DNA of 64,000 nucleotides from Asaia siamensis. Its GTDB lineage: Bacteria; Pseudomonadota; Alphaproteobacteria; Acetobacterales; Acetobacteraceae. Below, piece after piece: positions 1-64,000 of this stretch; the first letter of the stretch is position 1; each line of letters opens with the position of its first letter. The position numbers and the translations under genes are program-made. The notes beneath the pieces are model-generated. The model saw only the letters and a program-made list of their open reading frames with translations. It made no database searches and had not been told where the DNA came from. The DNA lies in contig NZ_BMCH01000005.1 of assembly GCF_014635085.1 (NCBI RefSeq), positions 62,001 through 126,000 of the forward strand, given 5' to 3'.

Positions 1-1
1 G

Positions 2-511
2 CCGTGGAAGGAGGAGCAGATCACGCAATTCCTCGATCACTGGCCTGTTGGCACTGCGCCACGGCTAGCTCTGTTGTTGCTTCTCTACTCCGGACAACGG
101 CGCAGTGATGTGGTTCGTATGGGACGCCAGCATGTGCGCGGCGATCTGCTAGAGGTAACACAGCAAAAGACCGGAGCGTCTTTGATGATCCCGCTTCACT
201 CGGTCCTGGCGTATGAGCTGGAGCATGCACCCCAAGAAGGGACGTTTCTGCAAACCGGGAAGGGCGAGGCCTTCACAGCGAACGGATTCTATATGCGGTT
301 CAAATCGTGGCGCGCTGCAGCAGGCTTGCCAGACGGCCTCAGTCCGCACGGTTTGCGAAAGGCAGCCGCCCGACGACTCGCAGAAGCGGGATGTAGTGCG
401 CACCAGATCGCGGCGATTACAGGGCACGCCACTCTGTCAGAAGTCGAGCGGTATACCCGCGCAGCCGATCAGGAGATGCTTGCTCGCGCTGCTATGGCTA
501 AAATACGATAA
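2..511 (+). CDS. Tyrosine recombinase/phage integrase, 5'-truncated by window edge
   Basis: Site-specific recombinase catalytic domain. The frame is open to the left edge, so the N-terminal DNA-binding part lies outside. All catalytic residues of the family are visible in order: Arg in GQRRSD, Lys in QQKTGA, the HGLRK box (HxxR), the His of ITGHAT and the nucleophilic Tyr of ERYTRAAD near the C-terminus. The protein ends normally with AKIR and a TAA stop. It converges with the protease gene on the other strand. It is the likely integrase of the element ending at tRNA-Lys. Family assignment is secure; the target site is inferred. Confidence 0.88.
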   Translation, partial: PWKEEQITQFLDHWPVGTAPRLALLLLLYSGQRRSDVVRMGRQHVRGDLLEVTQQKTGASLMIPLHSVLAYELEHAPQEGTFLQTGKGEAFTANGFYMRFKSWRAAAGLPDGLSPHGLRKAAARRLAEAGCSAHQIAAITGHATLSEVERYTRAADQEMLARAAMAKIR

Positions 512-557
512 ATTTTTAAGCGTTCCAGACGGATGTATCCTCTCCAAGGGTGCGCCC

Positions 558-1445
558 TCAAGGGGGAGAACTTGTCGCCGAAGAGGATGCGACTGAAAGG
601 CTACATTGGCGTGTCTCATAAATTTTGCTGAGGTGATCGCTCCTGCTGTCATGATCGTACATGCAGTAGAGCAGCCAAATCCGCTGCCAAAGATCGTTTT
701 CCGGCGGGAGGTACTCGACGACAAGGCCTAGCTCTGAAGCTTCCTTGTGAGAGACGACGGATCCATGAGCCGGGAAGGTGTTGCGACTGGCTAGTGCTTC
801 GATTGCCTGCTCGACTTTCACAAGCTCGTGTGAGCGCATCATTCCACTCTGAAGAAGCTTCTTAGCAAGAGTCTTCGTCTGAGCGAGCGCGTATAGTCCG
901 AGCTTGTGCAGTGGAAAGTTCGTATGAGCGATCTGAGGATCGCTTAGAACGGAGCAAGGAATCCCATTCAATGATGGTTCGATAGGGCCTAGCTCAGACG
1001 TAGCCCCCATTACTATAGATTTAGCGCTCAAAGCGAGGAGTGTGCCGTTGCTTTTAGCTGCGTTCGCCACAATTACCCGAAGATCGTTGACCGAGTTTTC
1101 CAGCAGAGAAAGGATGCCTTCTGTCGCATCGGTTTGCCCTCCAACCGTCTCTAGGAAAAGATCAACCGGCTGGCCGCGAACATTGCCTAGTATCTCTTGC
1201 ATGTAGGCTAGGTCAGGTGGCGCTATCTCAGGCTCAGCCGAGTAGCGGTTTGCAAAATAGACGATCAATCTGCGCTTCGTGATCTGCTCAATGTCGCCAA
1301 TCAAGAGCTGCCGCAGATATCGGTTTTTTTGTCCCACCCAAAACAAGGGGGACTGCGCAGGTAGCGCAGTCCCCCTTGGAAACGACAAAGGTTTCAGGGG
1401 TGTATCACCCGAATCTGAATTGGCGGCTGGGCTTTCGGTCATCAT
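558..1445 (-). CDS. SDH-family (ClpP/SppA-fold) serine protease
   Basis: A 295-residue protein with the hallmarks of the 'serine dehydrogenase proteinase' family (ClpP-crotonase fold): an SPLFW...NRYLRQ start of the core, a VDLFLETVGGQTD strand, the nucleophile region AKSNGT, and SELGPIEPSL after it. The family is cytoplasmic or membrane-associated and linked to protein quality control, and is common on mobile elements; the substrate is unknown. The start at 1445 (ATGATG) has no good ribosome site and overlaps the upstream small ORF, suggesting translational coupling. A 15-bp perfect hairpin (1344-1378) lies in codons just before the conserved core, so a later start is possible. Confidence 0.75.
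   Translation of the reverse strand: MMTESPAANSDSGDTPLKPLSFPRGTALPAQSPLFWVGQKNRYLRQLLIGDIEQITKRRLIVYFANRYSAEPEIAPPDLAYMQEILGNVRGQPVDLFLETVGGQTDATEGILSLLENSVNDLRVIVANAAKSNGTLLALSAKSIVMGATSELGPIEPSLNGIPCSVLSDPQIAHTNFPLHKLGLYALAQTKTLAKKLLQSGMMRSHELVKVEQAIEALASRNTFPAHGSVVSHKEASELGLVVEYLPPENDLWQRIWLLYCMYDHDSRSDHLSKIYETRQCSLSVASSSATSSPP
1344..1378 (-). promoter_or_regulatory. Perfect 15-bp hairpin inside protease gene start, terminator-like
   Basis: Left arm 1344-1358, right arm 1364-1378, perfect complement, 5-nt loop. Read in the transcript direction (minus strand), the stem is GC-rich and is followed at once by TTTT, the form of an intrinsic terminator. It falls about 70-100 bp inside the annotated protease frame, between the small upstream ORF and the conserved protease core. 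It could act as an attenuator or limit read-through; function is inferred. Confidence 0.6.
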
Positions 1446-1626
1446 GGAGCAAATGCTGCCTCAAATCATCGCCGCTCGCAAGACGACGCATGGCTTCGTA
1501 ATCTGGCTTTCGCTCGCGGGGTTGCTCCTGCACCGTGGTGTCAACCTGACGCCCCGGGGCTTTAGGCTTCAGAACATCGCACAAATCAATTGAAGCGATA
1601 GCTGAATAGTCATGGCGGTTGAACAT
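1405..1626 (-). CDS. Small hypothetical protein coupled to SDH protease
   Basis: A 73-residue charged protein, begins MFNRHDYSAIASIDLCDV and ends RQFRFG. No family recognised and no membrane segment seen. The ATG at 1626 is preceded by AAGGAGC at a good distance, the best ribosome site in this element, which supports a real gene. Its 3' end overlaps the start of the protease gene by 41 bp, so the two are probably one transcript, with protease translation depending on this ORF. It could be a leader peptide rather than a functional protein. Confidence 0.5.
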   Translation of the reverse strand: MFNRHDYSAIASIDLCDVLKPKAPGRQVDTTVQEQPRERKPDYEAMRRLASGDDLRQHLLHDDRKPSRQFRFG

Positions 1627-1967
1627 AGGTTTGCTCCTTCGTGCCCTCGAACGCGCAAACGAACCGAATGATAGAATGGTTACATCTGAACAGGCCGGAT
1701 TTGAAAAATTTGGCCCTGAAAAGCGGTATTTGAGTTTATGCCGCTCGCGTTCGTATCACCGATATAAGAGGCAAATGAAAAAATAGGTATTGAAAATATG
1801 CGACAAACGGTTTTTTCCGGGTAAATCCTGTGGATAACTCTTGGGTGGAATTCAACAAGGAACTACCTAATTGCTCAACTACGGCGATGATCGAAGTGGA
1901 AAGCAAAGCCGGACAAATGTAAAACACCGTCCCAAAATGGCGGTTTTCTGCGGTTTTTTGGGGAGAG
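1627..1967. other. AT-rich intergenic stretch with a single perfect DnaA box
   Basis: No convincing gene. It holds the promoter side of the small ORF/protease pair and is clearly AT-richer than its surroundings. A perfect DnaA-box 9-mer (TGTGGATAA, 1829-1837) is present once. Two near-copies of GCGGTTTT lie at 1939-1959 just before the tRNA end. One DnaA box is not enough to call an origin. Confidence 0.5.
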
Positions 1968-2043
1968 TGGTGAACCGGGTGGGACTCGAACCCACGACCA
2001 TTCGATTAAAAGTCGAATGCTCTACCGGCTGAGCTACCGGTTC
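1968..2043 (-). tRNA. tRNA-Lys(TTT)
   Basis: The reverse strand folds as a 76-nt cloverleaf: acceptor GAACCGG/CCGGTTC, D stem GCTC/GAGC, anticodon stem TTCGA/TCGAA with loop CTTTTAA (anticodon TTT), T arm GTGGG-TTCGAGT-CCCAC, discriminator A and an encoded CCA. Reads AAA/AAG. Its 3' end faces the integrase-bearing element at 1-1967. Confidence 0.97.
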
Positions 2044-2082
2044 ACATGAGGCGTCTGGCTACAATATGCGCCAGAAGCCGTC

Positions 2083-2109
2083 AACCGACTGAATCAGGTT
2101 CAGCCGGTT
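2083..2109 (-). terminator. Hairpin downstream of cyclophilin gene
   Basis: Arms 2083-2093 and 2099-2109 pair over 11 bp with one G-U in the minus-strand transcript and a 5-nt loop. It lies 34 bp after the cyclophilin stop, between it and tRNA-Lys. There is no strong T-run on the minus side, so this is only a possible terminator. Confidence 0.4.
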
Positions 2110-2142
2110 TTCATGCGGCTTTTAAGGCCGTGATGCCTGGGA

Positions 2143-2616
2143 TCAGGCTTCGGGACGCATGGAGATGATGGTGTCGGGGTCTTTCACCATGCCCGACGAC
2201 CCTGCGCCACGCTTGATCTGGTCGATATGCTCCATGCCGGAAACGACCTGACCGGCGATGGTGTACTGGCCATCCAGCGAGGGGGTGGGCTGGAACATGA
2301 TGAAGAACTGGCTGTTGGCCGAGTTCGGGTTCATCGTGCGGGCCATGCCCAGCGTGCCGCGCTCGAACTTGGCTTCACGCGTGAATTCGGCCTTCAGATC
2401 GGGCAGATCGCTGCCGCCCGAACCGGTGCCGGTCGGGTCGCCGCCCTGTGCCATGAAGCCTTCGATGACACGATGAAACTTCACGCCGTCATAAAAGCCC
2501 TGCTCGGAAAGGGTGCGCAGGCGTTCGGCTGCAAGCGGGGCGATATCGGGACGCAGTTCGATCACGACGTCACCGGTCTTGAGCTTCATGACGAGGCGGT
2601 TATTGGTTTCGGACAT
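2143..2616 (-). CDS. ppiB: Cyclophilin-type peptidyl-prolyl cis-trans isomerase
   Basis: A 157-residue single-domain cyclophilin that catalyses cis-trans isomerisation of X-Pro bonds. Active-site signatures: FHRVIEGFMAQGGDPTGTG (catalytic Arg and Gln), NSANSQFFIMF, and SLDGQYTIAGQV, the usual PSLDGxYTxFG region. No signal peptide, so cytoplasmic. The ATG at 2616 has AAGGA ten bases upstream. It follows coaD on the same strand 45 bp away, and the pair probably share a transcript with gyrA. Could be named ppiA/ppiB depending on the genome; the family call is firm. Confidence 0.92.
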   Translation of the reverse strand: MSETNNRLVMKLKTGDVVIELRPDIAPLAAERLRTLSEQGFYDGVKFHRVIEGFMAQGGDPTGTGSGGSDLPDLKAEFTREAKFERGTLGMARTMNPNSANSQFFIMFQPTPSLDGQYTIAGQVVSGMEHIDQIKRGAGSSGMVKDPDTIISMRPEA

Positions 2617-2661
2617 TGACTTCTATCCTTGTGTTGGCGGAGCCCTGAAAGGCTACGCGGC

Positions 2662-3189
2662 CTATGTCGGCTTCTCTGCCGCGTTGGGCAAGAGACGCCG
2701 GGTGATATTCTCCGGCAGATAGGGGGCTATATCGCCCCCATAGGCAAGGAGTTCGCGCACGAGACTTGAAGAGATCAGGCGGTGCTCTTCACGCGCTGTG
2801 AGAAACAGGGTTTCGAGTTCGGGAGCAAGCGTGCGATTGACGGCTGCCATGGGCATTTCGCTGGTCAGGTCCGACTCCGAACGCAGCCCCCTGACGATGA
2901 AGCGCGCACCATGGGCGCGAGCTGCCTCGACCATGAGGGTTTCGAACGGGGCAACGCTGACCTGAGCGAGGCCTGCAAGTGCAAAGGTCTCGGTGATGGC
3001 GGCGCAACGCTCGTCTATGGCGATGCGCGGGGCCTTGCGGGGGTTGAGGGCGACCCCAATCACGAGACGGTCGAGGATGCCCAATGCGCGGCGGGCTATA
3101 TCGAGATGGCCCAGGGTGAACGGATCGAACGTGCCGGGATAGAACCCGACACGTTCGCGGCTCAGGGAGGCGTCAGTTTGCACTGTCAT
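2662..3189 (-). CDS. coaD: Phosphopantetheine adenylyltransferase
   Basis: Transfers AMP from ATP to 4'-phosphopantetheine, the penultimate step of coenzyme A synthesis. Nucleotidyltransferase signature [16 protein letters not shown] with the TxGH box at residues 25-28, the RGLRSESD segment, and the C-terminal ISSSLVRE motif. A longer frame starts at 3258, but its extra 23 residues are Arg/Pro-rich and lie inside gyrA; the ATG at 3189 (MTVQTDAS) gives 175 residues, a normal CoaD length, overlapping the gyrA stop by 17 bp. Cytoplasmic, hexameric in the family. Confidence 0.92.
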
Positions 3190-6025
3190 CCGGTGTTGAG
3201 TCGCCGGAAGAGGGCGTTTCCGAAGAGGCCGTCTCCTGTGCGCCGGAAACAGCGGCATCCGATTCCTCGAGCGACGTTTCGGCGTCGTCTGCTTCCGTGC
3301 CTTCCGATTCTGCGACGGGGAAGATGCTGGTCACGCGTTCTTCTGCGCCGACGCGGAACAGGGTGACGCCGCTGGCCTGACGGGCCATGACGCGCACCTG
3401 CGAGACGGGAACGCGGATCAGGCGACCGACATCGGTGACCATCATCACGTCAGTGCCGTCGAGGGTGGGGAGGGTCGCAACAACCTCACGACCGCGCTTC
3501 GGGTTGGTTAGCGTCATATTGGCAATACCCTGACCGCCGCGACCGCTGACGCGATATTCATACGCTGACGAGCGGCGCCCGAAGCCGGCATCGGTAACGG
3601 TGAGCAGGATTTCTTCCTGAGCGGCGAGCTCGTCGAAACGCTCCTGCGTCAGATCGCCGGCATCGATGGCCTCATCGGCATCGTCAGAGGCGATCTCTTC
3701 GATTTCTTCCTCTGTGCCTGCGGCGTTTGCAGCAGCTTCTGCGCGGCGCCTGGCGTTGGCTGCGCGCAGATAGGCAGAGCGTTCCTCGACGCTGGCATCG
3801 ACATGGTTGAGGATGCAGAGCGAATTGACTTCGTCGCCTGTAGCGAGACGGATGCCGCGTACGCCCGAACTGTCGCGCCCGGCGAAGACGCGCAGCGTGT
3901 CATCGGTGATCTGGAAGCGGATGGAGCGGGCCTTGCGTGTGGCCAGGAAAACGTCCTGACCTTCGCGGCAGGTGGCAACACCCACGAGGCTATCGCCTTC
4001 ATCGAGCTTCATGGCGATCAGGCCTGAAGCTCGGATATTCTTGAAATCACTCAGGCGATTGCGTCGGACATTGCCGCTGGCCGTTGCGAAGACGAGGTGC
4101 AGATCTTCCCACTGCTCCTCTTCCTGCGGGAGGGCGAGAATGGCCGTGATGGAATCTGTGCCCAGATCGGGCAGGAGATTGACGAGGGCGCGCCCCTTGG
4201 CCGTGGGAGAGGCCTCTGGCAGGCGCCAGATCTTCTCACGATAGGCCTTGCCGCCCGAAGAGAAGAACATGACCCATTGATGGGTATGGGCATTGAAGCT
4301 GTTGACGATGACATCATCGCCGCGACGCCCTGCTGCCGTACGACCGCGACCGCCGCGGTTCTGGGCGCGGAAGATCTCGAGCGGAGTGCGCTTGATGAAG
4401 CCGTCACGGGTGATGGTGACGACCATCTGGCCGGGCTCGATCAGGCTTTCATCCGACTGGTCGCCCAGCGCATCCGAAATTTCGGTCATGCGCGGCGTGG
4501 CGATTTCGGCACGGGCCAGAAGCAGCTCGTGACGCATCACTTCCATACGGCGGATATGGCTGCCGATGATGTCGAGCAATTCGTTGATCTTGGTGGCGAC
4601 CTCGCTCAGTTCGCCCTGGATCTTGTCGCGCTCCAGACCGGTCAGGCGCTGCAGGCGCAGTTCGAGAATGCCGCGTGCCTGAACCTCGGTGAGGTGCACC
4701 TTGCCATCGACGATGACATTGCCCTCGTCATGGATCAGTTCGATGAGCGGCTGCACATCGGCAGCATTCCAGGCGCGGGCCATGAGCGATTCACGCGCAG
4801 TGGCGGCATCGGGGGCACTGCGGATAAGCGCGATGACCTCATCGATATTGGCCACGGCGATGACGAGGCCGACCAGCAGATGGCCACGGTCACGCACCTT
4901 GTTCAGATCAAAGCGCGAGCGGCGCAGAATGACGTCTTCGCGGAAGCGGATGAAGGCTTCCAGAACGTCCTTGAGGCCCATTGTACGGGGCTTGCCGTCA
5001 TCGAGCGCGAGGCAGTTGACGCTGAACGAGGTCTGAAGCTGGGTGAAGCGGTAAAGCTGGTTCAGCACCACCTCGGGGGTCGCGTCGCGCTTGAGCTCGA
5101 TCACGATACGCATGCCGGAGCGATCGCTTTCGTCGCGGATGTCGGAAATACCCTCGATTTCCTTGGCGCGAACGAGATCGGCGATCTTTTCCTGCAGCGT
5201 TGCCTTGTTCACCTGATACGGGATTTCGGTGACGACAATCGCCTGACGGTCCTTGCGGATATCCTCGATTTCGGCGCGGGCGCGCATCGGCACGGAGCCA
5301 CGACCCGTCTCAAAAGCCTGGCGGATGCCGCGGCGACCCATGATGATGCCGCCCGTCGGGAAGTCAGGGCCGGGGATGATCTTCATCAGATCGTCGAGCG
5401 TGGCTTCCGGATTTTCAATCAGGGCAAGCGTTGCGTCGATGACTTCGCCGGGGTTATGCGTCGGGATATTGGTTGCCATGCCGACGGCGATGCCGGAGGC
5501 GCCATTGACCAGCAGATTGGGGAAGGCGGCCGGCAGAACCTTGGGTTCGCTCTCGCTTTCGTCGTAGTTCGGCTGGAAATCGACCGTGTCGCGGTCGATA
5601 TCGTCGAGCAGGAAGGACGCCGATTTGGCCAGGCGCGCTTCTGTGTAACGCATGGCGGCCGGACTATCGCCGTCAACCGAGCCAAAATTGCCCTGACCGT
5701 CGATGAGACGGACGCGCATGGACCAGGACTGGGCCATACGCACCATGGCGTCATAGATCGAGCTGTCGCCATGGGGATGGTATTTACCCATGACATCACC
5801 GACCGCGCGGGCCGATTTGCGATAGGGCTTGTCGGAGGTAAAGCCGCTCTCACGCATGGCGTAGAGAATGCGGCGATGGACCGGTTTGAGACCGTCACGC
5901 ACATCCGGCAGCGCACGCGACACAATGACCGACATGGCATAGGCGAGATAGGAGGAGCGCATTTCCTCCTCAATGGTCACCGGGATCTGGTCAGTCGGGG
6001 CGGCGGGCGGCGTCAGGTCGGTCAA
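3173..6025 (-). CDS. gyrA: DNA gyrase subunit A
   Basis: Breakage-reunion subunit of gyrase, which introduces negative supercoils with GyrB. 950 residues. Seen: the active-site Tyr127 in AAMRYTE, the quinolone-determining segment around [12 protein letters not shown] (residues 81-92) with Ser88 and Asp92 at the positions matching E. coli Ser83 and Asp87, so no classic resistance change, and a GyrA box QNRGGRG before the C-terminal beta-pinwheel. The C-terminal domain carries a roughly 50-residue Ala/Glu/Asp-rich insertion ([10 protein letters not shown] to [10 protein letters not shown]), as in other alphaproteobacteria, plus an acidic Ser/Asp/Glu tail. Upstream is ssb, downstream coaD overlaps. 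Confidence 0.97.
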
Positions 6026-6080
6026 GGCAGGTCCGTCTTGTTGTCTTTGAGGTCAGGGCGGGGCGGTCAGGCTTACGCGA

Positions 6081-6629
6081 TCAGAACGGGATCTCGTCGT
6101 CCAGATCACCACCCGGTGCGTCCCAGCCGCCGCCGTTGTTGCCGCCACCATTGCGAGCGGGCTGCTGGTTCATGCCGCCATTATTGCGCGCAGGCGAATT
6201 GCCGCCGCCATAGGAGCGCGACGGGCCGCTTTCGTAGCCGCCACCGCCACCCATGCCGCCACCGGAATCGCCATCGCGGTTGTTGTCGAGCAGGGTGAGC
6301 TCGCCGCGGAAGCGATCCAGAACGATTTCGGTGGTGTAGCGCTCCTGGCCGGACTGATCAGTCCATTTGCGTGTCTGGAGCTGGCCTTCGACATAGACCT
6401 TGCGGCCCTTGCGCAGGAAGCGTTCGGCGACATCGGCCAGACGTTCGTTGAAAATCACGACGCGATGCCACTCGGTGCGCTCCTTGCGCTCGCCAGAGGC
6501 GCGGTCGTTCCAGCTTTCGGATGTGGCAATGGTCAGGTTGACGATCTTGGAGCCAGACTGGGCATTCCGTGTTTCCGGGTCGCGACCCAGATTACCCACG
6601 AGAATGACCTTGTTCACACTTCCTGCCAT
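6081..6629 (-). CDS. ssb: Single-stranded DNA-binding protein
   Basis: Coats single-stranded DNA in replication, repair and recombination. 182 residues: an N-terminal OB fold ([19 protein letters not shown] to [12 protein letters not shown], about 1-115), then a Gly/Asn/Gln-rich flexible linker, and the conserved acidic tip DLDDEIPF that binds partner proteins. Divergent from uvrA across about 170 bp, an arrangement known in many bacteria, often with SOS control; no convincing LexA box was found in the gap. It precedes gyrA on the same strand by 55 bp. Confidence 0.96.
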
Positions 6630-6802
6630 GGCGACCGACCCTACATCCTGAAAATATAGACCATCTTAGCCCAGCAGAACGCTGCCGTCACGCCTGTGAC
6701 CGAACGACGCTCGACTTTAATCCTGCGAGCAGCAATCTTACATGGGTCTCGAAACGTTCTCGTTTTCCGACCCCCCTTTCGATTCTTCCTCGCGTGGTGC
6801 TG

Positions 6803-9736
6803 ATGTCTGATCTGCCGTACAACCAGTCCATTCGTGTGCGCGGCGCCCGTGTGCACAATCTGAAGAATATCGACGCCGATATTCCCAGGGACCAGCTGAC
6901 GGTCATCACGGGGCTTTCGGGCTCCGGCAAATCCTCCCTGGCTTTCGATACGATCTATGCCGAGGGGCAGAGGCGTTATGTCGAGAGCCTGTCGGCTTAT
7001 GCGCGCCAGTTTCTGGAACTGATGGGCAAGCCGGATGTGGATTCGATCGAGGGCCTCTCACCGGCCATTTCGATCGAGCAGAAAACCACCTCGAAAAATC
7101 CGCGCTCGACTGTGGGGACCATTACCGAGATTCATGATTACATGCGCCTGCTCTGGGCGCGTGCGGGTGTTCCCTATTCACCGGCAACCGGACTGCCGAT
7201 CGAGGCGCAGACGGTCAGCCAGATGGTGGACCGGGTGATGGCGCTGCCTGAAGGCACGCGCCTGCTGCTGCTTGCACCGGTGATTCGTGATCGCAAGGGA
7301 GAGTATCGAAAGGAGCTTGCAGAGCTTCAGCGCAAGGGCTTCACGCGGGTCAAGGTTGATGGCGAGACCTACGAAATTGCCGAGGCGCCTCATCTCAACC
7401 GCAAGCTGCGTCATACGGTCGAAGTGGTTGTCGATCGTGTTGTGGTGAAGGCTGGAATCGAGACGCGACTGGCAGATAGTTTCGAGACGGCGCTGGGTCT
7501 GGCGGATGGCGTGGCCTATGCCGAGCCTGTGCTGCGCGAGGGAGAGAAGGCCACAATCGAGCATATGGTCTTCTCTGCCAAATTTGCGTGTCCTGTCAGC
7601 GGGTTTACGCTTGAGGAAATCGAGCCGCGTCTGTTTTCGTTCAATGCTCCGATGGGTGCCTGTCCGGTCTGTGACGGCATCGGGACGGAAACGCATTTCG
7701 ATGCGCGTCTGGTCGTGCCGGATGAGACGCTGTCTCTGGCAGAGGGAGCAATCGCGCCCTGGCGGGATGCCAAGACGCCTTGGTATGACCAGACGCTTGA
7801 GGCGCTGGCGCGTCACTTCAGGGAGAAGATGACGACGCCCTGGAAAAACCTCGGCGAGGGGTTCCGCAAGGTTCTTCTGGAAGGGGGCGAGGACTCTGTT
7901 CTGTTCACCTATAAGGATGGCAAGCGCGCCTATGAGCTGAGCAAGCCTTTTGAAGGGGTGATGCGCAATCTGCAGCGCCGTCTGGCAGAGACGGACAGCA
8001 TGTGGGTGCGTGAAGAGATGTCGCGCTATCAGTCCGATGTGCCGTGTCATGCCTGTCACGGGGCGCGACTGCGACCTGAGGCGCTTTGCGTACGGGTGAA
8101 CCATCTTAATGTGGCTCAGGCCTCCGATCTGACCATTCGCCGGGCGCTTGACTGGTTTGGTGGGGTTGAGGCTTCCCTGACGTCACAGCGGGCCGAGATT
8201 GCGCGTCGTATTCTGCGCGAGATTCTGGATCGATTGCGCTTTCTGGATGATGTCGGTCTCGACTACCTGACGCTGTCACGCGGATCTGCCACGCTTTCGG
8301 GCGGAGAGAGCCAGCGTATTCGCCTGGCAAGCCAGATTGGCTCGGGGCTGACCGGGGTGCTCTACGTGCTGGATGAGCCCTCTATCGGATTGCACCAGCG
8401 CGACAACGAGCGGCTTCTGGGCACGCTCGACCGTCTCAAGAAGCTCGGTAATACGGTAATCGTTGTCGAGCATGACGAGGATGCAATCAGGGCTGCTGAC
8501 TGGCTGATCGATATGGGCCCCGGAGCCGGTGCGCTTGGTGGCACGGTGGTGGCAAGCGGCACGCCGGATGAGGTCGCGAAAAACACGGCCAGTATCACGG
8601 GCGATTATCTCTCGGGCAGGCGGATGGTGCCCGTGCCGGAGAAGAGGCGTCCCTACGATGAAAAGCGTATGCTCAGCGTTGTCGGGGCCACGGGTAACAA
8701 CCTTCATGACGTGACGGCACGTATCCCGCTCGGGTGTTTCGTGGCGGTGACGGGTGTGTCCGGTGGTGGCAAATCCACCCTTGTGGTCGACACGCTCTAC
8801 AAGGCGCTGTCGCGCGAGCTGATGGGCTCAAGCCAGTCTCCCCTGCCTTATCGGGCGCTTGAGGGTGTGGAGCATCTCGACAAGATCATTGATATCGATC
8901 AGTCGCCGATCGGGCGCACCCCGCGTTCGAACCCCGCGACCTATACGGATCTCTTCACACCGATACGCGACTGGTTCGCAGAGCTGCCAGAGGCCAAGGC
9001 GCGCGGCTACAAGCCGGGCCGGTTCTCATTCAACGTCAAGGGCGGTCGCTGCGAGGCCTGCCAGGGCGATGGCGTTCTCAAGATCGAGATGCATTTTCTG
9101 CCCGATGTTTTCGTGACCTGCGATACCTGCAAGGGGCAGCGCTATAATCGCGAGACGCTCGATGTGAAATTCCGCGGCAAGTCGATTGCCGATGTGCTGG
9201 CAATGACGGTCGATGAGGCGCTGCCTTTCTTCCACGCCGTACCGCGTATTCGTGACAGGCTGGCGATACTGCAGCAGGTGGGTCTTGGCTATGTCACGCT
9301 CGGGCAGCAGGCGACGACCCTCTCGGGCGGTGAGGCGCAGCGCGTCAAACTGTCGAAGGAACTGGCAAAGCGGGCGACAGGGCGAACGCTTTATATCCTG
9401 GATGAACCGACAACCGGGCTTCATACCGAAGACGTTCGCAAGCTGCTCGATGTGCTGCACGCGCTTGTCGATCAGGGTAATACCGTTCTTGTGATCGAGC
9501 ATAATCTGGATGTGATCAAAACGGCGGATTGGCTGATTGATATCGGACCGGAAGGCGGCGACGGTGGGGGCAGGATTGTGGCGGAAGGGCCGCCTGAGGT
9601 CATCGCGGCAACGCCCGAGAGCCATACAGGGCGGTTTCTGGCGCCGCTGCTGCCTGCACGATCCAGCCCGGTCGTAACACCTGTCAAAAAGAAGAAGGCC
9701 ACTACAGTGGCCCGTCGAAAGGTGCGTGCTTCATGA
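6803..9736 (+). CDS. uvrA: Excinuclease ABC subunit A
   Basis: Damage-recognition ATPase of nucleotide excision repair, acting as a dimer with UvrB. Two ABC modules: Walker [10 protein letters not shown] (37-45) and GVSGGGKST, signatures [12 protein letters not shown] and [12 protein letters not shown], each followed by a DEP Walker B. Zinc-binding segments include [10 protein letters not shown] and CEACQGDG...CDTCKGQR. A Lys/Arg-rich tail ([17 protein letters not shown]) extends past the usual end. GTG codons at 6794 and 6797 would also be in frame; ATG 6803 (MSDLPYNQ) is preferred but there is no strong ribosome site. The stop overlaps the next gene by ATGA. Confidence 0.97.
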
Positions 9737-10677
9737 CGATTGTTGTTCCCTTCTGCGGGCGGATTACCCCCAGAGAGCGTCAGGAAAGCCTTGATGCGAT
9801 CAATGCGGCGCTCAACAATATCAGGGTAATTCCTTTCGAGGATCTGACCGACGGGGAGCGGCGCACGGCGCGCATGGCGGTAGTGGCCAATCCCGACCCG
9901 GAAGATCTGCGCGATCTGCCCATGCTTGAATGGGTGCAGAGCCTCTGGGCCGGCGTTGAGCGCCTGGTTGAGGAGATGCCGCATAACGCGGTGCGTATTG
10001 TCAGGATGACCGACCCCCAGCTGGCCCAGACGATGTCTGAAGCGGTGTTGGCATGGACGCTTTATATTCATCGTGACATGCCGGTTTATCGGGAGCAGCA
10101 GGAGGCGAAGCGCTGGCTGCAGCACAAGCTTCTCATGCCTGAGGATCGCCCGGTTGGCATATTGGGTATGGGCAATCTGGGACGGGTTGCGGCCCAGAGG
10201 TTGCAGGCGAATGGCTTTCCTGTGACGGGGTGGACCCGAACGCCCTGGACGAAAGCCGATATTCCGATGATGTACGGGCCGTCCGGGCTGGAGACCATAC
10301 TGCGCAAAAGCAGCATCGTGGTCGTTCTGCTGCCTCTGACGCCCCAGACACGGGGGTTGCTGGACGACTGGCGGCTGGGGCAGATGCAGGAGGGTGCGGC
10401 CCTGCTGAATTTTGCCAGAGGGCCGATTGTCGATCAGGCCGCATTGATACGGGCGCTTGACCGGGGCCATCTTGACCATGCGGTACTCGATGTGTTCGAG
10501 CGGGAGCCCCTCAAGAAGGATGATCCGCTCTGGGCGAACCCCAGGGTGACCATCCTGCCGCATATCACGGCCCCGACCCAGACAGGGACTGCGTCACTTC
10601 TGGCAGCCGGGAATATCCAGGAGTTTTTCGATCACGGTCGGATACCTGAGGCCGTCAATCGTGAGCTTGGGTACTGA
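9733..10677 (+). CDS. D-isomer 2-hydroxyacid dehydrogenase (GhrA-like)
   Basis: NAD(P)-dependent reductase of 2-keto acids, most like glyoxylate/hydroxypyruvate reductase A. 314 residues: Rossmann motif [14 protein letters not shown], then WTRTPW (an Arg after the second strand suggests NADPH), and the catalytic triad positions Arg in NFARGP, Glu in DVFEREPL and His in LPHITAPT. Starts inside the uvrA stop (ATGA), so translationally coupled to it, although there is no obvious functional link. The exact substrate (glyoxylate, hydroxypyruvate, or a sugar-acid keto form) cannot be read from sequence. Confidence 0.85.
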
Positions 10678-10716
10678 CGGTTTGATGTTCCCGGTGGGAG
10701 AATAGACAGGTCTTTC

Positions 10717-10756
10717 CCCGCCCTTGTGAGAGCCGTTCTGGCTCTACAAGGGCGGG
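10717..10756. terminator. Bidirectional hairpin between convergent genes
   Basis: Arms 10717-10734 and 10740-10756 pair over 17 bp with one bulged G, 5-nt loop; flanking TTT and AAA (10713-10715, 10757-10759) extend it in a way that suits termination on both strands. It sits between the convergent dehydrogenase and the efflux outer-membrane gene. Confidence 0.85.
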
Positions 10757-10765
10757 AAACCCTGA

Positions 10766-12385
10766 TCAGTGTTCGGCCTGATCGTAGATCGGGCGAAGCG
10801 TCTTGCCTGTTGCAGCGGCCGGAGCCGACGGGGCAGCGCTGGAGAGGTTTTCAAACGCCTCGGGATGCTGGGAAATATCGACGCCACCGACGGGCTGCGG
10901 ATGATGCAGATCGTCGTATTGCAGTGGGGTGATGGAAAGCGCCTGGTCCATGGTGGGCAGAAGCTTCACATTCCATCCGCCGCCAAGGGCGCGGATCAGC
11001 CCGATATCAGCCTGATAGAGACGTGTGGCGACCTCGATCTGATGGATGCGGGTGTCGAGTGTCTGCACCTGAGCGAAGATGGCCTCGAGATAGGTGCCTA
11101 CGCCGCCCTGATAGAGCGTCATTGTCATGTTCTGGGTGGCCAGGGTAGCATCCACGGCCTTCTTGAGGGCATGGTTCTCCTGGTCGAGGCGGTTGGTACG
11201 GGAGAGACCGTCCTCAACTTCGCGGAACGAGTCGAGCACCTTGCTGCGATAGGTGTCGCGCGTCTCGCGATAGGCCGACCAAGCATGCTGCAGTTCGGCG
11301 CGTCTCAGCCCGCCCTCGAAGATGGGCAGCTCGAACGAGGCGCCATAGGACCAGAGCGAATTGGCCAGATTGGCGAGATCGAAACCGTTCTGGGCGAAGC
11401 CGCCGCCAGCCTGAAGCGAGACATGCGGGTAGAAGGCCGCGCGCGCGATACCGATTTCGCGATTGGCCTGGGCCATCTCGCGCTCGGCGCTGGCGACGTC
11501 AGGACGGCGCTGGAGCAGCTCTGACGGCACGCCAGCGGGAACGCTCGGCTGGTTGAAGCCCATGACCTGCGTGGGGGCGATATGGAAGGAGGATGGCGAG
11601 GCATTGGTCAGGATGGCGAGGGCATGCTCGGTGACCTCACGCGCTGCCTGCACATCAAGCTCGGCGGCCTGAGTCGAATAAAGCTGAGCCTGGGCGCGGG
11701 CGACGTCGAGACGTGGCGCTGCCTGATGCTCCAGCTGGTTCTGCGTGATCTGCAGTGCCTTCTGATAATAGCCGATCGACTGGTTATAGATGGCGATCTG
11801 GGCGTCATAACCGCGCAGTTGGACGTAGTCTGATGCCAGTTCGGCCTGCAGACTGAGGCGCGACATGGCGAAATCAGCCGCTTTTTCCTGCGCAAACTGC
11901 TTTTGCGCGCGGACATGGTTGCGTATGGCCGACCAGAAATCGGGCTCCCAGGAGGCGAGGCCGTGATATTCCTCATCAGTCTCGGTGATATTGCCCTTGT
12001 AACGGAACAGGCGGTCGGATGACTGCTTGTTGTCGAACGCCCCCGCGCCCATGGCCAGATGGGGCAGAAGTTCGGAGCGGGCCTGTACCACAAGGGCGCG
12101 GGCCTGGATGAAGCGTTCAGCCGCTGCCTGCAGATCCGGATTGGCCTTTGTCAGCGTGGCTTCCATCTCGTTCAGGAGCGGATCGTTGAGCAGTTTCCAC
12201 CAGTCGGTCGGCAGGGTGGTATCGGCGGGAGTAGCCGTCGCGAAGGGGCCCTGACCGTGCCAGTTGGCTGGCACGACGAAGGTGGGCGGCTTGTAGGTTG
12301 GCGCGAGGTCACAGGCTGACAGACCGAAGGCTGTCAGAACCGTGCCGCAGGCCAGAGCCAGTTTCTTGAAGCGATGTGTGCTCAT
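10766..12385 (-). CDS. RND efflux outer-membrane factor, NodT family lipoprotein
   Basis: TolC-like channel that completes a tripartite efflux pump. 539 residues with a lipoprotein signal: basic start, hydrophobic core and lipobox LSAC (Cys25), followed by the usual DLAPTYKPP. The body is Gln/Ala-rich and helical with the two OEP repeats; PSVPAGVPSELLQRRPDVASAE is the conserved 'LPSxLLxRRPDI' element of the family. Last gene of the operon; its ATG overlaps the adaptor's stop (12382-12385). The C-terminal Ala/Pro tail is longer than usual. Substrate not deducible. Confidence 0.93.
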   Translation of the reverse strand: MSTHRFKKLALACGTVLTAFGLSACDLAPTYKPPTFVVPANWHGQGPFATATPADTTLPTDWWKLLNDPLLNEMEATLTKANPDLQAAAERFIQARALVVQARSELLPHLAMGAGAFDNKQSSDRLFRYKGNITETDEEYHGLASWEPDFWSAIRNHVRAQKQFAQEKAADFAMSRLSLQAELASDYVQLRGYDAQIAIYNQSIGYYQKALQITQNQLEHQAAPRLDVARAQAQLYSTQAAELDVQAAREVTEHALAILTNASPSSFHIAPTQVMGFNQPSVPAGVPSELLQRRPDVASAEREMAQANREIGIARAAFYPHVSLQAGGGFAQNGFDLANLANSLWSYGASFELPIFEGGLRRAELQHAWSAYRETRDTYRSKVLDSFREVEDGLSRTNRLDQENHALKKAVDATLATQNMTMTLYQGGVGTYLEAIFAQVQTLDTRIHQIEVATRLYQADIGLIRALGGGWNVKLLPTMDQALSITPLQYDDLHHPQPVGGVDISQHPEAFENLSSAAPSAPAAATGKTLRPIYDQAEH

Positions 12386-13563
12386 TCCGAAGCCCCGAAT
12401 CCGGACTGGTTGTAGCCGCGCTCTGGCTGGGTGACGTTGACCTTGTCGCCTTCGAGCAGATCGGCTGGCGGGTTGGCAATAATGCGGTCCTTGGGCGAGA
12501 TTCCGGCCTGGATCTCGGTCGAGGTGTCGGCCATGCGTCCAACGACGACCTTCTTGTAATGAACCGTGTTGTCGTCATTAACGACTACGACCTGCATGCC
12601 CTTTTCCTCGAAGACGAGTGCCGAGGTCGGGACCTCGTAGAGATGGGCCGTCTCGTTATGCGCCTTGAGCTGAACCGAGGCGAAGGTACCCGGCCACAGA
12701 ACCTCGTTCGGATTTTCCATGGTGAATTCCGATGTCACCGTGCGCGTGTTCGGGTCGTAACCGCGCGCCGTGGTCAGGAAGCTCGCATGGAACTTCTTTT
12801 CCTTGAACTGGGGCACGCTGACATCGGCAGTGACGTCGGGTTGCAGAATATAGGAGAAGACTTCTGGCACGGAGACAAAGAGACGCAGCTTGTGGACATC
12901 GGCGACCGTAAAGAGCTCGGAGGCGCTGCCGGTGCTGTTGAGATTGCCGCCGCCGTCATGGACGTAATCGCCCACATTGATGCTGCGCGAGGTCACGATG
13001 CCGTCGAACGGGGCCACGATGGTCTTGAATTTCTCAAGGGCTGCAAAATGGTCGACATTGCGTTGTGCCGCGTCGACTTCAGCCTTGGCTGATTGCTCGT
13101 TGGCATTCGAGACCGAAACCGACTGACCGGAAACCGACTGCGACTGGCCCATGGCGCGCCAGCGTTCTGCTGTCACCGCGGCGAGATGGTACTTGGCGAG
13201 AACGGCGTTCAGATCGGCCTGGGCCTGTGCATATTGCGCGTCGAGTGCGGGAGCGTTGATTTCCGCCAGCGCGTCGCCTGCCTTCACATGGGCGCCGTAA
13301 TCCTTGAACCACATCTTCACGTAGCCCGAGACCTGCGGATAGATCGGAGCCTGATACCAGGCGTCGATATTGCCGGGCAGGGTGAGGGCGACCTTGTCTG
13401 GCGACTGGATGGGGTTGAGCACGGCCACGTTCGGAATGGCGTTGGCCGAGGTCTCGGTAGCCAGGGCGCTGCTATGGTGAACGCGACCGACGACGAGAGC
13501 GCCGACCCAGAGCGCGAGGACGCATCCTCCCGCAATGGCGATGATCTTGGGGGAGGTGGCCAT
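12382..13563 (-). CDS. RND efflux periplasmic adaptor (HlyD/MFP family)
   Basis: Membrane-fusion protein linking the inner-membrane pump to the outer-membrane channel. 393 residues: an N-terminal membrane anchor (about residues 5-26), biotinyl-lipoyl-like halves (QAPIYPQVSGYVKMWFKDYGAHVKAGD and FDGIVTSRSINVGDYV) around a helical hairpin, then beta-barrel and membrane-proximal domains. The starting ATG shares one base with the pump stop and the 3' end overlaps the NodT gene, so all three are one translationally coupled operon. Confidence 0.92.
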   Translation of the reverse strand: MATSPKIIAIAGGCVLALWVGALVVGRVHHSSALATETSANAIPNVAVLNPIQSPDKVALTLPGNIDAWYQAPIYPQVSGYVKMWFKDYGAHVKAGDALAEINAPALDAQYAQAQADLNAVLAKYHLAAVTAERWRAMGQSQSVSGQSVSVSNANEQSAKAEVDAAQRNVDHFAALEKFKTIVAPFDGIVTSRSINVGDYVHDGGGNLNSTGSASELFTVADVHKLRLFVSVPEVFSYILQPDVTADVSVPQFKEKKFHASFLTTARGYDPNTRTVTSEFTMENPNEVLWPGTFASVQLKAHNETAHLYEVPTSALVFEEKGMQVVVVNDDNTVHYKKVVVGRMADTSTEIQAGISPKDRIIANPPADLLEGDKVNVTQPERGYNQSGFGASE

Positions 13564-16500
13564 TAGACGATTTCCTTCTGGCGGGCAGAGCGGTTGTGCA
13601 GGATCGCGTAGACGCAGGGAACGAAGAGCAGGGTAGAAATGGTGGCGACGATCAGCCCGCCGATGACGGCGCGGCCCAGTGGCGCATTGGTCGAGTTGGA
13701 CGTTGCCATCGGGATCATACCGACGATCATGGCGAGCGCCGTCATGAGAACCGGACGGATACGGCCATAGCCGGCCTCGATGGCAGCGCGCAGCGCGTCG
13801 CCATGCACCTCGAGACGTTCACGGGCGAAGGAGACAACCAGGATGGAGTTGGCTGTTGCCGTGCCCATGCACATGATGGCGCCGGTAAGAGCCGGGACCG
13901 AGAGGCGGGTGCCGGTCAGGAAGAGGGCCCAGGCAATGCCACCCAGCGCGCCGGGAAGGGCGGTGATGATGATGAACGGATCCAGCCAGGACTGGAAGTT
14001 CACGACGATCAGCAGATAGATCAGCACCACGGAAACGCAGAGGCCGAAGACCAGCTGGACATAGGCACCATGCATCGTGGTGGCCTGACCATGCACATCG
14101 ACAGCGGTCGTACGCGGCAGGTTGGAGGCGTCATTGGCGATGGTCTTGTTGACCTCGTCGAGGACGGCGCCGAGATCGGTGCCTTCGACGTTCACGTAGA
14201 TGTCGATCTCGGACATCGAGTTGTAATGCGAGACCTCGCCCGGCGTGCCCGTGGGAACGACATCGGCAATAGCGCCCAGAAGCTGTGTCTGGTCGTTGGG
14301 ATTGCCGTCACCCTTATCGATGGGAACCGTCAGCAGGTCGTTCAGATGCGTCAGCTGGTCCTGAGACGTGTAGACGTTGAGCGGGAAGGTGACGTTATCG
14401 ACAGGATCGAGCCAGAACTGGGGATCGACGACGCCTGAACCGGCGAGGGTGAGCAGTTCGTTGGTTGCCAGATCGTTTTCGCTGAGGCCGGTGGCCTGGC
14501 TGAAGGTACGGTTGCCGTTGACCATGAGGGTTGGTGTGGACATGGTCTGCTGGATGACGACGTCAGCCGTTCCCGGGATCTGGCGGATCTTGCCGATCAG
14601 ATGCCTGGCATAGTTGTAGTTGTCGTCAACGCTCGGGCCGGAAAGCTGGATGTCGATGGGCGCAGCCGAGCCGAAATTCAGAATCTTGTCGGTCAGGTCG
14701 GCGGGCTGGAAGGTGAAGACCGTACCGGGGAAGCGCTGTGAGAGATCCTTGCGGAGCAGGGCGCGATAATCCCAGACAGGGGATTCCTCATTCTTCAGGG
14801 CAATCGTCAGGTCGCAATCCTGCGTGCCGACTGTCGGGGTCGGGATGAAGGCCTGGTTATGAGGGCCTTCGGGCAGGCCGCAATTCGAGATGATGTTTTC
14901 GACCTTGCCCGGCAGAAGCTGGTTGATGCGGTCATCGACCAGGGCGGCAATGCGGCCAGCCACTTCGATGCGGGTACCAAGCGGCGCACGCATGTGCATC
15001 TGCAACGTGCCGGATTTCACTTCGGGGAAGAAGTCGCGGCCAGCAACGCTGTAGAGGCCCATCGAGGCGATGGAGATGACCATGAACACGCCCACGAAGG
15101 CACCGCGACGGGCGACGCAGCGCGTCAACAGGGTATTGTAGCCTTCGCGGAAGTTGTTGAAGCGATGTTCAAACCCGCGCTGGAAGCGACCGAAGAAACC
15201 CTTCGGAGCCGGAGCGTGATCGTCATGCCCATGAGCATGATGCACCTGACCGGCCAGCAGGAACTTGGCCATGGTCGGGACCAGGGTACGCGACAGGATG
15301 AACGACGCGATCATGGCGAAGATGATGGCGAGTGCCATCGGCATGAACAGGTAACCGGCAACACCTGACAGCTCGAAAAGCGGCAGCCAGACGATGCAGA
15401 TGCAGGTGGTCGAGACGAAGGTCGGGATCACGATCTGGTTGGCGGCATCGATGATGGCGAGTTCGAGATCCTTGCCCATTTCGAGATGGGTATCGATGTT
15501 CTCGATCATGACGGTGGCGTCATCAACTAGGATGCCGACCGCAAGGGCGAGACCGCCTAGGGTCATGATGTTGATGGATTGCCCGGCCCAGCCCAGCCCG
15601 ATGATGGAGCAGAGAATGGCAAGGGGAATCGAGGTCGCGATGATGACCGTCGAGCGCCATGAGCCGAGGAAGAGCAGGACCACGATGCCGGTGAGGAAGG
15701 AGGCTGTGATCATTTCACGGACCACGTCCATGATCTGCTCTTTCACCATGACCGAGGCATCGGCAAGGATCGAGACCTTGACGTCAGGCGGCAGGATGGC
15801 GCGCAGGCGGGGAAGCAGGGCCTTGGTCGCAGAGACCACGTCCAGAGTGGAGGCGGTGCCGCCCTTCTGGGTGATCATCTCAACGGCCTGACGGCCCTTG
15901 ACGAGAACGAGGTTGGTCTGCGGATGGCCGCCGCGATATACGTCAGCGACATCACGGATATAAATGACGGCATTGCCGACGCGCTTGACCGGGATATTGG
16001 CGATGTCTTCCATCGATTCCGGTGCGGCGTTGGTCTGAACCATCCAGTCCATGGCGTCGATCTTCTGATCGCCGGCCGGCAGGACGATGTTCTGGGCGGT
16101 AAGGGCCGCCTGAACGTCAGCCGCGGAGAGATGATGCGCGCGCAGCTGCTCCTGGTTGAGAGACACCATCACGAAGCTGTCCATGCCGCCATAGGGATGG
16201 GCGACAACAGCACCGGGAACGGTGGCGAGAAGAGGACGCACGCGAATGACGCCGAGCTTGAAGAGGTCAGACGGCGTCTGCTTTTCGGACGTGATCTGGA
16301 GCGCGATGACAGGAACCTGGGACGGGTCGAGCGCCACGATCATCGGGGCCGGAACCTTGGGAGGCAGGCCGAGGAGAATCGTCTGGGAAATAGCCGTCAC
16401 TTCTGCCTCAGCCGTGCCGACAGGCGTGCCGGGCTGGAAGTAGATGTTGACGATCGAACGCCCGTAATAGGAATTCGATTCCATATGCTCGATGTTCTGG

Positions 16501-16727
16501 ACCGTCGTCGTGACGGCCAGCTCGAAATTATAGGTGATTCGTCCGGCGAACTCATTCGGGAGCAGCCCCGGATAGGTCCAGATGACCGAAACGACAGGCA
16601 CCTTGATTTCGGGGAAAACGTCGGTCGGCGTCTTGAAGATCGACATGATCCCGAACATCAGAATCAGGATCGAAAAGACGACGAAGGTCAGGGGCCGCCT
16701 TAGGGCAGTTACGACGATGGCGTTCAT
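13563..16727 (-). CDS. RND efflux permease (AcrB/CzcA superfamily)
   Basis: Proton-driven inner-membrane pump, 1054 residues, with the duplicated layout of 12 membrane helices and two large periplasmic loops. The proton-relay motif VGILVDDATVMIEN in helix 4 has the Asp-Asp pair. It is intermediate between multidrug and metal families, so the substrate is open. A His-rich cytoplasmic loop (HHAHGHDDHAPAPK, near residue 510) joins the two halves. First gene of the operon; no regulator gene of the TetR or MarR type lies beside it. The nearest regulator is the prophage XRE repressor, whose left operator pair lies about 220 bp upstream of this start. Confidence 0.93.
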   Translation of the reverse strand: MNAIVVTALRRPLTFVVFSILILMFGIMSIFKTPTDVFPEIKVPVVSVIWTYPGLLPNEFAGRITYNFELAVTTTVQNIEHMESNSYYGRSIVNIYFQPGTPVGTAEAEVTAISQTILLGLPPKVPAPMIVALDPSQVPVIALQITSEKQTPSDLFKLGVIRVRPLLATVPGAVVAHPYGGMDSFVMVSLNQEQLRAHHLSAADVQAALTAQNIVLPAGDQKIDAMDWMVQTNAAPESMEDIANIPVKRVGNAVIYIRDVADVYRGGHPQTNLVLVKGRQAVEMITQKGGTASTLDVVSATKALLPRLRAILPPDVKVSILADASVMVKEQIMDVVREMITASFLTGIVVLLFLGSWRSTVIIATSIPLAILCSIIGLGWAGQSINIMTLGGLALAVGILVDDATVMIENIDTHLEMGKDLELAIIDAANQIVIPTFVSTTCICIVWLPLFELSGVAGYLFMPMALAIIFAMIASFILSRTLVPTMAKFLLAGQVHHAHGHDDHAPAPKGFFGRFQRGFEHRFNNFREGYNTLLTRCVARRGAFVGVFMVISIASMGLYSVAGRDFFPEVKSGTLQMHMRAPLGTRIEVAGRIAALVDDRINQLLPGKVENIISNCGLPEGPHNQAFIPTPTVGTQDCDLTIALKNEESPVWDYRALLRKDLSQRFPGTVFTFQPADLTDKILNFGSAAPIDIQLSGPSVDDNYNYARHLIGKIRQIPGTADVVIQQTMSTPTLMVNGNRTFSQATGLSENDLATNELLTLAGSGVVDPQFWLDPVDNVTFPLNVYTSQDQLTHLNDLLTVPIDKGDGNPNDQTQLLGAIADVVPTGTPGEVSHYNSMSEIDIYVNVEGTDLGAVLDEVNKTIANDASNLPRTTAVDVHGQATTMHGAYVQLVFGLCVSVVLIYLLIVVNFQSWLDPFIIITALPGALGGIAWALFLTGTRLSVPALTGAIMCMGTATANSILVVSFARERLEVHGDALRAAIEAGYGRIRPVLMTALAMIVGMIPMATSNSTNAPLGRAVIGGLIVATISTLLFVPCVYAILHNRSARQKEIV

Positions 16728-16945
16728 GAACTCATGCGCTCTCTTCTCGTGCGAAGGGAAGATGCCTTACGGCAGTTTGTTCTGTTTCATTAATCTGAAT
16801 TAATATTAAGAAAATGAAATCAGCGGGTTTATGCTGTCCATTACTTATCCAGATCACTCATCTTCGGATCGTAGAGACGCAGACATAAAATGTCGCATAA
16901 ATGTTGTTTTACAAACTCGTGACAAGCGCGTCGGAAATCATGGTC
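16728..16945. promoter_or_regulatory. AT-rich leader upstream of RND operon
   Basis: No gene seen. It is AT-rich relative to flanking genes and probably holds the efflux operon promoter (minus strand). A small palindrome GACAT-AAA-ATGTC at 16882-16894 is followed by a related CATAAATGT at 16896-16904, possible regulator half-sites. The precise left border of the prophage-like cluster falls in or near this stretch, but no attachment repeat was recognised. Confidence 0.4.
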
Positions 16946-16946
16946 T

Positions 16947-16961
16947 ATGGCAATTCGCCAT
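16947..16961. promoter_or_regulatory. Putative XRE operator, left pair, site 1
   Basis: ATGGC-AATTC-GCCAT, a perfect 5+5+5 palindrome (6-bp arms counting the flanking T/A). One of four copies of the ATGGC-N5-GCCAT pattern around the XRE repressor gene. It lies on the side of the RND operon. Confidence 0.65.
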
Positions 16962-16970
16962 AATCTATTC

Positions 16971-16999
16971 TTGACATTATGGCTCAATGCCATTAATAA
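16971..16999 (+). promoter_or_regulatory. Possible promoter with operator site 2 in its spacer
   Basis: A consensus -35 TTGACA (16971-16976) is followed after 17 bp by a weak -10 TAATAA (16994-16999). The spacer contains operator site 2, ATGGC-TCAAT-GCCAT, at 16979-16993, so repressor binding would exclude polymerase. On the minus strand a weaker TTGAGC/GATTAT pair overlaps the same sites, facing the RND operon, so direction is uncertain. Confidence 0.5.
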
Positions 17000-17197
17000 A
17001 TGGTTAATCGTCCAGAAGTCGGGTGGACTTCAAGGTGCAGCTGGTCGGTTGAAGCTGATCATAACGCGACGGCGTGAGGCGCAGGGAACGGGTGAAGACG
17101 TGCTTGTTCACGTCTTGTTCTTGCTGTGCCCAGCTTCAAGCGCTCTGTCTGCGAATGAAGAAGGCTGTTTTCTGGATGTGCGATGAAAACAAGGACG

Positions 17198-17590
17198 TCA
17201 AGAATGGTCCCCCTCTGGTCTCCTGGGCGGCTCTGGCATGTCGCAAGGCGTGTTTTTGCCCATGTGAAACGCCGTGTCCTGCTGCTGGAGCACCAACTCT
17301 GGGTGCAGAGCTGCAAGACGAAGCGCCATCTCGCCGTCGGTGCGGCCATTCAGAACCCCTTTCAGGAGAAAGTCGGTCGAGACGCGCAGACGATTGGAAA
17401 GAGACAAGATGAGGAAAACACTTGGCGCGCGATCGCCTTTCTCAATCTTGTTGAGGGTCGAGGCGTCGACGCCTAGCAGGCGTGCGCATTCGCTCTGATT
17501 GGGGAAGACCAGCTCTCTTGCCCAGGTGATGCGTCTCCCGATGGCGCGCTGAACGATTGCGAGTGAATCGGGGCGTTTGTGTTTGGCCAT
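17198..17590 (-). CDS. Small XRE-family repressor, prophage-type
   Basis: A 130-residue regulator. Helix-turn-helix of the XRE/Cro-CI type at about residues 30-65 (NQSECARLLGVDASTLNKIE is the recognition region, then KGDRAPS). The C-terminal part is short and contains no S24 peptidase domain, so it is unlikely to be inactivated by RecA-stimulated self-cleavage as CI or LexA are. The open frame extends far upstream to 18478, but residues before MAKHKR look non-coding; ATG 17590 is used, with an alternative ATG at 17614 that would overlap operator 3. Four matching palindromes flank the gene. Confidence 0.75.
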   Translation of the reverse strand: MAKHKRPDSLAIVQRAIGRRITWARELVFPNQSECARLLGVDASTLNKIEKGDRAPSVFLILSLSNRLRVSTDFLLKGVLNGRTDGEMALRLAALHPELVLQQQDTAFHMGKNTPCDMPEPPRRPEGDHS

Positions 17591-17605
17591 GGGGCATTCA
17601 TAGCA

Positions 17606-17675
17606 ATGGCTCATTGCCAAATCCAGTAGGTAATTTCCGGAATGGTCTATGTGCCCTGCAATGGCATTTAGCCAC
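17606..17675. promoter_or_regulatory. Putative XRE operators, right pair (sites 3 and 4)
   Basis: Site 3 is ATGGC-TCATT-GCCAA (17606-17620) and site 4 is ATGGC-ATTTA-GCCAC (17661-17675), each one change from the perfect palindrome of the left pair. They lie between the repressor start and the divergent early gene at 17699, where a phage would have its main switch. No confident promoter hexamers were resolved between them. Confidence 0.65.
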
Positions 17676-17698
17676 TCTTGTTGCAAAGGTCGGGTTGG

Positions 17699-17938
17699 AT
17701 GAGGATCGCAAAAGAACGTGGCAGGCGTGCTGCGACAGGGGAGGCGCTTGCCAGAGCACTGGCGGCACTGAATGGCGCAGCACCGCTGCGTCAGCCGCCC
17801 AAAGCAATGCCGGGCACTGATGAGCGTGATGAGTCTGGGGCCTTGCCTGCAGGGCATCCGGTCACATGGCTGGCACTTTGGGAAGAGAGGGAGCCGCCCT
17901 CTTATTTTGACGCCATGCGCGCGACGTCGCGCCTTTAG
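17699..17938 (+). CDS. Small early prophage protein, unknown
   Basis: A 79-residue protein: a basic N-terminus (MRIAKERGRRAATGEALARA), a Pro/Asp/Glu-rich middle and a C-terminal segment HPVTWLALWEEREPPSYFDA. No family recognised. It is the first gene divergent from the repressor, just past operator 4, so it is expected to be repressor-controlled. AAAGGT lies about ten bases before the ATG. It could be a Cro-like or excision-type factor by position only; no helix-turn-helix is evident. Confidence 0.45.
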   Translation: MRIAKERGRRAATGEALARALAALNGAAPLRQPPKAMPGTDERDESGALPAGHPVTWLALWEEREPPSYFDAMRATSRL

Positions 17939-18025
17939 TGTGCCAGCGCGAACGGCGTGGTTTGTGGGCAGGGCATTTGTGTGTGGAAAGGCGTTCTGGC
18001 GCCTGATTATCCGGAGATTTCCCGT

Positions 18026-18538
18026 ATGAGAGAAGGCGCCAACGAAGACAGGTTGACCCTGTCGGACGCACAATCCTGTTTGCCGACGCCAGAGCGTATG
18101 AAACGCAGTCGTTTCCGCAAGGACGGCGATGCAGTCAGGGTTCTGTCGACCGTAGCCTGGCTGTATCGAGCTGGCGATATCGGTGATGATGAAGTGGCGG
18201 CCAGCGAGCGCTGGCGAATGGAATATGACTACGCGACGCTGGGTGTCGTTGACGCCGAAGGGCCGAAACGGAGCGGTGAAGCGGGAGATATCCATACCTG
18301 GATGCTCGGACGTGGGAAATGTTCCGAGAGATTGCGAAAGCTCGCCCAGCTTCTGGGGCAGAGCCTTCATACGCGTATAGAGATGATGCTTGTGCGGGAG
18401 ATGAGCTTTCCCGACATGGCGGCGATGATTTTCCCCGAGGGGCCTCGTGCTTCGGCGCGTACCAAGACCGCGGCACAATGTGCATTGGCGCTTGAGAGAT
18501 TGAGTGAGTATTATAGTAATAATAACTTGAAAAAATAA
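18026..18538 (+). CDS. DUF6456-like prophage regulatory protein
   Basis: A 170-residue protein whose C-terminal 110 residues resemble the DUF6456 domain of alphaproteobacterial regulators: an AASERWRMEYDYATLG start, a middle ERLRKLAQLLG, and a closing helix ALERLSEYY. Such proteins are often paired with phage or cell-cycle regulators; the biochemical role is not established. Start chosen at ATG 18026 with GGAG ten bases upstream; a longer frame begins at 17957. By position it may switch on the late (terminase-to-tail) genes. The similarity is recalled, not searched. Confidence 0.5.
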   Translation: MREGANEDRLTLSDAQSCLPTPERMKRSRFRKDGDAVRVLSTVAWLYRAGDIGDDEVAASERWRMEYDYATLGVVDAEGPKRSGEAGDIHTWMLGRGKCSERLRKLAQLLGQSLHTRIEMMLVREMSFPDMAAMIFPEGPRASARTKTAAQCALALERLSEYYSNNNLKK

Positions 18539-18555
18539 TAATATTATAGTATATA
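18527..18555 (+). promoter_or_regulatory. AT-rich putative late promoter
   Basis: An AT-only tract spans the end of the preceding gene and the gap. Hexamers TTGAAA (18527-18532) and TATATA (18550-18555), 17 bp apart, fit a sigma70-type promoter reading toward the terminase genes. It is the only strongly AT-rich spot before the structural operon. Confidence 0.5.
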
Positions 18556-18573
18556 TAAATCATAATGAAATAG

Positions 18574-18960
18574 ATGCGGATTGCCGCCGTGGCCGACATT
18601 CTGGTCGGAGACGTGGTTTCGTGCCGAAGAAGTTTTCTTCTCGTCGTGAAGATAATGCCAGGCGAAGCCGTTCTATGTCCGTTCATAAGCATGTCAGAGT
18701 TGCGGCACCGGGCTGATCTCGATCTGTGCTGGGTCGATCTGGCTGACGCGAATTTGCCGATACCCGATATGCGTCTGCGCGGGGTGCCCTGTCGAAAGCA
18801 ACTGGAGAGTCTTACCCGGATCGGACGTATGCAAGCTGATGTGCATTCGCTGATCATGCGGAAGATTACTGAGGAAATGCGTCAGATCGACAGGATGTGC
18901 TTCAAAGGAACCGGATGTGAAACGATCGGTGCAAGAAGAAGAATTCTCAGGGACTGCTGA
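18574..18960 (+). CDS. PemK/MazF-like small protein, tentative
   Basis: A 128-residue protein. The order of elements recalls PemK/MazF SH3-barrel toxins: an early GDVVSCRR, a hydrophobic strand FLLVVKIMPGEAVLCPF, then ADLDLCWVDLADANLPIPD and RIGRMQADVHSLIM. In those toxins the equivalents are GDVVLV, PVLVV, the GLxxPSxxR segment and RxGxLsxxD. No antitoxin gene was seen beside it. The ATG at 18574 lacks a ribosome site and lies about 12 bp past the predicted promoter start, so leaderless translation or a later ATG (18694) is possible. Weak call. Confidence 0.35.
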   Translation: MRIAAVADILVGDVVSCRRSFLLVVKIMPGEAVLCPFISMSELRHRADLDLCWVDLADANLPIPDMRLRGVPCRKQLESLTRIGRMQADVHSLIMRKITEEMRQIDRMCFKGTGCETIGARRRILRDC

Positions 18961-18989
18961 CGTCTCCACAAAAACAAATTGGAGCCAAG

Positions 18990-19427
18990 ATGGAACAGAG
19001 GCTCGGAAAACGAGACCGCCTTCAGGGCGACGCCCTCAAAATCCTCTTCCTTGATCATCTGAAGAAGACGGGAAATGTGTCTGAGGCTGCGCGTGCCGCC
19101 GGGATTGATCGCAAGACGGCTTATAACTGGCGGCGCGGCGATGAGATATTCAGCGACCACTGGAAGCAGGCCCTTGAGGAAGCGACCGATCTGCTCGAAG
19201 CCGAGGCCCGTCGTCGGGCGCTCGAGGGCTATGAGGAGCCGCTGCTTTATGGTGGGCGTCTGATTTGCGACTCCGATGGCAAACCGGTAACGCGAAAGCG
19301 ATATAGCGACGGGCTCTTGCGCATGTTGCTGCGGGCTCATCGTCCGGCCAGCTTTCGCGACGTGCGTGTGAATGTCGATGAATGCGAAGTGGAATTATCT
19401 CTGACCGAGGGCGATGAAGCGCTCTAG
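18990..19427 (+). CDS. Phage terminase small subunit
   Basis: DNA-recognition subunit of the packaging motor. 145 residues: an N-terminal helix-turn-helix (TGNVSEAARAAGIDRKTAYNWRRGD, about 27-52), then ARRRALEGYEEPLLYGGRLI and KRYSDGLLRMLLRAHRPASFR, the segment found in Gram-negative terminase small subunits. A GGAG lies before the ATG. Its 3' end overlaps the large-subunit start by 14 bp. Its recognition site on the element (pac/cos) was not identified. Confidence 0.85.
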   Translation: MEQRLGKRDRLQGDALKILFLDHLKKTGNVSEAARAAGIDRKTAYNWRRGDEIFSDHWKQALEEATDLLEAEARRRALEGYEEPLLYGGRLICDSDGKPVTRKRYSDGLLRMLLRAHRPASFRDVRVNVDECEVELSLTEGDEAL

Positions 19428-20739
19428 GTCGGCGTTTGCCCTGACGCCTGTGCAGGAGCAGGCTAATCGTTTGCTCGGTGGCGAGGCACGTCACATTTTT
19501 CTGCGGGGTGGTTCGCGATCAGGTAAAACATTCATTCTGATCAGGGCGCTTGTGGTCAGGGCGTTGCGCGTGCCGCAGTCGCGTCATGGTGTGTTTCGGT
19601 ATCGTCAGGTCGCTCTGCGGGCGAGCATCATTCAGGACACGTTTCCGAAGGTCATGCGCTGCTGCTTTGCGCATATACGCTATAAATGGGACGGCCAGAG
19701 TAATCGTGTAATTTTTCCGAACGGATCGTCGATTTTTTTTGGCGGGCTGGATGACTCCACACGTACCGAGAAAATTCTCGGACTTGAATTTGCAACCATC
19801 TATCTGAATGAGGCGAGTCAGATCAGCTATGGTGCGCGTAACATGCTGCTGACGCGGCTTGCGCAGCGTTGCGCCTTGACGGTTCGCGAATATATCGACG
19901 CAAACCCGCCGACGACCGATCACTGGCTCTATGCGCTTTTTGAGAGCGGTATCGAACCGCGATCGGGTCTGCGCCATGGAACACCGAAGCTTTATGCGTC
20001 GATGGTGATGAATCCGGATCAGAACCGCGCCAATCTGAGTGACGCCTATCTACAGCAGCTGGAAGCTCTGCCGGAGCGTGAGCGCAGGCGTTTTCTGCTT
20101 GGTGAGTATCAGACGGTGATCGAGGACGCGCTCTGGCGCGTGGATATGTTCAGGAGATGTCAGGCGTGTGAGGAACAGGACCGTGAAGTACTGATCGGGC
20201 AGTTGCGGCGTATCGTGGTGGCAGTCGATCCGTCCGGGGCTTCTGGCCCTTCTGATCTGAAGGCCGACGAAATCGGCATTGTCGTGGCGGGCGTTGATCA
20301 TGACGGGGTCGGGCATGTTCTCGAAGACTGTTCCCTGCGCGATACGCCGATGGCCTGGGCCCGTCGTGTCATGCAGAGCGTGGCGCTCTGGCGGGCCGAC
20401 AGGGTCATTGCCGAACGTAATTTTGGGGGGGCGCTGGTGGAAGCAACCCTGCGCAGTATCGATCCGGCGGCGTCATTGAAAATGGTTGTGGCCTCGCGCG
20501 GGAAAGCAGCGCGCGCCGAGCCGATTGCTGCGCTCTACGAGCAGGGGCGGGTGGTGCATCACGGGCGGTTTCCGGAGCTTGAATCCCAGCTTTGTCTGTT
20601 TTCCATTCGGGGGTTTGGCGGTGCGTCGTCACCCGACAGGGCTGATGCGCTGATCTGGGCGCTGAGCGAATTGATGATTGAGCCGCAGCCAGCGCGAGGC
20701 CGCTGGCAGGACCAGGGATGGTTCAGCCTTTCACGGTGA
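19414..20739 (+). CDS. Phage terminase large subunit
   Basis: ATPase-nuclease that drives DNA into the prohead. 441 residues: Walker A GGSRSGKT (32-39), Walker B region FATIYLNEAS, and an RNase H-like nuclease half with acidic residues in VAVDPSG, VIAERNFGG and SPDRADALIWALSEL. Length and motifs are intact, with no sign of decay. This protein usually shows packaging mode by phylogeny, which was not run. Confidence 0.95.
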   Translation: MKRSRSAFALTPVQEQANRLLGGEARHIFLRGGSRSGKTFILIRALVVRALRVPQSRHGVFRYRQVALRASIIQDTFPKVMRCCFAHIRYKWDGQSNRVIFPNGSSIFFGGLDDSTRTEKILGLEFATIYLNEASQISYGARNMLLTRLAQRCALTVREYIDANPPTTDHWLYALFESGIEPRSGLRHGTPKLYASMVMNPDQNRANLSDAYLQQLEALPERERRRFLLGEYQTVIEDALWRVDMFRRCQACEEQDREVLIGQLRRIVVAVDPSGASGPSDLKADEIGIVVAGVDHDGVGHVLEDCSLRDTPMAWARRVMQSVALWRADRVIAERNFGGALVEATLRSIDPAASLKMVVASRGKAARAEPIAALYEQGRVVHHGRFPELESQLCLFSIRGFGGASSPDRADALIWALSELMIEPQPARGRWQDQGWFSLSR

Positions 20740-20749
20740 AGGAATTTTC

Positions 20750-22159
20750 ATGGATTGGATGGCGTTGCAGGGGCGTTATGCCATGCCGCCCGGCGCGTCT
20801 GCGCGCACGAGGCGGTTGCTGGCCCTGCAGAAAGTGCTCGCAGGGACGCAGTATGATTCGCTGCCCTATCCTTTTGCGAGCGAGCGTAGCGTTTCGGGAG
20901 AGTATATTCCGCTTTCGCAGAGACGGCCTTCCGTGCGGACCAATCTGTGCCGTACCGTTGTTGATGAGGCAGTCTCGCTTTTATTCGGCAATACTCATTG
21001 GCCGATGGCCGTTGCGTCGCATGAGTCGACATCAAAAGCGATGAACGCTTTTGCTTTCGAGACTGGTCTGCCTGCTTTCATGATGCAGGTAGCGACATGC
21101 GGGTCTGTCGGATCGGTCGCAATATGGGTTGAAGTTATGGGGAGCAGTCCGCGTTTTTCGCTTCTGGAAACCGCCTATCTGACACCTGACTGGGACCAGT
21201 ATGGCGCGCTTTTGACTGTGACCGAGCGCTATATGGTTTCAGGGGCTGATCTGAAGGCAAGCGGATACGCCGTGTCGTCTGACGCCTTGTCGTCCCGTTT
21301 CTGGTGGCAGCGTCGCTGGACCCGTACCGGAATGGACGTTTTCGTGCCGGTTCCTGCAGGAGAGGAAGGTGGTGACGTTCTTGATGAGAAACGATCCAGC
21401 ATTCATGATCTTGGTTTCGTCCCTGTGGTCTGGATCCGCAATCCGGGCGCTGTGTCAGCGACGGAGCCGGATGGAGAGTGCAGTTTCGAAAAGGCCATCG
21501 ATACGGTGATCGAGGCGGATTATCTACTTTCGCAGGCGGGACGGGGGCTGAAATACGGTTCCGATCCGACGCTTGTGCTGAAGACACCTGAGATTCTGGA
21601 GGGCGTGGCACGTCAAGGCGGCGCTGCCTCGGCTTTGACCTTGCCGCCCGAAGGTGATGCGAAGCTTCTCGAAATCAATGGTGCGGCTGCGGGAGCTGTC
21701 CTGGCCCATTATCGGGAATTGCGTCAGCTCGTGCTGGAGCAGCTTCATGGAAACAGAACCCATGGTGATCGCCTGGGCGCGCCTCAATCGGGACGCGCGA
21801 TGGAGCTTATGTGTCAGCCTTTGATCTGGATGGCAGACCGCCTGCGCGGGACTTACGGCGATGGCGGTATTCTGCCGCTTTACCGGATGCTGTGTCGCTT
21901 TTCAGCAGTGCTGTCTGACGGATTGATAATCGGGGGGCAGGTTCTCAGGGATCTGGATCCTGCAGGTCTCTCTCTGCACTGGCCTGCCTGGTTTGCTGCT
22001 GATGAAGCCGAGCTTCTGCCTATGGCAAAGGGACTGGGAGAGGCTGTGAATGCTGGCCTGCTGAGCCAGGAAACCGCAGCCCGGCTTTATGCCTGCGCTG
22101 CCGGCGTTGCGGACCCCGCTGCGGAATGGACCAAAATCATGGCTGCGCGTGCAGCCTGA
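20750..22159 (+). CDS. Phage portal protein
   Basis: Dodecameric ring at the capsid vertex that docks terminase and then the tail. 469 residues from ATG 20750, which has AAGGA nine bases upstream; a longer frame from 20678 runs into the terminase gene and is rejected. SPP1 gp6-like layout: an N-terminal TNLCRTVVDEAVSLLFG segment, a central beta-rich wing, and the long stem/crown helices around ALHYRELRQLVLEQLHG-like residues and APQSGRAMELMCQPLIWMAD. Place between terminase and capsid genes supports the call. Confidence 0.85.
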   Translation: MDWMALQGRYAMPPGASARTRRLLALQKVLAGTQYDSLPYPFASERSVSGEYIPLSQRRPSVRTNLCRTVVDEAVSLLFGNTHWPMAVASHESTSKAMNAFAFETGLPAFMMQVATCGSVGSVAIWVEVMGSSPRFSLLETAYLTPDWDQYGALLTVTERYMVSGADLKASGYAVSSDALSSRFWWQRRWTRTGMDVFVPVPAGEEGGDVLDEKRSSIHDLGFVPVVWIRNPGAVSATEPDGECSFEKAIDTVIEADYLLSQAGRGLKYGSDPTLVLKTPEILEGVARQGGAASALTLPPEGDAKLLEINGAAAGAVLAHYRELRQLVLEQLHGNRTHGDRLGAPQSGRAMELMCQPLIWMADRLRGTYGDGGILPLYRMLCRFSAVLSDGLIIGGQVLRDLDPAGLSLHWPAWFAADEAELLPMAKGLGEAVNAGLLSQETAARLYACAAGVADPAAEWTKIMAARAA

Positions 22160-22185
22160 AGAGAACCCTTTTAGGGGAAATGGAA

Positions 22186-22617
22186 ATGCCAGATGACATT
22201 GATGCGCTTCGTCGTTCTCTTGCTGAACTTGCTGCAGAGCGGGAAGGCCTCGTTCGGGCGCACCAGGAAGAGATGGCTCGGGTGACACAAGCTGCACGCG
22301 AAACCGTGCTTGCCAATGCCCTGCGCGCTGAGGCGATGCGCCTTGGAGCCCATGACCCCGATGCTGTGATGCTGCTGATGGATCGTTCCGGGGTTGGATG
22401 GTCGGAACAGGGTGAAATAACGGGCGTGGAAGACGCCATGGCGCAGGCGCGTCAGGCGCGCGGCTTTCTGTTTCGGGATCCGCATGGGACGGCCGCTGCT
22501 CAAGGCTGGGAAGGCGCCGTGCCGAAACCGGCTTCTGTGCAGGTGCAGGATGCGCGTGGTCTGGCTGCTGCGGAATATGCCGCACGCAAACGTCAGTTTC
22601 TCGCAGGCATTATCTGA
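22186..22617 (+). CDS. Putative scaffold-like prophage protein
   Basis: A 143-residue protein. The first half is a continuous charged helix (DALRRSLAELAAEREGLVRAH) typical of phage scaffold/GP20-type proteins; the second half carries DPDAVMLLMDRSG and ends AARKRQFLAGII. It sits exactly where scaffolds lie, between portal and major capsid. Start set at ATG 22186, eight bases after AGGGG; an ATG at 22180 is too close to that site. No protease domain is present. Function inferred from shape and position. Confidence 0.6.
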   Translation: MPDDIDALRRSLAELAAEREGLVRAHQEEMARVTQAARETVLANALRAEAMRLGAHDPDAVMLLMDRSGVGWSEQGEITGVEDAMAQARQARGFLFRDPHGTAAAQGWEGAVPKPASVQVQDARGLAAAEYAARKRQFLAGII

Positions 22618-22641
22618 AAATTACGGGTCAGGGATGAAAAA

Positions 22642-24009
22642 ATGGGTATTGAGAATTTTCCTGAACAGTTGCGTGCAGCCATTCAGCAGGGCTTTCTGGC
22701 GCGCGAATTTGAAACGGGGCTGAATGCGCGGCTCGGGTTTCGTGCCGTTGCCGATCGCGAGATTTTTCCCAATGCGATCGGTGAAACGCTGACAAAGACG
22801 CGCAAGAGCCTCAAGGCGCCGGTTGTCGAGCCGCTTCTGCCTTCAGGGAATACGAATTTCGATAATGGCCTGTCGCCCAGCGGATGGTCCGTCGAGCAAT
22901 ATACGCTCAGTATCAACCAGTATGGCGATACCATCGACCTCAATATGGTGACGACCGGAGTGGGCATTGCTTCGCAATTTCTGGCGAATGCGCAAACCAA
23001 TGGCTTTCAGGCCATGCAGTCTCTGGATCGCCTGGCGCGCAATGCCTTGTTTGCCGGTGTGCCAGGCGGTGTTGGGGGGTATCTGGGCGGTAATACCCGT
23101 GTGACAGCGACGGCTACTGCGAAGACAACGACGATTGCAGTCGATGATATTCGCGGTTTCCAGTTCGTGATCGTCTCCGGGCTGGTGAGGCCAGTCAATG
23201 CCAGTCCCGGTATGACGGTGACGGTTGGCAGTGGTGTCTATACGCTTATTGCCGCGACGGCTGATCAGAGCAATGTCTCGACGGCGCCGGGTGGCATTTC
23301 GGGGCAATTGCAGTTCTCGACAGGTGTTTCTGTTGCAGATGCGACGACGGGTAATGCCGTTGTGGCCGCGACCGCGCCTCTCGTCTTGCGACCTAACGGT
23401 AAACGAAGCACAGCCGATCTGCGCCATGCGGATGGCGATACGCTTGGTATTCAGCATGTTCTGGCGGGTGTGGCGTCATTGCGCCGCAATAACGTGCCGA
23501 TGATCAATGGGGCGTATAACTGCTATCTTGATGATCTCCAGCTTCTTTCGCTGTTTCGCGATGCAGATTTCAAATATCTTTATCGCGGTGCCTATGGCTC
23601 GGAAGAGTATCGCTCGGGCCAGATCATCGAGTTGCTCGGTGTCCGGTTCGTGCCGACGACGGAGGCGCCCCAACAGGCTTCTCTTGGAGGTGGGCCGATC
23701 CATCGTGCGTTGCTTTTGGGGCAGGGGGCGCTGGTGGAGGGAGACTGTGCCTGCATTGGACATACCGACATTCCTGATGCCGAACGGGCCCTGATCGAGA
23801 TGGTGGACCGTGTGGCCATGGTCACGCGCGAGCCGCTCGACCGGCTGAAGCAGATCATTGCGCAGTCATGGTACTGGATCGGCGGGTTTGCCCTACCGAC
23901 TGATGTGACCGCCGATGTGTCGATCATTCCGACAGCGACCAATGCCTATCTCAAGCGTGGCGTTGTGATCGAGAGTCTTGGGACGGATGCAGCCGGTTTC
24001 GGTCTGTGA
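22642..24009 (+). CDS. Major capsid protein (N4 gp56-like)
   Basis: A 455-residue HK97-fold coat protein of the N4-gp56 type. The N-terminus begins FPEQLRAAIQQGFLAREFETGLNARLGF; the middle holds LMVTTGVGIASQFLANAQT-like and NALFAGVPGGVGGYLGGNT segments; near the end are GQIIELLGVRFVPTTEAPQQ and RALLLGQGALVEGD, the usual order of this family. A variable Ala/Thr/Val-rich insertion lies at about residues 155-245. No separate capsid protease gene is nearby, fitting families that mature without cleavage. Confidence 0.8.
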   Translation: MGIENFPEQLRAAIQQGFLAREFETGLNARLGFRAVADREIFPNAIGETLTKTRKSLKAPVVEPLLPSGNTNFDNGLSPSGWSVEQYTLSINQYGDTIDLNMVTTGVGIASQFLANAQTNGFQAMQSLDRLARNALFAGVPGGVGGYLGGNTRVTATATAKTTTIAVDDIRGFQFVIVSGLVRPVNASPGMTVTVGSGVYTLIAATADQSNVSTAPGGISGQLQFSTGVSVADATTGNAVVAATAPLVLRPNGKRSTADLRHADGDTLGIQHVLAGVASLRRNNVPMINGAYNCYLDDLQLLSLFRDADFKYLYRGAYGSEEYRSGQIIELLGVRFVPTTEAPQQASLGGGPIHRALLLGQGALVEGDCACIGHTDIPDAERALIEMVDRVAMVTREPLDRLKQIIAQSWYWIGGFALPTDVTADVSIIPTATNAYLKRGVVIESLGTDAAGFGL

Positions 24010-24437
24010 ACGAGGCCGATTCAGTTTCTTGTGGCGCCGTTCCTGGGGTGGAGATGACAGGCGGGGCGCTGACCGAGGACGAAAAGACCGAAATCAGACG
24101 GTTCTGCGGTTATGCGGCGCTTGGTGACGTGGCAAGCGGCGAAAGTTCGTGGCGGTTTTTTCAGAACGCGGGAACACTCGAGTGGCGTCTGAACACGCTT
24201 GCCGGGTCTGAGAGAAAAAGGCTGCGGTATTTTCTCGCGACCCTGATCCAGATGGAGCGTGCCGTGCAGTCTGTCTCGGAAAATCTGGATACTCAGGCTG
24301 TTTCCGCCTGGACGCGTAATACGCGCGAGCTGTCCGAGCGCGTGCGTCTTTTCGATTGGTGGCGCCGTCGTGTGTGCGGATTTCTCGGGATCATGCCCGG
24401 GCCGGACTTGCGGGATTACGCTTCTGTCGTCGTGTAA
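24006..24437 (+). CDS. Prophage head-tail connector-like protein
   Basis: A 143-residue helical protein directly after the capsid gene. Core: LTEDEKTEIRRFCGYAALGD, then WRFFQNAGTLEWRLNTL and a C-terminal RLFDWWRRRVCGFLG. The same order occurs in uncharacterised connector-position proteins of acetic acid bacterial prophages as I recall them. The GTG at 24006 overlaps the capsid stop (GTGA); an ATG at 24054 with a GGGGTGGAG just upstream is an equally good start and would trim 16 residues. Precise function unknown. Confidence 0.6.
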   Translation: MNEADSVSCGAVPGVEMTGGALTEDEKTEIRRFCGYAALGDVASGESSWRFFQNAGTLEWRLNTLAGSERKRLRYFLATLIQMERAVQSVSENLDTQAVSAWTRNTRELSERVRLFDWWRRRVCGFLGIMPGPDLRDYASVVV

Positions 24438-24459
24438 ATAAAGAGCGGGAGGGAAGCCG

Positions 24460-25050
24460 ATGCGAGCCATGCAGCAGCGTGTGGATGCAGGCTTTGCCAG
24501 AGCGGCGCGTCGCCTTGGGACGATAGGACGACATTATCGCGTGGTCGATCCGTTGAAGCCACTATCAACACTCATGGGCACGCCTTTTCTGTGCTTTGAT
24601 GCCGATGCTGGTTTTCAGATGCGCAAACCTCGCATGTGGGCGCGACCGATGGTCTATGCGTTGAGCGATGCCCCGTCGTTGTGCATCGGCGATATTCTGC
24701 AGCAGGAAGAGCGTTTCTATTTCGTTGCCGAAATTGAAGCATTTCGTCCGCCGCTCTGTGTCGCCTGCAACAAGTGTATCTCGATTTTCGGGATGCGCGG
24801 CGTTACGCAGCTTCATGTCGGGCAATGTCCTGCGAGCATCGTGCTGACCGGAAAAGGGGAGGATAGCCACAGTGGCATGCCGGGCGCGCTGCGCTCGGGA
24901 AGTTACATGCTGTCTCTGCCGGTTCTGCCTGGTTTTTATCTAGTGCCGTATATGCAGATCATCGACGAACTGGGGCTGCGTTATACAGTTGATTCGGTGG
25001 AATTGTCGCGGAACGGAACGCGCGCCATTGTGTCGTTGCAGCAGATCTGA
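24460..25050 (+). CDS. Prophage structural protein, unknown
   Basis: A 196-residue protein, begins MRAMQQRVDAGFARAARRLG and is beta-rich after residue 40. Contains a CVACNKCISIFGMRG stretch with three Cys close together, possibly coincidental. A good purine-rich ribosome site (GGGAGGGAAG) precedes the ATG. Position between capsid/connector and sheath suggests a head-closure or tail-terminator role. No family recognised. Confidence 0.55.
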   Translation: MRAMQQRVDAGFARAARRLGTIGRHYRVVDPLKPLSTLMGTPFLCFDADAGFQMRKPRMWARPMVYALSDAPSLCIGDILQQEERFYFVAEIEAFRPPLCVACNKCISIFGMRGVTQLHVGQCPASIVLTGKGEDSHSGMPGALRSGSYMLSLPVLPGFYLVPYMQIIDELGLRYTVDSVELSRNGTRAIVSLQQI

Positions 25051-25052
25051 TC

Positions 25053-26021
25053 ATGACAGATCTTTCCTCCGTCACGCGTGGGTTGGCCCTTTGCTGTGCC
25101 AGCCGTTTTGCCGATATCGCGGCGGCTTCGTCATTCTGGAGCGCGCAGAAAGTCTTTTTTCGGGTCGGGCCTCTGATGCCTTCTGATCTGTTCACCTCTC
25201 CCTCGCTGCGTGAAGCGGTGAGCTATGTGACCATCGCGCCCCTGTCCGGCGGGTATGAAGGCCTGTCTACTCCACTGGGGCAGGAATGGGTGGAGACATT
25301 GCGTATTCCTCCTGTCCTTTCAGTCGAGACCAGGGGCGGGACAGCGCAGTTCCGGCTGACCTCTCGCAGGGCGGCGCCCGGCATTATCGCCTTGATATGG
25401 ACGCCGCCGGGTGGTGAGCCGCGTGTGGCGCGTCATGTCGCAGATGCGCAGGAGACAGAGGCGCAGATGGCGCAGAACCTGGCGTCGCAGTTCGAAGGGG
25501 CTGTGGCTGATGAGGACAGGCTGAGCGTCTCCGCAGGGAGTCTGAAAGCTGTTACTGGCGGCTATGGTCGGTCGAGCTGTCTCATCAGGCGTCAGAGCCA
25601 GATTTTCAGACTTTCTCTGTGGACCAGCGCCTGCGAGATGCGACCGGCGCTGGGCGATCTGCTGGTTTCGCGCCTTTTGCCGCAGGACTGGCTTGCGCTG
25701 ACCGATGGACGGCAGGCGCAGATTTTCTTCGAGGGTGAAGACGATCAGGACGCGATGCAGACCCAGTCTTTGTTTCGTCGGGATGTTCGGGTGCGCGTTA
25801 TTTTTGACAGATATGACTCTGTCTGGTCGCCACAGATGGTGGCTGGTGGAGGCTGGTTTCATGCGAATGGTCTCCCTTTTTCTTTTGATACCGCCCCCGA
25901 CCAACTGCGCGCCGAGATACCAGAAGAGGCGCTCGATGCCTTGGCTGCGGCGCAGGAAATGCCAGCCGCTTATCGGAACTGGGACACGGATTGCGATGGG
26001 ACCGTCCGGCCAATGCCCTGA
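25053..26021 (+). CDS. Prophage structural protein, unknown (pre-sheath)
   Basis: A 322-residue protein immediately upstream of the tail sheath gene and 3 bp after the preceding gene. Mixed alpha/beta composition; the C-terminal part (QAQIFFEGEDDQDAMQTQSLFRRDVRVRVIFDR) looks like the beta-rich part of tail-completion proteins, which in P2-like clusters lie near here. No motif allows a family name. Starting ATG lacks a clear ribosome site, suggesting coupling. Confidence 0.5.
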   Translation: MTDLSSVTRGLALCCASRFADIAAASSFWSAQKVFFRVGPLMPSDLFTSPSLREAVSYVTIAPLSGGYEGLSTPLGQEWVETLRIPPVLSVETRGGTAQFRLTSRRAAPGIIALIWTPPGGEPRVARHVADAQETEAQMAQNLASQFEGAVADEDRLSVSAGSLKAVTGGYGRSSCLIRRQSQIFRLSLWTSACEMRPALGDLLVSRLLPQDWLALTDGRQAQIFFEGEDDQDAMQTQSLFRRDVRVRVIFDRYDSVWSPQMVAGGGWFHANGLPFSFDTAPDQLRAEIPEEALDALAAAQEMPAAYRNWDTDCDGTVRPMP

Positions 26022-26057
26022 TCAGTTTAGGTCACTTCCAGAAAAGAAGGATCATTC

Positions 26058-27548
26058 ATGCCACAACTCATACAGAGCGGCGCCCTGAATACAGCGGCCC
26101 TGCCTGTGCCTGATCTGTATATCCAGATCGCCCAGCCTGAAACCCTGTTGATATCCGGAGTTTCTTCCGGGTTGCTTGGAATTGTCGGTACGGCCTCATG
26201 GGGCCCGGTTGATGTATCAACGCTTGTTGGCAGTGTCGGTCAGTGCCGGGAGTTTTTTGCCGGAAAACGCGGCTGGGCGTCCAATCTCAATGTCGCTGTC
26301 GACGTGGCCGTGCATCAGGGGGCGAGCCAGTTCTGCCTTGTGCGGGTAACCGACGGGGCTGACAAGGCAGCGCAGGCCAGTCTGGGGGCGGCCCAGATCA
26401 GGGCACGTTATACCGGTAGCGCGGGCAATGCAGTCGTCGTGAATGTGACGCGCCAGAGTTACCGTGACGGGCAGTTCGTTCTGAGTGTCTCTCATGAAGA
26501 ACTGGGAGCGACGGCCTATACCGGAGCGGACTGGACGGCGCTTGCGCAGGCTCTCGCTGCAGATACCCAGGCGCTTGTGCTGGTCGAAGTTGCCGGCGAC
26601 GCCGCGATTACGGAAACCGGATCCGTGCAGCTCGCCGGGGGCGCCGATGGAGGAGAGCCTGCGCCGGGGCGTTTTGTCGGTGTCGCGGAGGCGAGAACCG
26701 GGCTTTATGCCCTGACCAACCAGGGATGCAGTGTGGCAACCCTCGCAGGTGTGGGGGATACAGCGACGATGGTGCCGATGCTCGCTTTCGGGCGTGACGA
26801 GGGCATCTACATGATCGCAGCCGGGCCGAAAGGCGAAACACTGGCTCAGGCCATACAAAGCAAGACAGCTTATGGTCTGTGGTCGCATGCATTGAAATAC
26901 ATGCATGGCGACTGGCTGTGGTGGAATGACGATACGCTCGGTTTGCAGCTGGTCAGTCCTGCGGTTTTTGCTGCCGGAAAACTGGCTGCGCTTTCACCCG
27001 AACAGTCAGGGCTGAACAAGCCTCTGGCGGGTATTGTCGGGAGTCAGAAGAACGGCCTCGAAGCGACGCGTTTCGGCTATTCGCTGGCCGAGCTTGGCGC
27101 CTTGATCGAGAATGGCATCGATGTGATCTGCAATCCTTCGCCGGGGGGGCAGTACTGGGCGATCCGTGCCGGGCATAATACCTCGCAAAGCGCGGCGGTG
27201 CAGAGCGACGCGTATACCCGTCTGACCAATTACCTTGCGCGGTCGCTCGAAGGCACGATGGGTCAATATGTCGGCAGCGTGATCAATGACAGTCTGTTTG
27301 GCAATATCCGTGCATCGATACTGGGCTTTCTCTCCAGCCTGTTGTCGCAGGGTATTCTCGGTGTGACTGGTGGTCGCCTGCCTTATGCCGTGCTGTGTGA
27401 CAGCAGCAATAATCCCGGCGACCGTGTTGCAACGGGGTATGTGCAGGCCGATGTGCAGGTGCAGTACCAGGGGATTAACGAGAAATTTATCATCAATCTG
27501 CAGGGGGGCGCCTCTGTGAGCGTCAGCACTGCCAGCGGGAGTGTCTGA
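26058..27548 (+). CDS. Phage contractile tail sheath protein
   Basis: Forms the outer, contracting sheath. 496 residues. The N-terminal region has the sheath-type opening SGVSSGLLGIVGTASWGPVD and GQCREFFAGKRGW; the conserved C-terminal lock region includes GTMGQYVGSVINDSLFGNIRASILGFLSSLLSQGILG and ends with a beta strand GINEKFIINLQGG. Preceded by AAGGA. This gene establishes that the tail is contractile (myovirus or tailocin type). Confidence 0.9.
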   Translation: MPQLIQSGALNTAALPVPDLYIQIAQPETLLISGVSSGLLGIVGTASWGPVDVSTLVGSVGQCREFFAGKRGWASNLNVAVDVAVHQGASQFCLVRVTDGADKAAQASLGAAQIRARYTGSAGNAVVVNVTRQSYRDGQFVLSVSHEELGATAYTGADWTALAQALAADTQALVLVEVAGDAAITETGSVQLAGGADGGEPAPGRFVGVAEARTGLYALTNQGCSVATLAGVGDTATMVPMLAFGRDEGIYMIAAGPKGETLAQAIQSKTAYGLWSHALKYMHGDWLWWNDDTLGLQLVSPAVFAAGKLAALSPEQSGLNKPLAGIVGSQKNGLEATRFGYSLAELGALIENGIDVICNPSPGGQYWAIRAGHNTSQSAAVQSDAYTRLTNYLARSLEGTMGQYVGSVINDSLFGNIRASILGFLSSLLSQGILGVTGGRLPYAVLCDSSNNPGDRVATGYVQADVQVQYQGINEKFIINLQGGASVSVSTASGSV

Positions 27549-27551
27549 TTC

Positions 27552-27977
27552 ATGGTGAATCCTTACAGTATCGGTCGGGACTGCCGGATAACGCTGCTCT
27601 GGAACGGATCGCGGATCGATCTGCGCGACGTGACCGGATTTCAGTCCGAGCAGCACACGATTATCCAGCGTGCCACACCACTCAATGGATTACCGGTCGA
27701 GTTCAACACGCCCAGCGGGTGGCGCGGCGTTTTTACCATCGCACGTGCCAATGCCAATCTCGACAGTCTGGTCGCCGCAATCGAAGCGGCATTCTGGAAT
27801 GCCGGTAGTATCGGGAGCGGCACGCTGTATCAGTATATCCGTGAGCCCGATGGGACGACAACGACCTGGGAGTATAGCGGGGTGTCTCTCTCGCTGAAGA
27901 CCGATCGATGGCAGGCAGAAGGCATGATTCACCAGCATGTCCAGTTTTATGCGTCGTTGCGGAGCAAGATTTCATGA
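27552..27977 (+). CDS. Phage tail tube protein
   Basis: Inner tube of the contractile tail. 141 residues, compact and beta-rich, beginning MVNPYSIGRDCRITLLWNG. It directly follows the sheath (3 bp gap) and overlaps the chaperone start by 4 bp, the standard sheath-tube-chaperone order of P2-type tails. Family assigned mainly by size and order; no single diagnostic motif. Confidence 0.75.
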   Translation: MVNPYSIGRDCRITLLWNGSRIDLRDVTGFQSEQHTIIQRATPLNGLPVEFNTPSGWRGVFTIARANANLDSLVAAIEAAFWNAGSIGSGTLYQYIREPDGTTTTWEYSGVSLSLKTDRWQAEGMIHQHVQFYASLRSKIS

Positions 27978-28464
27978 TGAAATTGCCGGAAGAACTCGAG
28001 ATTGCTCCCGGGCGCACGCTTGCGCTGCGGGAGCTCGACCCCGGGGATATGCTTGATCTCATAGAGGCTGGGGGAACGGCAACCGCAGGCGCTGCCGCAT
28101 CGACCTGGCTTTCCTACGCGCAGATGGTCTGTTCGGTCAGGGCCGTGAATGGCGTGCCGGTGCAGATGCCTGTCACGAAAGACGAGATTCGTGATCTGGC
28201 CCGTCGTATCGGCAATGACGGTATCATGCTGCTTCAGACCTTTTTCTTCGATGCCGACTCTCCGCAGGATGCCGTTCTGGACACGGCAAAAAACTGAGCG
28301 GGCACCCTGTTTTCAGGGAGATTCTTTATCTCCTGAGAAGTGGGGTGCCCTGGTCTGTCGTTACCGCATGGTCGCGTGCGCGACGTATGGCAGCTTGCGT
28401 TGTTCTGGCCGAGCAGGACGGTTTTTCATTCGACTGGCAGCAATGTCGCTATCGGCAGGAATAG
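27974..28464 (+). CDS. Tail assembly chaperone, E plus E' by -1 frameshift
   Basis: In P2-like and lambda-like phages the two genes between tube and tape measure make a short chaperone and a longer frameshifted form. Here the short frame (27974-28297, 107 residues, begins MMKLPEELEIAPG) ends GCA AAA AAC TGA. The -1 frame continues from base 28294 for 56 codons to TAG at 28462, giving a 163-residue fusion whose tail reads LSGHPVFREILYLLRSG and ends WQQCRYRQE. That frame has no start codon of its own that would explain it. Both products are expected to load onto the tape-measure protein. Confidence 0.85.
28288..28350 (+). promoter_or_regulatory. Programmed -1 frameshift signal
   Basis: Slippery heptamer A AAA AAC at 28288-28294 in the correct phase, directly before the in-frame TGA. 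After a 5-base spacer, an 8-bp GC-rich stem (28300-28307 with 28343-28350) encloses a second 6-bp stem (28317-28322 with 28328-28333, 5-nt loop). Heptamer, spacer and stem match the classical bacterial/phage -1 frameshift element. Confidence 0.88.
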
Positions 28465-28470
28465 GCTCGG

Positions 28471-29511
28471 ATGAGAATAATAATGGCTGAAAAACCGATA
28501 CCCTTTTCGCCAACGCGCCTGCTCTGGCCGCGTCTTTTGCGCTCAGGGCCCTTGCGTTTGCCTTTGGGATCTTTCGTGCCTCCTGCACGTGTCAGGAAAA
28601 TTTCTGGCGCTCGGGCGGTGGCCTCGCTCGTGCGAAGCGAGACTTTAGCGAGATCTGTTCTTTATCGCGCCGGGTCTGTTGTCTTGTCTGCCCGTCGTCC
28701 TCTGAAGTTCCTTTCCAGCCAGCGGATTATCCCTGCTGCGATGCAGCAGCCAGGCAAAGCGTCGCTTCGGGCATCGATTTTTTTTGCGGGGGGAGCAGGT
28801 GTTGGAAGCAGTAGGCTCCAGTCACCAGTTCCGGTGGGACCGATTTCACGTGATGAGAGGCTGCGCGGGGCGGCTTCGGGATCGGAGGGGACGCGGCGTT
28901 CTGCTTCCGGTTTAACATGGCAGGTTTTGCAGACCGCTATGAGTGGGCGGCAGGGCTTGTTATCGTTGAAAGCGCTTCCGTTGGTCTCTTTGAGTAAAGC
29001 GTCGGCGCTACCTCTTCGGTCTCATCAGCCGATTTCAGGTGGGGCTGTTTTTCCCAGTCGGGGGAGGCCGGTCCCGCTATCGCCAATAGCAGACCGTCGG
29101 CTCTTTTCCGTAGGATCGGTGTCGATCGCGTCGCAAAAGCGGAAAGACAATCAGCCTCCGGTTGATGGTGAGGCAGCTGGTACGCCCGGGATTATAGGGC
29201 GTTTTCAGCGCACTCATGGGCTCTGGAATCAGGCGGGACGGCATATCGAAGTTTCGGTCGTTCCTGATTTTGCCGGAGCTTTACGGCGAAACAATGTGCT
29301 CATTAAGCAGCCTGAAGCAGAGCAGAGCGAAAGCGACTTGCTTGATCGGAACAGGCATCCTGATGGCGTCATGGAAATGCCTCGCGGGCAAGAGCGGGTG
29401 TCTGCTCTGGGTGACGAAGGGTTTCATATGAATATGCTTCGTACGCGCAGCGCTGTGGTCGATGAGATCGCCATGCCACAATACCCGAATATGAGTTTCG
29501 GCTTCATGTAA
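28471..29511 (+). CDS. Tape-measure-position protein, Pro/Arg/Ser-rich, unusual
   Basis: A 346-residue protein with no stop over 1 kb, preceded by AGGA from the chaperone's last codons. By position it should be the tape measure, but that family is long, helical and often has membrane segments; this one is rich in Pro, Arg, Ser and Gly (for example PTRLLWPRLLRSGPLRLPLG), strongly basic in its first two thirds and probably disordered. If it is the ruler, the tail would be about 50 nm at the usual 0.15 nm per residue. Alternatively it is a replaced or degraded tape measure, or an unrelated insertion. Rare codons (AGG, CGG, TTA) appear more often than in neighbours by eye. Confidence 0.55.
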   Translation: MRIIMAEKPIPFSPTRLLWPRLLRSGPLRLPLGSFVPPARVRKISGARAVASLVRSETLARSVLYRAGSVVLSARRPLKFLSSQRIIPAAMQQPGKASLRASIFFAGGAGVGSSRLQSPVPVGPISRDERLRGAASGSEGTRRSASGLTWQVLQTAMSGRQGLLSLKALPLVSLSKASALPLRSHQPISGGAVFPSRGRPVPLSPIADRRLFSVGSVSIASQKRKDNQPPVDGEAAGTPGIIGRFQRTHGLWNQAGRHIEVSVVPDFAGALRRNNVLIKQPEAEQSESDLLDRNRHPDGVMEMPRGQERVSALGDEGFHMNMLRTRSAVVDEIAMPQYPNMSFGFM

Positions 29512-29522
29512 GAGAAGAAAAA

Positions 29523-30392
29523 ATGGGCATATCGCTTCTTCAGGTCGAGAATGCGCTGGGTGCTATAGGCCAGCTCGACCGGGCGGCCCCTGTGACCCTG
29601 GGAAATCTGGTTCTGAGTGGCCCTGAAGTGCCCGATGAACTGGTTATTGGCGGTCGTCAGGTCCTGATTATCCATCGCCTTCTCGGGGGCGGGCGTGTGA
29701 TCGATTCAGTCGGAAACGATCCGGCGCGGTTGGTTTTGACGGGGCGTTTTATAGGCCCGATGGCCACGAGCAGGGCGCGCCGTTTGGAAACGATGCGCGA
29801 GGCAGCACAGGTTCTGGCATTTTCGGTTGCTGATCTGTCTGCCCGCGTCTGGATTGCCGAATTTTCCTGGTCGTATCGGGCGCGAGGGACAATCTGCCCC
29901 TATCGTCTGGTGCTGGAGCGGGAAGTCAGCCCGCCTGTGTTGGTGCCCATTTCATCGGAGACCGCCAGTATGGATATGGTCTCGGGTTTGGGTGTTTTTT
30001 CGACAATGCTCGGTCAGATGACCGATTCAGGATGGATTGGCACGACCATGATTTCATCTGTTGTGGGGCAGATCATGCCGATAGCCCAGATTCTGGGTGT
30101 CGGGGGCGCAGTGGCGCATGCGCAGGATGCGCTGGGAAAGGCCAGTTCGCTCTGGCAAAGCGCTACCAGTGTCAGCCGGATACCCACGGCCGTCGCCGCA
30201 GTCGAATCGGATCTTTCTGTGGCAGGAAATAGCCTGTTGAAGGTTAGAAATGAATCTGGCCTGGCTCTGGACACTGCACAGGTCTCGAATGCGGCCGATC
30301 TGGTGACAATTTCGCAAAATGCCGGTGCCGCGACTTTGAGTGTCGATGCCGGAAGTTATGTCAGCCGCGCGCAGACCCTTATTGGTTCGTGA
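29523..30392 (+). CDS. Phage tail/baseplate protein, hub-associated
   Basis: A 289-residue protein. The first 130 residues are beta-rich (VTLGNLVLSGPEVPDELVIGG, then ARLVLTGRFIGP) and look like the N-terminal domain of tail proteins that follow the tape measure in contractile phages (Mu gpN / 'DNA circulation' group). The second half is Ala/Ser/Gly-rich with hydrophobic stretches (ISSVVGQIMPIAQILGVGGAVA). It lies immediately before the X and D genes. Could contribute to the ruler function that its neighbour seems poorly built for. Confidence 0.6.
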   Translation: MGISLLQVENALGAIGQLDRAAPVTLGNLVLSGPEVPDELVIGGRQVLIIHRLLGGGRVIDSVGNDPARLVLTGRFIGPMATSRARRLETMREAAQVLAFSVADLSARVWIAEFSWSYRARGTICPYRLVLEREVSPPVLVPISSETASMDMVSGLGVFSTMLGQMTDSGWIGTTMISSVVGQIMPIAQILGVGGAVAHAQDALGKASSLWQSATSVSRIPTAVAAVESDLSVAGNSLLKVRNESGLALDTAQVSNAADLVTISQNAGAATLSVDAGSYVSRAQTLIGS

Positions 30393-30464
30393 CGGCCACT
30401 ACCGGAGAATATCCTTTTCGGGAGAAGACGGTGCCGCACTGAAGTATTCCGAGGAGAAAAGAGA

Positions 30465-30665
30465 ATGAAGATACAGGTGACGTCAGATGATGTTTCGCTC
30501 TTTCATCTCGCTTTGCGCTATTTTAGTGACGCCATGCAGTGGTGGCGTATTGCTGAAAAAAACGGGCTTTCCGATCCCGATCTCACCTGTTTCGACGCAC
30601 CGGTGCAGATCATTCTGCCTGATGAGAGCGTTTCTTATGGGAGCGAAGGTTTGCCGCCCTCATGA
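30465..30665 (+). CDS. Tail protein X-like (LysM-type) small protein
   Basis: A 66-residue protein with the compact pattern of P2 gpX: SLFHLALRYFSDAMQWWRIAEKN, then VQIILPDES, corresponding to the LysM-like repeat that places the hub on the cell wall. A GAGGAG ribosome site precedes the ATG. The stop overlaps the D gene (ATGA). In P2-like phages X lies beside D, as here. Confidence 0.7.
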   Translation: MKIQVTSDDVSLFHLALRYFSDAMQWWRIAEKNGLSDPDLTCFDAPVQIILPDESVSYGSEGLPPS

Positions 30666-31726
30666 CAGAGCTGATGCGTAATTGGAAAGCCCGGCTTCTG
30701 ATTGATGGCGTGAGGCAGCAGGATCTGCATGTAGGGGGCTTTCGTCTGGAATGTACCCGCTATGCACGCTGCGACACGGCGCTCATCAGAGTGGTCACCA
30801 AGAACAAAACCGTGTTGCGCGGTCTTGTGGAAAATCGCTCAGGCTTTGATCGGCCGGATGTGATGCTGCAGGTGGCGCAGGGCGACGAGGAATGGACGAC
30901 GGTTTTTCACGGTGTGCTCGATGCGCTGAACAAGGAAAATGGTAACGCGCTCTTCGTGCTGGAGTGTCGGGATTATATGGCCTTTCTGCTCGATACACGC
31001 CTTGCCGCTTCCTGGAGCAATCAGACCGCGCTCGAACTGGTACAGGAAGCGGTGCAGCGTGCCGGCCTGACTTTCAGGACGGATATCGTGTCCGGGACTA
31101 CCGATGCTGCCGCGTATTGTGGGCAGTTCTGGCAGCTGGAGCACAGGCGGCTCTCCGCCGTCACGCAGAATCGGTATCAAACCGCTTTTGATATCGCGTT
31201 CTCCCTGTCGCGCGATCATGGATATGAGTGCCACGCATCGGGTAAAACGATCCATATCCACGAGCCCTATGCTGTCGGTGAGGGCGGTACACGACTTTTT
31301 TCTCCCGATGGTGTCAGCGTGCAGTCTTTCAGGCACGATCTTGGTCTCGCACGGAATGTCGTTGTCGGTGTGCAATCGTGGGATTCACGCCAGAGGGCGC
31401 GAAGCGAGGTTTATTTCGACGGGCAGAATTTCTCGAGCGAGATGCCGGGCGCCAATGCCGCGCTTTATACGTTCAGGGCGCCAGGGCTGCGCATGGACGA
31501 TATAAGGCGCCTGGCAAAGGGAAAATATCGACGGATTGTCTCGCACGCATGCGAAGTCCGTCTCTCTCTGCCTGCCATGACGGGGCTGGCGCCGCGCCAT
31601 TTCATGACTGTCGATGAAGGGATTTCAGACGGGGTCAGGACATTATCCGTCGACTCTGTCACGCATTTCATGGATCCCGCTCATGGCTATCGGCAGGACG
31701 TGACACTGCGGGATCGTGTTTTTTGA
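30662..31726 (+). CDS. Phage late control gene D / tail hub protein
   Basis: A 354-residue gpD-type hub that caps the tube end and joins the spike. N-terminal beta domain (RNWKARLLIDGVRQQDLHVGGF), central LELVQEAVQRAGL helix, and AFDIAFSLSRDHGYECHASGKTIHI typical of the family. C-terminal VRTLSVDSVTHFMDPAHGYRQDVTL is the usual closing strand pair. Translationally coupled to X upstream. Confidence 0.85.
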   Translation: MTELMRNWKARLLIDGVRQQDLHVGGFRLECTRYARCDTALIRVVTKNKTVLRGLVENRSGFDRPDVMLQVAQGDEEWTTVFHGVLDALNKENGNALFVLECRDYMAFLLDTRLAASWSNQTALELVQEAVQRAGLTFRTDIVSGTTDAAAYCGQFWQLEHRRLSAVTQNRYQTAFDIAFSLSRDHGYECHASGKTIHIHEPYAVGEGGTRLFSPDGVSVQSFRHDLGLARNVVVGVQSWDSRQRARSEVYFDGQNFSSEMPGANAALYTFRAPGLRMDDIRRLAKGKYRRIVSHACEVRLSLPAMTGLAPRHFMTVDEGISDGVRTLSVDSVTHFMDPAHGYRQDVTLRDRVF

Positions 31727-31732
31727 AGGAGT

Positions 31733-32389
31733 ATGCCTATGGATGGTTCCTTCTTGGCTGCGGCCCATCAGACACGCGCTGCCCACGCCATACATGGCAT
31801 TGTCTCGGCAGTTGATCCTGCCAATCATGCCGTCAAGGTTCGTCTGCAGCCCGATAATATCGAGACAGGGTGGCTGCCGGATGCGGCAGTCACACAAGTG
31901 GGGGATTTGCGGCTTTCCTGCCCAACCGCACCCGGCGCTCATGTCTTGCTGATGCCGGTGGAAGGCGACGGCGAGAACTACGTGATTATTTCCGTCATGT
32001 TCGATGTCGTTGCTGGACCCGCCCTGTCGCCCCAGACAGGCAAGGTGGCACAACCTGGCGAATTGCTGATCAGAGCCGGGTGCGGTGCGCCCTCCAGAGA
32101 ATCTGCCCGCAAGAGTGAGCCAGGCGGGTGGCTGCATCTTGGGCGGGATGGCGTGTTTTTTGGCGCTGGCTCGATGCAATGTGCCCTTAGCGGATCGGCG
32201 ATCGTGCTGAAGGCGGGATCTGTCAGAATGACCCTTGATTCCGGAGGGATTAGAGTTTCCGGCGCGGGTATCGAGGTGAAAGGGGGCGGTATTTCCGTCT
32301 CCGGAGGGGATGTGCGCACGGACACGAACAGTCTTAGCGACCATGTGCACCCCTATGCCAATGGGATGACCGGAAAGGCATTGGGATGA
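31733..32389 (+). CDS. Phage baseplate assembly protein V (spike)
   Basis: A 218-residue gpV-type spike protein. An OB-fold N-terminal domain (AIHGIVSAVDPANHAVKVRL, then DLRLSCPTAPGAHVLLMP) is followed by a repetitive beta stretch (GSAIVLKAGSVRMTLDSGGIRVSG, SGGDV) that would form the trimeric beta-helix needle, and a His-containing end SLSDHVHPYANGMTG, where the apex metal-binding HxH would be. AAGGAG precedes the ATG; ATGA overlap with the next gene. Confidence 0.88.
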   Translation: MPMDGSFLAAAHQTRAAHAIHGIVSAVDPANHAVKVRLQPDNIETGWLPDAAVTQVGDLRLSCPTAPGAHVLLMPVEGDGENYVIISVMFDVVAGPALSPQTGKVAQPGELLIRAGCGAPSRESARKSEPGGWLHLGRDGVFFGAGSMQCALSGSAIVLKAGSVRMTLDSGGIRVSGAGIEVKGGGISVSGGDVRTDTNSLSDHVHPYANGMTGKALG

Positions 32390-32760
32390 CGGATCTGTAC
32401 CATTATTTCGGCGAGGATCTGCAACTCGACGATGATGGCGCCCTGCGGGCTGCGGATGGATCATCGGCCACGCAGCAAAACATCCTGCGGCGTCTCTGCA
32501 CCAACCCGCAAGCCTATCTCTGGCACGCAGAATATGGCGCCGGTCTGCCTTCGCGCGTAGGTACGCCGATCCGGGAGGTGGAAACGCAGGGGCTGATTGT
32601 CAGTCAACTCGCTCTGGAAGCGTCAATCGATCACGATCAGCCGGTGACTGTGACACTGACGCCTCTGGCTGTGAGTACGTATCGCTGCGCAATCACCTAT
32701 ACCGAACAAGGCGAAGAGGCTGAGCAGGTTTTCACATTCAATCAGAGCGGCACGATCTGA
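32386..32760 (+). CDS. Baseplate wedge protein W (gp25-like)
   Basis: A 124-residue gp25/gpW-like wedge, the sheath-initiating lysozyme-related fold of contractile machines. It starts DLYHYFGEDLQLDDDGALRAADG and has QQNILRRLCTNPQAYLWHAEYGAGL, matching the family's 'xxQxIxRRLxTxPGxxxxxPxYG' core. Coupled to V by ATGA and followed by J, the P2 V-W-J order. Confidence 0.87.
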   Translation: MTDLYHYFGEDLQLDDDGALRAADGSSATQQNILRRLCTNPQAYLWHAEYGAGLPSRVGTPIREVETQGLIVSQLALEASIDHDQPVTVTLTPLAVSTYRCAITYTEQGEEAEQVFTFNQSGTI

Positions 32761-32799
32761 GCCTGGCTCGGCTCCTGCCGACGAGGCATCGGAAAGCTC

Positions 32800-33942
32800 A
32801 TGTCGTTTTCTTTGCGTTCCTTTTCGGCACTCGTCCAGAGTGCTGTCGTTACGGCGCAGGCGCAATGTGCCCAAAAGCTCACGCTTGATATCGGCACCCC
32901 AGGGCGCGCCCTGATAGAAAGCGTCGCTGCGCTTGGTCTGTGGCTGCAATATATGCTGCTTCAGATCCTCTGTCGCACAAGACTGGCCACATCGGTGGGC
33001 ACAGATTGCGACAGTTTCGTCGGCGATTTTGGTATGACCCGACTGCCCGGCGTCAAGGCGCTGGGTTCGGTTACCATGACCTGCTTTTCCTATGACGATA
33101 TCTCTGCCGTGGTGCGACCCGGTGTGACCGTGCGAACGGCTTCGGCCATTACCTATCAGGTCGTGATTGATACGACCCACGAGCACTGGTCGAAGGAAAC
33201 GGCAGGGTATGTGCGTCCGACTGGGCTGGCCTCGCTGACTTTGCCCGTCGAGGCATTGGTCGAAGGTGTTCAGGGCAATGTCGCCATAGGCGCGATCTCC
33301 CTGATGGGCACTTCGGTTGCAGGCATTGATATCGTGACTAATCTCAAGGCTTTTGCGAATGGTTCGGATCAGGAAACCGATGCGCAGCTCCGAAAGCGCT
33401 TTCCGCTCTGGCTGGCGGCCAAGGCCAGCGCGTCTCGCGCGGCAGTTGAGAGCGCGGTGGCCGAGACCCAGAATAATCTGAGCTATGCCGTGTTCGATGG
33501 ACAGCAATCCGACGGAGCGACCCGATCCGGCTATTTCACGGTTGTGATCGACGATGGCAGTGATGATGTGCCTGAGCAGGTGCTGCAAAAAGTCTATGCC
33601 AGCGTGGAGGCGACGAAGGCCCTGGGGGTCGGGTTTGCCGTGCAGCGCCCGATAGTCCTGACAGTAAACGTTGCGATGACGGTGCGGATCGCTTCCGGTG
33701 CCGAGGCAGAAGCGGCCCGTACGGCGCTTGTCAGAGCCCTTGGTGCCGACATCGCTGCCGCACAGATCGGGGCGAGCTATCCATTCAGTCGCCTTGCCTA
33801 TGTCGCTTATGTCGGTGCCGGTGTGCCGGTGCTTTCGGTGACGGATATTCTGCTCAACGGCAGTCAGAACGATATCCCGGCACAAACCAGCCAGTCGCTT
33901 TTTCCAGGCACGATCTCCGTTCAGATCGTTCAGGAGGGGTAA
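32800..33942 (+). CDS. Baseplate J-like protein
   Basis: A 380-residue wedge protein of the baseplate J family. Signature elements: GVKALGSVTMTCFSYDDIS, PGVTVRTASAITYQV, LPVEALVEGVQGNVAIGAISLM, then GSDQETDAQLRKRFPLWLAAK, which is the conserved 'G(x)DxExDxxLRxR' box. C-terminal SRLAYVAYVGAGVPVLSVTDILLNG is also typical. Its stop overlaps the next ATG (TAATG). Confidence 0.9.
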   Translation: MSFSLRSFSALVQSAVVTAQAQCAQKLTLDIGTPGRALIESVAALGLWLQYMLLQILCRTRLATSVGTDCDSFVGDFGMTRLPGVKALGSVTMTCFSYDDISAVVRPGVTVRTASAITYQVVIDTTHEHWSKETAGYVRPTGLASLTLPVEALVEGVQGNVAIGAISLMGTSVAGIDIVTNLKAFANGSDQETDAQLRKRFPLWLAAKASASRAAVESAVAETQNNLSYAVFDGQQSDGATRSGYFTVVIDDGSDDVPEQVLQKVYASVEATKALGVGFAVQRPIVLTVNVAMTVRIASGAEAEAARTALVRALGADIAAAQIGASYPFSRLAYVAYVGAGVPVLSVTDILLNGSQNDIPAQTSQSLFPGTISVQIVQEG

Positions 33943-35177
33943 TGCCGAAATTCAACAACTACTTTCGTATTCCTGCTGTCGCGGGACCGGAAGTTCTCGT
34001 CATCGCAACGCCGGATGGTGTCGAGACCCTCAATGCGACGGCCAGTCAGATTGCCGGTGCCCCTGCCGATTCTCCGCCCAGTGGTGAATTCTTTGCAGAA
34101 GAAGGGGCGAAAATCAGTCGGTACGGCGATCGTTTCTTTATTGGTGCGGCGTCTGATTATCCGGCGCTCAATACGCGCGATGTCGCACATCAGGACTGGC
34201 TGTCGTCTCTTATGGCGACCACGTCGATCGGTCCGTGGGCTCTCGAAAATGCCCAGGCTGCTTCGCTTTCGCGTTTTGGCAACAGCGCCTTCGTGGCGGG
34301 GTCGCGCACATCGGATGCGATGAAATGGCGTGACAAGCTGGGCCATGTGCCGAGCACGATCGGTGTTGCTTCATGGGGCATCGCTGACGATGCGACGAAT
34401 CCGACCCAGGCCACGGCCTATGCCTATTACGGCGAAGCCTGGCGTATGCCCGGGGTCAATTATCAGCCCAGCTTCGTCATGGAGCTTGAGGCTGTGAATC
34501 TGGGCGGGCCTGCTTATGGCATGTCGACGCCTTATCATCCGAATTGCGGTGGCGGCACCTACGCGATCCAGATCGGCGCCGGGGGCGGGCAGACTGAGGG
34601 GACAGCAGATTGCGAGGCAGGAATCGTTTTTGTCAGCAATCCCGACTCATGGAAAACAGGCATCCTGTTCGGTAATACCGCGCTGGCCGGGACGAATGGC
34701 GATGATGGTGGCTATGCGACGGCGATATCGATGGCGCGTGGTCAGGGTATAGAGTGGCGGACGCCTGAAACACGCGAGCATGTTCAGGGCCTTGATGCGG
34801 GGGCCATGCTTTTTTCGACCGTTTCTCAGACTGCCAAGGGGCAGCGTATCCAGTTTGCCGATGATGGGCTTCTGGTCACGAACATGACCGGTAATCTGCT
34901 GTTCTCCGTTTCGCCCAATAATGCTCCAACCAACACGCTGAATATCCAGGCAGGAAGCGGTCTCGCTGCGGCGGGACTTTATGTGCAGAAGGGTGAAAAT
35001 GGCTCTCCCAATCTGGGCCTCTACCCCGCAGAGGGAGGGGAAATCCAGATGTCGTCGCCTGTAGCGAGTTTGGGGGGCGCCGTGCCGCAACAGGCTGGGG
35101 GTGGTTTTCTGCATCTCAACGTGAACGGCAAGGATTATCGCGTGCCGCTTTTCACGGCTGAACAGGTGGGTGACTGA
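33942..35177 (+). CDS. Phage tail fibre/spike-like protein between J and I
   Basis: A 411-residue protein, Gly/Ala/Thr/Asn-rich with short beta repeats, beginning MPKFNNYFRIPAVAGPEVLV. Composition fits a receptor-binding fibre or spike: SMARGQGIEWRTPETREHVQG, then ADDGLLVTNMTGNLLFSVSPNN. It is inserted between the J and I baseplate genes, which are adjacent in P2, with one-base overlaps on both sides. No enzymatic motif or chaperone domain seen. Host-range role is inferred. Confidence 0.6.
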   Translation: MPKFNNYFRIPAVAGPEVLVIATPDGVETLNATASQIAGAPADSPPSGEFFAEEGAKISRYGDRFFIGAASDYPALNTRDVAHQDWLSSLMATTSIGPWALENAQAASLSRFGNSAFVAGSRTSDAMKWRDKLGHVPSTIGVASWGIADDATNPTQATAYAYYGEAWRMPGVNYQPSFVMELEAVNLGGPAYGMSTPYHPNCGGGTYAIQIGAGGGQTEGTADCEAGIVFVSNPDSWKTGILFGNTALAGTNGDDGGYATAISMARGQGIEWRTPETREHVQGLDAGAMLFSTVSQTAKGQRIQFADDGLLVTNMTGNLLFSVSPNNAPTNTLNIQAGSGLAAAGLYVQKGENGSPNLGLYPAEGGEIQMSSPVASLGGAVPQQAGGGFLHLNVNGKDYRVPLFTAEQVGD

Positions 35178-35836
35178 TGGCCATTCTGAGAGATCGCGAT
35201 ATAGCGAGCCTGCAGGCGACGGATCGCAAGACGCTTTACGACACCGGCATCGCGCCGGGTAGCGCGCGTGATTTCGCCAGACGCCTGCGGCTCATTCTGC
35301 CCGCTGGCTGGTTTCCGGCCTATCGCGGGGACGAGGTCGAGGATGCCCCGATCTTGCAGTCATTGCTGACCGGGTTTGGCGCCGTACTGGCATCGATCTG
35401 GAGCCTGATGAGTTTTGTACGCAGGCAGACGCGTATGGGCACTACCGATGACGCATTTCTGGAAGTGGCTGCGGCCGATTTCTTCGGCCCCTCAGGCATG
35501 GTCCGTCTCAATCTCGAGAAAGACACCCATTTTCGCAGGCGGATGGTGAGTTCTCTCGTGGCACCTCTCAATACCCGTGCGGCTGTATCAGAGGCGGTAC
35601 GTCGACTATCCGGCGCTGCGCCTCGGATCATCGAGCCGGGTAACGTGCATGACTGCGGTGCCTGGTGTCAGGTTGGCGGCTATGGCGCGTCACGCACCCG
35701 CTATGGTGCCCGCCAGGGAGGGCAGTTTTTTCTGGAGGTCTACCCGAAGCTGCCGGTCGAACAACGTGCCCTGCACGCAGCGATCAAGGCCACGAAGGCG
35801 TCGGGTGTGATCGCATGGATAAGGATGCAAGCGTGA
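35177..35836 (+). CDS. Phage tail protein I-like (baseplate)
   Basis: A 219-residue protein that fits gpI/DUF2313-type wedge or fibre-attachment proteins: an N-terminal helix pair, LLTGFGAVLASIWSLMSFVRRQTRMGTTDDAFLEVAAADFFG, then HFRRRMVSSLVAPLNTRAAVSEAVRRLSG, the same layout as tail proteins that describe 'start, trajectory and remapping' of the last segments. Overlaps its neighbours by one base at each end. The name I is by position and shape. Confidence 0.7.
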   Translation: MAILRDRDIASLQATDRKTLYDTGIAPGSARDFARRLRLILPAGWFPAYRGDEVEDAPILQSLLTGFGAVLASIWSLMSFVRRQTRMGTTDDAFLEVAAADFFGPSGMVRLNLEKDTHFRRRMVSSLVAPLNTRAAVSEAVRRLSGAAPRIIEPGNVHDCGAWCQVGGYGASRTRYGARQGGQFFLEVYPKLPVEQRALHAAIKATKASGVIAWIRMQA

Positions 35837-37092
35837 TGGATCGTCCGATCATTTATGCGGGGGCCGTCCCCTTCGACACGGATCTGCTGCGCTTTGGCCG
35901 TTATGCCAAAGAGGGACTTGGGCGGTTTGCAGAGATGCTTGTGGGTAGTCAGACGATCATGGCCTCGGGTCTCATCTGCCAGATGTCTGACAGCGATCTG
36001 TCGGTCACGATCGGGCGCGGGGCAATCATGGCGCCGGATGCGCTTGATGCGGCGCATATCGGGGGAATTTCGGCGGGGCTTGATGCTGATTTTTCAATAA
36101 CCCAGGCCCTGTTTTACAACGATGCGCCCCAGACCCTGACTATTCCCCTAACGGGCGTCGATATCACCCTCTACGCGGTCTGTCGCGTGCAGGATGATAC
36201 GCTGGATGTGCTGCCATTTTACAATGCGGAAAAACCGGACCAGACGATGGCGGGGCCGGATAACCGCGGGAAAGCGCTGCCCACTCGTCGCACGGGCCGT
36301 ATCAGTTTCGCGGCAGGGGTGAGTGCGCCTTTTGCTGCAGGGGCCATTATCGTGCCGCTTTATGTCATGAGCATTCCTGCCGGGATTGGCACATTGAGCT
36401 CTATTGTCCCGCGTCAAAGCAGGGTGTTTCTTCCCGCTCTTCCCGAGCTGGCGACGATGAGGTTTGCCCAGCAGATCAGCCAGCCTCAGGCGCTTTGTGT
36501 CGCCAGCCAGATCCTGACGATACCGGAATGGGCGCGTCAGGTTGAATTGCGGGTTATCGGCGGTGGTGGCGGTGGTGCATCGAGTAACGCCCTGACGCCA
36601 GATGTCGGGTCTTTTTCAGGCGGAGGCGGTGGAGCAGGAGGTGATTGCTGGGGGATCTATTCCGTTGATCCGACCAGAAATGCGTCGCTTTCGGTCACGG
36701 TCGGGCAAGGTGGCTCGGCTGGTCAACGAGGAGGACCAAGTTTTGTGACCTATGACGGCACACCGTTTCTTACCTCGGATGGGGGTGGTTCGGCGTATTT
36801 CGCAGCCGCGCAGATGGCGCTGGGGGGTGATGGCGGCGGCACCGGGGGAGGAACCCTCTGGAACCAGACAGGCGGTGGCGGAAGCGACGGTCAGAACGGT
36901 ACTGTCGTGTTCGCCGGTAATGGCGCCAATGGCCCATGGGGTGGCGGTGGCAAGGCAGGGTATCTTCTCGGCGCCAATGCCACGCGTTATGGCGCAGGTG
37001 GAGGCGGCGCCTATTCCACACGCGTCGCTGGCCAGACGGCAGCTGGCGGGCGTGGCTATCAGGGGCTGGTGATCTATCGCTTCCTCCATTGA
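35836..37092 (+). CDS. Phage tail fibre with glycine-rich adhesin tip
   Basis: A 418-residue protein. The N-terminal 230 residues are an attachment/shaft region (MDRPIIYAGAVPFDTDLLRF). From about residue 235 the sequence becomes Gly-rich with runs such as VIGGGGGGASSN, SGGGGGAGGDC, GGDGGGTGGGT and GAGGGGAYST, and ends GYQGLVIYRFLH. Alternating Gly runs and short motifs resemble polyglycine-II adhesin tips of T-even-like phages. Start at ATG 35836, overlapping the previous stop (TGATG); a longer frame from 35665 is rejected. Last gene of the cluster. Confidence 0.78.
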   Translation: MDRPIIYAGAVPFDTDLLRFGRYAKEGLGRFAEMLVGSQTIMASGLICQMSDSDLSVTIGRGAIMAPDALDAAHIGGISAGLDADFSITQALFYNDAPQTLTIPLTGVDITLYAVCRVQDDTLDVLPFYNAEKPDQTMAGPDNRGKALPTRRTGRISFAAGVSAPFAAGAIIVPLYVMSIPAGIGTLSSIVPRQSRVFLPALPELATMRFAQQISQPQALCVASQILTIPEWARQVELRVIGGGGGGASSNALTPDVGSFSGGGGGAGGDCWGIYSVDPTRNASLSVTVGQGGSAGQRGGPSFVTYDGTPFLTSDGGGSAYFAAAQMALGGDGGGTGGGTLWNQTGGGGSDGQNGTVVFAGNGANGPWGGGGKAGYLLGANATRYGAGGGGAYSTRVAGQTAAGGRGYQGLVIYRFLH

Positions 37093-37104
37093 AGGTGGAG
37101 GAAG
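37080..37104. terminator. Hairpin at prophage right end, between convergent genes
   Basis: CTTCCTCCA (37080-37088) and TGGAGGAAG (37096-37104) form a perfect 9-bp stem with a 7-nt loop. It covers the last codons and stop of the tail-fibre gene and ends 8 bp before the cytochrome gene stop, so it may serve both strands. No T-run. Confidence 0.55.
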
Positions 37105-37112
37105 CGTCGAAT

Positions 37113-38438
37113 TCAGTTGAAGGGTTTCGGGGGTGGGGTGTTGATCCATTCCGCATTACGATCGCGGAAATTGCGCACATCGGCTGCGGTAACGCTGCTT
37201 CCGGAATTGCCCCAGCTCTGTCGAATGAACGTTACGACATCGGCGACTTCCTGATCGTTGAGCACATGACCGAAGCCGGGCATGGTCAGGGCCGATGGGG
37301 CTTTCTCTGTCGGCGCCACCGTTGCACCCCGCAGAACGATCAGGATCAGCGACCCAGGGTCCTTGTCCATGAGCGTCGGGTTGCCAGCCAGAGGCGGGAA
37401 AGCCGGGGCGTAGCCACGCCCATCCGTCCGATGGCAGGCAGCGCATCGGTCGACATAGGTTTTGGCGCCTGCTGTTGGAAGCTGTCCCTTTCGCAGGGCT
37501 TTCGCCACGGTGTGATCGATTTCCCAGGGCTTCTCGCCCTTGCGGGCTGGTAGCGACGTCTTGAGATAGCGGGCAATGGCATGCAGATCGGCTGTGCTGA
37601 GATGCTGTGTGCCGTGTGTAATGGCATCGCTCATGCCGCCAAAGGCAGAGCCCTTTTCGCTTCGTCCGGTGGCAAGGAAGGCAACGATGTCATCCTCGCT
37701 CCAGCGGCCGAGACCGGTGCGGTCATCCTGCCTCAGATTGACAGGCGTCCAACCATCGACGGCCGCACCGCCTGAGAGGAATACATCGCCTTCATCGCTT
37801 GAAAGGGCTTTTTCCTGCATCGTCAGAGCGCGTGGCGTATGGCAGGCGCCGCAATGGCCCGGCCCTTCGACCAGATAGGCACCACGGGCAATTTCGGCAT
37901 CTGGAAAGCGGCGATTGGCGTTGCTCAAGGCGGCTTTCGGTGTCGGGGCGAAAGCCCAGCGCCAGAGGGTCATGGGCCATCTCATGGAGAGTGGCCAGTG
38001 AATGGCATTGGTAGGTGCCGATTGGGCAATCGGCGCTACACCTTCATGAAAATAGACCCAGAGTGCATGAATGTCGGCATCAGTCATGCGCGCATAGGAG
38101 GGGAAGGGCATGGCCGGGTAGAGGGGCTTGTCATTCCTGCCTATGCCTCGACGAAGGGCATTGGAGAAATCAGTTTCGGTATAGCTGCCAATGCCATGCT
38201 GTTTGTCGGGCGTGATATTGGGCGCATACAGCGTGCCGATGGGCAGGCCGAAGGGGTTGCCGCCGCCATAAGGCGCTGCGGCATCATGCGTATGACAGGC
38301 CGAGCAATCGGCTGCTGCTGCCAGATAGCGACCTTTGTCGATGAGTGCCTGTTGCGGGTTTTCCTGCGCCTCGGCCCGTACCGAACCAGCAAGACCGAAA
38401 ACGGCAAGCAGCGCCAGGCCGGTTTTTCGCGCGAGCAT
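37113..38438 (-). CDS. Triheme cytochrome c subunit of membrane dehydrogenase
   Basis: Passes electrons from the FAD subunit to membrane ubiquinone. From ATG 38438 (441 residues) it has a signal peptide cleaved near SVRA-EAQ, then three c-type heme sites: CSACH (45-49), CGACH and CAACH, each with a following Met region. Matches the cytochrome subunit of acetic-acid-bacterial gluconate, sorbitol and alcohol dehydrogenases. A longer frame from 38501 lies inside the FAD gene and is rejected. Its ATG shares one base with the FAD gene stop. Periplasmic, probably anchored by its C-terminal amphipathic part. Confidence 0.92.
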   Translation of the reverse strand: MLARKTGLALLAVFGLAGSVRAEAQENPQQALIDKGRYLAAAADCSACHTHDAAAPYGGGNPFGLPIGTLYAPNITPDKQHGIGSYTETDFSNALRRGIGRNDKPLYPAMPFPSYARMTDADIHALWVYFHEGVAPIAQSAPTNAIHWPLSMRWPMTLWRWAFAPTPKAALSNANRRFPDAEIARGAYLVEGPGHCGACHTPRALTMQEKALSSDEGDVFLSGGAAVDGWTPVNLRQDDRTGLGRWSEDDIVAFLATGRSEKGSAFGGMSDAITHGTQHLSTADLHAIARYLKTSLPARKGEKPWEIDHTVAKALRKGQLPTAGAKTYVDRCAACHRTDGRGYAPAFPPLAGNPTLMDKDPGSLILIVLRGATVAPTEKAPSALTMPGFGHVLNDQEVADVVTFIRQSWGNSGSSVTAADVRNFRDRNAEWINTPPPKPFN

Positions 38439-40216
38439 CACAACGCCACCAGCGGGCCGGGCTGGGCCAGATAGGTAGTACGGATATGATGCGCTGCCCA
38501 ATAGGCAAGAGCGGCGACGGTGCCGGTAGGATTATAGCCCATCCCCTGGGGAAAGGCGTTCGAGCCGATGACGAAGACGTTTGAGACATCCCAGCTCTGA
38601 AGATAGCGGTTGAGGGCGCTGTCGGTCGGGCTCGTACCCATGACGGCACCGCCGCCAAGATGGGTTGTCTGATAGCGACGGGTATCGAAGGCCTCGCCGT
38701 GTTCAAGCCTGCCGAGTTCGTAGCGTCTGGCGCCGAGTGCCTTCATGATCGGTTCGATCTTGCCGACGACATACTGGTTCATGCGGATATCGTTTTCCTT
38801 CCAGGTGAAGGTCATGCGCAGCAGGGGCTGACCGTAGCTGTCACGCCAGGTCGGATCGAGATCGAGATAGACATCGCGATAGGCCATGTTGCTGCCATGC
38901 GCATCCATGGCCATGGAATGACGATAGGTATCGACCAGACCAGCCTTGTAGCCTGCGCCCCAGCGCGGTGCTGATTTGCCGCCGCCATTCATCGCCGCAG
39001 CGATAGGTTTGACGCCTGCCTGGTTGACCCAGACTGGCGAGCCACCGATGAAGCCCAGCGGACCATGATCGAAATTATCGCTGTTGAAATCATCAAGAGC
39101 GACACCCGCCCCACCGGCACCGACAAACTGGTTGGTAAACTGCTTTTCCGGGAGCCAGGCCCGTGAGGTCGTGATCGTCTGATAGACGAAATTACGTCCG
39201 ACGACACCGGTATTGCTGATGGGGTCATAGGGCTTGCCGATGCCCGAAAGCAGCATCAGATGCACGTTATGGAACTGGAAGGCCGCCAGAATGACCAGAT
39301 CGGCCTCGATGGTCTTCTCGCGATTTTCACGCTGGTCGAGATAGGTGACGCCTGTTGCCTTGCGTCGGTCGCTGTCGAGATTGACCTTCAGGACATGAGC
39401 GTCAGTGATCAGTGTGAAGTCAGCATCGTAACGCAGTGCCGGGAGAATATTGATGTTCGGCGAGGCCTTTGAATACATGTAGCAGTCATAGCCGCTGCAA
39501 TAACCGCAGAAATTACACGGGCCCATCTGCAAGCCATAAGTATTGGTATATTGCATTGAGGCATTGGCCGCTGGCAGGGCGTAAGGATGATATCCGACAT
39601 CAGATGCCGCCTTGCGGAACAGGCTCGCTGTATAGACGTCCTGCATGGCAGGCAGAGGGAACTTGTCACTGCGCGAAGGCGCAAACACATTGCCATTCCC
39701 GACAATCTGACCGTTGACCTTGTAGGCCTCTCCCGATGTGCCGAACACCTTTTCAGCCTTGTCGAAAAAAGGCTCAAGCTCCTCATAGGTGACGCCGTAA
39801 TCCTGCAAATTCATCCCTTCGGGAATGAATTTGGCGCCGTAGCGGTCGATGACATGGCTGCGCAGACGCAGATCATCGGGGGCTGCGCGAAAATGTACGC
39901 CCGACCAGTGCAATCCGGCGCCGCCTACGCCTTCACCCGGCAGAAACGCTGCAAGCTGACGATAGGGGAGTGCCGTCTGGTTGACGGTGTTGCGGATGGT
40001 GACAGTTGTCTTGGCAGGGTTCTGAAATAGTCTGTGCCTGATGGCGCCGCGCAGTTCGTCGATCGAGCCGGGATAGGTGCCTTCAGTCGCGGTCGAGCGT
40101 TCCGGGCCGCGTTCAAGCATGACGACGCTACGCCCTGCCTCGCGCATTTCCTTCGCGAGAATGGCGCCTGCCCAGCCTGCGCCAATAATGACTACGTCAG
40201 TCCGTTTTGTTGTCAT
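38438..40216 (-). CDS. FAD-dependent GMC dehydrogenase subunit, gluconate-dehydrogenase type
   Basis: Catalytic subunit oxidising a sugar acid or polyol in the periplasm. 592 residues from ATG 40216. Rossmann FAD motif VVIIGAGWAGAILAKEM, the family segment PYRQLAAFLPGEGVGGAGLHW, a Cys-rich MGPCNFCGYCSGYDCYMYSKAS (a likely Fe-S or disulfide cluster region seen in GADH-type large subunits), and the C-terminal TTHLGGGAVMGTSPTDSALN with the active-site His. Resembles GndL of Gluconobacter more than fructose dehydrogenase. No signal peptide; exported bound to the Tat small subunit. Substrate (gluconate, 2-ketogluconate or sorbitol) is not certain. Confidence 0.88.
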   Translation of the reverse strand: MTTKRTDVVIIGAGWAGAILAKEMREAGRSVVMLERGPERSTATEGTYPGSIDELRGAIRHRLFQNPAKTTVTIRNTVNQTALPYRQLAAFLPGEGVGGAGLHWSGVHFRAAPDDLRLRSHVIDRYGAKFIPEGMNLQDYGVTYEELEPFFDKAEKVFGTSGEAYKVNGQIVGNGNVFAPSRSDKFPLPAMQDVYTASLFRKAASDVGYHPYALPAANASMQYTNTYGLQMGPCNFCGYCSGYDCYMYSKASPNINILPALRYDADFTLITDAHVLKVNLDSDRRKATGVTYLDQRENREKTIEADLVILAAFQFHNVHLMLLSGIGKPYDPISNTGVVGRNFVYQTITTSRAWLPEKQFTNQFVGAGGAGVALDDFNSDNFDHGPLGFIGGSPVWVNQAGVKPIAAAMNGGGKSAPRWGAGYKAGLVDTYRHSMAMDAHGSNMAYRDVYLDLDPTWRDSYGQPLLRMTFTWKENDIRMNQYVVGKIEPIMKALGARRYELGRLEHGEAFDTRRYQTTHLGGGAVMGTSPTDSALNRYLQSWDVSNVFVIGSNAFPQGMGYNPTGTVAALAYWAAHHIRTTYLAQPGPLVAL

Positions 40217-40242
40217 GCGTTTGGAACTCGAATAAGTGACGC

Positions 40243-40935
40243 TCAGGCCTTCTGGCCGCTGATCGATACAGGGCCAAACGGATAGGCTGCGCCTTCCTGA
40301 TTGACCCAATCCATGAAATCGGCTCTCGCGCCGGGGAAAGCGAGCAGGATCCAGCCTTCCATATTGCGGTTGCCCCCATGGATCGGATCGGAAAAAACAC
40401 CTTCGAGTGTATTGCGGCGCAATTGCTCGAAAAAGAGTCGCGCATTGAGTTCAGGAAAATGAACAGCGCCTCCCTCGAAGGCTGTCAGGATTTCGACCTG
40501 CTCTTCCGGGTGCAGATCGGCGAAATCCCTGCCGCGTTCGGTGCGGGCGTAATGATTGGCCGCGCCAATGCCCTTGCGATACAGATCGCGCGGCGCAAAA
40601 GGGAGCTGGTAGCCGAGATTGGCAGGCCCGTCCTGAAAGGGGCCAGACATATACCAGAGCTCACCCCGGCCATAAGGCGTATCCATCTGTCGGTCGATGA
40701 AGCCGGGAACGTTCAGAGCTGTTGCGCCCGGGCCAAGATCGTCATGCGGGAAGATGCAATCGCAGGCGGCTTCAAGAAAACGCATCTCGTCAGGCGTGAA
40801 AAAAACCGGCTTGCCGTCGATCTGTGCTGCGGCCCGCGCCCGGGCGGGAAAATCATGTCCGGCGAGAAGGAGGAAAGCGGTAGTGCCTGCCGCATTTTTG
40901 ACGAAGCGGCGGCGTGAAGACGAAGGCGCGCTCAA
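40243..40935 (-). CDS. Small (gamma) subunit of membrane dehydrogenase, Tat-exported
   Basis: Gluconate 2-dehydrogenase subunit 3 family; a chaperone-like subunit that carries the FAD subunit through Tat. 230 residues from TTG 40935, which has CAGGAG six bases upstream; the longer TTG start at 41019 has none. Tat signal SRRRFVK (7-13) with hydrophobic core TAFLLLAG and ARARA cleavage. Mature part contains LEAACDCIFPHDDLGPGA and GGNRNMEGWILLAFPGARADF, the family core. First gene of the S-L-C operon, 26 bp from the FAD gene. Confidence 0.88.
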   Translation of the reverse strand: MSAPSSSRRRFVKNAAGTTAFLLLAGHDFPARARAAAQIDGKPVFFTPDEMRFLEAACDCIFPHDDLGPGATALNVPGFIDRQMDTPYGRGELWYMSGPFQDGPANLGYQLPFAPRDLYRKGIGAANHYARTERGRDFADLHPEEQVEILTAFEGGAVHFPELNARLFFEQLRRNTLEGVFSDPIHGGNRNMEGWILLAFPGARADFMDWVNQEGAAYPFGPVSISGQKA

Positions 40936-41030
40936 CCTGTTCTCCTGACGGAACAACGATGGGGGATGCCCATCATCTGGGCAACGCCCCCTTCTTCGCG
41001 ATTGCGTGAGGAAATGCAAGCAGGTTTCTG

Positions 41031-41064
41031 CCTTGCCCGTCCGGCTTCAGGGCGACGGGCAAGG
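41031..41064. terminator. Hairpin between lipoprotein and dehydrogenase operon
   Basis: CCTTGCCCGTC (41031-41041) and GACGGGCAAGG (41054-41064) are perfect 11-bp arms with a 12-nt loop. It lies 18 bp past the lipoprotein stop on the minus strand and ahead of the dehydrogenase operon, so it probably ends the hslO-to-lipoprotein transcript. No T-run. Confidence 0.65.
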
Positions 41065-41081
41065 TCGGGGGTGAATTCCCG

Positions 41082-41945
41082 TTACGAATGACCGGACGGA
41101 AGGGAGAGAACGCCCGGTTTAGGCGATTTCACAGCCGGAGCGGCTGGTGCGTCATCATCGCCAAGCGGAAAGATGGCGTCAGGGCCTTGCAGTTTGGCTG
41201 CAGGAGCAGAAGCTGCGGGTGCTGCGCTAAGGGCGGTGCTGCTGTTTGCTGCCGGGGCGGGGGCAGATTGAGCTGTTGCTGCAGGGGCATTGGCGGTCGA
41301 GATCGAGGGCGCGGCAAGGGGGGCACCCGGGCCGATATCCTGTTGCTGAATTGCGCCTTGCAGGGGGGCGCCACTGGCATCGACAAGCCAGTCATGAAGC
41401 GATTTCTTGATCTGGAACTCAAGCTCGACATTCATGTCCTGCATCATCTGGGATGTCAGGTCGTAAAGGACAGCAGGAGATTCCGGGTTTTTGTCGCCCG
41501 GGTTGAGACTGCGGGTGATATGAGCCAGCGCGTAGCCGGCGCGACCGCCCGAAGGCGCGGAAAGATCAACATGAGCCTCGAGTTCACCCAGAAGCGTACC
41601 GCCCGGTGCATGGAGGATACTTGCCTTGGTGATGGTGAAGGTGCCGCTGCCCTCTGTTCCGCTGGCGATCAGGCGATCACGAGCCATCTGTTCGAGCGCC
41701 TGCTGGGGCGTTGTAGGCGCCTTGCCGGAAATATCGCCGGGCGTTGAGCCAGGAGGCGCCGTATCGACAATTTCGATATGGGCAACGTTGAGGTGCATCT
41801 TGCTAAGATAGTTATAGTCGAGCGGCGCAAAGCTCTGCGGTTCGCTGTCGCCGCATGCTGTCAGCAGGGGGGAAATGCTGCCAAGAGCGAGGAAGAGTGA
41901 ACCGAAACGGAGAAAGTTCTTAACTCTGGATGGACTTTGCGACAT
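41082..41945 (-). CDS. Lipoprotein of unknown function
   Basis: A 287-residue lipoprotein: hydrophobic signal and lipobox LLTAC (Cys31). The middle (about 45-195) is a folded domain with YNYLSKMHLNVAHIEIVD, PQQALEQMARDRLIASG and SQMMQDMNVELEFQIKKSLHDWL, a pattern seen in conserved acetic-acid-bacterial lipoproteins of unknown role. The last 90 residues are Ala/Pro-rich low complexity. Last gene of the hslO-unknown-lipoprotein run. A cell-envelope assembly role is only a guess. Confidence 0.75.
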   Translation of the reverse strand: MSQSPSRVKNFLRFGSLFLALGSISPLLTACGDSEPQSFAPLDYNYLSKMHLNVAHIEIVDTAPPGSTPGDISGKAPTTPQQALEQMARDRLIASGTEGSGTFTITKASILHAPGGTLLGELEAHVDLSAPSGGRAGYALAHITRSLNPGDKNPESPAVLYDLTSQMMQDMNVELEFQIKKSLHDWLVDASGAPLQGAIQQQDIGPGAPLAAPSISTANAPAATAQSAPAPAANSSTALSAAPAASAPAAKLQGPDAIFPLGDDDAPAAPAVKSPKPGVLSLPSGHS

Positions 41946-41973
41946 GAGCGGCTCCTGGCTATGCGTCTCGACT

Positions 41974-42987
41974 TCAGGTCTTTTTTACTAGAGAGCGTAG
42001 TCGCCCGAAAAGACGCCCCGACTGTTTCTTTTCCTGTCTCTGGTCCTGAGACGCCGGTGCAGCAATCTCGGACGGGTTCTGGTGCAGGAAGGCCCATGAT
42101 TCTGAAATCATGTCGGCAGATGTTGTCTCGGGCGCAGGAGGGAGCGAGCTGTCGGCTTCGATTTCGACCAGAAGGGAAGAGGCACTTCCAAGGCCATAGT
42201 CACGCGCCTCGAAAGCCTGGGCATCGGCGATGGTCGCAGCATGATGCGGATTGCTGAGATACCAGCCCAGAATCATGGCAGGCAACATGCCCGCCATGTT
42301 TTCATCGCTGACGAGCAGGTTGGCCTTGGGGCAATAAAAGCTGGGTGGTTTGTCGAGCTGTCTCTCCCACCATGACAGGTAGAAGGTGCAGTCCGCTTCA
42401 GGATCGTAGAAGCGATGGATGAGCTGATGCTCGATGACGAATGAAATCTGCGATCGCAGGGGCCTGTCGCTCAGGGGGGAGAGAACGACCAGCGATTCCG
42501 GCCCGATCCGTGTGCCCAGCAAGCGCCGGACCTGTCGTGAGGAAAGCGTTCTTTCATCGAGCGTTGCGAGATCCTGATCCTGTTCGGTCAGAGAGGTTTG
42601 GGTCTGACGCATGTCAGTCAGAACACGGACGCACCATGCCGCAGCAAGCTGTGTCGCCAAAAAGAGCGGCATACGCGGCGCGCCATCAAGCGACGTGGGG
42701 GCGGCACTGAGCGAATGTCGTGCCAGCTCGTCAAACCAGGGAGCAACAGCAGCGAGAACCTGCTGCGGGTGCAGGCGCTGCACCACCTCGATATGAGAGC
42801 CGCAATAATAATTTTCACCATCGAGATACCAGACCGCCTGACGCCCGCTCATCGCGTCGCTCAGGGTCAGGCACCTGATGTCGTCATCCAGGGCGATGAT
42901 CTCCTGCGGAGTCCACTGATCATAAAGGGCAGTCAGTGTCTCTCCGTCCACGCGAATGCCACGCAGAAGATCATCAGCCGCGCTCAT
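41974..42987 (-). CDS. Conserved hypothetical protein
   Basis: A 337-residue soluble protein with no signal peptide or membrane helix. Notable parts: an acidic N-terminal domain (ALYDQWTPQEIIALDDDIRCL), WYLDGENYYCGSHIEVVQRL, a central IGPESLVVLSPLSDRPLRSQISFVIEHQLIHRFYDPEADC, and a basic C-terminus (GRLFGRLRSLVKKT). No family recognised. It is coupled to hslO (ATGA overlap at 42984-42987) and followed by the lipoprotein gene. Confidence 0.75.
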   Translation of the reverse strand: MSAADDLLRGIRVDGETLTALYDQWTPQEIIALDDDIRCLTLSDAMSGRQAVWYLDGENYYCGSHIEVVQRLHPQQVLAAVAPWFDELARHSLSAAPTSLDGAPRMPLFLATQLAAAWCVRVLTDMRQTQTSLTEQDQDLATLDERTLSSRQVRRLLGTRIGPESLVVLSPLSDRPLRSQISFVIEHQLIHRFYDPEADCTFYLSWWERQLDKPPSFYCPKANLLVSDENMAGMLPAMILGWYLSNPHHAATIADAQAFEARDYGLGSASSLLVEIEADSSLPPAPETTSADMISESWAFLHQNPSEIAAPASQDQRQEKKQSGRLFGRLRSLVKKT

Positions 42988-43901
42988 CGCGCGATCTCGT
43001 TACGGTCGAAGCGGAACCCGACGTTGCAGAATTCGCAGTTCATGGTGATCTGCCCTTCCTCGGCCATATGGTCGAGATCGTCTTCCGGGAAAGTCGACAA
43101 TACGCTCGCCAGCCTGGCGCGATTGCAACGGCATCCAAGGCTTACCACTCTGGGGCGATCGATTAGGACGTCCTGCGTGCCGAACAGGCGCTCGACCAGT
43201 GTTGTGGAGCTTAAGGCCGGATCGAAAAGTTCAGATGCCTTGAGGGTGTTGCCGAGGATACAGGCAGTTTCCCATGCGTCCTCATCCGCGCCCTGCTCGG
43301 AAGCAATGCCGCCTTCGGCTGCGATCTTTTCCAGCATCAGGGCGCCAGCCTGCCAGCCCTCATCGGTCTTTTCGCAATAGAGGCGCATCCAGCACTCGTG
43401 CTGTTCGCTTGTCGCGAAATAATGCATGGCCATATCGGCCAGCGTTTCGCCCTCTAGCGCCACAATACCCTGGTGACGTTCGGTATGCGCGCCCTGATCG
43501 ATCGTGAAAGCGAAATAACCGTCACCGAGGAGTGCCTTGGCCGAGGCATGATCTGGCGTGTCTTCGGAACGCAGATAAAAGCGCAATTCGCCTGAATCGG
43601 TGCAATCGGCCACAAGCATCGAGACCGGGCCGTCGCCCTTGATCTGAAGCGAGAACGACCCCTTGAACTTGAGCCCCGCGCTGAGCCCGGCAACCAGCGA
43701 GAGGGCTTCACCAGCCAGTTGCCGCCCGCAATCGGGGATGTCATGGCGCTTCAGCATGATATCAGCCAGCTTGCCCAGTCTCACCAGACGGCCGCGCACA
43801 GGACGGTTTGCCAGATGAAACGGCGTGATCCCGTGTGAAATCACAAGGTCAGGCACCGTCTCGGGGCGCTGGGTATCAAGAAAGGCGGGTGTTTCAATCA
43901 T
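42984..43901 (-). CDS. hslO: Hsp33 redox-regulated chaperone
   Basis: Holdase activated by oxidation (HOCl, peroxide plus heat). 305 residues. The redox switch is the C-terminal zinc site: CRCNR and CEFCN (CxC and CxxC, about 30 residues apart), which release zinc on disulfide formation. Upstream are the LVAGLSAGLKFKGSFSLQIKGDGPVSMLVADCT core and RLYCEKTDEGWQAGALM. A fit with the strongly oxidative lifestyle is plausible. It follows argF on the same strand, as in other acetic acid bacteria. Confidence 0.95.
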   Translation of the reverse strand: MIETPAFLDTQRPETVPDLVISHGITPFHLANRPVRGRLVRLGKLADIMLKRHDIPDCGRQLAGEALSLVAGLSAGLKFKGSFSLQIKGDGPVSMLVADCTDSGELRFYLRSEDTPDHASAKALLGDGYFAFTIDQGAHTERHQGIVALEGETLADMAMHYFATSEQHECWMRLYCEKTDEGWQAGALMLEKIAAEGGIASEQGADEDAWETACILGNTLKASELFDPALSSTTLVERLFGTQDVLIDRPRVVSLGCRCNRARLASVLSTFPEDDLDHMAEEGQITMNCEFCNVGFRFDRNEIAR

Positions 43902-43956
43902 CGGTGTCTAGTCTGATGCTTTCCAGGGTCAGTAATGCGCCGAAGGGCAGCTGTGC

Positions 43957-44940
43957 TCAGCCGGGCTTGCCGAAAGAGCACCAGTTTTCACCGCCCAGAA
44001 CCCAGAGCAGAAGACCTTTCTGGGCGTGCAGGCGGTTCTCCGCTTCGTCGAACACAACCGAGGCGGCGCTTTCAAACACCTCTTCGGTCACTTCCTCACC
44101 GATATGGGCGGGCAGGCAGTGCATGAACAGGGCCTTGGGGGCGGCTTTCTGCATGAGAGCCGTATTTACCTGGAAGGGGCGCAATGTGCTGAGCCTGACA
44201 GTCGATTCCTCGTCCGACATGCTGGTCCAGGTATCCGTCACGATGCAGTCCGCATCTTGCACGGCCTCGACAGGGTCGTGAACGAGGCGGATCCTGCCGC
44301 CCTCGGCCTGCGCCCAGTCAAGAACCTCCTGTCGCGGTTTCATTGTCTCAGGCGTCGCGAGCGTGAGCGAGAACCCGAAGCGTACCGCGCCCTCGATCAG
44401 GGAGGCGGCAACGTTGTTGCCGTCGCCGACCCAGGCCCAGTGCGAGCCCGCGACAGGGCCGCGATGCTCTTCATAGGTCATGATATCGGCGAGGATCTGG
44501 ACAGGGTGGGAATCGGGTGTCAGCCCGTTGACCACAGGGATGCTGCTCCAGCGCACCAGCTCGCTCAGCATGTCGGTCTCGCCGGTACGCACGACCAGCA
44601 CATCGAGGAAGCGCGACAGAACACGCGCCGTGTCGGCCAGGCTCTCGCCACGACCGATCTGCATATCTGTCGGTGAAAGCACCGATACGTCCCCACCCAG
44701 CTGGCGCATACCCACCTCGAATGAGAGGCGTGTTCGCGTCGAGGGTTTGGAGAGCATCAGGCCAAGCGTACGACCGGCCAGGGGATGGGCGGGATGCATC
44801 GGCACGCGTCGCGCATCCTGCATTGCCTTGACCGAGCGACCGACATCGATGATGTCGCGCAATGTCGCGGCATCCAGATCACGCAGATCGAGGAAGTGCC
44901 GAATTTCTGCGGCAGAGGGGGAGCGTGTCTGGATGGTCAT
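43957..44940 (-). CDS. argF: Ornithine carbamoyltransferase
   Basis: Makes citrulline from ornithine and carbamoyl phosphate in arginine synthesis. 327 residues from ATG 44940 (MTIQTRSPS), which overlaps the argD stop (ATGA); a longer frame from 45039 lies inside argD. Carbamoyl-phosphate site STRTR (67-71) and FMHCLPAH, ornithine loop SMSDE in DTWTSMSDEES, all intact. Cytoplasmic trimer in the family. Confidence 0.96.
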   Translation of the reverse strand: MTIQTRSPSAAEIRHFLDLRDLDAATLRDIIDVGRSVKAMQDARRVPMHPAHPLAGRTLGLMLSKPSTRTRLSFEVGMRQLGGDVSVLSPTDMQIGRGESLADTARVLSRFLDVLVVRTGETDMLSELVRWSSIPVVNGLTPDSHPVQILADIMTYEEHRGPVAGSHWAWVGDGNNVAASLIEGAVRFGFSLTLATPETMKPRQEVLDWAQAEGGRIRLVHDPVEAVQDADCIVTDTWTSMSDEESTVRLSTLRPFQVNTALMQKAAPKALFMHCLPAHIGEEVTEEVFESAASVVFDEAENRLHAQKGLLLWVLGGENWCSFGKPG

Positions 44941-46157
44941 GCGTGGCGCTCCGTCTGGCTTTCTGTCTTGTTTTTCTGCTGCTCTGCGGCTTCCAGCGCC
45001 TGAGCGGCGCGCGAGAGAATCTCGCAGGCTTCGCGGCACTCTTCCGGGGTGACGATCAACGGAGGCAGAAGACGCAGCACGTTTTCGCCAGCCGTGACGG
45101 TCAGAAGACCTTCAGCCATGACCTGGGCCTGAACCTGCGCGACCGGCAGACGGCATTTCAGCCCCCACATCAGACCACGACCGCGGGCGAGTTCGAAGAC
45201 CGTCGGATGCTTGCGCACGAGAGCGTCGAGCGTCTCGCCCAGAACCGCGCCGGTGCATTCGACCTGCGGCAGAAAGCCATCGGCAAGAATGACGTCGAGC
45301 ACGGCATTTCCTGCGGCGCAGGCGAGCGGATTGCCCCCGAAAGTCGTACCGTGCGACCCGGCTCCCATAGAGGCAGCGACTTCCTCATTGGCGAGGATGG
45401 CGCCCATGGGGAAGCCGCCTGCAATACCCTTGGCCACTGAGATCACGTCAGGGGTGATGCCGTACCATTCATGGGCGAAGAGCTTGCCCGTACGGCCCAT
45501 GCCCGTCTGCACTTCATCAAGCGCCAGAATAAGCCCGAACTCGTCGCAGACCTGACGCAGCCCGGTCATGAACTGCGGATCGGCCTGCTTGATTCCGGTT
45601 TCACCCTGGATCGGTTCAAGCATGATGCCCGCCGTCTCCGGCGTGATGGCAGCGCGCAGCGCGTTCATGTTGTTGAAGGGCACATGATCGAAACCTTCGA
45701 CCGGCGCGCCGAAACCCTCGAGATAGGCCGGGTTGCCGGTGGCGGCGATCATGGCAAGCGTACGACCGTGAAAGGCGCCCGTGCAGCAGATGATGCGCGT
45801 GCGCTCGGGATGACCGCGACCCGATTGGGTCTTGCGGATCATCTTGACCATGCCTTCATTCGCTTCTGCGCCGGAATTGCAGAAGAACACGCTGTCAGCG
45901 AAGGAATGCGCGACCAGCCGGTCTGCCAGCTTCTCTGCCTGCGGGATGCGATACAGGTTGGAAACATGCATAACCCGGCCAGCCTGCTCGGCAATTGCCT
46001 TGACGAGGCCTTCATGGCCGTGACCGAGCGACGAGACGGCAATGCCCGCCCCGAAATCTAGGAATCGTCGCCCGTCAGCCGTGTACAAGCAAGCGCCCTG
46101 ACCATGCTCGAAAGCAAGGTCGACTCGTTTGAATGTTGGCATCAGAGCGGAAATCAT
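44937..46157 (-). CDS. argD: Acetylornithine aminotransferase
   Basis: PLP-dependent transamination of N-acetylglutamate semialdehyde; often also acts on succinyl-diaminopimelate. 406 residues. Class-III aminotransferase elements: CNSGAEANEGMVKMIRK, ICCTGAFHGRTLAMIAATG, LILALDEVQTGMGRTGKLFAHE and the PLP lysine in VISVAKGIAGGFPMGA. Ends in a charged Gln/Lys/Glu tail. First gene of argD-argF-hslO; the preceding gap (46158-46285) contains a short GGGGG-TATTG-CCCCC hairpin. Confidence 0.95.
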   Translation of the reverse strand: MISALMPTFKRVDLAFEHGQGACLYTADGRRFLDFGAGIAVSSLGHGHEGLVKAIAEQAGRVMHVSNLYRIPQAEKLADRLVAHSFADSVFFCNSGAEANEGMVKMIRKTQSGRGHPERTRIICCTGAFHGRTLAMIAATGNPAYLEGFGAPVEGFDHVPFNNMNALRAAITPETAGIMLEPIQGETGIKQADPQFMTGLRQVCDEFGLILALDEVQTGMGRTGKLFAHEWYGITPDVISVAKGIAGGFPMGAILANEEVAASMGAGSHGTTFGGNPLACAAGNAVLDVILADGFLPQVECTGAVLGETLDALVRKHPTVFELARGRGLMWGLKCRLPVAQVQAQVMAEGLLTVTAGENVLRLLPPLIVTPEECREACEILSRAAQALEAAEQQKNKTESQTERHA

Positions 46158-46258
46158 GGCGATGAGAGAGCCCGGTTGAAATGGATGGGAAAAAGCAACG
46201 GCAAGAGCCCCGCGCCTGAAAATTCAGGGCAGGGCACAGGCTGCTGCATTCCCATGAT

Positions 46259-46273
46259 GGGGGTATTGCCCCC
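46259..46273. terminator. Short GC hairpin after D-aminopeptidase-like gene
   Basis: GGGGG (46259-46263) and CCCCC (46269-46273) with a 5-nt loop, 13 bp past the hydrolase stop on the minus strand and upstream of argD. Short and without a T-run; a weak terminator candidate. Confidence 0.35.
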
Positions 46274-46285
46274 TATCCGTCAAAT

Positions 46286-47845
46286 TCAGTCTTGGCAGCG
46301 CCGATAAAAGAGATCGCGTGCCAGCCAGCATCCGACCCGGACACCCGTCATTTTTCCGGTTTCATCGCGCTGAAAAGCGAGCGTCCAATAGCCTGGCGGT
46401 GAGTGGTCTAGCGCCCTGAGGCAGGGGATGAGCCAGACATCGCTGCCCACGGGCTGAAGACGTTCCATTCGTCCCAGGCCGAGCATTCCTGAAAATCCAC
46501 CGTAAACAGCGCCCTCCGCTCCTTCCAGTGTGAGGACGCTGTCAAGTTCAGCGCAGTGATAACGACCGGCCAGACCGTCATGCCTTATGCGCTCGTCGAG
46601 ACAGACCAGCGCGACGTCCCGGTTTTCCTGAGGGCGTGCCATCCTCAGCCCCTCATCGGAGAGGCTCAGCCGTGTTGCGTCGCGCCCGGCCCCATTCTGC
46701 GTCCAGAACTCAAGTGTCTCCGGCGGGTAGGCATAGCGCAGGGACAGCTTCTTGCCGGATGCGCTCGGTGTGATCGACGCTGACAGCCCGGTCTCTCTGT
46801 CGAGATAGGAGCCCAGTATGGCTCGATTTCCTGCAGTTTCCTCCTGTGTCATCGGCGGAATGTCGAGTGCGGCGGCGGCGAGGGAGGCCGCTGCTGAATG
46901 GGCCTCCGACATGTGATTGAACAGAACGACCACCGATAGTCGCTCTTCTGCCAGATGCAGTCTGTGGCTGCGCCAGCCGCGCAAGGCGCCCCCATGGCCG
47001 GTCATGGCGCGCCCGAACAGCGTGCCGCGCTGCAGGCCGTGACCATAGCGGGCAGGGGTGCCGTCACGGAAGCTCACCGGGGCGGAGAGGCGATTGTAAA
47101 ATCCCTGCGGGTCGTTTCTCTGCGCATCGATCGCCAGTTCCCAGGCGATCATGTCATCAAGGCTGGCACCAAGCCCTGCATCGCCAGTCCAGAAGATGTG
47201 ATTGACTGCAGCCCGATAGCCCGTCGTTTCACTTCCCTCATACCCCTGCGTGCCGTCCGGCATGGCCTGTGTATCCGCAGCAAGAAACGCTGTGCTCATG
47301 CCATGGCGTTCGAACAGCTGTGTTCTGAGCAGTTCAGCAAAGCTGCGTCCCGAAAGCGCCTCGAGTGCTTCCGAAATCAGGAAGAAATTCTGGTTGACGT
47401 AGGAATAGGCGGTGCCGGGACGAAAATGCAGACTGCGTGTGCCGGAGATCACGCGATGGGCCTCTGTGGCGCCAAAAGCCGATTCCGTCGGGGCGCCATG
47501 CAACATGGCGACCGCCCAGTAATCACGCAGTCCTGACTGGTTATGCGCCAGATCCATGATGCCAGGGGGCGCCTCTTCCAGCTTCGGCAGATAGCTGGCG
47601 ATGGCCGCATCGAACGGGGTCTTGTCGGCAAATTCGTCGAGTAGCGCGCAGGTGAACTGCTTTGTGATCGAGCACAGGCGAAACAGGGTCTTCGGTGTGA
47701 AGGGCAGGCGGGTTTCGGCGTTGGCGAAGCCCCAGCTATGGCGACCGATGACCTCTCCGTTCCTGATGACCGCCGCCGCGCCGCCTGGGCCCGGATAGGT
47801 CGAGGGCAGGGCCGTGAGCGCGCGTTCGAGCGATGAAAGGGTCAT
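46286..47845 (-). CDS. D-aminopeptidase-like S12 serine hydrolase
   Basis: Penicillin-binding-protein fold hydrolase closely resembling the D-aminopeptidase of Ochrobactrum anthropi, which removes N-terminal D-amino acids. 519 residues from ATG 47845 (GGGAG nine bases upstream); the frame to 47947 is rejected. Catalytic Ser59-x-x-Lys62 in LCSITKQF, Tyr149-x-Asn151 in YSYVNQNF, and GHGGALRGWR with the third-motif His. DAP-specific neighbours NNQSGLRDYWA-like (HNQSGLRDYW) and GYEGSETTGYRAAVN are present, and the length includes the two C-terminal beta-barrel domains of that enzyme. No signal peptide, so probably cytoplasmic. Confidence 0.85.
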   Translation of the reverse strand: MTLSSLERALTALPSTYPGPGGAAAVIRNGEVIGRHSWGFANAETRLPFTPKTLFRLCSITKQFTCALLDEFADKTPFDAAIASYLPKLEEAPPGIMDLAHNQSGLRDYWAVAMLHGAPTESAFGATEAHRVISGTRSLHFRPGTAYSYVNQNFFLISEALEALSGRSFAELLRTQLFERHGMSTAFLAADTQAMPDGTQGYEGSETTGYRAAVNHIFWTGDAGLGASLDDMIAWELAIDAQRNDPQGFYNRLSAPVSFRDGTPARYGHGLQRGTLFGRAMTGHGGALRGWRSHRLHLAEERLSVVVLFNHMSEAHSAAASLAAAALDIPPMTQEETAGNRAILGSYLDRETGLSASITPSASGKKLSLRYAYPPETLEFWTQNGAGRDATRLSLSDEGLRMARPQENRDVALVCLDERIRHDGLAGRYHCAELDSVLTLEGAEGAVYGGFSGMLGLGRMERLQPVGSDVWLIPCLRALDHSPPGYWTLAFQRDETGKMTGVRVGCWLARDLFYRRCQD

Positions 47846-47904
47846 GAGGGAACTCCCGCGGTTTTCACCATGTTGCTGCCACGAAGTTATGGCACAATGT
47901 AGCC

Positions 47905-48537
47905 ATGTCAGCGATTCCGGATCTGCCTCCTCCGCCGACAGCGGCAACCCTGCGCGAGACGGCCCTGCGTCATCTCGCGCGTTTTGCTGCGACCGAGCAG
48001 GGGCTGGCTCAGGTGCTGGAACGCGCGGTCATGCGATGGGCACGCAAGGCGGGCACGCAAGGCTGCGACAATGACCAGATCGAAGGGCTGGCCAGAGAAA
48101 GCCGCTCGGCTATCGCCGGGATTGTGGCCGATATGCGCAGGCTTGGTGCTCTCGACGACGCTGCCTTTGCCCGATCCCGCTCACTCAGCCTGACGCGCTC
48201 GGGGCGGTCGCGCCGGGCGGTGGCTGCGAGTCTGACCCAGAAAGGGATTGGCGCCGAGGTTCTGGGCGACGCGCTGAAAGAGGCTCTCGGGCACAGGCAC
48301 GACGACAGCGCGCACGAGCATGAGCTCGGTGCTGCGCTCGTTCTCGCCCGCAAGCGTCGGCTCGGTCCTTTCAGGAGGGGCGATGAAGAAGAGGGCGACG
48401 AACAGGCGCCCCTGCGTCATCAGCGCGCTCTGGCTGTTTTTGCCCGTGCGGGGTTCGGCCGTGATGTCGCCGAGCGGGCACTGGCTCTGGATCTGATGGA
48501 AGCGGAGGATCGCGTCATGGCGCTGAAATCGTCATGA
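47905..48537 (+). CDS. recX: RecX-family regulatory protein
   Basis: RecX proteins bind RecA filaments and limit recombination. 210 residues of three-helix repeats: TALRHLARFAATEQGLAQVLERAV, then IVADMRRLGALDDAAFARSRSLSLTRSGRSRRAVAASLTQKGI, the conserved 'LDD..FA.......GRs...i...L..KGi' core. recA itself is not in the window. Divergent from the D-aminopeptidase-like gene; its stop overlaps the next start (ATGA). Confidence 0.8.
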   Translation: MSAIPDLPPPPTAATLRETALRHLARFAATEQGLAQVLERAVMRWARKAGTQGCDNDQIEGLARESRSAIAGIVADMRRLGALDDAAFARSRSLSLTRSGRSRRAVAASLTQKGIGAEVLGDALKEALGHRHDDSAHEHELGAALVLARKRRLGPFRRGDEEEGDEQAPLRHQRALAVFARAGFGRDVAERALALDLMEAEDRVMALKSS

Positions 48538-49043
48538 AGAGAATGGTGCTTGGGTTCAGTTTCTGTCTGAGCCTTGCTGCCTGTGGTGGCGGGCCCAGGG
48601 AATACAGCCGCGCCAGTTTCAATGGCCCGTTGCAATGCGCGCCCTATGCGCGCGCCAAGACAGGTGTCGCGCTTTATGGCGCTGCGGCTTCCTGGTGGCG
48701 CGGAGCTTCGGGTAAATACAGACGCACACAGAGCCCGGCGCAGGGCGAGATCCTTGTCTTTCGTTCGACAGGGCGGCTGCCTTCTGGCCATGTCTCTGTT
48801 GTGCGCAGCACTGTCTCGTCGCGCAAGATCCTGGTCGAACATGCCAATTGGGAGCCCGGTCGCATCGACCGGTCGGTGCCGGTCATCGACGTGTCGCGCA
48901 ATAATGACTGGTCTCTGGTGCGGGTCTACTGGGCGCCGATCAAAAATCTGGGCTCGAGAGCCTATCCCACTTACGGCTTCATCGTTCCGCGTGACATCGA
49001 CGATATTGCGCGCTTGCAAGAGACGCCTGATCACGCCATGTGA
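48534..49043 (+). CDS. CHAP-domain lipoprotein (peptidoglycan amidase/endopeptidase)
   Basis: A 169-residue lipoprotein: signal with lipobox SLAAC (Cys17), then a CHAP domain with catalytic Cys35 in LQCAPYAR, His86 in PSGHVSVV and Asn105 in EHANW. The Trp-Trp motif ASWWRGASGKYRR and AQGEILVF are standard CHAP elements. Expected to cut peptide bonds in peptidoglycan from the outer-membrane or periplasmic side. Coupled to recX by ATGA. Confidence 0.85.
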   Translation: MKRMVLGFSFCLSLAACGGGPREYSRASFNGPLQCAPYARAKTGVALYGAAASWWRGASGKYRRTQSPAQGEILVFRSTGRLPSGHVSVVRSTVSSRKILVEHANWEPGRIDRSVPVIDVSRNNDWSLVRVYWAPIKNLGSRAYPTYGFIVPRDIDDIARLQETPDHAM

Positions 49044-49095
49044 GGAGTGAGAAAAAGAGACGGCTGTTCGGTCCCGTCATACGAGGAGAGAGATT

Positions 49096-49362
49096 ATGGG
49101 TAGCATGAGTCCCCTGCACTGGCTGATAGTGCTTGCCGTCGTACTCATCCTTTTTGGCGGTGGCAGCAAGATCAGCGGTCTGATGGGCGACTTCGCGAAG
49201 GGGATCAAATCCTTCAAGAAGAACATGGCAGAAGACGAATCCATGGAGCCGAAGCATGACCAGCCGAATGGTCAGATTTCGCCGCCGCCCCAGGGCAATT
49301 TTCAGCAGCCGCAATACACGCCCCCCGTATCGGGCGGTAATGTGAACAACGTCAATCACTGA
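49096..49362 (+). CDS. tatA: Sec-independent translocase TatA
   Basis: Pore-forming subunit of the Tat exporter. 88 residues: one N-terminal membrane helix ([15 protein letters not shown], about 7-21), the hinge Phe20-Gly21, then the amphipathic helix [19 protein letters not shown] and a polar Pro/Gln/Asn-rich tail. tatB and tatC are not beside it, a common situation in alphaproteobacteria is tatABC together, so this may be a separate copy. It would serve the Tat-exported dehydrogenase subunit at 40243-40935. Confidence 0.9.
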
Positions 49363-49369
49363 GCTTTCC

Positions 49370-49987
49370 ATGACCCAGCTTTCGGACCGGCTCTGGTCGG
49401 ATGCGGTGCAGGACGTGCTGCATGCAGGCCGCAGAATGGACCACAGGGGCTGGGTGCCAGCCACGGCTGGCAATCTCAGCCGTCGACTTGACGATGGCCG
49501 TATCGCCATCACGCGCTCGGGCGGTCACAAGGGGTTTCTGACCGAGCAGGACGTCATCGAGATCGACCCTGAGGGTCGCCCGCTCGATTCCGGCCAAAGG
49601 GCCAGTGCCGAGACCCTGCTTCATACGCAGCTTTACGCATCTGACCCGACGATCGGTGCTGTACTGCATGGCCATTCGGTCGCGGCGACCGTGTTGTCGA
49701 TGGCGATAAAGGCGCCCGTGCTCACTTTGGCAGGATATGAATTGCTCAAGGTGTTCGAGGGGCAATCAACCCATGACACCGCTATCGACGTGCCACTTTT
49801 TGCCAATGACCAGGATATTGCCCGTCTCGCGACAATCGTGGCGCCGTCTCTCGGGAAAATGCCCGCGGGTTATGTGATCAGAGGGCATGGTGTTTATGTC
49901 TGGGGCCGGAACATGGCCATGGCGCTGGCCCGGCTCGAAGGGCTGGAATTTCTCCTGGCCTGCGAACTCGAAAGGCTGAAATCATGA
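49370..49987 (+). CDS. mtnB: Methylthioribulose-1-phosphate dehydratase
   Basis: Methionine salvage enzyme, a class-II aldolase-fold zinc protein that dehydrates methylthioribulose 1-phosphate. 205 residues: GWVPATAGNLSRRLDDGRIAITRSGGHKG, the catalytic Glu in SAETLLHTQLY, zinc ligands in VLHGHSVAATVLS and the later His in VIRGHGVYVWG. Followed by mtnD and mtnC with ATGA overlaps. mtnA and mtnK, needed upstream in the pathway, are not in this window. Confidence 0.93.
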   Translation: MTQLSDRLWSDAVQDVLHAGRRMDHRGWVPATAGNLSRRLDDGRIAITRSGGHKGFLTEQDVIEIDPEGRPLDSGQRASAETLLHTQLYASDPTIGAVLHGHSVAATVLSMAIKAPVLTLAGYELLKVFEGQSTHDTAIDVPLFANDQDIARLATIVAPSLGKMPAGYVIRGHGVYVWGRNMAMALARLEGLEFLLACELERLKS

Positions 49988-50541
49988 GCAGACTGACGAT
50001 CTATCGCGACGACACGCCCGAAAACCTCATTCTCGACACAGAGGACGCAAGGGTCATCGCCGAGACCCTGCGCCCGCTCAATGTGCGCTTTGAACGCTGG
50101 CAGTCACCTGTAACACCCGCCAAGGATGCTGCACCGGAAGTCATTCTGGAGGCATACCGCCCCTATCTCGATGGGCTGATGGGCGAAACCGGAGCAGGCA
50201 GCGCCGATGTGGTGCGGTTTGACCGCAACACGCCGCAGATCGCCGCCATGCGTGAAAAATACCTCTCTGAGCATACTCATAGCGAAGACGAGGTGCGTTT
50301 TTTCGTGCATGGTCAGGGCGCCTTTATCCTGCATGTCGAGGGCAAGGTCTATTCGGTACTCTGCGTTCAGGGTGATCTGATTTCGGTTCCTGAAGGGACG
50401 CCTCACTGGTTCGACGCCGGGACCAATCCCGATGTGGTTGCCCTGCGGGTATTCACTGATACGACGGGGTGGGTTGCCGAATATACGGGCGACGAAATCG
50501 CCCGTCGCTTTCCTGTCGTCATTCCGGATCTTGCCGCATGA
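49984..50541 (+). CDS. mtnD: Acireductone dioxygenase
   Basis: Oxidises the acireductone of methionine salvage to the ketoacid precursor of methionine (Fe form) or to an off-pathway product with CO (Ni form). 185-residue cupin with metal ligands His97, His99 and Glu103 in SEHTHSEDEVRFF and the fourth His in EGTPHWFDAG (near 141). Overlaps mtnB and mtnC by 4 bp each. Confidence 0.95.
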   Translation: MSRLTIYRDDTPENLILDTEDARVIAETLRPLNVRFERWQSPVTPAKDAAPEVILEAYRPYLDGLMGETGAGSADVVRFDRNTPQIAAMREKYLSEHTHSEDEVRFFVHGQGAFILHVEGKVYSVLCVQGDLISVPEGTPHWFDAGTNPDVVALRVFTDTTGWVAEYTGDEIARRFPVVIPDLAA

Positions 50542-51230
50542 GCACTGTTCGCCTGATCCTTCTTGATATCGAAGGAACGACCCTGCCGATCTCTTTCGTC
50601 AAGGATGTGCTCTTTCCCTATTCCGACAAGGTGATGCCCGAGCTGCTGCGTGAACAGGCGGACAACCCTCTGGTCAAGGTGGCGCTGGCGGATATCGACG
50701 CGGCCAATCCCGGTTGCGATCCGCTTGCCCAGCTGCATGACTGGACGGTGCGTGACGAAAAGGTCGCGCCGCTCAAATCACTGCAGGGACTGGCCTGGAA
50801 AACGGGCTTCGAGACCGGCGCCCTCAGGGCACAGCTCTATCCCGATGTCGCCCCAGCCCTTGAAGCCTGGCACAAATCAGGGTTGCGTCTTGCCGTCTAT
50901 TCCTCGGGTTCAGCCAGTGCGCAGCGCCTGCTTTATGGTTATTCCGATGCAGGTGATCTGACGTCGCTGTTCGAGGCGTTCTACGATCTCGATATTGGCG
51001 GCAAGAAAATTGCCGAGAGCTATCGCGAGATCGCTTCGCGTGCGGGTGTGGCGCCGGGCGAAATCCTGTTCCTGTCCGATATTGGCGCTGAGCTCGACGC
51101 AGCAGCAGAAGCGGGCCTCAGAACCTGCCAGCTTGTCCGGCCGGAAGACGGTACTGTCGCGCACCAAGGCGTGCGTCAGGCAGCGGATTTCCAGAGCGTC
51201 AGCCAGCAATTCGAGTTGCCCGTCTCATGA
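50538..51230 (+). CDS. mtnC: Enolase-phosphatase E1
   Basis: Bifunctional HAD phosphatase that enolises and dephosphorylates diketomethylthiopentyl 1-phosphate, making the acireductone used by MtnD. 230 residues from ATG 50538; a longer frame from 50469 is inside mtnD. HAD motif 1 is LLDIEGTTLP (Asp10, Glu12), motif 2 AVYSSGSASAQRLL, motif 4 region EILFLSDIGAELDAA. Coupled to mtnD upstream and ribF downstream. Confidence 0.95.
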   Translation: MSTVRLILLDIEGTTLPISFVKDVLFPYSDKVMPELLREQADNPLVKVALADIDAANPGCDPLAQLHDWTVRDEKVAPLKSLQGLAWKTGFETGALRAQLYPDVAPALEAWHKSGLRLAVYSSGSASAQRLLYGYSDAGDLTSLFEAFYDLDIGGKKIAESYREIASRAGVAPGEILFLSDIGAELDAAAEAGLRTCQLVRPEDGTVAHQGVRQAADFQSVSQQFELPVS

Positions 51231-52156
51231 CCTTGCACGAGGACTGGGCGGCAATCCCGCAAGGGGCGCACGGCGCCGCCGTAGCCCTCGGCAATTTCGA
51301 TGGTGTGCATCTTGGGCATGTCCATCTTCTGAAGTCGCTGCATGCAGCACGTCCCGATCTGCCTCTGGGCGCGGTGACCTTCGAACCGCATCCTCGCGAG
51401 TTTTTCCGCCCGCAGGACCCGCCGATCCGGCTGATGCTTCCCGCTATCCGCGCACGTTTCCTGCATGAGCAGGGCGTCAAACAGATCTTCCAGCTGCCGT
51501 TCGATGCTGATTTCAGTCATCGCTCGCCCGAGCAGTTTGTCGAAGAGGTGCTGCATCGTGCGCTTGGCGTGCAGCATGTGGCGTGCGGCCCAGATTTTGC
51601 GTTTGGGCACAGACGGGCCGGCAGTATCGATTTTCTGGCACACAGGCTCGAGGCGCTTGGTATCGGCCTGACGGTTGTGCCGCCCCTTACAGATATCAGC
51701 GGGCCATTTTCCTCCTCACGCATCCGCCGTCTGCTCCAGGAAGGCTATCCCGAGCGCGCGGCAGAAGAGCTTGGTCGTCCCTGGTTCATCGCAGGTGCCG
51801 TTACGCATGGCGACAAGCGCGGACGTCTGCTGGGCTTTCCTACCGCCAATATTCCGCTGGGCCGTCATATCGAACCCGCCCGCGGCGTCTATGCCGTGAC
51901 TGTCCACCATCCCGATGGGCGCATGATTCCGGGGGTGGCCAATATCGGTCGCCGTCCGACCATCAATGACGGGCAGGAAAGCCGCCTCGAAGCGCATCTG
52001 TTTGACACCAATGAAGATCTCTATGGCCAGACCCTCGAGGTCAGCCTGCACAGATTGCTGCGTGAAGAGCGTCGCTTTGACGGGCTCGATGCCCTGAAGG
52101 CCCAGATCGCCGAGGACGCGAGCCAGGCCCGCGCTGCGCTTGGCTCTTCCGTCTGA
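51227..52156 (+). CDS. ribF: Bifunctional riboflavin kinase / FAD synthetase
   Basis: Makes FMN and FAD. 309 residues: N-terminal FAD synthetase (VALGNFDGVHLGHVHLL with the HxGH box, then GPDFAFGHRRAGSI and ISSSRIR-like SSSRIRRLL), C-terminal riboflavin kinase (GDKRGRLLGFPTANI, GVANIGRRPTI, EAHLFD). Overlaps mtnC by ATGA, so it is part of the salvage operon; the FAD-dependent dehydrogenases of this organism depend on it. Confidence 0.96.
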   Translation: MTLHEDWAAIPQGAHGAAVALGNFDGVHLGHVHLLKSLHAARPDLPLGAVTFEPHPREFFRPQDPPIRLMLPAIRARFLHEQGVKQIFQLPFDADFSHRSPEQFVEEVLHRALGVQHVACGPDFAFGHRRAGSIDFLAHRLEALGIGLTVVPPLTDISGPFSSSRIRRLLQEGYPERAAEELGRPWFIAGAVTHGDKRGRLLGFPTANIPLGRHIEPARGVYAVTVHHPDGRMIPGVANIGRRPTINDGQESRLEAHLFDTNEDLYGQTLEVSLHRLLREERRFDGLDALKAQIAEDASQARAALGSSV

Positions 52157-52589
52157 ACCCTGCCTGTTGCAGGGGGTCAATCATGTCACGCTTTGCGTGA
52201 CAGACCTGCCGCGGGCTCTTGCCTTCTATCAAAATCTGCTCGGCTGCCGTTTGAGCGCGCGCTGGAATCGCGGGGCATATCTTGAGGCAGGGTCGCTCTG
52301 GTTATGCCTCGAATGCGCGCCTGCTGGCATCTGTCTGCCACGGCAGGATGACACCCATCTTGCCTTCACCGTCAGCGCCGCTGCTTTTACAGTGCTGTCT
52401 GCGCGCCTTTCAAGGCAGGTGACCATATGGAAAGCGAATAAGAGCGAAGGAGACTCGCTCTATTTTCTCGATCCTGACGGCCATAAACTTGAAGTCCATG
52501 TCGGCTCCCTGGCAACGCGTCTGGCCCATTGGCGCCACAATCCCCCCGCTACCCTTCGTGATCTGACGATGCCGCCTGACAGGGCGTGA
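52140..52589 (+). CDS. FosA-like VOC-family metalloprotein
   Basis: Strongly resembles FosA glutathione S-transferases of the VOC superfamily. 149 residues: NHVTLCVTDLPRALAFYQNLLGCRLSARW, the metal His15 and His73 (in DTHLAF), and a C-terminal KLEVHVGSL with the metal Glu; NKSEGDSLYFLDPDGH is the K+-loop region of FosA. This fits a Mn-dependent fosfomycin-type enzyme, though many VOC relatives have other roles. The start is uncertain: TTG 52140 overlaps ribF by 17 bp, TTG 52167 avoids this; neither has a good ribosome site. Confidence 0.8.
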   Translation: MALPSEPCLLQGVNHVTLCVTDLPRALAFYQNLLGCRLSARWNRGAYLEAGSLWLCLECAPAGICLPRQDDTHLAFTVSAAAFTVLSARLSRQVTIWKANKSEGDSLYFLDPDGHKLEVHVGSLATRLAHWRHNPPATLRDLTMPPDRA

Positions 52590-52608
52590 CATGATCTTGC
52601 CTTGAATG

Positions 52609-52637
52609 TGAAGTTTTATTGTTTGTCTTCACTTTTG
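52609..52637 (+). terminator. Weak hairpin after ribF operon
   Basis: GTGAAG (52609-52614) and CTTCAC (52628-52633) with an AT-rich 13-nt loop, followed by TTTT. It could end the tatA-mtn-ribF-VOC transcript just before the small gene at 52683. Confidence 0.4.
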
Positions 52638-52682
52638 TAATGTTATAAATTACTCATGGTTAATAAATCGGTGGGGGCTATC

Positions 52683-52895
52683 ATGTTTGGCGCGATGCAG
52701 ATGTATCAGATGCAGGCGATGGAACAGCATATCGCCCAGAAAGAGGCGCGTCGTGAGAAGAGTGTCTCACGGCTTGTACGCCTGCGTGATTTCTTTCGAC
52801 AGGATCTGACCCAGCTAGGGGAGCAGATCGACACGACGTTTGAGGCCGTCTGCACGGGCGGGCATTTTCCGCCTTCGCAAATCAGACGCTCCTGA
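52683..52895 (+). CDS. Small hypothetical protein
   Basis: A 70-residue protein from ATG 52683 (GGGGG about seven bases upstream; an ATG at 52656 is also in frame). The first half is Met/Gln-rich (MFGAMQMYQMQAMEQHIAQK), the rest charged and helical (KEARREKSVSRLVRLRDFFR). No family recognised. It is monocistronic, between the ribF operon and a strong hairpin. Confidence 0.5.
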   Translation: MFGAMQMYQMQAMEQHIAQKEARREKSVSRLVRLRDFFRQDLTQLGEQIDTTFEAVCTGGHFPPSQIRRS

Positions 52896-52915
52896 CAGCT
52901 GGCGACACAAGAGAC

Positions 52916-52949
52916 ACCCGACACCAGACACCGCTGTCTGGTGTCGGGT
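52916..52949. terminator. Perfect 15-bp bidirectional hairpin
   Basis: Arms 52916-52930 and 52935-52949 are exact complements with loop CCGC. It lies between convergent small genes, 21 bp after one stop and 8 bp before the other, so it can end both transcripts. No T-run on the plus side. Confidence 0.8.
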
Positions 52950-52956
52950 CGGGCGA

Positions 52957-53382
52957 TCAGTTCACGATGGTGCAGGAGAAGGGTGTCTGAAGCACGCGGT
53001 AGAATTCTTTCTGATGCAGGGAGAAGATGAGTCGTAGCGACACATTGCCTTCCATCAGAAACTTCATGTCACCATCGCAATAGCGGTCTCTGGTAGCATC
53101 ATAGAGCAGCTGTTTGAGCTTATTGACTGAAAAGGCATGGATCGCGTTATCCGCTTCTGATGTCAGAGTAATTTCTTCGACGAGTATGCGACCATCCCGG
53201 CTGGCATGTGTGATCGTCTCCATCGCATTTTCACGATTTGGTGCCTTTGCATTGAGCACGAAGATAGCCTTGTCGAGGCGATCAATCGATATCTCGGTTC
53301 CAAAATTAAAGTCGCCAGCCAGCACTGTTGAGGGAGTGTTCAGTAATGAAAAAAAGACAACTGATAGAAGCCGATAATTCAT
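52957..53382 (-). CDS. Secreted small protein of unknown function
   Basis: A 141-residue protein with an N-terminal signal peptide (LLSVVFFSLLNTPSTVLAGD, cleavage near residue 22). The mature part is mixed alpha/beta with two Cys (DRYCDGDMKFL and PFSCTIVN) that could form a disulfide. It is AT-richer than neighbouring genes and lacks a clear ribosome site, hinting at recent acquisition. No family recognised. Confidence 0.55.
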   Translation of the reverse strand: MNYRLLSVVFFSLLNTPSTVLAGDFNFGTEISIDRLDKAIFVLNAKAPNRENAMETITHASRDGRILVEEITLTSEADNAIHAFSVNKLKQLLYDATRDRYCDGDMKFLMEGNVSLRLIFSLHQKEFYRVLQTPFSCTIVN

Positions 53383-53610
53383 GGTGGTAACCCATTTTTT
53401 TTGGATAAATTACCATATCTGTGTTTAGAATTCCACTCAGTGTAGAAAATTCCTGCCTGACGCATGGAATGCTTCCTGCATCCCCAAAACCGGGCTGTCT
53501 CACGCCTGATGAGACGGTGTTGATGTCACCAGTCCGGTCTTGTGCTCTTGACCCAGAAGCCCGCATCTTCGCATAACTCGCGGTTCCCTGACTCCGTCGA
53601 ATGATCGAAG

Positions 53611-56499
53611 ATGCCTGATTCAAAAAGCCCCGATCCTCAGGACCGTTATCGCGACACGGTCTTTCTTCCTCGCACCAGCTTTCCCATGCGTGGCAATCTG
53701 CCGACGCGTGAGCCTGAAATTCTGGCGCGTTGGGAGTCGATGGGGCTCGATCAGAGCATTATCGAGGCAGGCAAGGGAAAGCCCGTCTTCACCCTGCATG
53801 ATGGCCCGCCTTATGCGAATGGCCATCTCCACATCGGTCACGCCCTGAACAAGATCAACAAGGACGTGGTCAACCGCGCTCAGCGCATGAATGGCGCACG
53901 GGTGCGCTACGTTCCGGGTTGGGATTGCCACGGCCTGCCGATCGAATGGCGCGTCGAAGAGGAATACCGCAAGGCGGGCAAGAACAAGGATGACGTGCCG
54001 GTCCTGCAGTTCCGCGCCGAATGTCGCGACTATGCGCGCCGCTGGCTCGAAATCCAGTCCGAGGAATTCAGGCGTCTGGGTGTGCAGGGCGAGTGGAAAA
54101 ACCGCTATGCCACCATGGATTTCAGCTCTGAATCAGCCATCGTAGGCGAGATCGGCAAGTTCCTGCTCAATGGCAGCCTCTATCGCGGCCTGCGCCCTGT
54201 CATGTGGAGCCCGGTCGAAAAGACGGCCCTCGCCGAGGCCGAGATCGAATATCACGACATCACCTCGACCACGATCCATGTGGCGTTCCCGATCGAGGCC
54301 GATCCGACCCCGGGTCAGGCATTGCAGGGGGCTTCAGCGGTCATCTGGACGACCACGCCCTGGACCATCCCGGCCAATCGCGCCATCGCCTATGGCCCCG
54401 AGATCGCCTATGCCGTGATCCGCGCCGATCTGATGGAAGAGAACAGCCTTGTTGCGCCGGGTTCGCGCTTCCTGATCGCTGAAGAGCGTCTGGCCGATTT
54501 CTGCAAGCAGGCAGGCATTCAGGAGCATCATGTTCTCTACACCCTGCCGGGTGAGGCGCTTGAGGGGACGCTCTGCGCCCATCCCCTGCGTGGCTGTGGC
54601 TATGAGTTCGACGTGCCCATGCTGCCGGGCGATTTCGTGACCACAGATGCCGGTACGGGCCTTGTGCATATGGCGCCGGCGCATGGTCAGGACGACTTTC
54701 TCCTGACGCGACAGTACGGCATCGAAGTGCCCGAGCTGGTGCAGGATGATGGCACCTATGCCCCCTGGGTGCCGCATTTTGCCGGTATCCATGTCTTCAA
54801 GGCGGCTGATCCTGTCTGCAGTGCCCTGACCGAAGCCGCACAGCGATGGGCCGCCAATGGCGATGCCGCTGCAGGCCTCGTGGCACGGTCGAGCATCGTG
54901 CACTCCTATCCGCATTCATGGCGCTCGCGTAAGCCGATCATCTTCCGGGCGACCCCGCAATGGTTCATCCGCATGGATGGCGATCAGGCCCTGCGACGCA
55001 AGGCGCTCGATGCGCTGGCCGATGTCACCTTCGTGCCCGAAGCCGCACGCAACCGCCTGACCTCCATGATCGAACAGCGTCCCGACTGGTGCATCAGCCG
55101 TCAGCGCGCCTGGGGCGTGCCGATTGCCGTCTTTGTCGAAAAAAGCACCGGCGAAGTGCTGCGCGATCCGGCTGTCATGCAGCGTGTTGTCGATGCAATG
55201 GCCGAGCATGGCGCCGATATCTGGTACAGCGCCGATCCGGCTGTGTTCCTCGGCGAGGGACGCGACCCGGCACAATACGAGCAGGTTTTCGACATCGTCG
55301 ATGTGTGGTTCGAAAGCGGTTCGACCCATAGCTTCGTGCTGGGTCAGGATGGTCTGAACTTCCCGGCCGATCTCTATCTCGAAGGGTCGGACCAGCATCG
55401 CGGCTGGTTCCAGTCCTCGCTGCTCGAAAGCGTCGGCACGCGTGGTGTCGCGCCGATGAAGGCCATCGTCACCAACGGCTTTGTGCTCGACGAGCAGGGC
55501 CGCAAGATGTCGAAATCGCTGGGTAATGTCATTGCGCCCAAGGAAGTCACCGACAAGCTGGGCGCAGATATCCTGCGTCTGTGGGTCGTCAATTCCGACA
55601 GCAATGAAGATCTGCGTATCGGCAACGAGATCCTGAAGCAGCAGGGCGAGCTTTATCGTCGTTTGCGCAATACGCTGCGCTGGCTGCTGGGCGCGCTCGA
55701 CGGCTACACGCCTGAAGAGGCCGTGCCTTACGAGCAGCTGCCGGAGCTGGAGCGTTATATTCTCCATCGCCTGACCGATCTCGGCGGGCTGCTGAAACAG
55801 GCTGTCCAGACCCATCAATGGGTTGGCGTCTATCCGATGCTGCACGGTTTCTGCACCACCGATCTGTCGGCGTTCTATTTCGACGTCCGCAAGGATGCGC
55901 TGTATTGCGATGCCCCGTCGTCCCTGCGTCGCCGTGCGGCCCGCACTGTGCTCGACATCCTGCACCGTGCGCTCGCCACCTGGCTGGCACCGGTTCTGGT
56001 CTTCTCGGCTGAGGAAGCCTGGACGGCCCGTTTCGGTGAAGAAAGTTCGGTACACCTGCAGAACTTCCTCGAGCCTGACCCGATGTGGCACGATTCCGCT
56101 CTGGGTGAGCGCTGGACGCAGATCCGTGCCCTGCGCCGCGTCATCACGACCGAACTGGAAGGCGCCCGTCGTGGCGGCGCCATCGGCTCGTCGCTCGAAG
56201 CCCGCCTTACCCTGCCGCTGACCGAGCAGGAGCAGATTGCTTTCGGCGATGTGGACTGGGCCGAACTTGCCATCGTCTCACAGGCCGATGTGCAGCTTCT
56301 GACCAATGTGCCATCGCTCTATATCAATGACGGGTCTGACCCCGAGCGCGAGGGTGTGGTTGCGGCGCATCCCGGCCCGAGCGTGACGGAAGCCGAGGGG
56401 ACGAAATGCCTGCGTTGCTGGCGCGTGCTGCCTGAAGTCGGCAGCCATGCCGAGCATTCGGGCCTGTGCCTGAGGTGCAGTGACGTGGTGTCGATGTGA
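53611..56499 (+). CDS. ileS: Isoleucyl-tRNA synthetase
   Basis: Charges tRNA-Ile. 962 residues: class-I HIGH motif (74-77 in NGHLHIGHALNK), the CP1 editing domain with VIWTTTPWTIPANRAIAY and the GTGLVHMAPAHGQDD region, KMSKS in DEQGRKMSKSLGNV, and a C-terminal zinc finger CLRCWRVLPEVG...CLRCSD as in the E. coli-type enzyme. The ATG at 53611 directly precedes PDSKSPDPQDRYRDT. Its stop overlaps the lspA GTG start. Confidence 0.97.
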   Translation: MPDSKSPDPQDRYRDTVFLPRTSFPMRGNLPTREPEILARWESMGLDQSIIEAGKGKPVFTLHDGPPYANGHLHIGHALNKINKDVVNRAQRMNGARVRYVPGWDCHGLPIEWRVEEEYRKAGKNKDDVPVLQFRAECRDYARRWLEIQSEEFRRLGVQGEWKNRYATMDFSSESAIVGEIGKFLLNGSLYRGLRPVMWSPVEKTALAEAEIEYHDITSTTIHVAFPIEADPTPGQALQGASAVIWTTTPWTIPANRAIAYGPEIAYAVIRADLMEENSLVAPGSRFLIAEERLADFCKQAGIQEHHVLYTLPGEALEGTLCAHPLRGCGYEFDVPMLPGDFVTTDAGTGLVHMAPAHGQDDFLLTRQYGIEVPELVQDDGTYAPWVPHFAGIHVFKAADPVCSALTEAAQRWAANGDAAAGLVARSSIVHSYPHSWRSRKPIIFRATPQWFIRMDGDQALRRKALDALADVTFVPEAARNRLTSMIEQRPDWCISRQRAWGVPIAVFVEKSTGEVLRDPAVMQRVVDAMAEHGADIWYSADPAVFLGEGRDPAQYEQVFDIVDVWFESGSTHSFVLGQDGLNFPADLYLEGSDQHRGWFQSSLLESVGTRGVAPMKAIVTNGFVLDEQGRKMSKSLGNVIAPKEVTDKLGADILRLWVVNSDSNEDLRIGNEILKQQGELYRRLRNTLRWLLGALDGYTPEEAVPYEQLPELERYILHRLTDLGGLLKQAVQTHQWVGVYPMLHGFCTTDLSAFYFDVRKDALYCDAPSSLRRRAARTVLDILHRALATWLAPVLVFSAEEAWTARFGEESSVHLQNFLEPDPMWHDSALGERWTQIRALRRVITTELEGARRGGAIGSSLEARLTLPLTEQEQIAFGDVDWAELAIVSQADVQLLTNVPSLYINDGSDPEREGVVAAHPGPSVTEAEGTKCLRCWRVLPEVGSHAEHSGLCLRCSDVVSM

Positions 56500-57077
56500 C
56501 ACGCGCGAAGCTCACCTTTTCCTTTGGGCGCCCGGCGACCCTGATCGCCGGAATCATCGCTTTCGTGATCGTGCTCTGCGCCGATCAGGCGAGCAAATGG
56601 TGGATTCTGGATGTCTTCAACCTGCCGCTTAAAGGCAGTGTGGTCATCATGCCGGGGCTGGATTTCACCATGGTGTGGAACCACGCCGTGACCTTCGGCA
56701 TGCTGGGCGGGGTCGGCGCTTATGGGCCATTGATCTTCTGCACGGTGGCGCTTCTGGCCGTGCTGGCGCTGCTCTGGCAGACCCTCACCACTTCGCGCAT
56801 GGTGGTTGCCATTGCCTCCGCGGCCATCGCGGGGGGCGCCGTTGGCAATGTGATCGATCGCATGCGCTTTGGCGCCGTGGTTGATTTCATTCATGCCCAT
56901 GCCTTCGGCTGGAGCTGGTATGTCTTCAACGTGGCTGATTCGGCGATTGTCTGCGGTGTGATCGCCTGGGTGATCGAGTCGATCTGGTCAGACAGACGCA
57001 ATGCCGGGGCAGGTAATGACGCAGGCAAGAATTCGTTGCATTCTTCCGGCTCCGCAACCGCCCCGCGTGATCATTGA
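56496..57077 (+). CDS. lspA: Lipoprotein signal peptidase II
   Basis: Aspartyl membrane protease that removes signal peptides from lipoproteins such as those at 41082, 48534 and 57121. 193 residues, four membrane helices; catalytic Asp residues in NVIDRMRFGAVVDFIH and VFNVADSAIVCG, plus VWNHAVTFGML (the NxGxxFG-like region). GTG start overlaps the ileS stop (GTGA). ileS-lspA is a widespread pair. The tail is longer and Ser/Gly/Ala-rich. Confidence 0.93.
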   Translation: MTRAKLTFSFGRPATLIAGIIAFVIVLCADQASKWWILDVFNLPLKGSVVIMPGLDFTMVWNHAVTFGMLGGVGAYGPLIFCTVALLAVLALLWQTLTTSRMVVAIASAAIAGGAVGNVIDRMRFGAVVDFIHAHAFGWSWYVFNVADSAIVCGVIAWVIESIWSDRRNAGAGNDAGKNSLHSSGSATAPRDH

Positions 57078-57120
57078 TCTCTTGTCGATGCCGAAACGCT
57101 CCATTAGGATTGGGACCGAT

Positions 57121-57657
57121 ATGGCTCAGCTCTCCTTCCCGTCCGTCCTCCGCGTCCTGCCGGTTCTCGGCCTGACCGCGCTCCTTCCGGCCTGCTCCGG
57201 TTCCGATGTCTCGCGGGCTTTTGGCCTCGAGCGGTCGATGCCTGACGAATATACGGTCACCACGCGGGCACCGCTTTCGATGCCGCCATCGGAGCAGCTG
57301 AGCCTGCCCGGGCAGGGTGAGCATACGGCGGATGAAAATCCCCGCACCCAGGCGCTCGAGACCCTGTCGCCGAATGCTGCGCTGCACTCGACCACGGGTA
57401 GCAACAGCGCGGGCCAGCAGGCTCTTGTCGGCCAGGTCGAGCAGGCCTCCAGAGCGCCGAACAATGCCGAACTGGGCGCTGCCGGCGCCGGTCTGACCGA
57501 CGAGCTGATGTTCTGGCGCGGCGGCAACTCGGGCAGTGTGGTGGATAGCGAGGCTGAAAACCGCCGTATCCAGCGCGCCTCGGCTCTTGGCCAGAGCCCG
57601 TCAACCGGTGCCACCCCCACCAAGAAGTCGAAGAGCTCATTTCTCGGCGTCTTCTGA
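57121..57657 (+). CDS. DUF3035 lipoprotein
   Basis: A 178-residue predicted lipoprotein from ATG 57121: hydrophobic signal with lipobox LLPAC (Cys25), then the typical ERSMPDEYTVTTRAPLSMPPSEQL segment of alphaproteobacterial DUF3035 proteins. The rest is Ser/Gly/Gln-rich with FWRGGNSGSVVDSEAENRRI before a Lys-rich end. Role unknown. It follows lspA, the enzyme that would process it, as in related genomes. A longer frame from 57001 is inside lspA. Confidence 0.8.
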   Translation: MAQLSFPSVLRVLPVLGLTALLPACSGSDVSRAFGLERSMPDEYTVTTRAPLSMPPSEQLSLPGQGEHTADENPRTQALETLSPNAALHSTTGSNSAGQQALVGQVEQASRAPNNAELGAAGAGLTDELMFWRGGNSGSVVDSEAENRRIQRASALGQSPSTGATPTKKSKSSFLGVF

Positions 57658-57666
57658 TGCCGACCC

Positions 57667-59511
57667 ATGAATTCTGCTGAGCGCATTCCATTACGGCCGA
57701 CGCTGCGGCGTCTGTCCAATCATGTCATCGATCTGATCGCTGCTGGCGAGGTTGTCGAGAGACCCGCCGCAGCCCTCAAGGAACTGGCTGAGAACGCGCT
57801 CGATGCCGGAGCGACCCGGCTCGAGGTCTCCCTGATCAATGGTGGATGCGACCGTATCGAGGTGATCGATAATGGCTGCGGCATGTCGCCTGACGATCTG
57901 GCCATGGCTGTCGAGCGCCATTGCACCTCCAAGCTGAGCGATGAGAGCCTGACCCATATCGTCACGCTCGGCTTTCGTGGCGAGGCGCTGCCCTCCATCG
58001 GGGCGACCGCACGGCTTGGCATGATTTCGAGACAGCACGATTCCGACACAGCCTGGATGCTGCGTCTGGAAGGTGGGGTTCTAACCCCGCCAGCGCCCGC
58101 CCCCGGCGCGCCGGGCACACGTGTGGTCGTTGAGGATCTTTTCTTTGCCACGCCCGCGCGGCGCAAATTCCTGAAATCAGCGCGCGTCGAGGGCAGTCAT
58201 GCCGAATCGGTCATGCGGCGTCTGGCGCTTTCGGCGCCGCATTGCGCCATGCGCTTTTCACTCGATGAGCGTCTGGTTTTCGACTTTCCTTCCCAAACTC
58301 AGCTCGAACGCGTTCAGGCCGTTCTGGGCGAAAGCGACTCCCTTATCCCGCTCGACGAGGAGCGCAATGGCCTGCATCTGACAGGCTATATCTGCGGACC
58401 CGCTGCTACGCGTGCCACAGCAGCGGCGCAGTTTCTTGTCGTCAATAACCGGCCTGTCGCTGACCCCCTGATGAAGACGGCCATACGTGTGGCATACCGT
58501 CCGGTCATCGAGCCGGGACGCCATCCGGTTCTAGCCTTGCATCTGACCCTGCCGCATGACCGGGTGGATGTGAACGTCCATCCCGCCAAGACCGAACTGC
58601 GCTTCGCCGATGAAGCCGATGTCAGAGGGCTGATGATCGGCGCCATGCAGCGGGCGCTTGGTCACGGTGCGGGTGAGGGCGGGGTACGTGTGCGTTTTGC
58701 AGCCCCTTCGCGGCAGAACATCCAGTATCCGGCCCCCGAACCGGTGCGCCAGAGCGCCGGTTTTCTCTCTTCCCATGCGACTCTTGCGGGCATCGGAACA
58801 ACTGCCCCGCAGACGATTCCCGCTGCGGTCACAGGTTTCTCCGAAGGTCTTGGAGCCTTTACGCCAGCGGCCCGGCCTGTCATCCAGCCTGATGTCGAGC
58901 AACAGGCGGCTTTCCCGCTCGGTGCCCCGGTGGCACAGGTTTTCGATACATATATTCTGGCCGTCGGTCAGGACGGCGATCTCATCCTTGTCGATCAGCA
59001 TGCGGCCCATGAGCGCCTGACCCATGAGAAGCTGCTCGCCCAGTATGCCTCCGGCACGCTCAAGGCGCAGCGTCTGCTTCTGCCTGAGGTGGTCGATCTG
59101 CCCCCCGGACAGGCGGGGCGTCTGCTGGAGTGGAAGACAGCTCTCGAATCGCTCGGCCTCGAAATCGAGTCGTTCGGCGGAGGCAGCGTGCTGCTACGCA
59201 CCATGCCCATTCTGCTGCAAGGCGGCGATGGCGTCGCGCTTCTGCGCGACCTCTCTGAAGAACTCGCTGCCGACCCTGATCTTGTGCCGGGGGATAGCGC
59301 CGCACTCGAAAGGCGCATTGACGCTGTCATTGCCCGCATGGCCTGTCATGGCAGCATCCGGGCTGGCAGACGCCTGCAGCAGGAGGAAATGGCCGCCCTG
59401 CTACGCCAGATGGAGCAGACACCACGGGCGGGTACCTGCTCGCACGGCCGCCCGACCTGGCTGCGTCTGGGGCGTGACGAACTCGAAAAACTGTTCGGTC
59501 GCATCCGGTAG
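57667..59511 (+). CDS. mutL: DNA mismatch repair protein MutL (nicking type)
   Basis: Couples MutS mismatch detection to strand incision. 614 residues: GHKL ATPase (ENALDAGATRLEV, DNGCGMSPDDL, LGFRGEALPSIG), transducer domain with LVVNNRPVADPLM, a variable Pro/Ala linker, and a C-terminal dimerisation domain retaining the endonuclease metal motif DQHAAHERLTHE (DQHA-x2-E-x4-E), ACHGSIRAG and CSHGRP. So this MutL is expected to nick DNA itself, consistent with alphaproteobacteria lacking MutH/Dam-type discrimination. Complete, no inactivating change. Confidence 0.95.
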   Translation: MNSAERIPLRPTLRRLSNHVIDLIAAGEVVERPAAALKELAENALDAGATRLEVSLINGGCDRIEVIDNGCGMSPDDLAMAVERHCTSKLSDESLTHIVTLGFRGEALPSIGATARLGMISRQHDSDTAWMLRLEGGVLTPPAPAPGAPGTRVVVEDLFFATPARRKFLKSARVEGSHAESVMRRLALSAPHCAMRFSLDERLVFDFPSQTQLERVQAVLGESDSLIPLDEERNGLHLTGYICGPAATRATAAAQFLVVNNRPVADPLMKTAIRVAYRPVIEPGRHPVLALHLTLPHDRVDVNVHPAKTELRFADEADVRGLMIGAMQRALGHGAGEGGVRVRFAAPSRQNIQYPAPEPVRQSAGFLSSHATLAGIGTTAPQTIPAAVTGFSEGLGAFTPAARPVIQPDVEQQAAFPLGAPVAQVFDTYILAVGQDGDLILVDQHAAHERLTHEKLLAQYASGTLKAQRLLLPEVVDLPPGQAGRLLEWKTALESLGLEIESFGGGSVLLRTMPILLQGGDGVALLRDLSEELAADPDLVPGDSAALERRIDAVIARMACHGSIRAGRRLQQEEMAALLRQMEQTPRAGTCSHGRPTWLRLGRDELEKLFGRIR

Positions 59512-59629
59512 GGACTTTATTGGCTTTTCCGCGACGCAGCCCCTTTTGATTAGCATCACAGGGCTTTCGGCTGATTTCTGAGCGAGCGTGATGACCCGCT
59601 CAGGGTTGAATTTCAGAAAGCTAAAGATT

Positions 59630-60307
59630 TTACGACTTTTTGTGCGAAGTCTTATGGGCCGGCGCAGTCGCTGGCTGGGCAGTAACAACCACGCTGTCGG
59701 AAACGAACAGCACGCTGTCGAGGGCGTTCTGTAGCGCTTCCGTGGCCATCTTCGCATCGCCACCATCCATGAATACCGACGCGCGGTTGATGTCACCCGA
59801 CACCATTTCAAGCGGTGCAAGGGCCACGACATATTGTACGTCGGTGCCCACGACCTGCAGATCCTGATTCACCAGTTTCGTGTCGCCAGTCTTCAGATGC
59901 GTATTGGCCTGGGCCAGCGCCGTCTGCTTTTCGGGGGCTAGGGCCTCGGTGACAGCATATTCGCCGCCAATCGGCAGCCAGTGGACCTCCACGCCGGTGA
60001 TCACGGCGCGTTTGGGGGCGGCATGGCTCGGTGCCGGCTGCATGGCGTCCTGCGCCTTCAGGAAGGCACGGTTGTCCTTGGCGGCTTTCGTAAGTCGGAT
60101 CTGGGCATCATTGATCAGCGACTGGGCCTGACCGTTCTGGTTGTTGCCCAGGGCCTGCTGTGCCTGAACGATATCGGCGAAGGCCTTTTGGCCGTCCTTG
60201 GACAGACGGGCAAAATCCTTGTCAGCCATGCGCTGCGGCGATGCGGCAAGGGCCGGAACCGCAGCGAAAGTGAAAAGGGCGGTACCGGCAATAAAGAGGC
60301 GACGCAT
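59630..60307 (-). CDS. YfdX-family periplasmic protein
   Basis: A 225-residue protein with a signal peptide (FIAGTALFTFAAVPALAASP) and a YfdX-type domain: an N-terminal helical part (KDFARLSKDGQKAFADIVQAQQAL, then LINDAQIRLTKAAKDN) and VHWLPIGGEYAVTEAL with KLVNQDLQVVGTDVQYVVALAPLEM. The family is linked to acid and multidrug tolerance in enterobacteria (EvgAS regulon); in an acid-producing host an acid-stress role is plausible but inferred. Monocistronic, convergent with mutL. Confidence 0.8.
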   Translation of the reverse strand: MRRLFIAGTALFTFAAVPALAASPQRMADKDFARLSKDGQKAFADIVQAQQALGNNQNGQAQSLINDAQIRLTKAAKDNRAFLKAQDAMQPAPSHAAPKRAVITGVEVHWLPIGGEYAVTEALAPEKQTALAQANTHLKTGDTKLVNQDLQVVGTDVQYVVALAPLEMVSGDINRASVFMDGGDAKMATEALQNALDSVLFVSDSVVVTAQPATAPAHKTSHKKS

Positions 60308-60415
60308 CGACTTGCTCCCTTGATTCGTCTCCTGGCGAGACTGTTGGGAGCAGAACGGTCACGACCTGCCGATGTTGCATGACAAGGGCGTTAACACGCC
60401 CTCATGAACCGCCGA

Positions 60416-61321
60416 TCAGGTGGGGGGAACGGTCTCGCCATCCGGCGGCGGCTTGCGGCTGGTCAGCACGTTGCCCGCCGAGGCCCCTGCAATGCAGAGT
60501 ACACCCATCCAGCGTGCCACCGAAAGCGACTCGCCCAGTAGAAACAGCCCCGAAATCGAACCGAGAACCGGTTCCAGACTGAGCAGAATGCCCAGATCGC
60601 GCGGGCCAAGCTTGCGCATGGCCATCATGTCCAGAATATACGGGACGGCTGAAGAAAGAATGGCCACACCGACGGCCTGAAAACCCTGATGGGGATGGGT
60701 CACAGCCGGCATCAGGGTCGGAATCAGCCAAGGTAGCAGCAGGATACCTGCTGTCGTCATGCCAAGTGTGGTTGCCTGTGCAGCGGGCATGATACGGCCG
60801 ATACGTGTGCCGGTCAGGATATAGATCACCCAGCCAACAGCGCTGATCAGGGCGGCGATGACCCCGATAGGGTCGAGATGGCCCGAGATGTGATCGGGGC
60901 GGAGCAGAAGATACAGCCCCGAAAGCACCATACCGGCCCAGACCAGATCGAGGAGACGGCGCGAGCCTATGAGCGCCAGAGACAGCGGTCCCATAAACTC
61001 GAACGCGACCACCAGTCCCAGTGGCAGGCGAACCAGCGCGATATAGAAGGCGAAATTCATGACCGCCATCGAGGCCCCGTAGGGCAACAGCAGGCGCCAG
61101 ATGCCGGGTCTCAGCACCGAGGGGCCGGGCCGGATGACGGTCAGAAGAATGACGGCGGCGAGGCAGACACGCAGTCCGACCATCCCCTCCGCACCGAAGA
61201 GCGGAAAGAGGCTCTTGGCCAGCGCGGCGCCAACCTGGAAGGAGGAAATTCCCCCGATCAGAAGCGCCAGACCGCCAAGTTTGTCGAGTCGTGTCGAAGT
61301 CGGATGGTCGAGAGCAGCCAT
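60416..61321 (-). CDS. EamA/DMT-family exporter (RhtA-like)
   Basis: A 301-residue inner-membrane protein with ten predicted helices in two EamA halves. The first half has GLRVCLAAVILLTVIRP, the second ISAVGWVIYILTGTRIGR and SSAVPYILDMMAMRKLGPRDLGILLSLEPVLGSISGL, the closing motif of RhtA/EamA exporters. Substrate likely amino acids such as threonine or homoserine, but not proven. Its ATG overlaps the parE stop by one base, so it lies downstream of parE in one transcript. Confidence 0.85.
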   Translation of the reverse strand: MAALDHPTSTRLDKLGGLALLIGGISSFQVGAALAKSLFPLFGAEGMVGLRVCLAAVILLTVIRPGPSVLRPGIWRLLLPYGASMAVMNFAFYIALVRLPLGLVVAFEFMGPLSLALIGSRRLLDLVWAGMVLSGLYLLLRPDHISGHLDPIGVIAALISAVGWVIYILTGTRIGRIMPAAQATTLGMTTAGILLLPWLIPTLMPAVTHPHQGFQAVGVAILSSAVPYILDMMAMRKLGPRDLGILLSLEPVLGSISGLFLLGESLSVARWMGVLCIAGASAGNVLTSRKPPPDGETVPPT

Positions 61322-63339
61322 CAGACGTCGAGAAGCTCGGCCGAGCGGGCATGATCCTGAATGAACCGAAAGCGCAGCTCAGGCTTGCGCCCCATCAGGC
61401 TTTCGACGCGATCGCTGGTGAGCGCGCGGTCTTCCGGGGGGGTGACGACACGCAGCAGCGTGCGTTTGGCCGGGTCCATGGTTGTCTGTTTCAGATCCTT
61501 GACCGGCATTTCACCAAGGCCCTTGAATCGTGAAATCTCGACCTTTGCGCCCTGCTTGAAGTCACGCTTGAGGCGACGCACGCGGTCGTCGTCATCCATG
61601 GCGTAAACCGTCTTTGCCCCATGGGTCAGGCGGTAGAGCGGCGGCTGTGCCAGATAGAGATGCCCCTTGCGCACCAGTTCGGGCATTTCGCGATAGAAGA
61701 AGGTCATCAGCAGGGAGGCGATATGCGCGCCATCCACGTCAGCATCGGTCATGATGATGACGCGCCCATAACGCAGACGCGTCAGATCGAAGCTCGCCCC
61801 CGAGCCGCAGCCCAGAGCCTCGACGAGATCGCGTAGTTCCTGATTGGCCTTGAGCTTGTCTGCCGTTGCCGACGCCACGTTGAGAATCTTGCCGCGCAGG
61901 GGAAGAACGGCCTGGGTTTCGCGATCGCGTGCCTGACGCGCAGAGCCACCTGCCGAATCGCCTTCGACCAGGAAAAGCTCGGTATCGGCCGCATTTTCCC
62001 GCGTGCAGTCAGTCAGTTTACCCGGCAGGCGCAGGCGGCGCGTGGCGCTCTTGCGCGGCGTGTCCTTGCTCTCCTTGCGGCGCAAACGTTCTTCGGCACG
62101 CTCGATGATGAAGGCCAGAAGATTATCAGCCTGCGCCGGATTGCCACCCAGCCAGTGGTCCAGCCGGTCACGCAGGGCGCCCTCGACAAGGCGGCTGGCT
62201 TCCTGCGTGGTCAGTTTTTCCTTGGTCTGGCCCTGAAAATGCGGGTCGCGGATAAAGACCGAGAGCTTGGCTGAGAGCGCGCCAAGAATATCATCCGCCG
62301 TGACCGCTGCCGCGCGCTTGGTGTTGCGGCTTTCCCCCCAGGCACGGAAGCCCTTGACCAGAGCCGTGCGGAAACCGGCTTCATGCGTGCCGCCCTGGGG
62401 CGTTGGAATCGTATTGCAGTACGACGTCATGCTCGACGTGCCCTGCTCCAGAAAAGCCACGGCCCATTCGAGTTTGCCGCCCGTGCGGCCGTCGGCAGCC
62501 TGAGGCAGCTCGGCCTCGCCTGCCCAGATCGGGGCCAGCAGGGCGGGTGCGGCGCCGAGTTCGGCATTCAGACTATCAGCGAGACCATTGGGAAAATGGA
62601 TCGTCGCTTCGGTCGGGATCTCGTCTCCAATCCTGATCAGAGACGGGTCGACGCTCCAGCGGATGGTGACGCCACGAAACAGCGCAGCCTTCGAGCAGCA
62701 CAGGCGATAGAGGCGCTGGGGTGAGAAGCTCAGCGTTCCGAAGATTTCCGGGTCCGGCGAAAAGCGGATAGTCGTACCACGACGGTTGGGGGCATTGCCG
62801 ATCTGCTGGAGCGGGGTCAGGGGCTTGCCGCGGGCATAGTCCTGACGCCAGAGCAGCTTTTCGCGCGCGACCTCGACTTCCAGTCTGTCTGACAGCGCAT
62901 TGACCACTGACGAGCCCACGCCGTGCAACCCGCCCGACGTGTCATAGGCCTTGCCCGAAAACTTGCCGCCTGCATGCAGTGTGGTGAAGATCACCTCAAG
63001 CGCCGAGCGGTCCTTGAATTTGGGGTGGGCATCAACGGGAATACCACGCCCGTTATCCCGCACCATCAGCAGGTGCGGCCCCTCGAGCGCCAGATCGATG
63101 ACGCTCGCATGACCCGCGACAGCCTCATCCATGGCGTTGTCGAGAATTTCGGAAGCCAGGTGGTGATAGGCGGTATCATCGGTGCCGCCGATATACATGC
63201 CCGGGCGGCGTCTGACCGGTTCGAGTCCTTCAAGGACTTCGATCTGATCGGCGCCGTAATTTTCCGGCACAGGAGCCTGCGTCGACTTGCGGGGGCGACG
63301 CGCGGGCTTTTCATCACTCTGGAAGAGGTCGTCGTTCAT
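61321..63339 (-). CDS. parE: DNA topoisomerase IV subunit B
   Basis: ATPase subunit of topoisomerase IV, which unlinks daughter chromosomes with ParC. 672 residues from ATG 63339: GHKL ATPase (PGMYIGGTDDTAYHHLASEILDNAMDEA, DNGRGIPVD, GGLHGVGSSVVNALS), TOPRIM domain with EGDSAGGSARQARD and ITMTDADVDGAHI-like IIMTDADVDGAHIASL, then GRKPELRFRFIQ at the end. Compared with GyrB it lacks the long insertion. A frame from 63375 adds 12 residues without support. It begins an operon with the EamA exporter. Confidence 0.95.
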   Translation of the reverse strand: MNDDLFQSDEKPARRPRKSTQAPVPENYGADQIEVLEGLEPVRRRPGMYIGGTDDTAYHHLASEILDNAMDEAVAGHASVIDLALEGPHLLMVRDNGRGIPVDAHPKFKDRSALEVIFTTLHAGGKFSGKAYDTSGGLHGVGSSVVNALSDRLEVEVAREKLLWRQDYARGKPLTPLQQIGNAPNRRGTTIRFSPDPEIFGTLSFSPQRLYRLCCSKAALFRGVTIRWSVDPSLIRIGDEIPTEATIHFPNGLADSLNAELGAAPALLAPIWAGEAELPQAADGRTGGKLEWAVAFLEQGTSSMTSYCNTIPTPQGGTHEAGFRTALVKGFRAWGESRNTKRAAAVTADDILGALSAKLSVFIRDPHFQGQTKEKLTTQEASRLVEGALRDRLDHWLGGNPAQADNLLAFIIERAEERLRRKESKDTPRKSATRRLRLPGKLTDCTRENAADTELFLVEGDSAGGSARQARDRETQAVLPLRGKILNVASATADKLKANQELRDLVEALGCGSGASFDLTRLRYGRVIIMTDADVDGAHIASLLMTFFYREMPELVRKGHLYLAQPPLYRLTHGAKTVYAMDDDDRVRRLKRDFKQGAKVEISRFKGLGEMPVKDLKQTTMDPAKRTLLRVVTPPEDRALTSDRVESLMGRKPELRFRFIQDHARSAELLDV

Positions 63340-63403
63340 ATTGCGTTCTTGACGGCCTCGCCGGGGCGCCGTCAAGCGCCCCGTGCAGGGTAAGGGTCAG
63401 TTT

Positions 63404-63961
63404 TTAGGCGCGTGTCTTGCGATGGGTCCGGCTCTTGCTCGTCGTGCGGCTGTGCGTCACGGCTTCGGGGGCCGAGCAGGTCTCGAAAGAGGCGGGCTGA
63501 ACCACGTCCTTGGCATCGGCATAATGGGCCAGATCGGCGCCATCATCGAGGGCATCGACCTCGTCGAACATCGCAACGCGCTGCTGGCAGAAGATCGTGC
63601 CGGCCTTCAGGCCGCCTTCTGACTGAACATTGGCCAGCTGGGTGATGTAATCGTCATGAGCCTTCATGGCGTTACGGCCATAGGCAGACTTGAAATAGGT
63701 GTTCAGACGCTCTTCTTCAGCAGCCAGCTTCGGGCGGAATTTGGCAACGAACGAGTTGTAGCGGTCCTGGGCGCTGCAGGAGAGCGCCGTCACCATCAGT
63801 TCGCTCTTGAGCCCCTGCACATTGAAGGCTTCATGCGCCGGAGACTCGCTGCACCCGGCTGCATGAGCAACGCCGGAAACGAAAAAGGTGCTGGCGAGCA
63901 GCGTACACGCGGTCAGGCGCGCGAAGGGGCGCAGGAGGCGTTGCCGGGCTGAAAGCGACAT
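63404..63961 (-). CDS. Periplasmic protein of unknown function
   Basis: A 185-residue protein from ATG 63961 (GGAG nine bases upstream): signal peptide (TACTLLASTFFVSGVAHA-AGCSES), then a helical domain FNVQGLKSELMVTALSCSAQDRYNSFVAKFRPKLAAEEERLNTYFKS, four Cys (AGCSE, LSCSA, IFCQQ, ETCSA) that may form two disulfides, and a basic Ser/Thr/Arg tail. Resembles uncharacterised conserved proteins of acetic acid bacteria as recalled. It precedes parE on the same strand. Confidence 0.75.
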   Translation of the reverse strand: MSLSARQRLLRPFARLTACTLLASTFFVSGVAHAAGCSESPAHEAFNVQGLKSELMVTALSCSAQDRYNSFVAKFRPKLAAEEERLNTYFKSAYGRNAMKAHDDYITQLANVQSEGGLKAGTIFCQQRVAMFDEVDALDDGADLAHYADAKDVVQPASFETCSAPEAVTHSRTTSKSRTHRKTRA

Positions 63962-64000
63962 CAAGGAACTCCACAAGGGCAGGGAACGGGATATTTCGGG

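Follow-up and report, generated by a model that had tools for sequence, protein, structure and literature searches.

A small phage tail gene of Asaia siamensis very probably directs two proteins from one mRNA, a putative tail assembly chaperone and a longer fusion product, by -1 ribosomal frameshifting at the slippery heptamer A_AAA_AAC. The gene is part of a head-tail cluster within the 64,000-nucleotide stretch of contig NZ_BMCH01000005.1 that was analysed here (the window; Table 1). The heptamer, its phase, a hairpin downstream of it and the protein of the -1 frame are conserved and selected. At the level of comparative evidence, the frameshift is real and of an ordinary kind for a tailed phage; its host context is the less expected part.

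Table 1. Features of the window that bear on the proposed frameshift and its surroundings
Feature	Coordinates	Strand	Remarks
Head-tail cluster holding the frameshift	18990..37092	+	terminase, portal, scaffold, capsid, sheath, tube, baseplate, fibre (PHROG)
Host flanks of the cluster	9472-16727 (left), 37113-47947 (right)		AcrB-type transporter left, dehydrogenase-like genes right
Tail sheath gene	26058..27548	+	PHROG tail sheath, E 5.5e-40
Probable tail tube gene	27552..27977	+	follows sheath; phrog_12993 (no assigned function), E 1.5e-39
Putative tail assembly chaperone, zero frame	27977..28297	+	106 aa; alternative ATG at 27974
Slippery heptamer A_AAA_AAC	28288..28294	+	in phase in 171/172 loci
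-1 frame extension	28294..28464	+	56 codons and TAG; fusion would be 162 aa
Zero-frame stop TGA adjoining the heptamer	28295..28297	+	spacing 0 nt in 160/171 loci
Probable stimulatory RNA hairpin	28300..28350	+	folding, codon-shuffle controls, covariation
Short, fast-evolving ORF in the tape-measure slot	28471..29511	+	346 aa; identity suggested by position

Slip site and reading frames

Read directly from the letters, the chaperone frame ends with the codons GCA (28286-28288), AAA (28289-28291) and AAC (28292-28294), followed by TGA, and the heptamer formed by these codons has the phase required for tandem -1 slippage, as the preliminary description of this DNA had proposed. The -1 frame begins with the codon CTG at 28294 and remains open for 56 codons up to the TAG at 28462-28464, again in agreement with that description. 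The two overlapping frames do lie between the tube gene and the tape-measure slot, the tube and tape measure being named by position.

The letters of the heptamer are not rare in themselves: counting both strands, the window has 14 copies of AAAAAAC, against 3.1 expected. Likewise, a -1 frame of at least 54 codons is reached by 17% of shuffled downstream stretches. Since the heptamer letters are common and a frame of 54 codons is not rare, the case rests on conservation and not on this single sequence. A chance origin of the arrangement was considered and rejected: the conservation seen in relatives, in the heptamer with its phase and its adjacency to the stop, in the hairpin and in the -1 protein, goes beyond chance.

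Relatives of the chaperone gene

Relatives were gathered with the zero-frame chaperone protein as the query, not with the heptamer. Homologues of the chaperone were found in 149 of the 397 Acetobacteraceae genomes sampled, in 22 IMG/VR loci and in the Komagataeibacter phages phiKX1 and phiKX2. The heptamer counts cover 172 loci, made up of 30 and 119 from genomes of the family (among the matches listed), the 22 IMG/VR loci and phiKX1; phiKX2 is not included. Some IMG/VR loci duplicate genome loci; a comparison over 180 nt leaves 163 distinct sequences among the 171 heptamer-bearing loci. A further scan, excluded from the heptamer counts, gave 43 named loci from Asaia, Gluconobacter, Swaminathania, Tanticharoenia, Brytella, Neokomagataea, Acidomonas, Komagataeibacter, Ameyamaea and Acetobacter malorum, three of the loci carrying no genus name. 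In a profile search across the class, the window's own genome was the only one of 289 sampled to contain the chaperone family (1/289); the genomes without a match include at least three Acetobacteraceae. Identity to the window protein goes down to 24% among the 69 chaperone members that were aligned.

The preliminary description had named relatives without the heptamer, or with stops in the -1 frame, as what would speak against frameshifting; the comparison with relatives does not bear this out. An in-phase heptamer is present in 171 of the 172 loci: AAAAAAC in 97, GGGAAAC in 71, AAAAAAT in two and CCCTTTG in one. The exception is L131, in which none can be recognised at the junction though the extension is kept. 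The -1 frame runs for 54-68 codons in 163 of the 163 non-identical heptamer loci. Three loci (L157, L168 and L172) were missed by tblastn and found through the GVP motif of the extension; they have the same heptamer upstream, and were then placed for the heptamer count by a pattern that itself includes the heptamer. Because the loci share ancestry, these counts are not independent events. The zero-frame stop directly adjoins the heptamer (distance 0 nt) in 160 of the 171 loci and lies 18 nt away in ten and 3 nt away in one. The A-site codon is that of asparagine, AAC or AAT, in all loci except one (170/171).

The protein of the -1 frame

The extension has the consensus LSRHPxLxxxLYLxxNGVPWDVAxxxSxxRRxAxxVAxGELDGxxFDW in 69 diverse members. 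Its length alone is weak evidence, because not only the shuffled stretches mentioned above but also the +1 frame, in 43 of 163 loci, reaches 54 codons; conservation of the sequence is the stronger sign. The median dN/dS of the extension is 0.15 among six Asaia genomes and 0.12 among six Gluconobacter genomes, with 0.28 for the highest finite pair. These values are rough, as synonymous sites approach saturation (about 0.6 different). The comparison omits three Asaia drafts in which genes are broken, and one or more of the Asaia pairs show no synonymous difference in the extension. The AF2 model of the window extension has a pLDDT of 93.5 and consists of three helices.

One broken copy (L005/L038) loses the register of the -1 frame within the extension. 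Decay or sequencing error is possible in the three Asaia drafts (G286, G259 and G307), because other genes of the cluster also give split or shortened matches there, as does a host gene in G307.

The earlier expectation that a gene caller would miss the -1 frame proved right only in part: in phiKX1 a CDS is annotated in this frame over the extension, as a separate hypothetical gene (31738-31917, corresponding to 10354-10533 of locus L053). The -1 frame could accordingly be read as a small gene in its own right, with its own start or with coupled re-initiation, to which the heptamer and the adjacency of the stop would be incidental. The phiKX1 annotation agrees with this, as does the fact that all 171 loci have an ATG, GTG or TTG somewhere among the extension's first 32 codons. 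However, the first of these possible starts is scattered from index 0 to index 31, i.e. no start is conserved. Index 17 comes first in 49 of the 171 loci; in the window this is the GTG of the GVP motif, and a start there would remove the first helix. Moreover, conservation begins right at the slip site, and in-phase heptamers would not be expected in front of an independent gene, which makes this explanation very improbable.

Proposed slippage by the ribosome

Under -1 ribosomal frameshifting, the ribosome would reach A_AAA_AAC with Lys-tRNA in the P site and Asn-tRNA in the A site, and would be stalled by the strong hairpin that begins 5-6 nt downstream. In a minority of cases both tRNAs would slip back by one base, and translation in the -1 frame would add a three-helix domain of 56 aa; the remaining ribosomes would terminate at once at the adjoining TGA. 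The 106-aa product would form a coat on the tape-measure protein, and the rare fusion of 162 aa would recruit tube subunits and seed the assembly of the tail tube, as with lambda G/GT and P2 E/E'. Slippage itself, its rate and the chaperone role are what we infer from the comparison of sequences.

A six-A run is present in 99 of the 171 loci and could also be a place where RNA polymerase slips, so that some mRNAs would gain one A and with it the coding sequence of the fusion. This explanation is extremely improbable: 71 loci use GGGAAAC, which has no long homopolymer, and yet have a similar extension; the A run is exactly six long in every one of the 99 loci; and both hairpin and phase are conserved. 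Two different heptamers in front of one similar extension agree with tandem slippage by the ribosome but not with a homopolymer mechanism.

The choice of the asparagine codon may be related to the tRNA complement of the host. E. coli has just one tRNA-Lys, which serves both AAA and AAG. Both TTT and CTT anticodons are represented among the tRNA-Lys genes of the window's own genome, L291 and L295, and AAG is therefore perhaps a poorer slip codon here; it may be for this reason that AAC, together with a strong hairpin, is used instead. In E. coli, A_AAA_AAC is a weaker shifter than A_AAA_AAG, according to passages of PMC5009743. It also figures among the consensus heptamers of prokaryotic frameshift clusters in a section of PMC3711429.

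The downstream hairpin

The 8-bp stem previously described at 28300-28307/28343-28350 is present, but the structure is longer than had been claimed: in a fixed register from 28299/28351 to 28322/28328, 21 of the 24 opposed positions can pair. The stretch 28288-28365 folds with -36.9 kcal/mol (z = -5.1), and none of 200 shuffles was as good. The hairpin starts 5-6 nt downstream of the heptamer.

A similar signal is found among the relatives. For the 62 nt that follow the heptamer in 163 loci, the mean z is -4.2 against dinucleotide shuffles, with 91% of the loci below -2. Against synonymous-codon shuffles, which keep the protein and were applied to all but the CCCTTTG locus, z is below -2 in 149 of 162 loci (mean -3.8), compared with 4 and 9 of 163 for two control stretches (means -0.03 and -0.35). 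Codon choice points the same way: the glycine of the GVP motif is encoded by GGG in 143 of 152 loci versus 472 of 1746 background glycine codons. The covariation score, computed from 69 diverse sequences, is 0.226 versus 0.149 +/- 0.007 when shuffled and at most 0.144 when slid; in the same test, pairs with double changes are not above shuffles (13 versus 12.6). The consensus fold of this alignment keeps only eight pairs, and the inner stem varies. The conserved core is formed by the outer 9 bp: among loci with standard spacing, at least eight of the nine are paired in 76 of 82 with AAAAAAC and in 69 of 70 with GGGAAAC. The spacer from the heptamer to the sequence GGCACC measures 6 nt in 150 of 163 loci. 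Taken with the covariation, these comparisons show that the hairpin is under selection at the RNA level, and a stimulatory role is probable.

It is scarcely credible that this strong hairpin, for all its position directly 3' of the stop codon, is a terminator or translational block and the -1 frame mere overlap noise, since the -1 frame is conserved at the protein level (median dN/dS 0.12-0.15), the extension folds confidently (AF2) and no T run follows the hairpin in the window.

Three loci of one genus (L072, L084 and L092) show no hairpin signal and keep the heptamer and the extension; another stimulator may act there in its place. In L047-L052 the protein motif differs, and the RNA still folds, with other bases paired.

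Identity of the chaperone and neighbouring tail genes

The role of tail chaperone is suggested mainly by gene order and by the architecture of the frameshift. Homologues of the tube gene are found nearby at 168 of the 171 loci and of the sheath gene at 166; the tube assignment follows from gene order only, and the tape measure is likewise named by position. Each of the 69 aligned chaperones has a match in phrog_20383, a family with no assigned function, and 14 of the 69 give a weak match to the tail assembly chaperone family phrog_508 (best E 6.2e-4). For phrog_20383, the function of a tail chaperone with a frameshifted partner can be proposed.

The AF2 model of the chaperone has a pLDDT of 90.2. 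A structure search with it gave one significant match, a phage protein without stated function (E 3.7e-4), and named tail assembly chaperones stayed below threshold (best E 0.07). Searches of solved structures (PDB) returned nothing usable, and Pfam gave nothing convincing for either protein. Below threshold, in the models m145e545bd1a9 and md0735e2c487b, the chaperone resembles baseplate hub proteins (E 0.35 and above) and the extension a hub assembly catalyst (E 7.4), in each case of other phages. That T4 holds a split counterpart would be speculation; a look at the literature on T4 gp26/gp51 found nothing useful.

The ORF in the tape-measure slot has no PHROG or Pfam match. Elsewhere in the genus it has no detectable match in five of eight genomes, while identity in the next gene is 59-87%. 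Among the 123 loci with a detectable next gene, the slot measures 648-1609 nt in 122; the remaining one has 7173 nt, which fits phiKX1. The next gene went undetected in 48 of the 171 loci, 19 of which have more than 1800 nt of sequence available, and longer tape measures are therefore possible in some relatives. Tail length amounts to about 0.15 nm per tape-measure residue, and the window's ORF would thus correspond to an unusually short tail, near 52 nm. In phiKX1 (L053), several small genes lie in the tape-measure region.

Comparison with known frameshift systems

A downstream stem forms part of the E. coli dnaX cassette, and lambda is not known to have a long hairpin of the window's sort. 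The -1 frameshifts of the tail chaperones lambda G/GT and P2 E/E' were reportedly described by Xu et al. in 2004. What the window shares with these systems, as they are treated in passages of PMC5009743, is a small chaperone with a C-terminal -1 extension, placed before the tape-measure slot, and an in-phase heptamer near the 3' end. Here, in contrast, the A-site codon is that of asparagine, the heptamer usually adjoins the stop and the hairpin is long and conserved. Sequence links to known tail chaperones are weak (the phrog_508 matches). The dnaX gene has a heptamer of the same form, A_AAA_AAN, but uses A_AAA_AAG where the window has AAC (passages of PMC5009743). Compared by slip site, the g-t frameshifts of the haloarchaeal viruses HCTV-1 and HCTV-2 are also similar, with G_GGA_AAC and A_AAA_AAC in tail-chaperone genes according to the same passages (PMC5009743), although these are archaeal viruses, unlike the window's bacterial cluster.

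Among the matches listed in a literature search, titles and abstract openings contained no description of a chaperone frameshift in acetic acid bacteria and no gene transfer agent for these organisms. The relatives gathered here constitute an unusually deep natural data set on bacterial -1 frameshifting with Asn-codon heptamers and a selected hairpin.

The head-tail cluster and its host

The same host flanks enclose the cluster in 9/9 genomes of the genus (eight compared with the window); the dehydrogenase-like names of the right-flank genes are a reading of the sequence. Of 16 additional genomes, all selected from the close matches to the chaperone, 15 have at least one of these flanks and six have both; G169 has neither. 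The terminase is present in 9/9 genomes of the genus, and the capsid protein occurs once each in 26/26 genomes of the GTDB genus holding Gluconobacter and in 91 of 200 genomes of the family.

Across 24 genomes, pairwise protein distances of 12 phage genes correlate with the distances of three host genes: the GMC gene (r 0.64-0.95), another gene of the right flank (r 0.59-0.90) and, less closely, the transporter (r 0.27-0.73); several of the matches behind these distances are short or cross a stop, for example in the portal gene of three genomes. The median dN/dS of the 12 phage genes is 0.01-0.18 in two genera, a rough estimate with synonymous sites near saturation, and by this measure purifying selection acts on the capsid, terminase and tail genes. 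The ORFs scanned in the window's copy include no match to an integrase or lysis family, nor were integration or replication genes found in this copy of the cluster, several ORFs of which have no assigned function.

The element is probably not an ordinary prophage. Its shared host neighbours, the purifying selection on its genes and its gene content suggest a contractile particle that has been domesticated and may be gene-transfer-agent-like. Vertically inherited head-tail clusters are also known as RcGTA-type gene transfer agents and as PBSX of Bacillus subtilis, and the window's cluster appears to share this mode of inheritance in the genomes compared. RcGTA has a non-contractile tail, whereas the particle proposed here would be contractile. 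Given the apparent vertical inheritance, the persistence of the frameshift signal speaks for particles that are still assembled to specification. We lean towards the view that the frameshift serves as the ratio control of an ancient contractile particle, domesticated early in the acetic acid bacteria and still selected, which would be gene-transfer-agent-like or PBSX-like and would combine an unusually short tail (about 50 nm) with a widely kept Asn-codon slip site and a long stimulatory hairpin.

Parts of PMC8566455, a paper whose main text has no mention of a frameshift, report inducible myovirus-like particles from acetic acid bacteria, the host strains of phiKX1 and phiKX2 among them. A portal and other phage proteins of G. 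oxydans are given as unique to the Acetobacteraceae in a section of PMC2241609, and these may belong to the window's type of cluster. A portion of PMC9765668 held nothing useful on Asaia phages. The existence of a contractile, gene-transfer-agent-like particle in acetic acid bacteria becomes a testable question in Gluconobacter or Asaia.

An apparent internal stop near the C-terminus of the capsid protein in many distant genomes was rejected as such, being the ordinary gene end in or at the edge of the match (seven loci checked). In L286, too, a stop lies within the capsid BLAST match. A second related cluster or gene lies elsewhere in some genomes, at G048:C54, G149:C1:1715119 and L235; these are perhaps true prophages.
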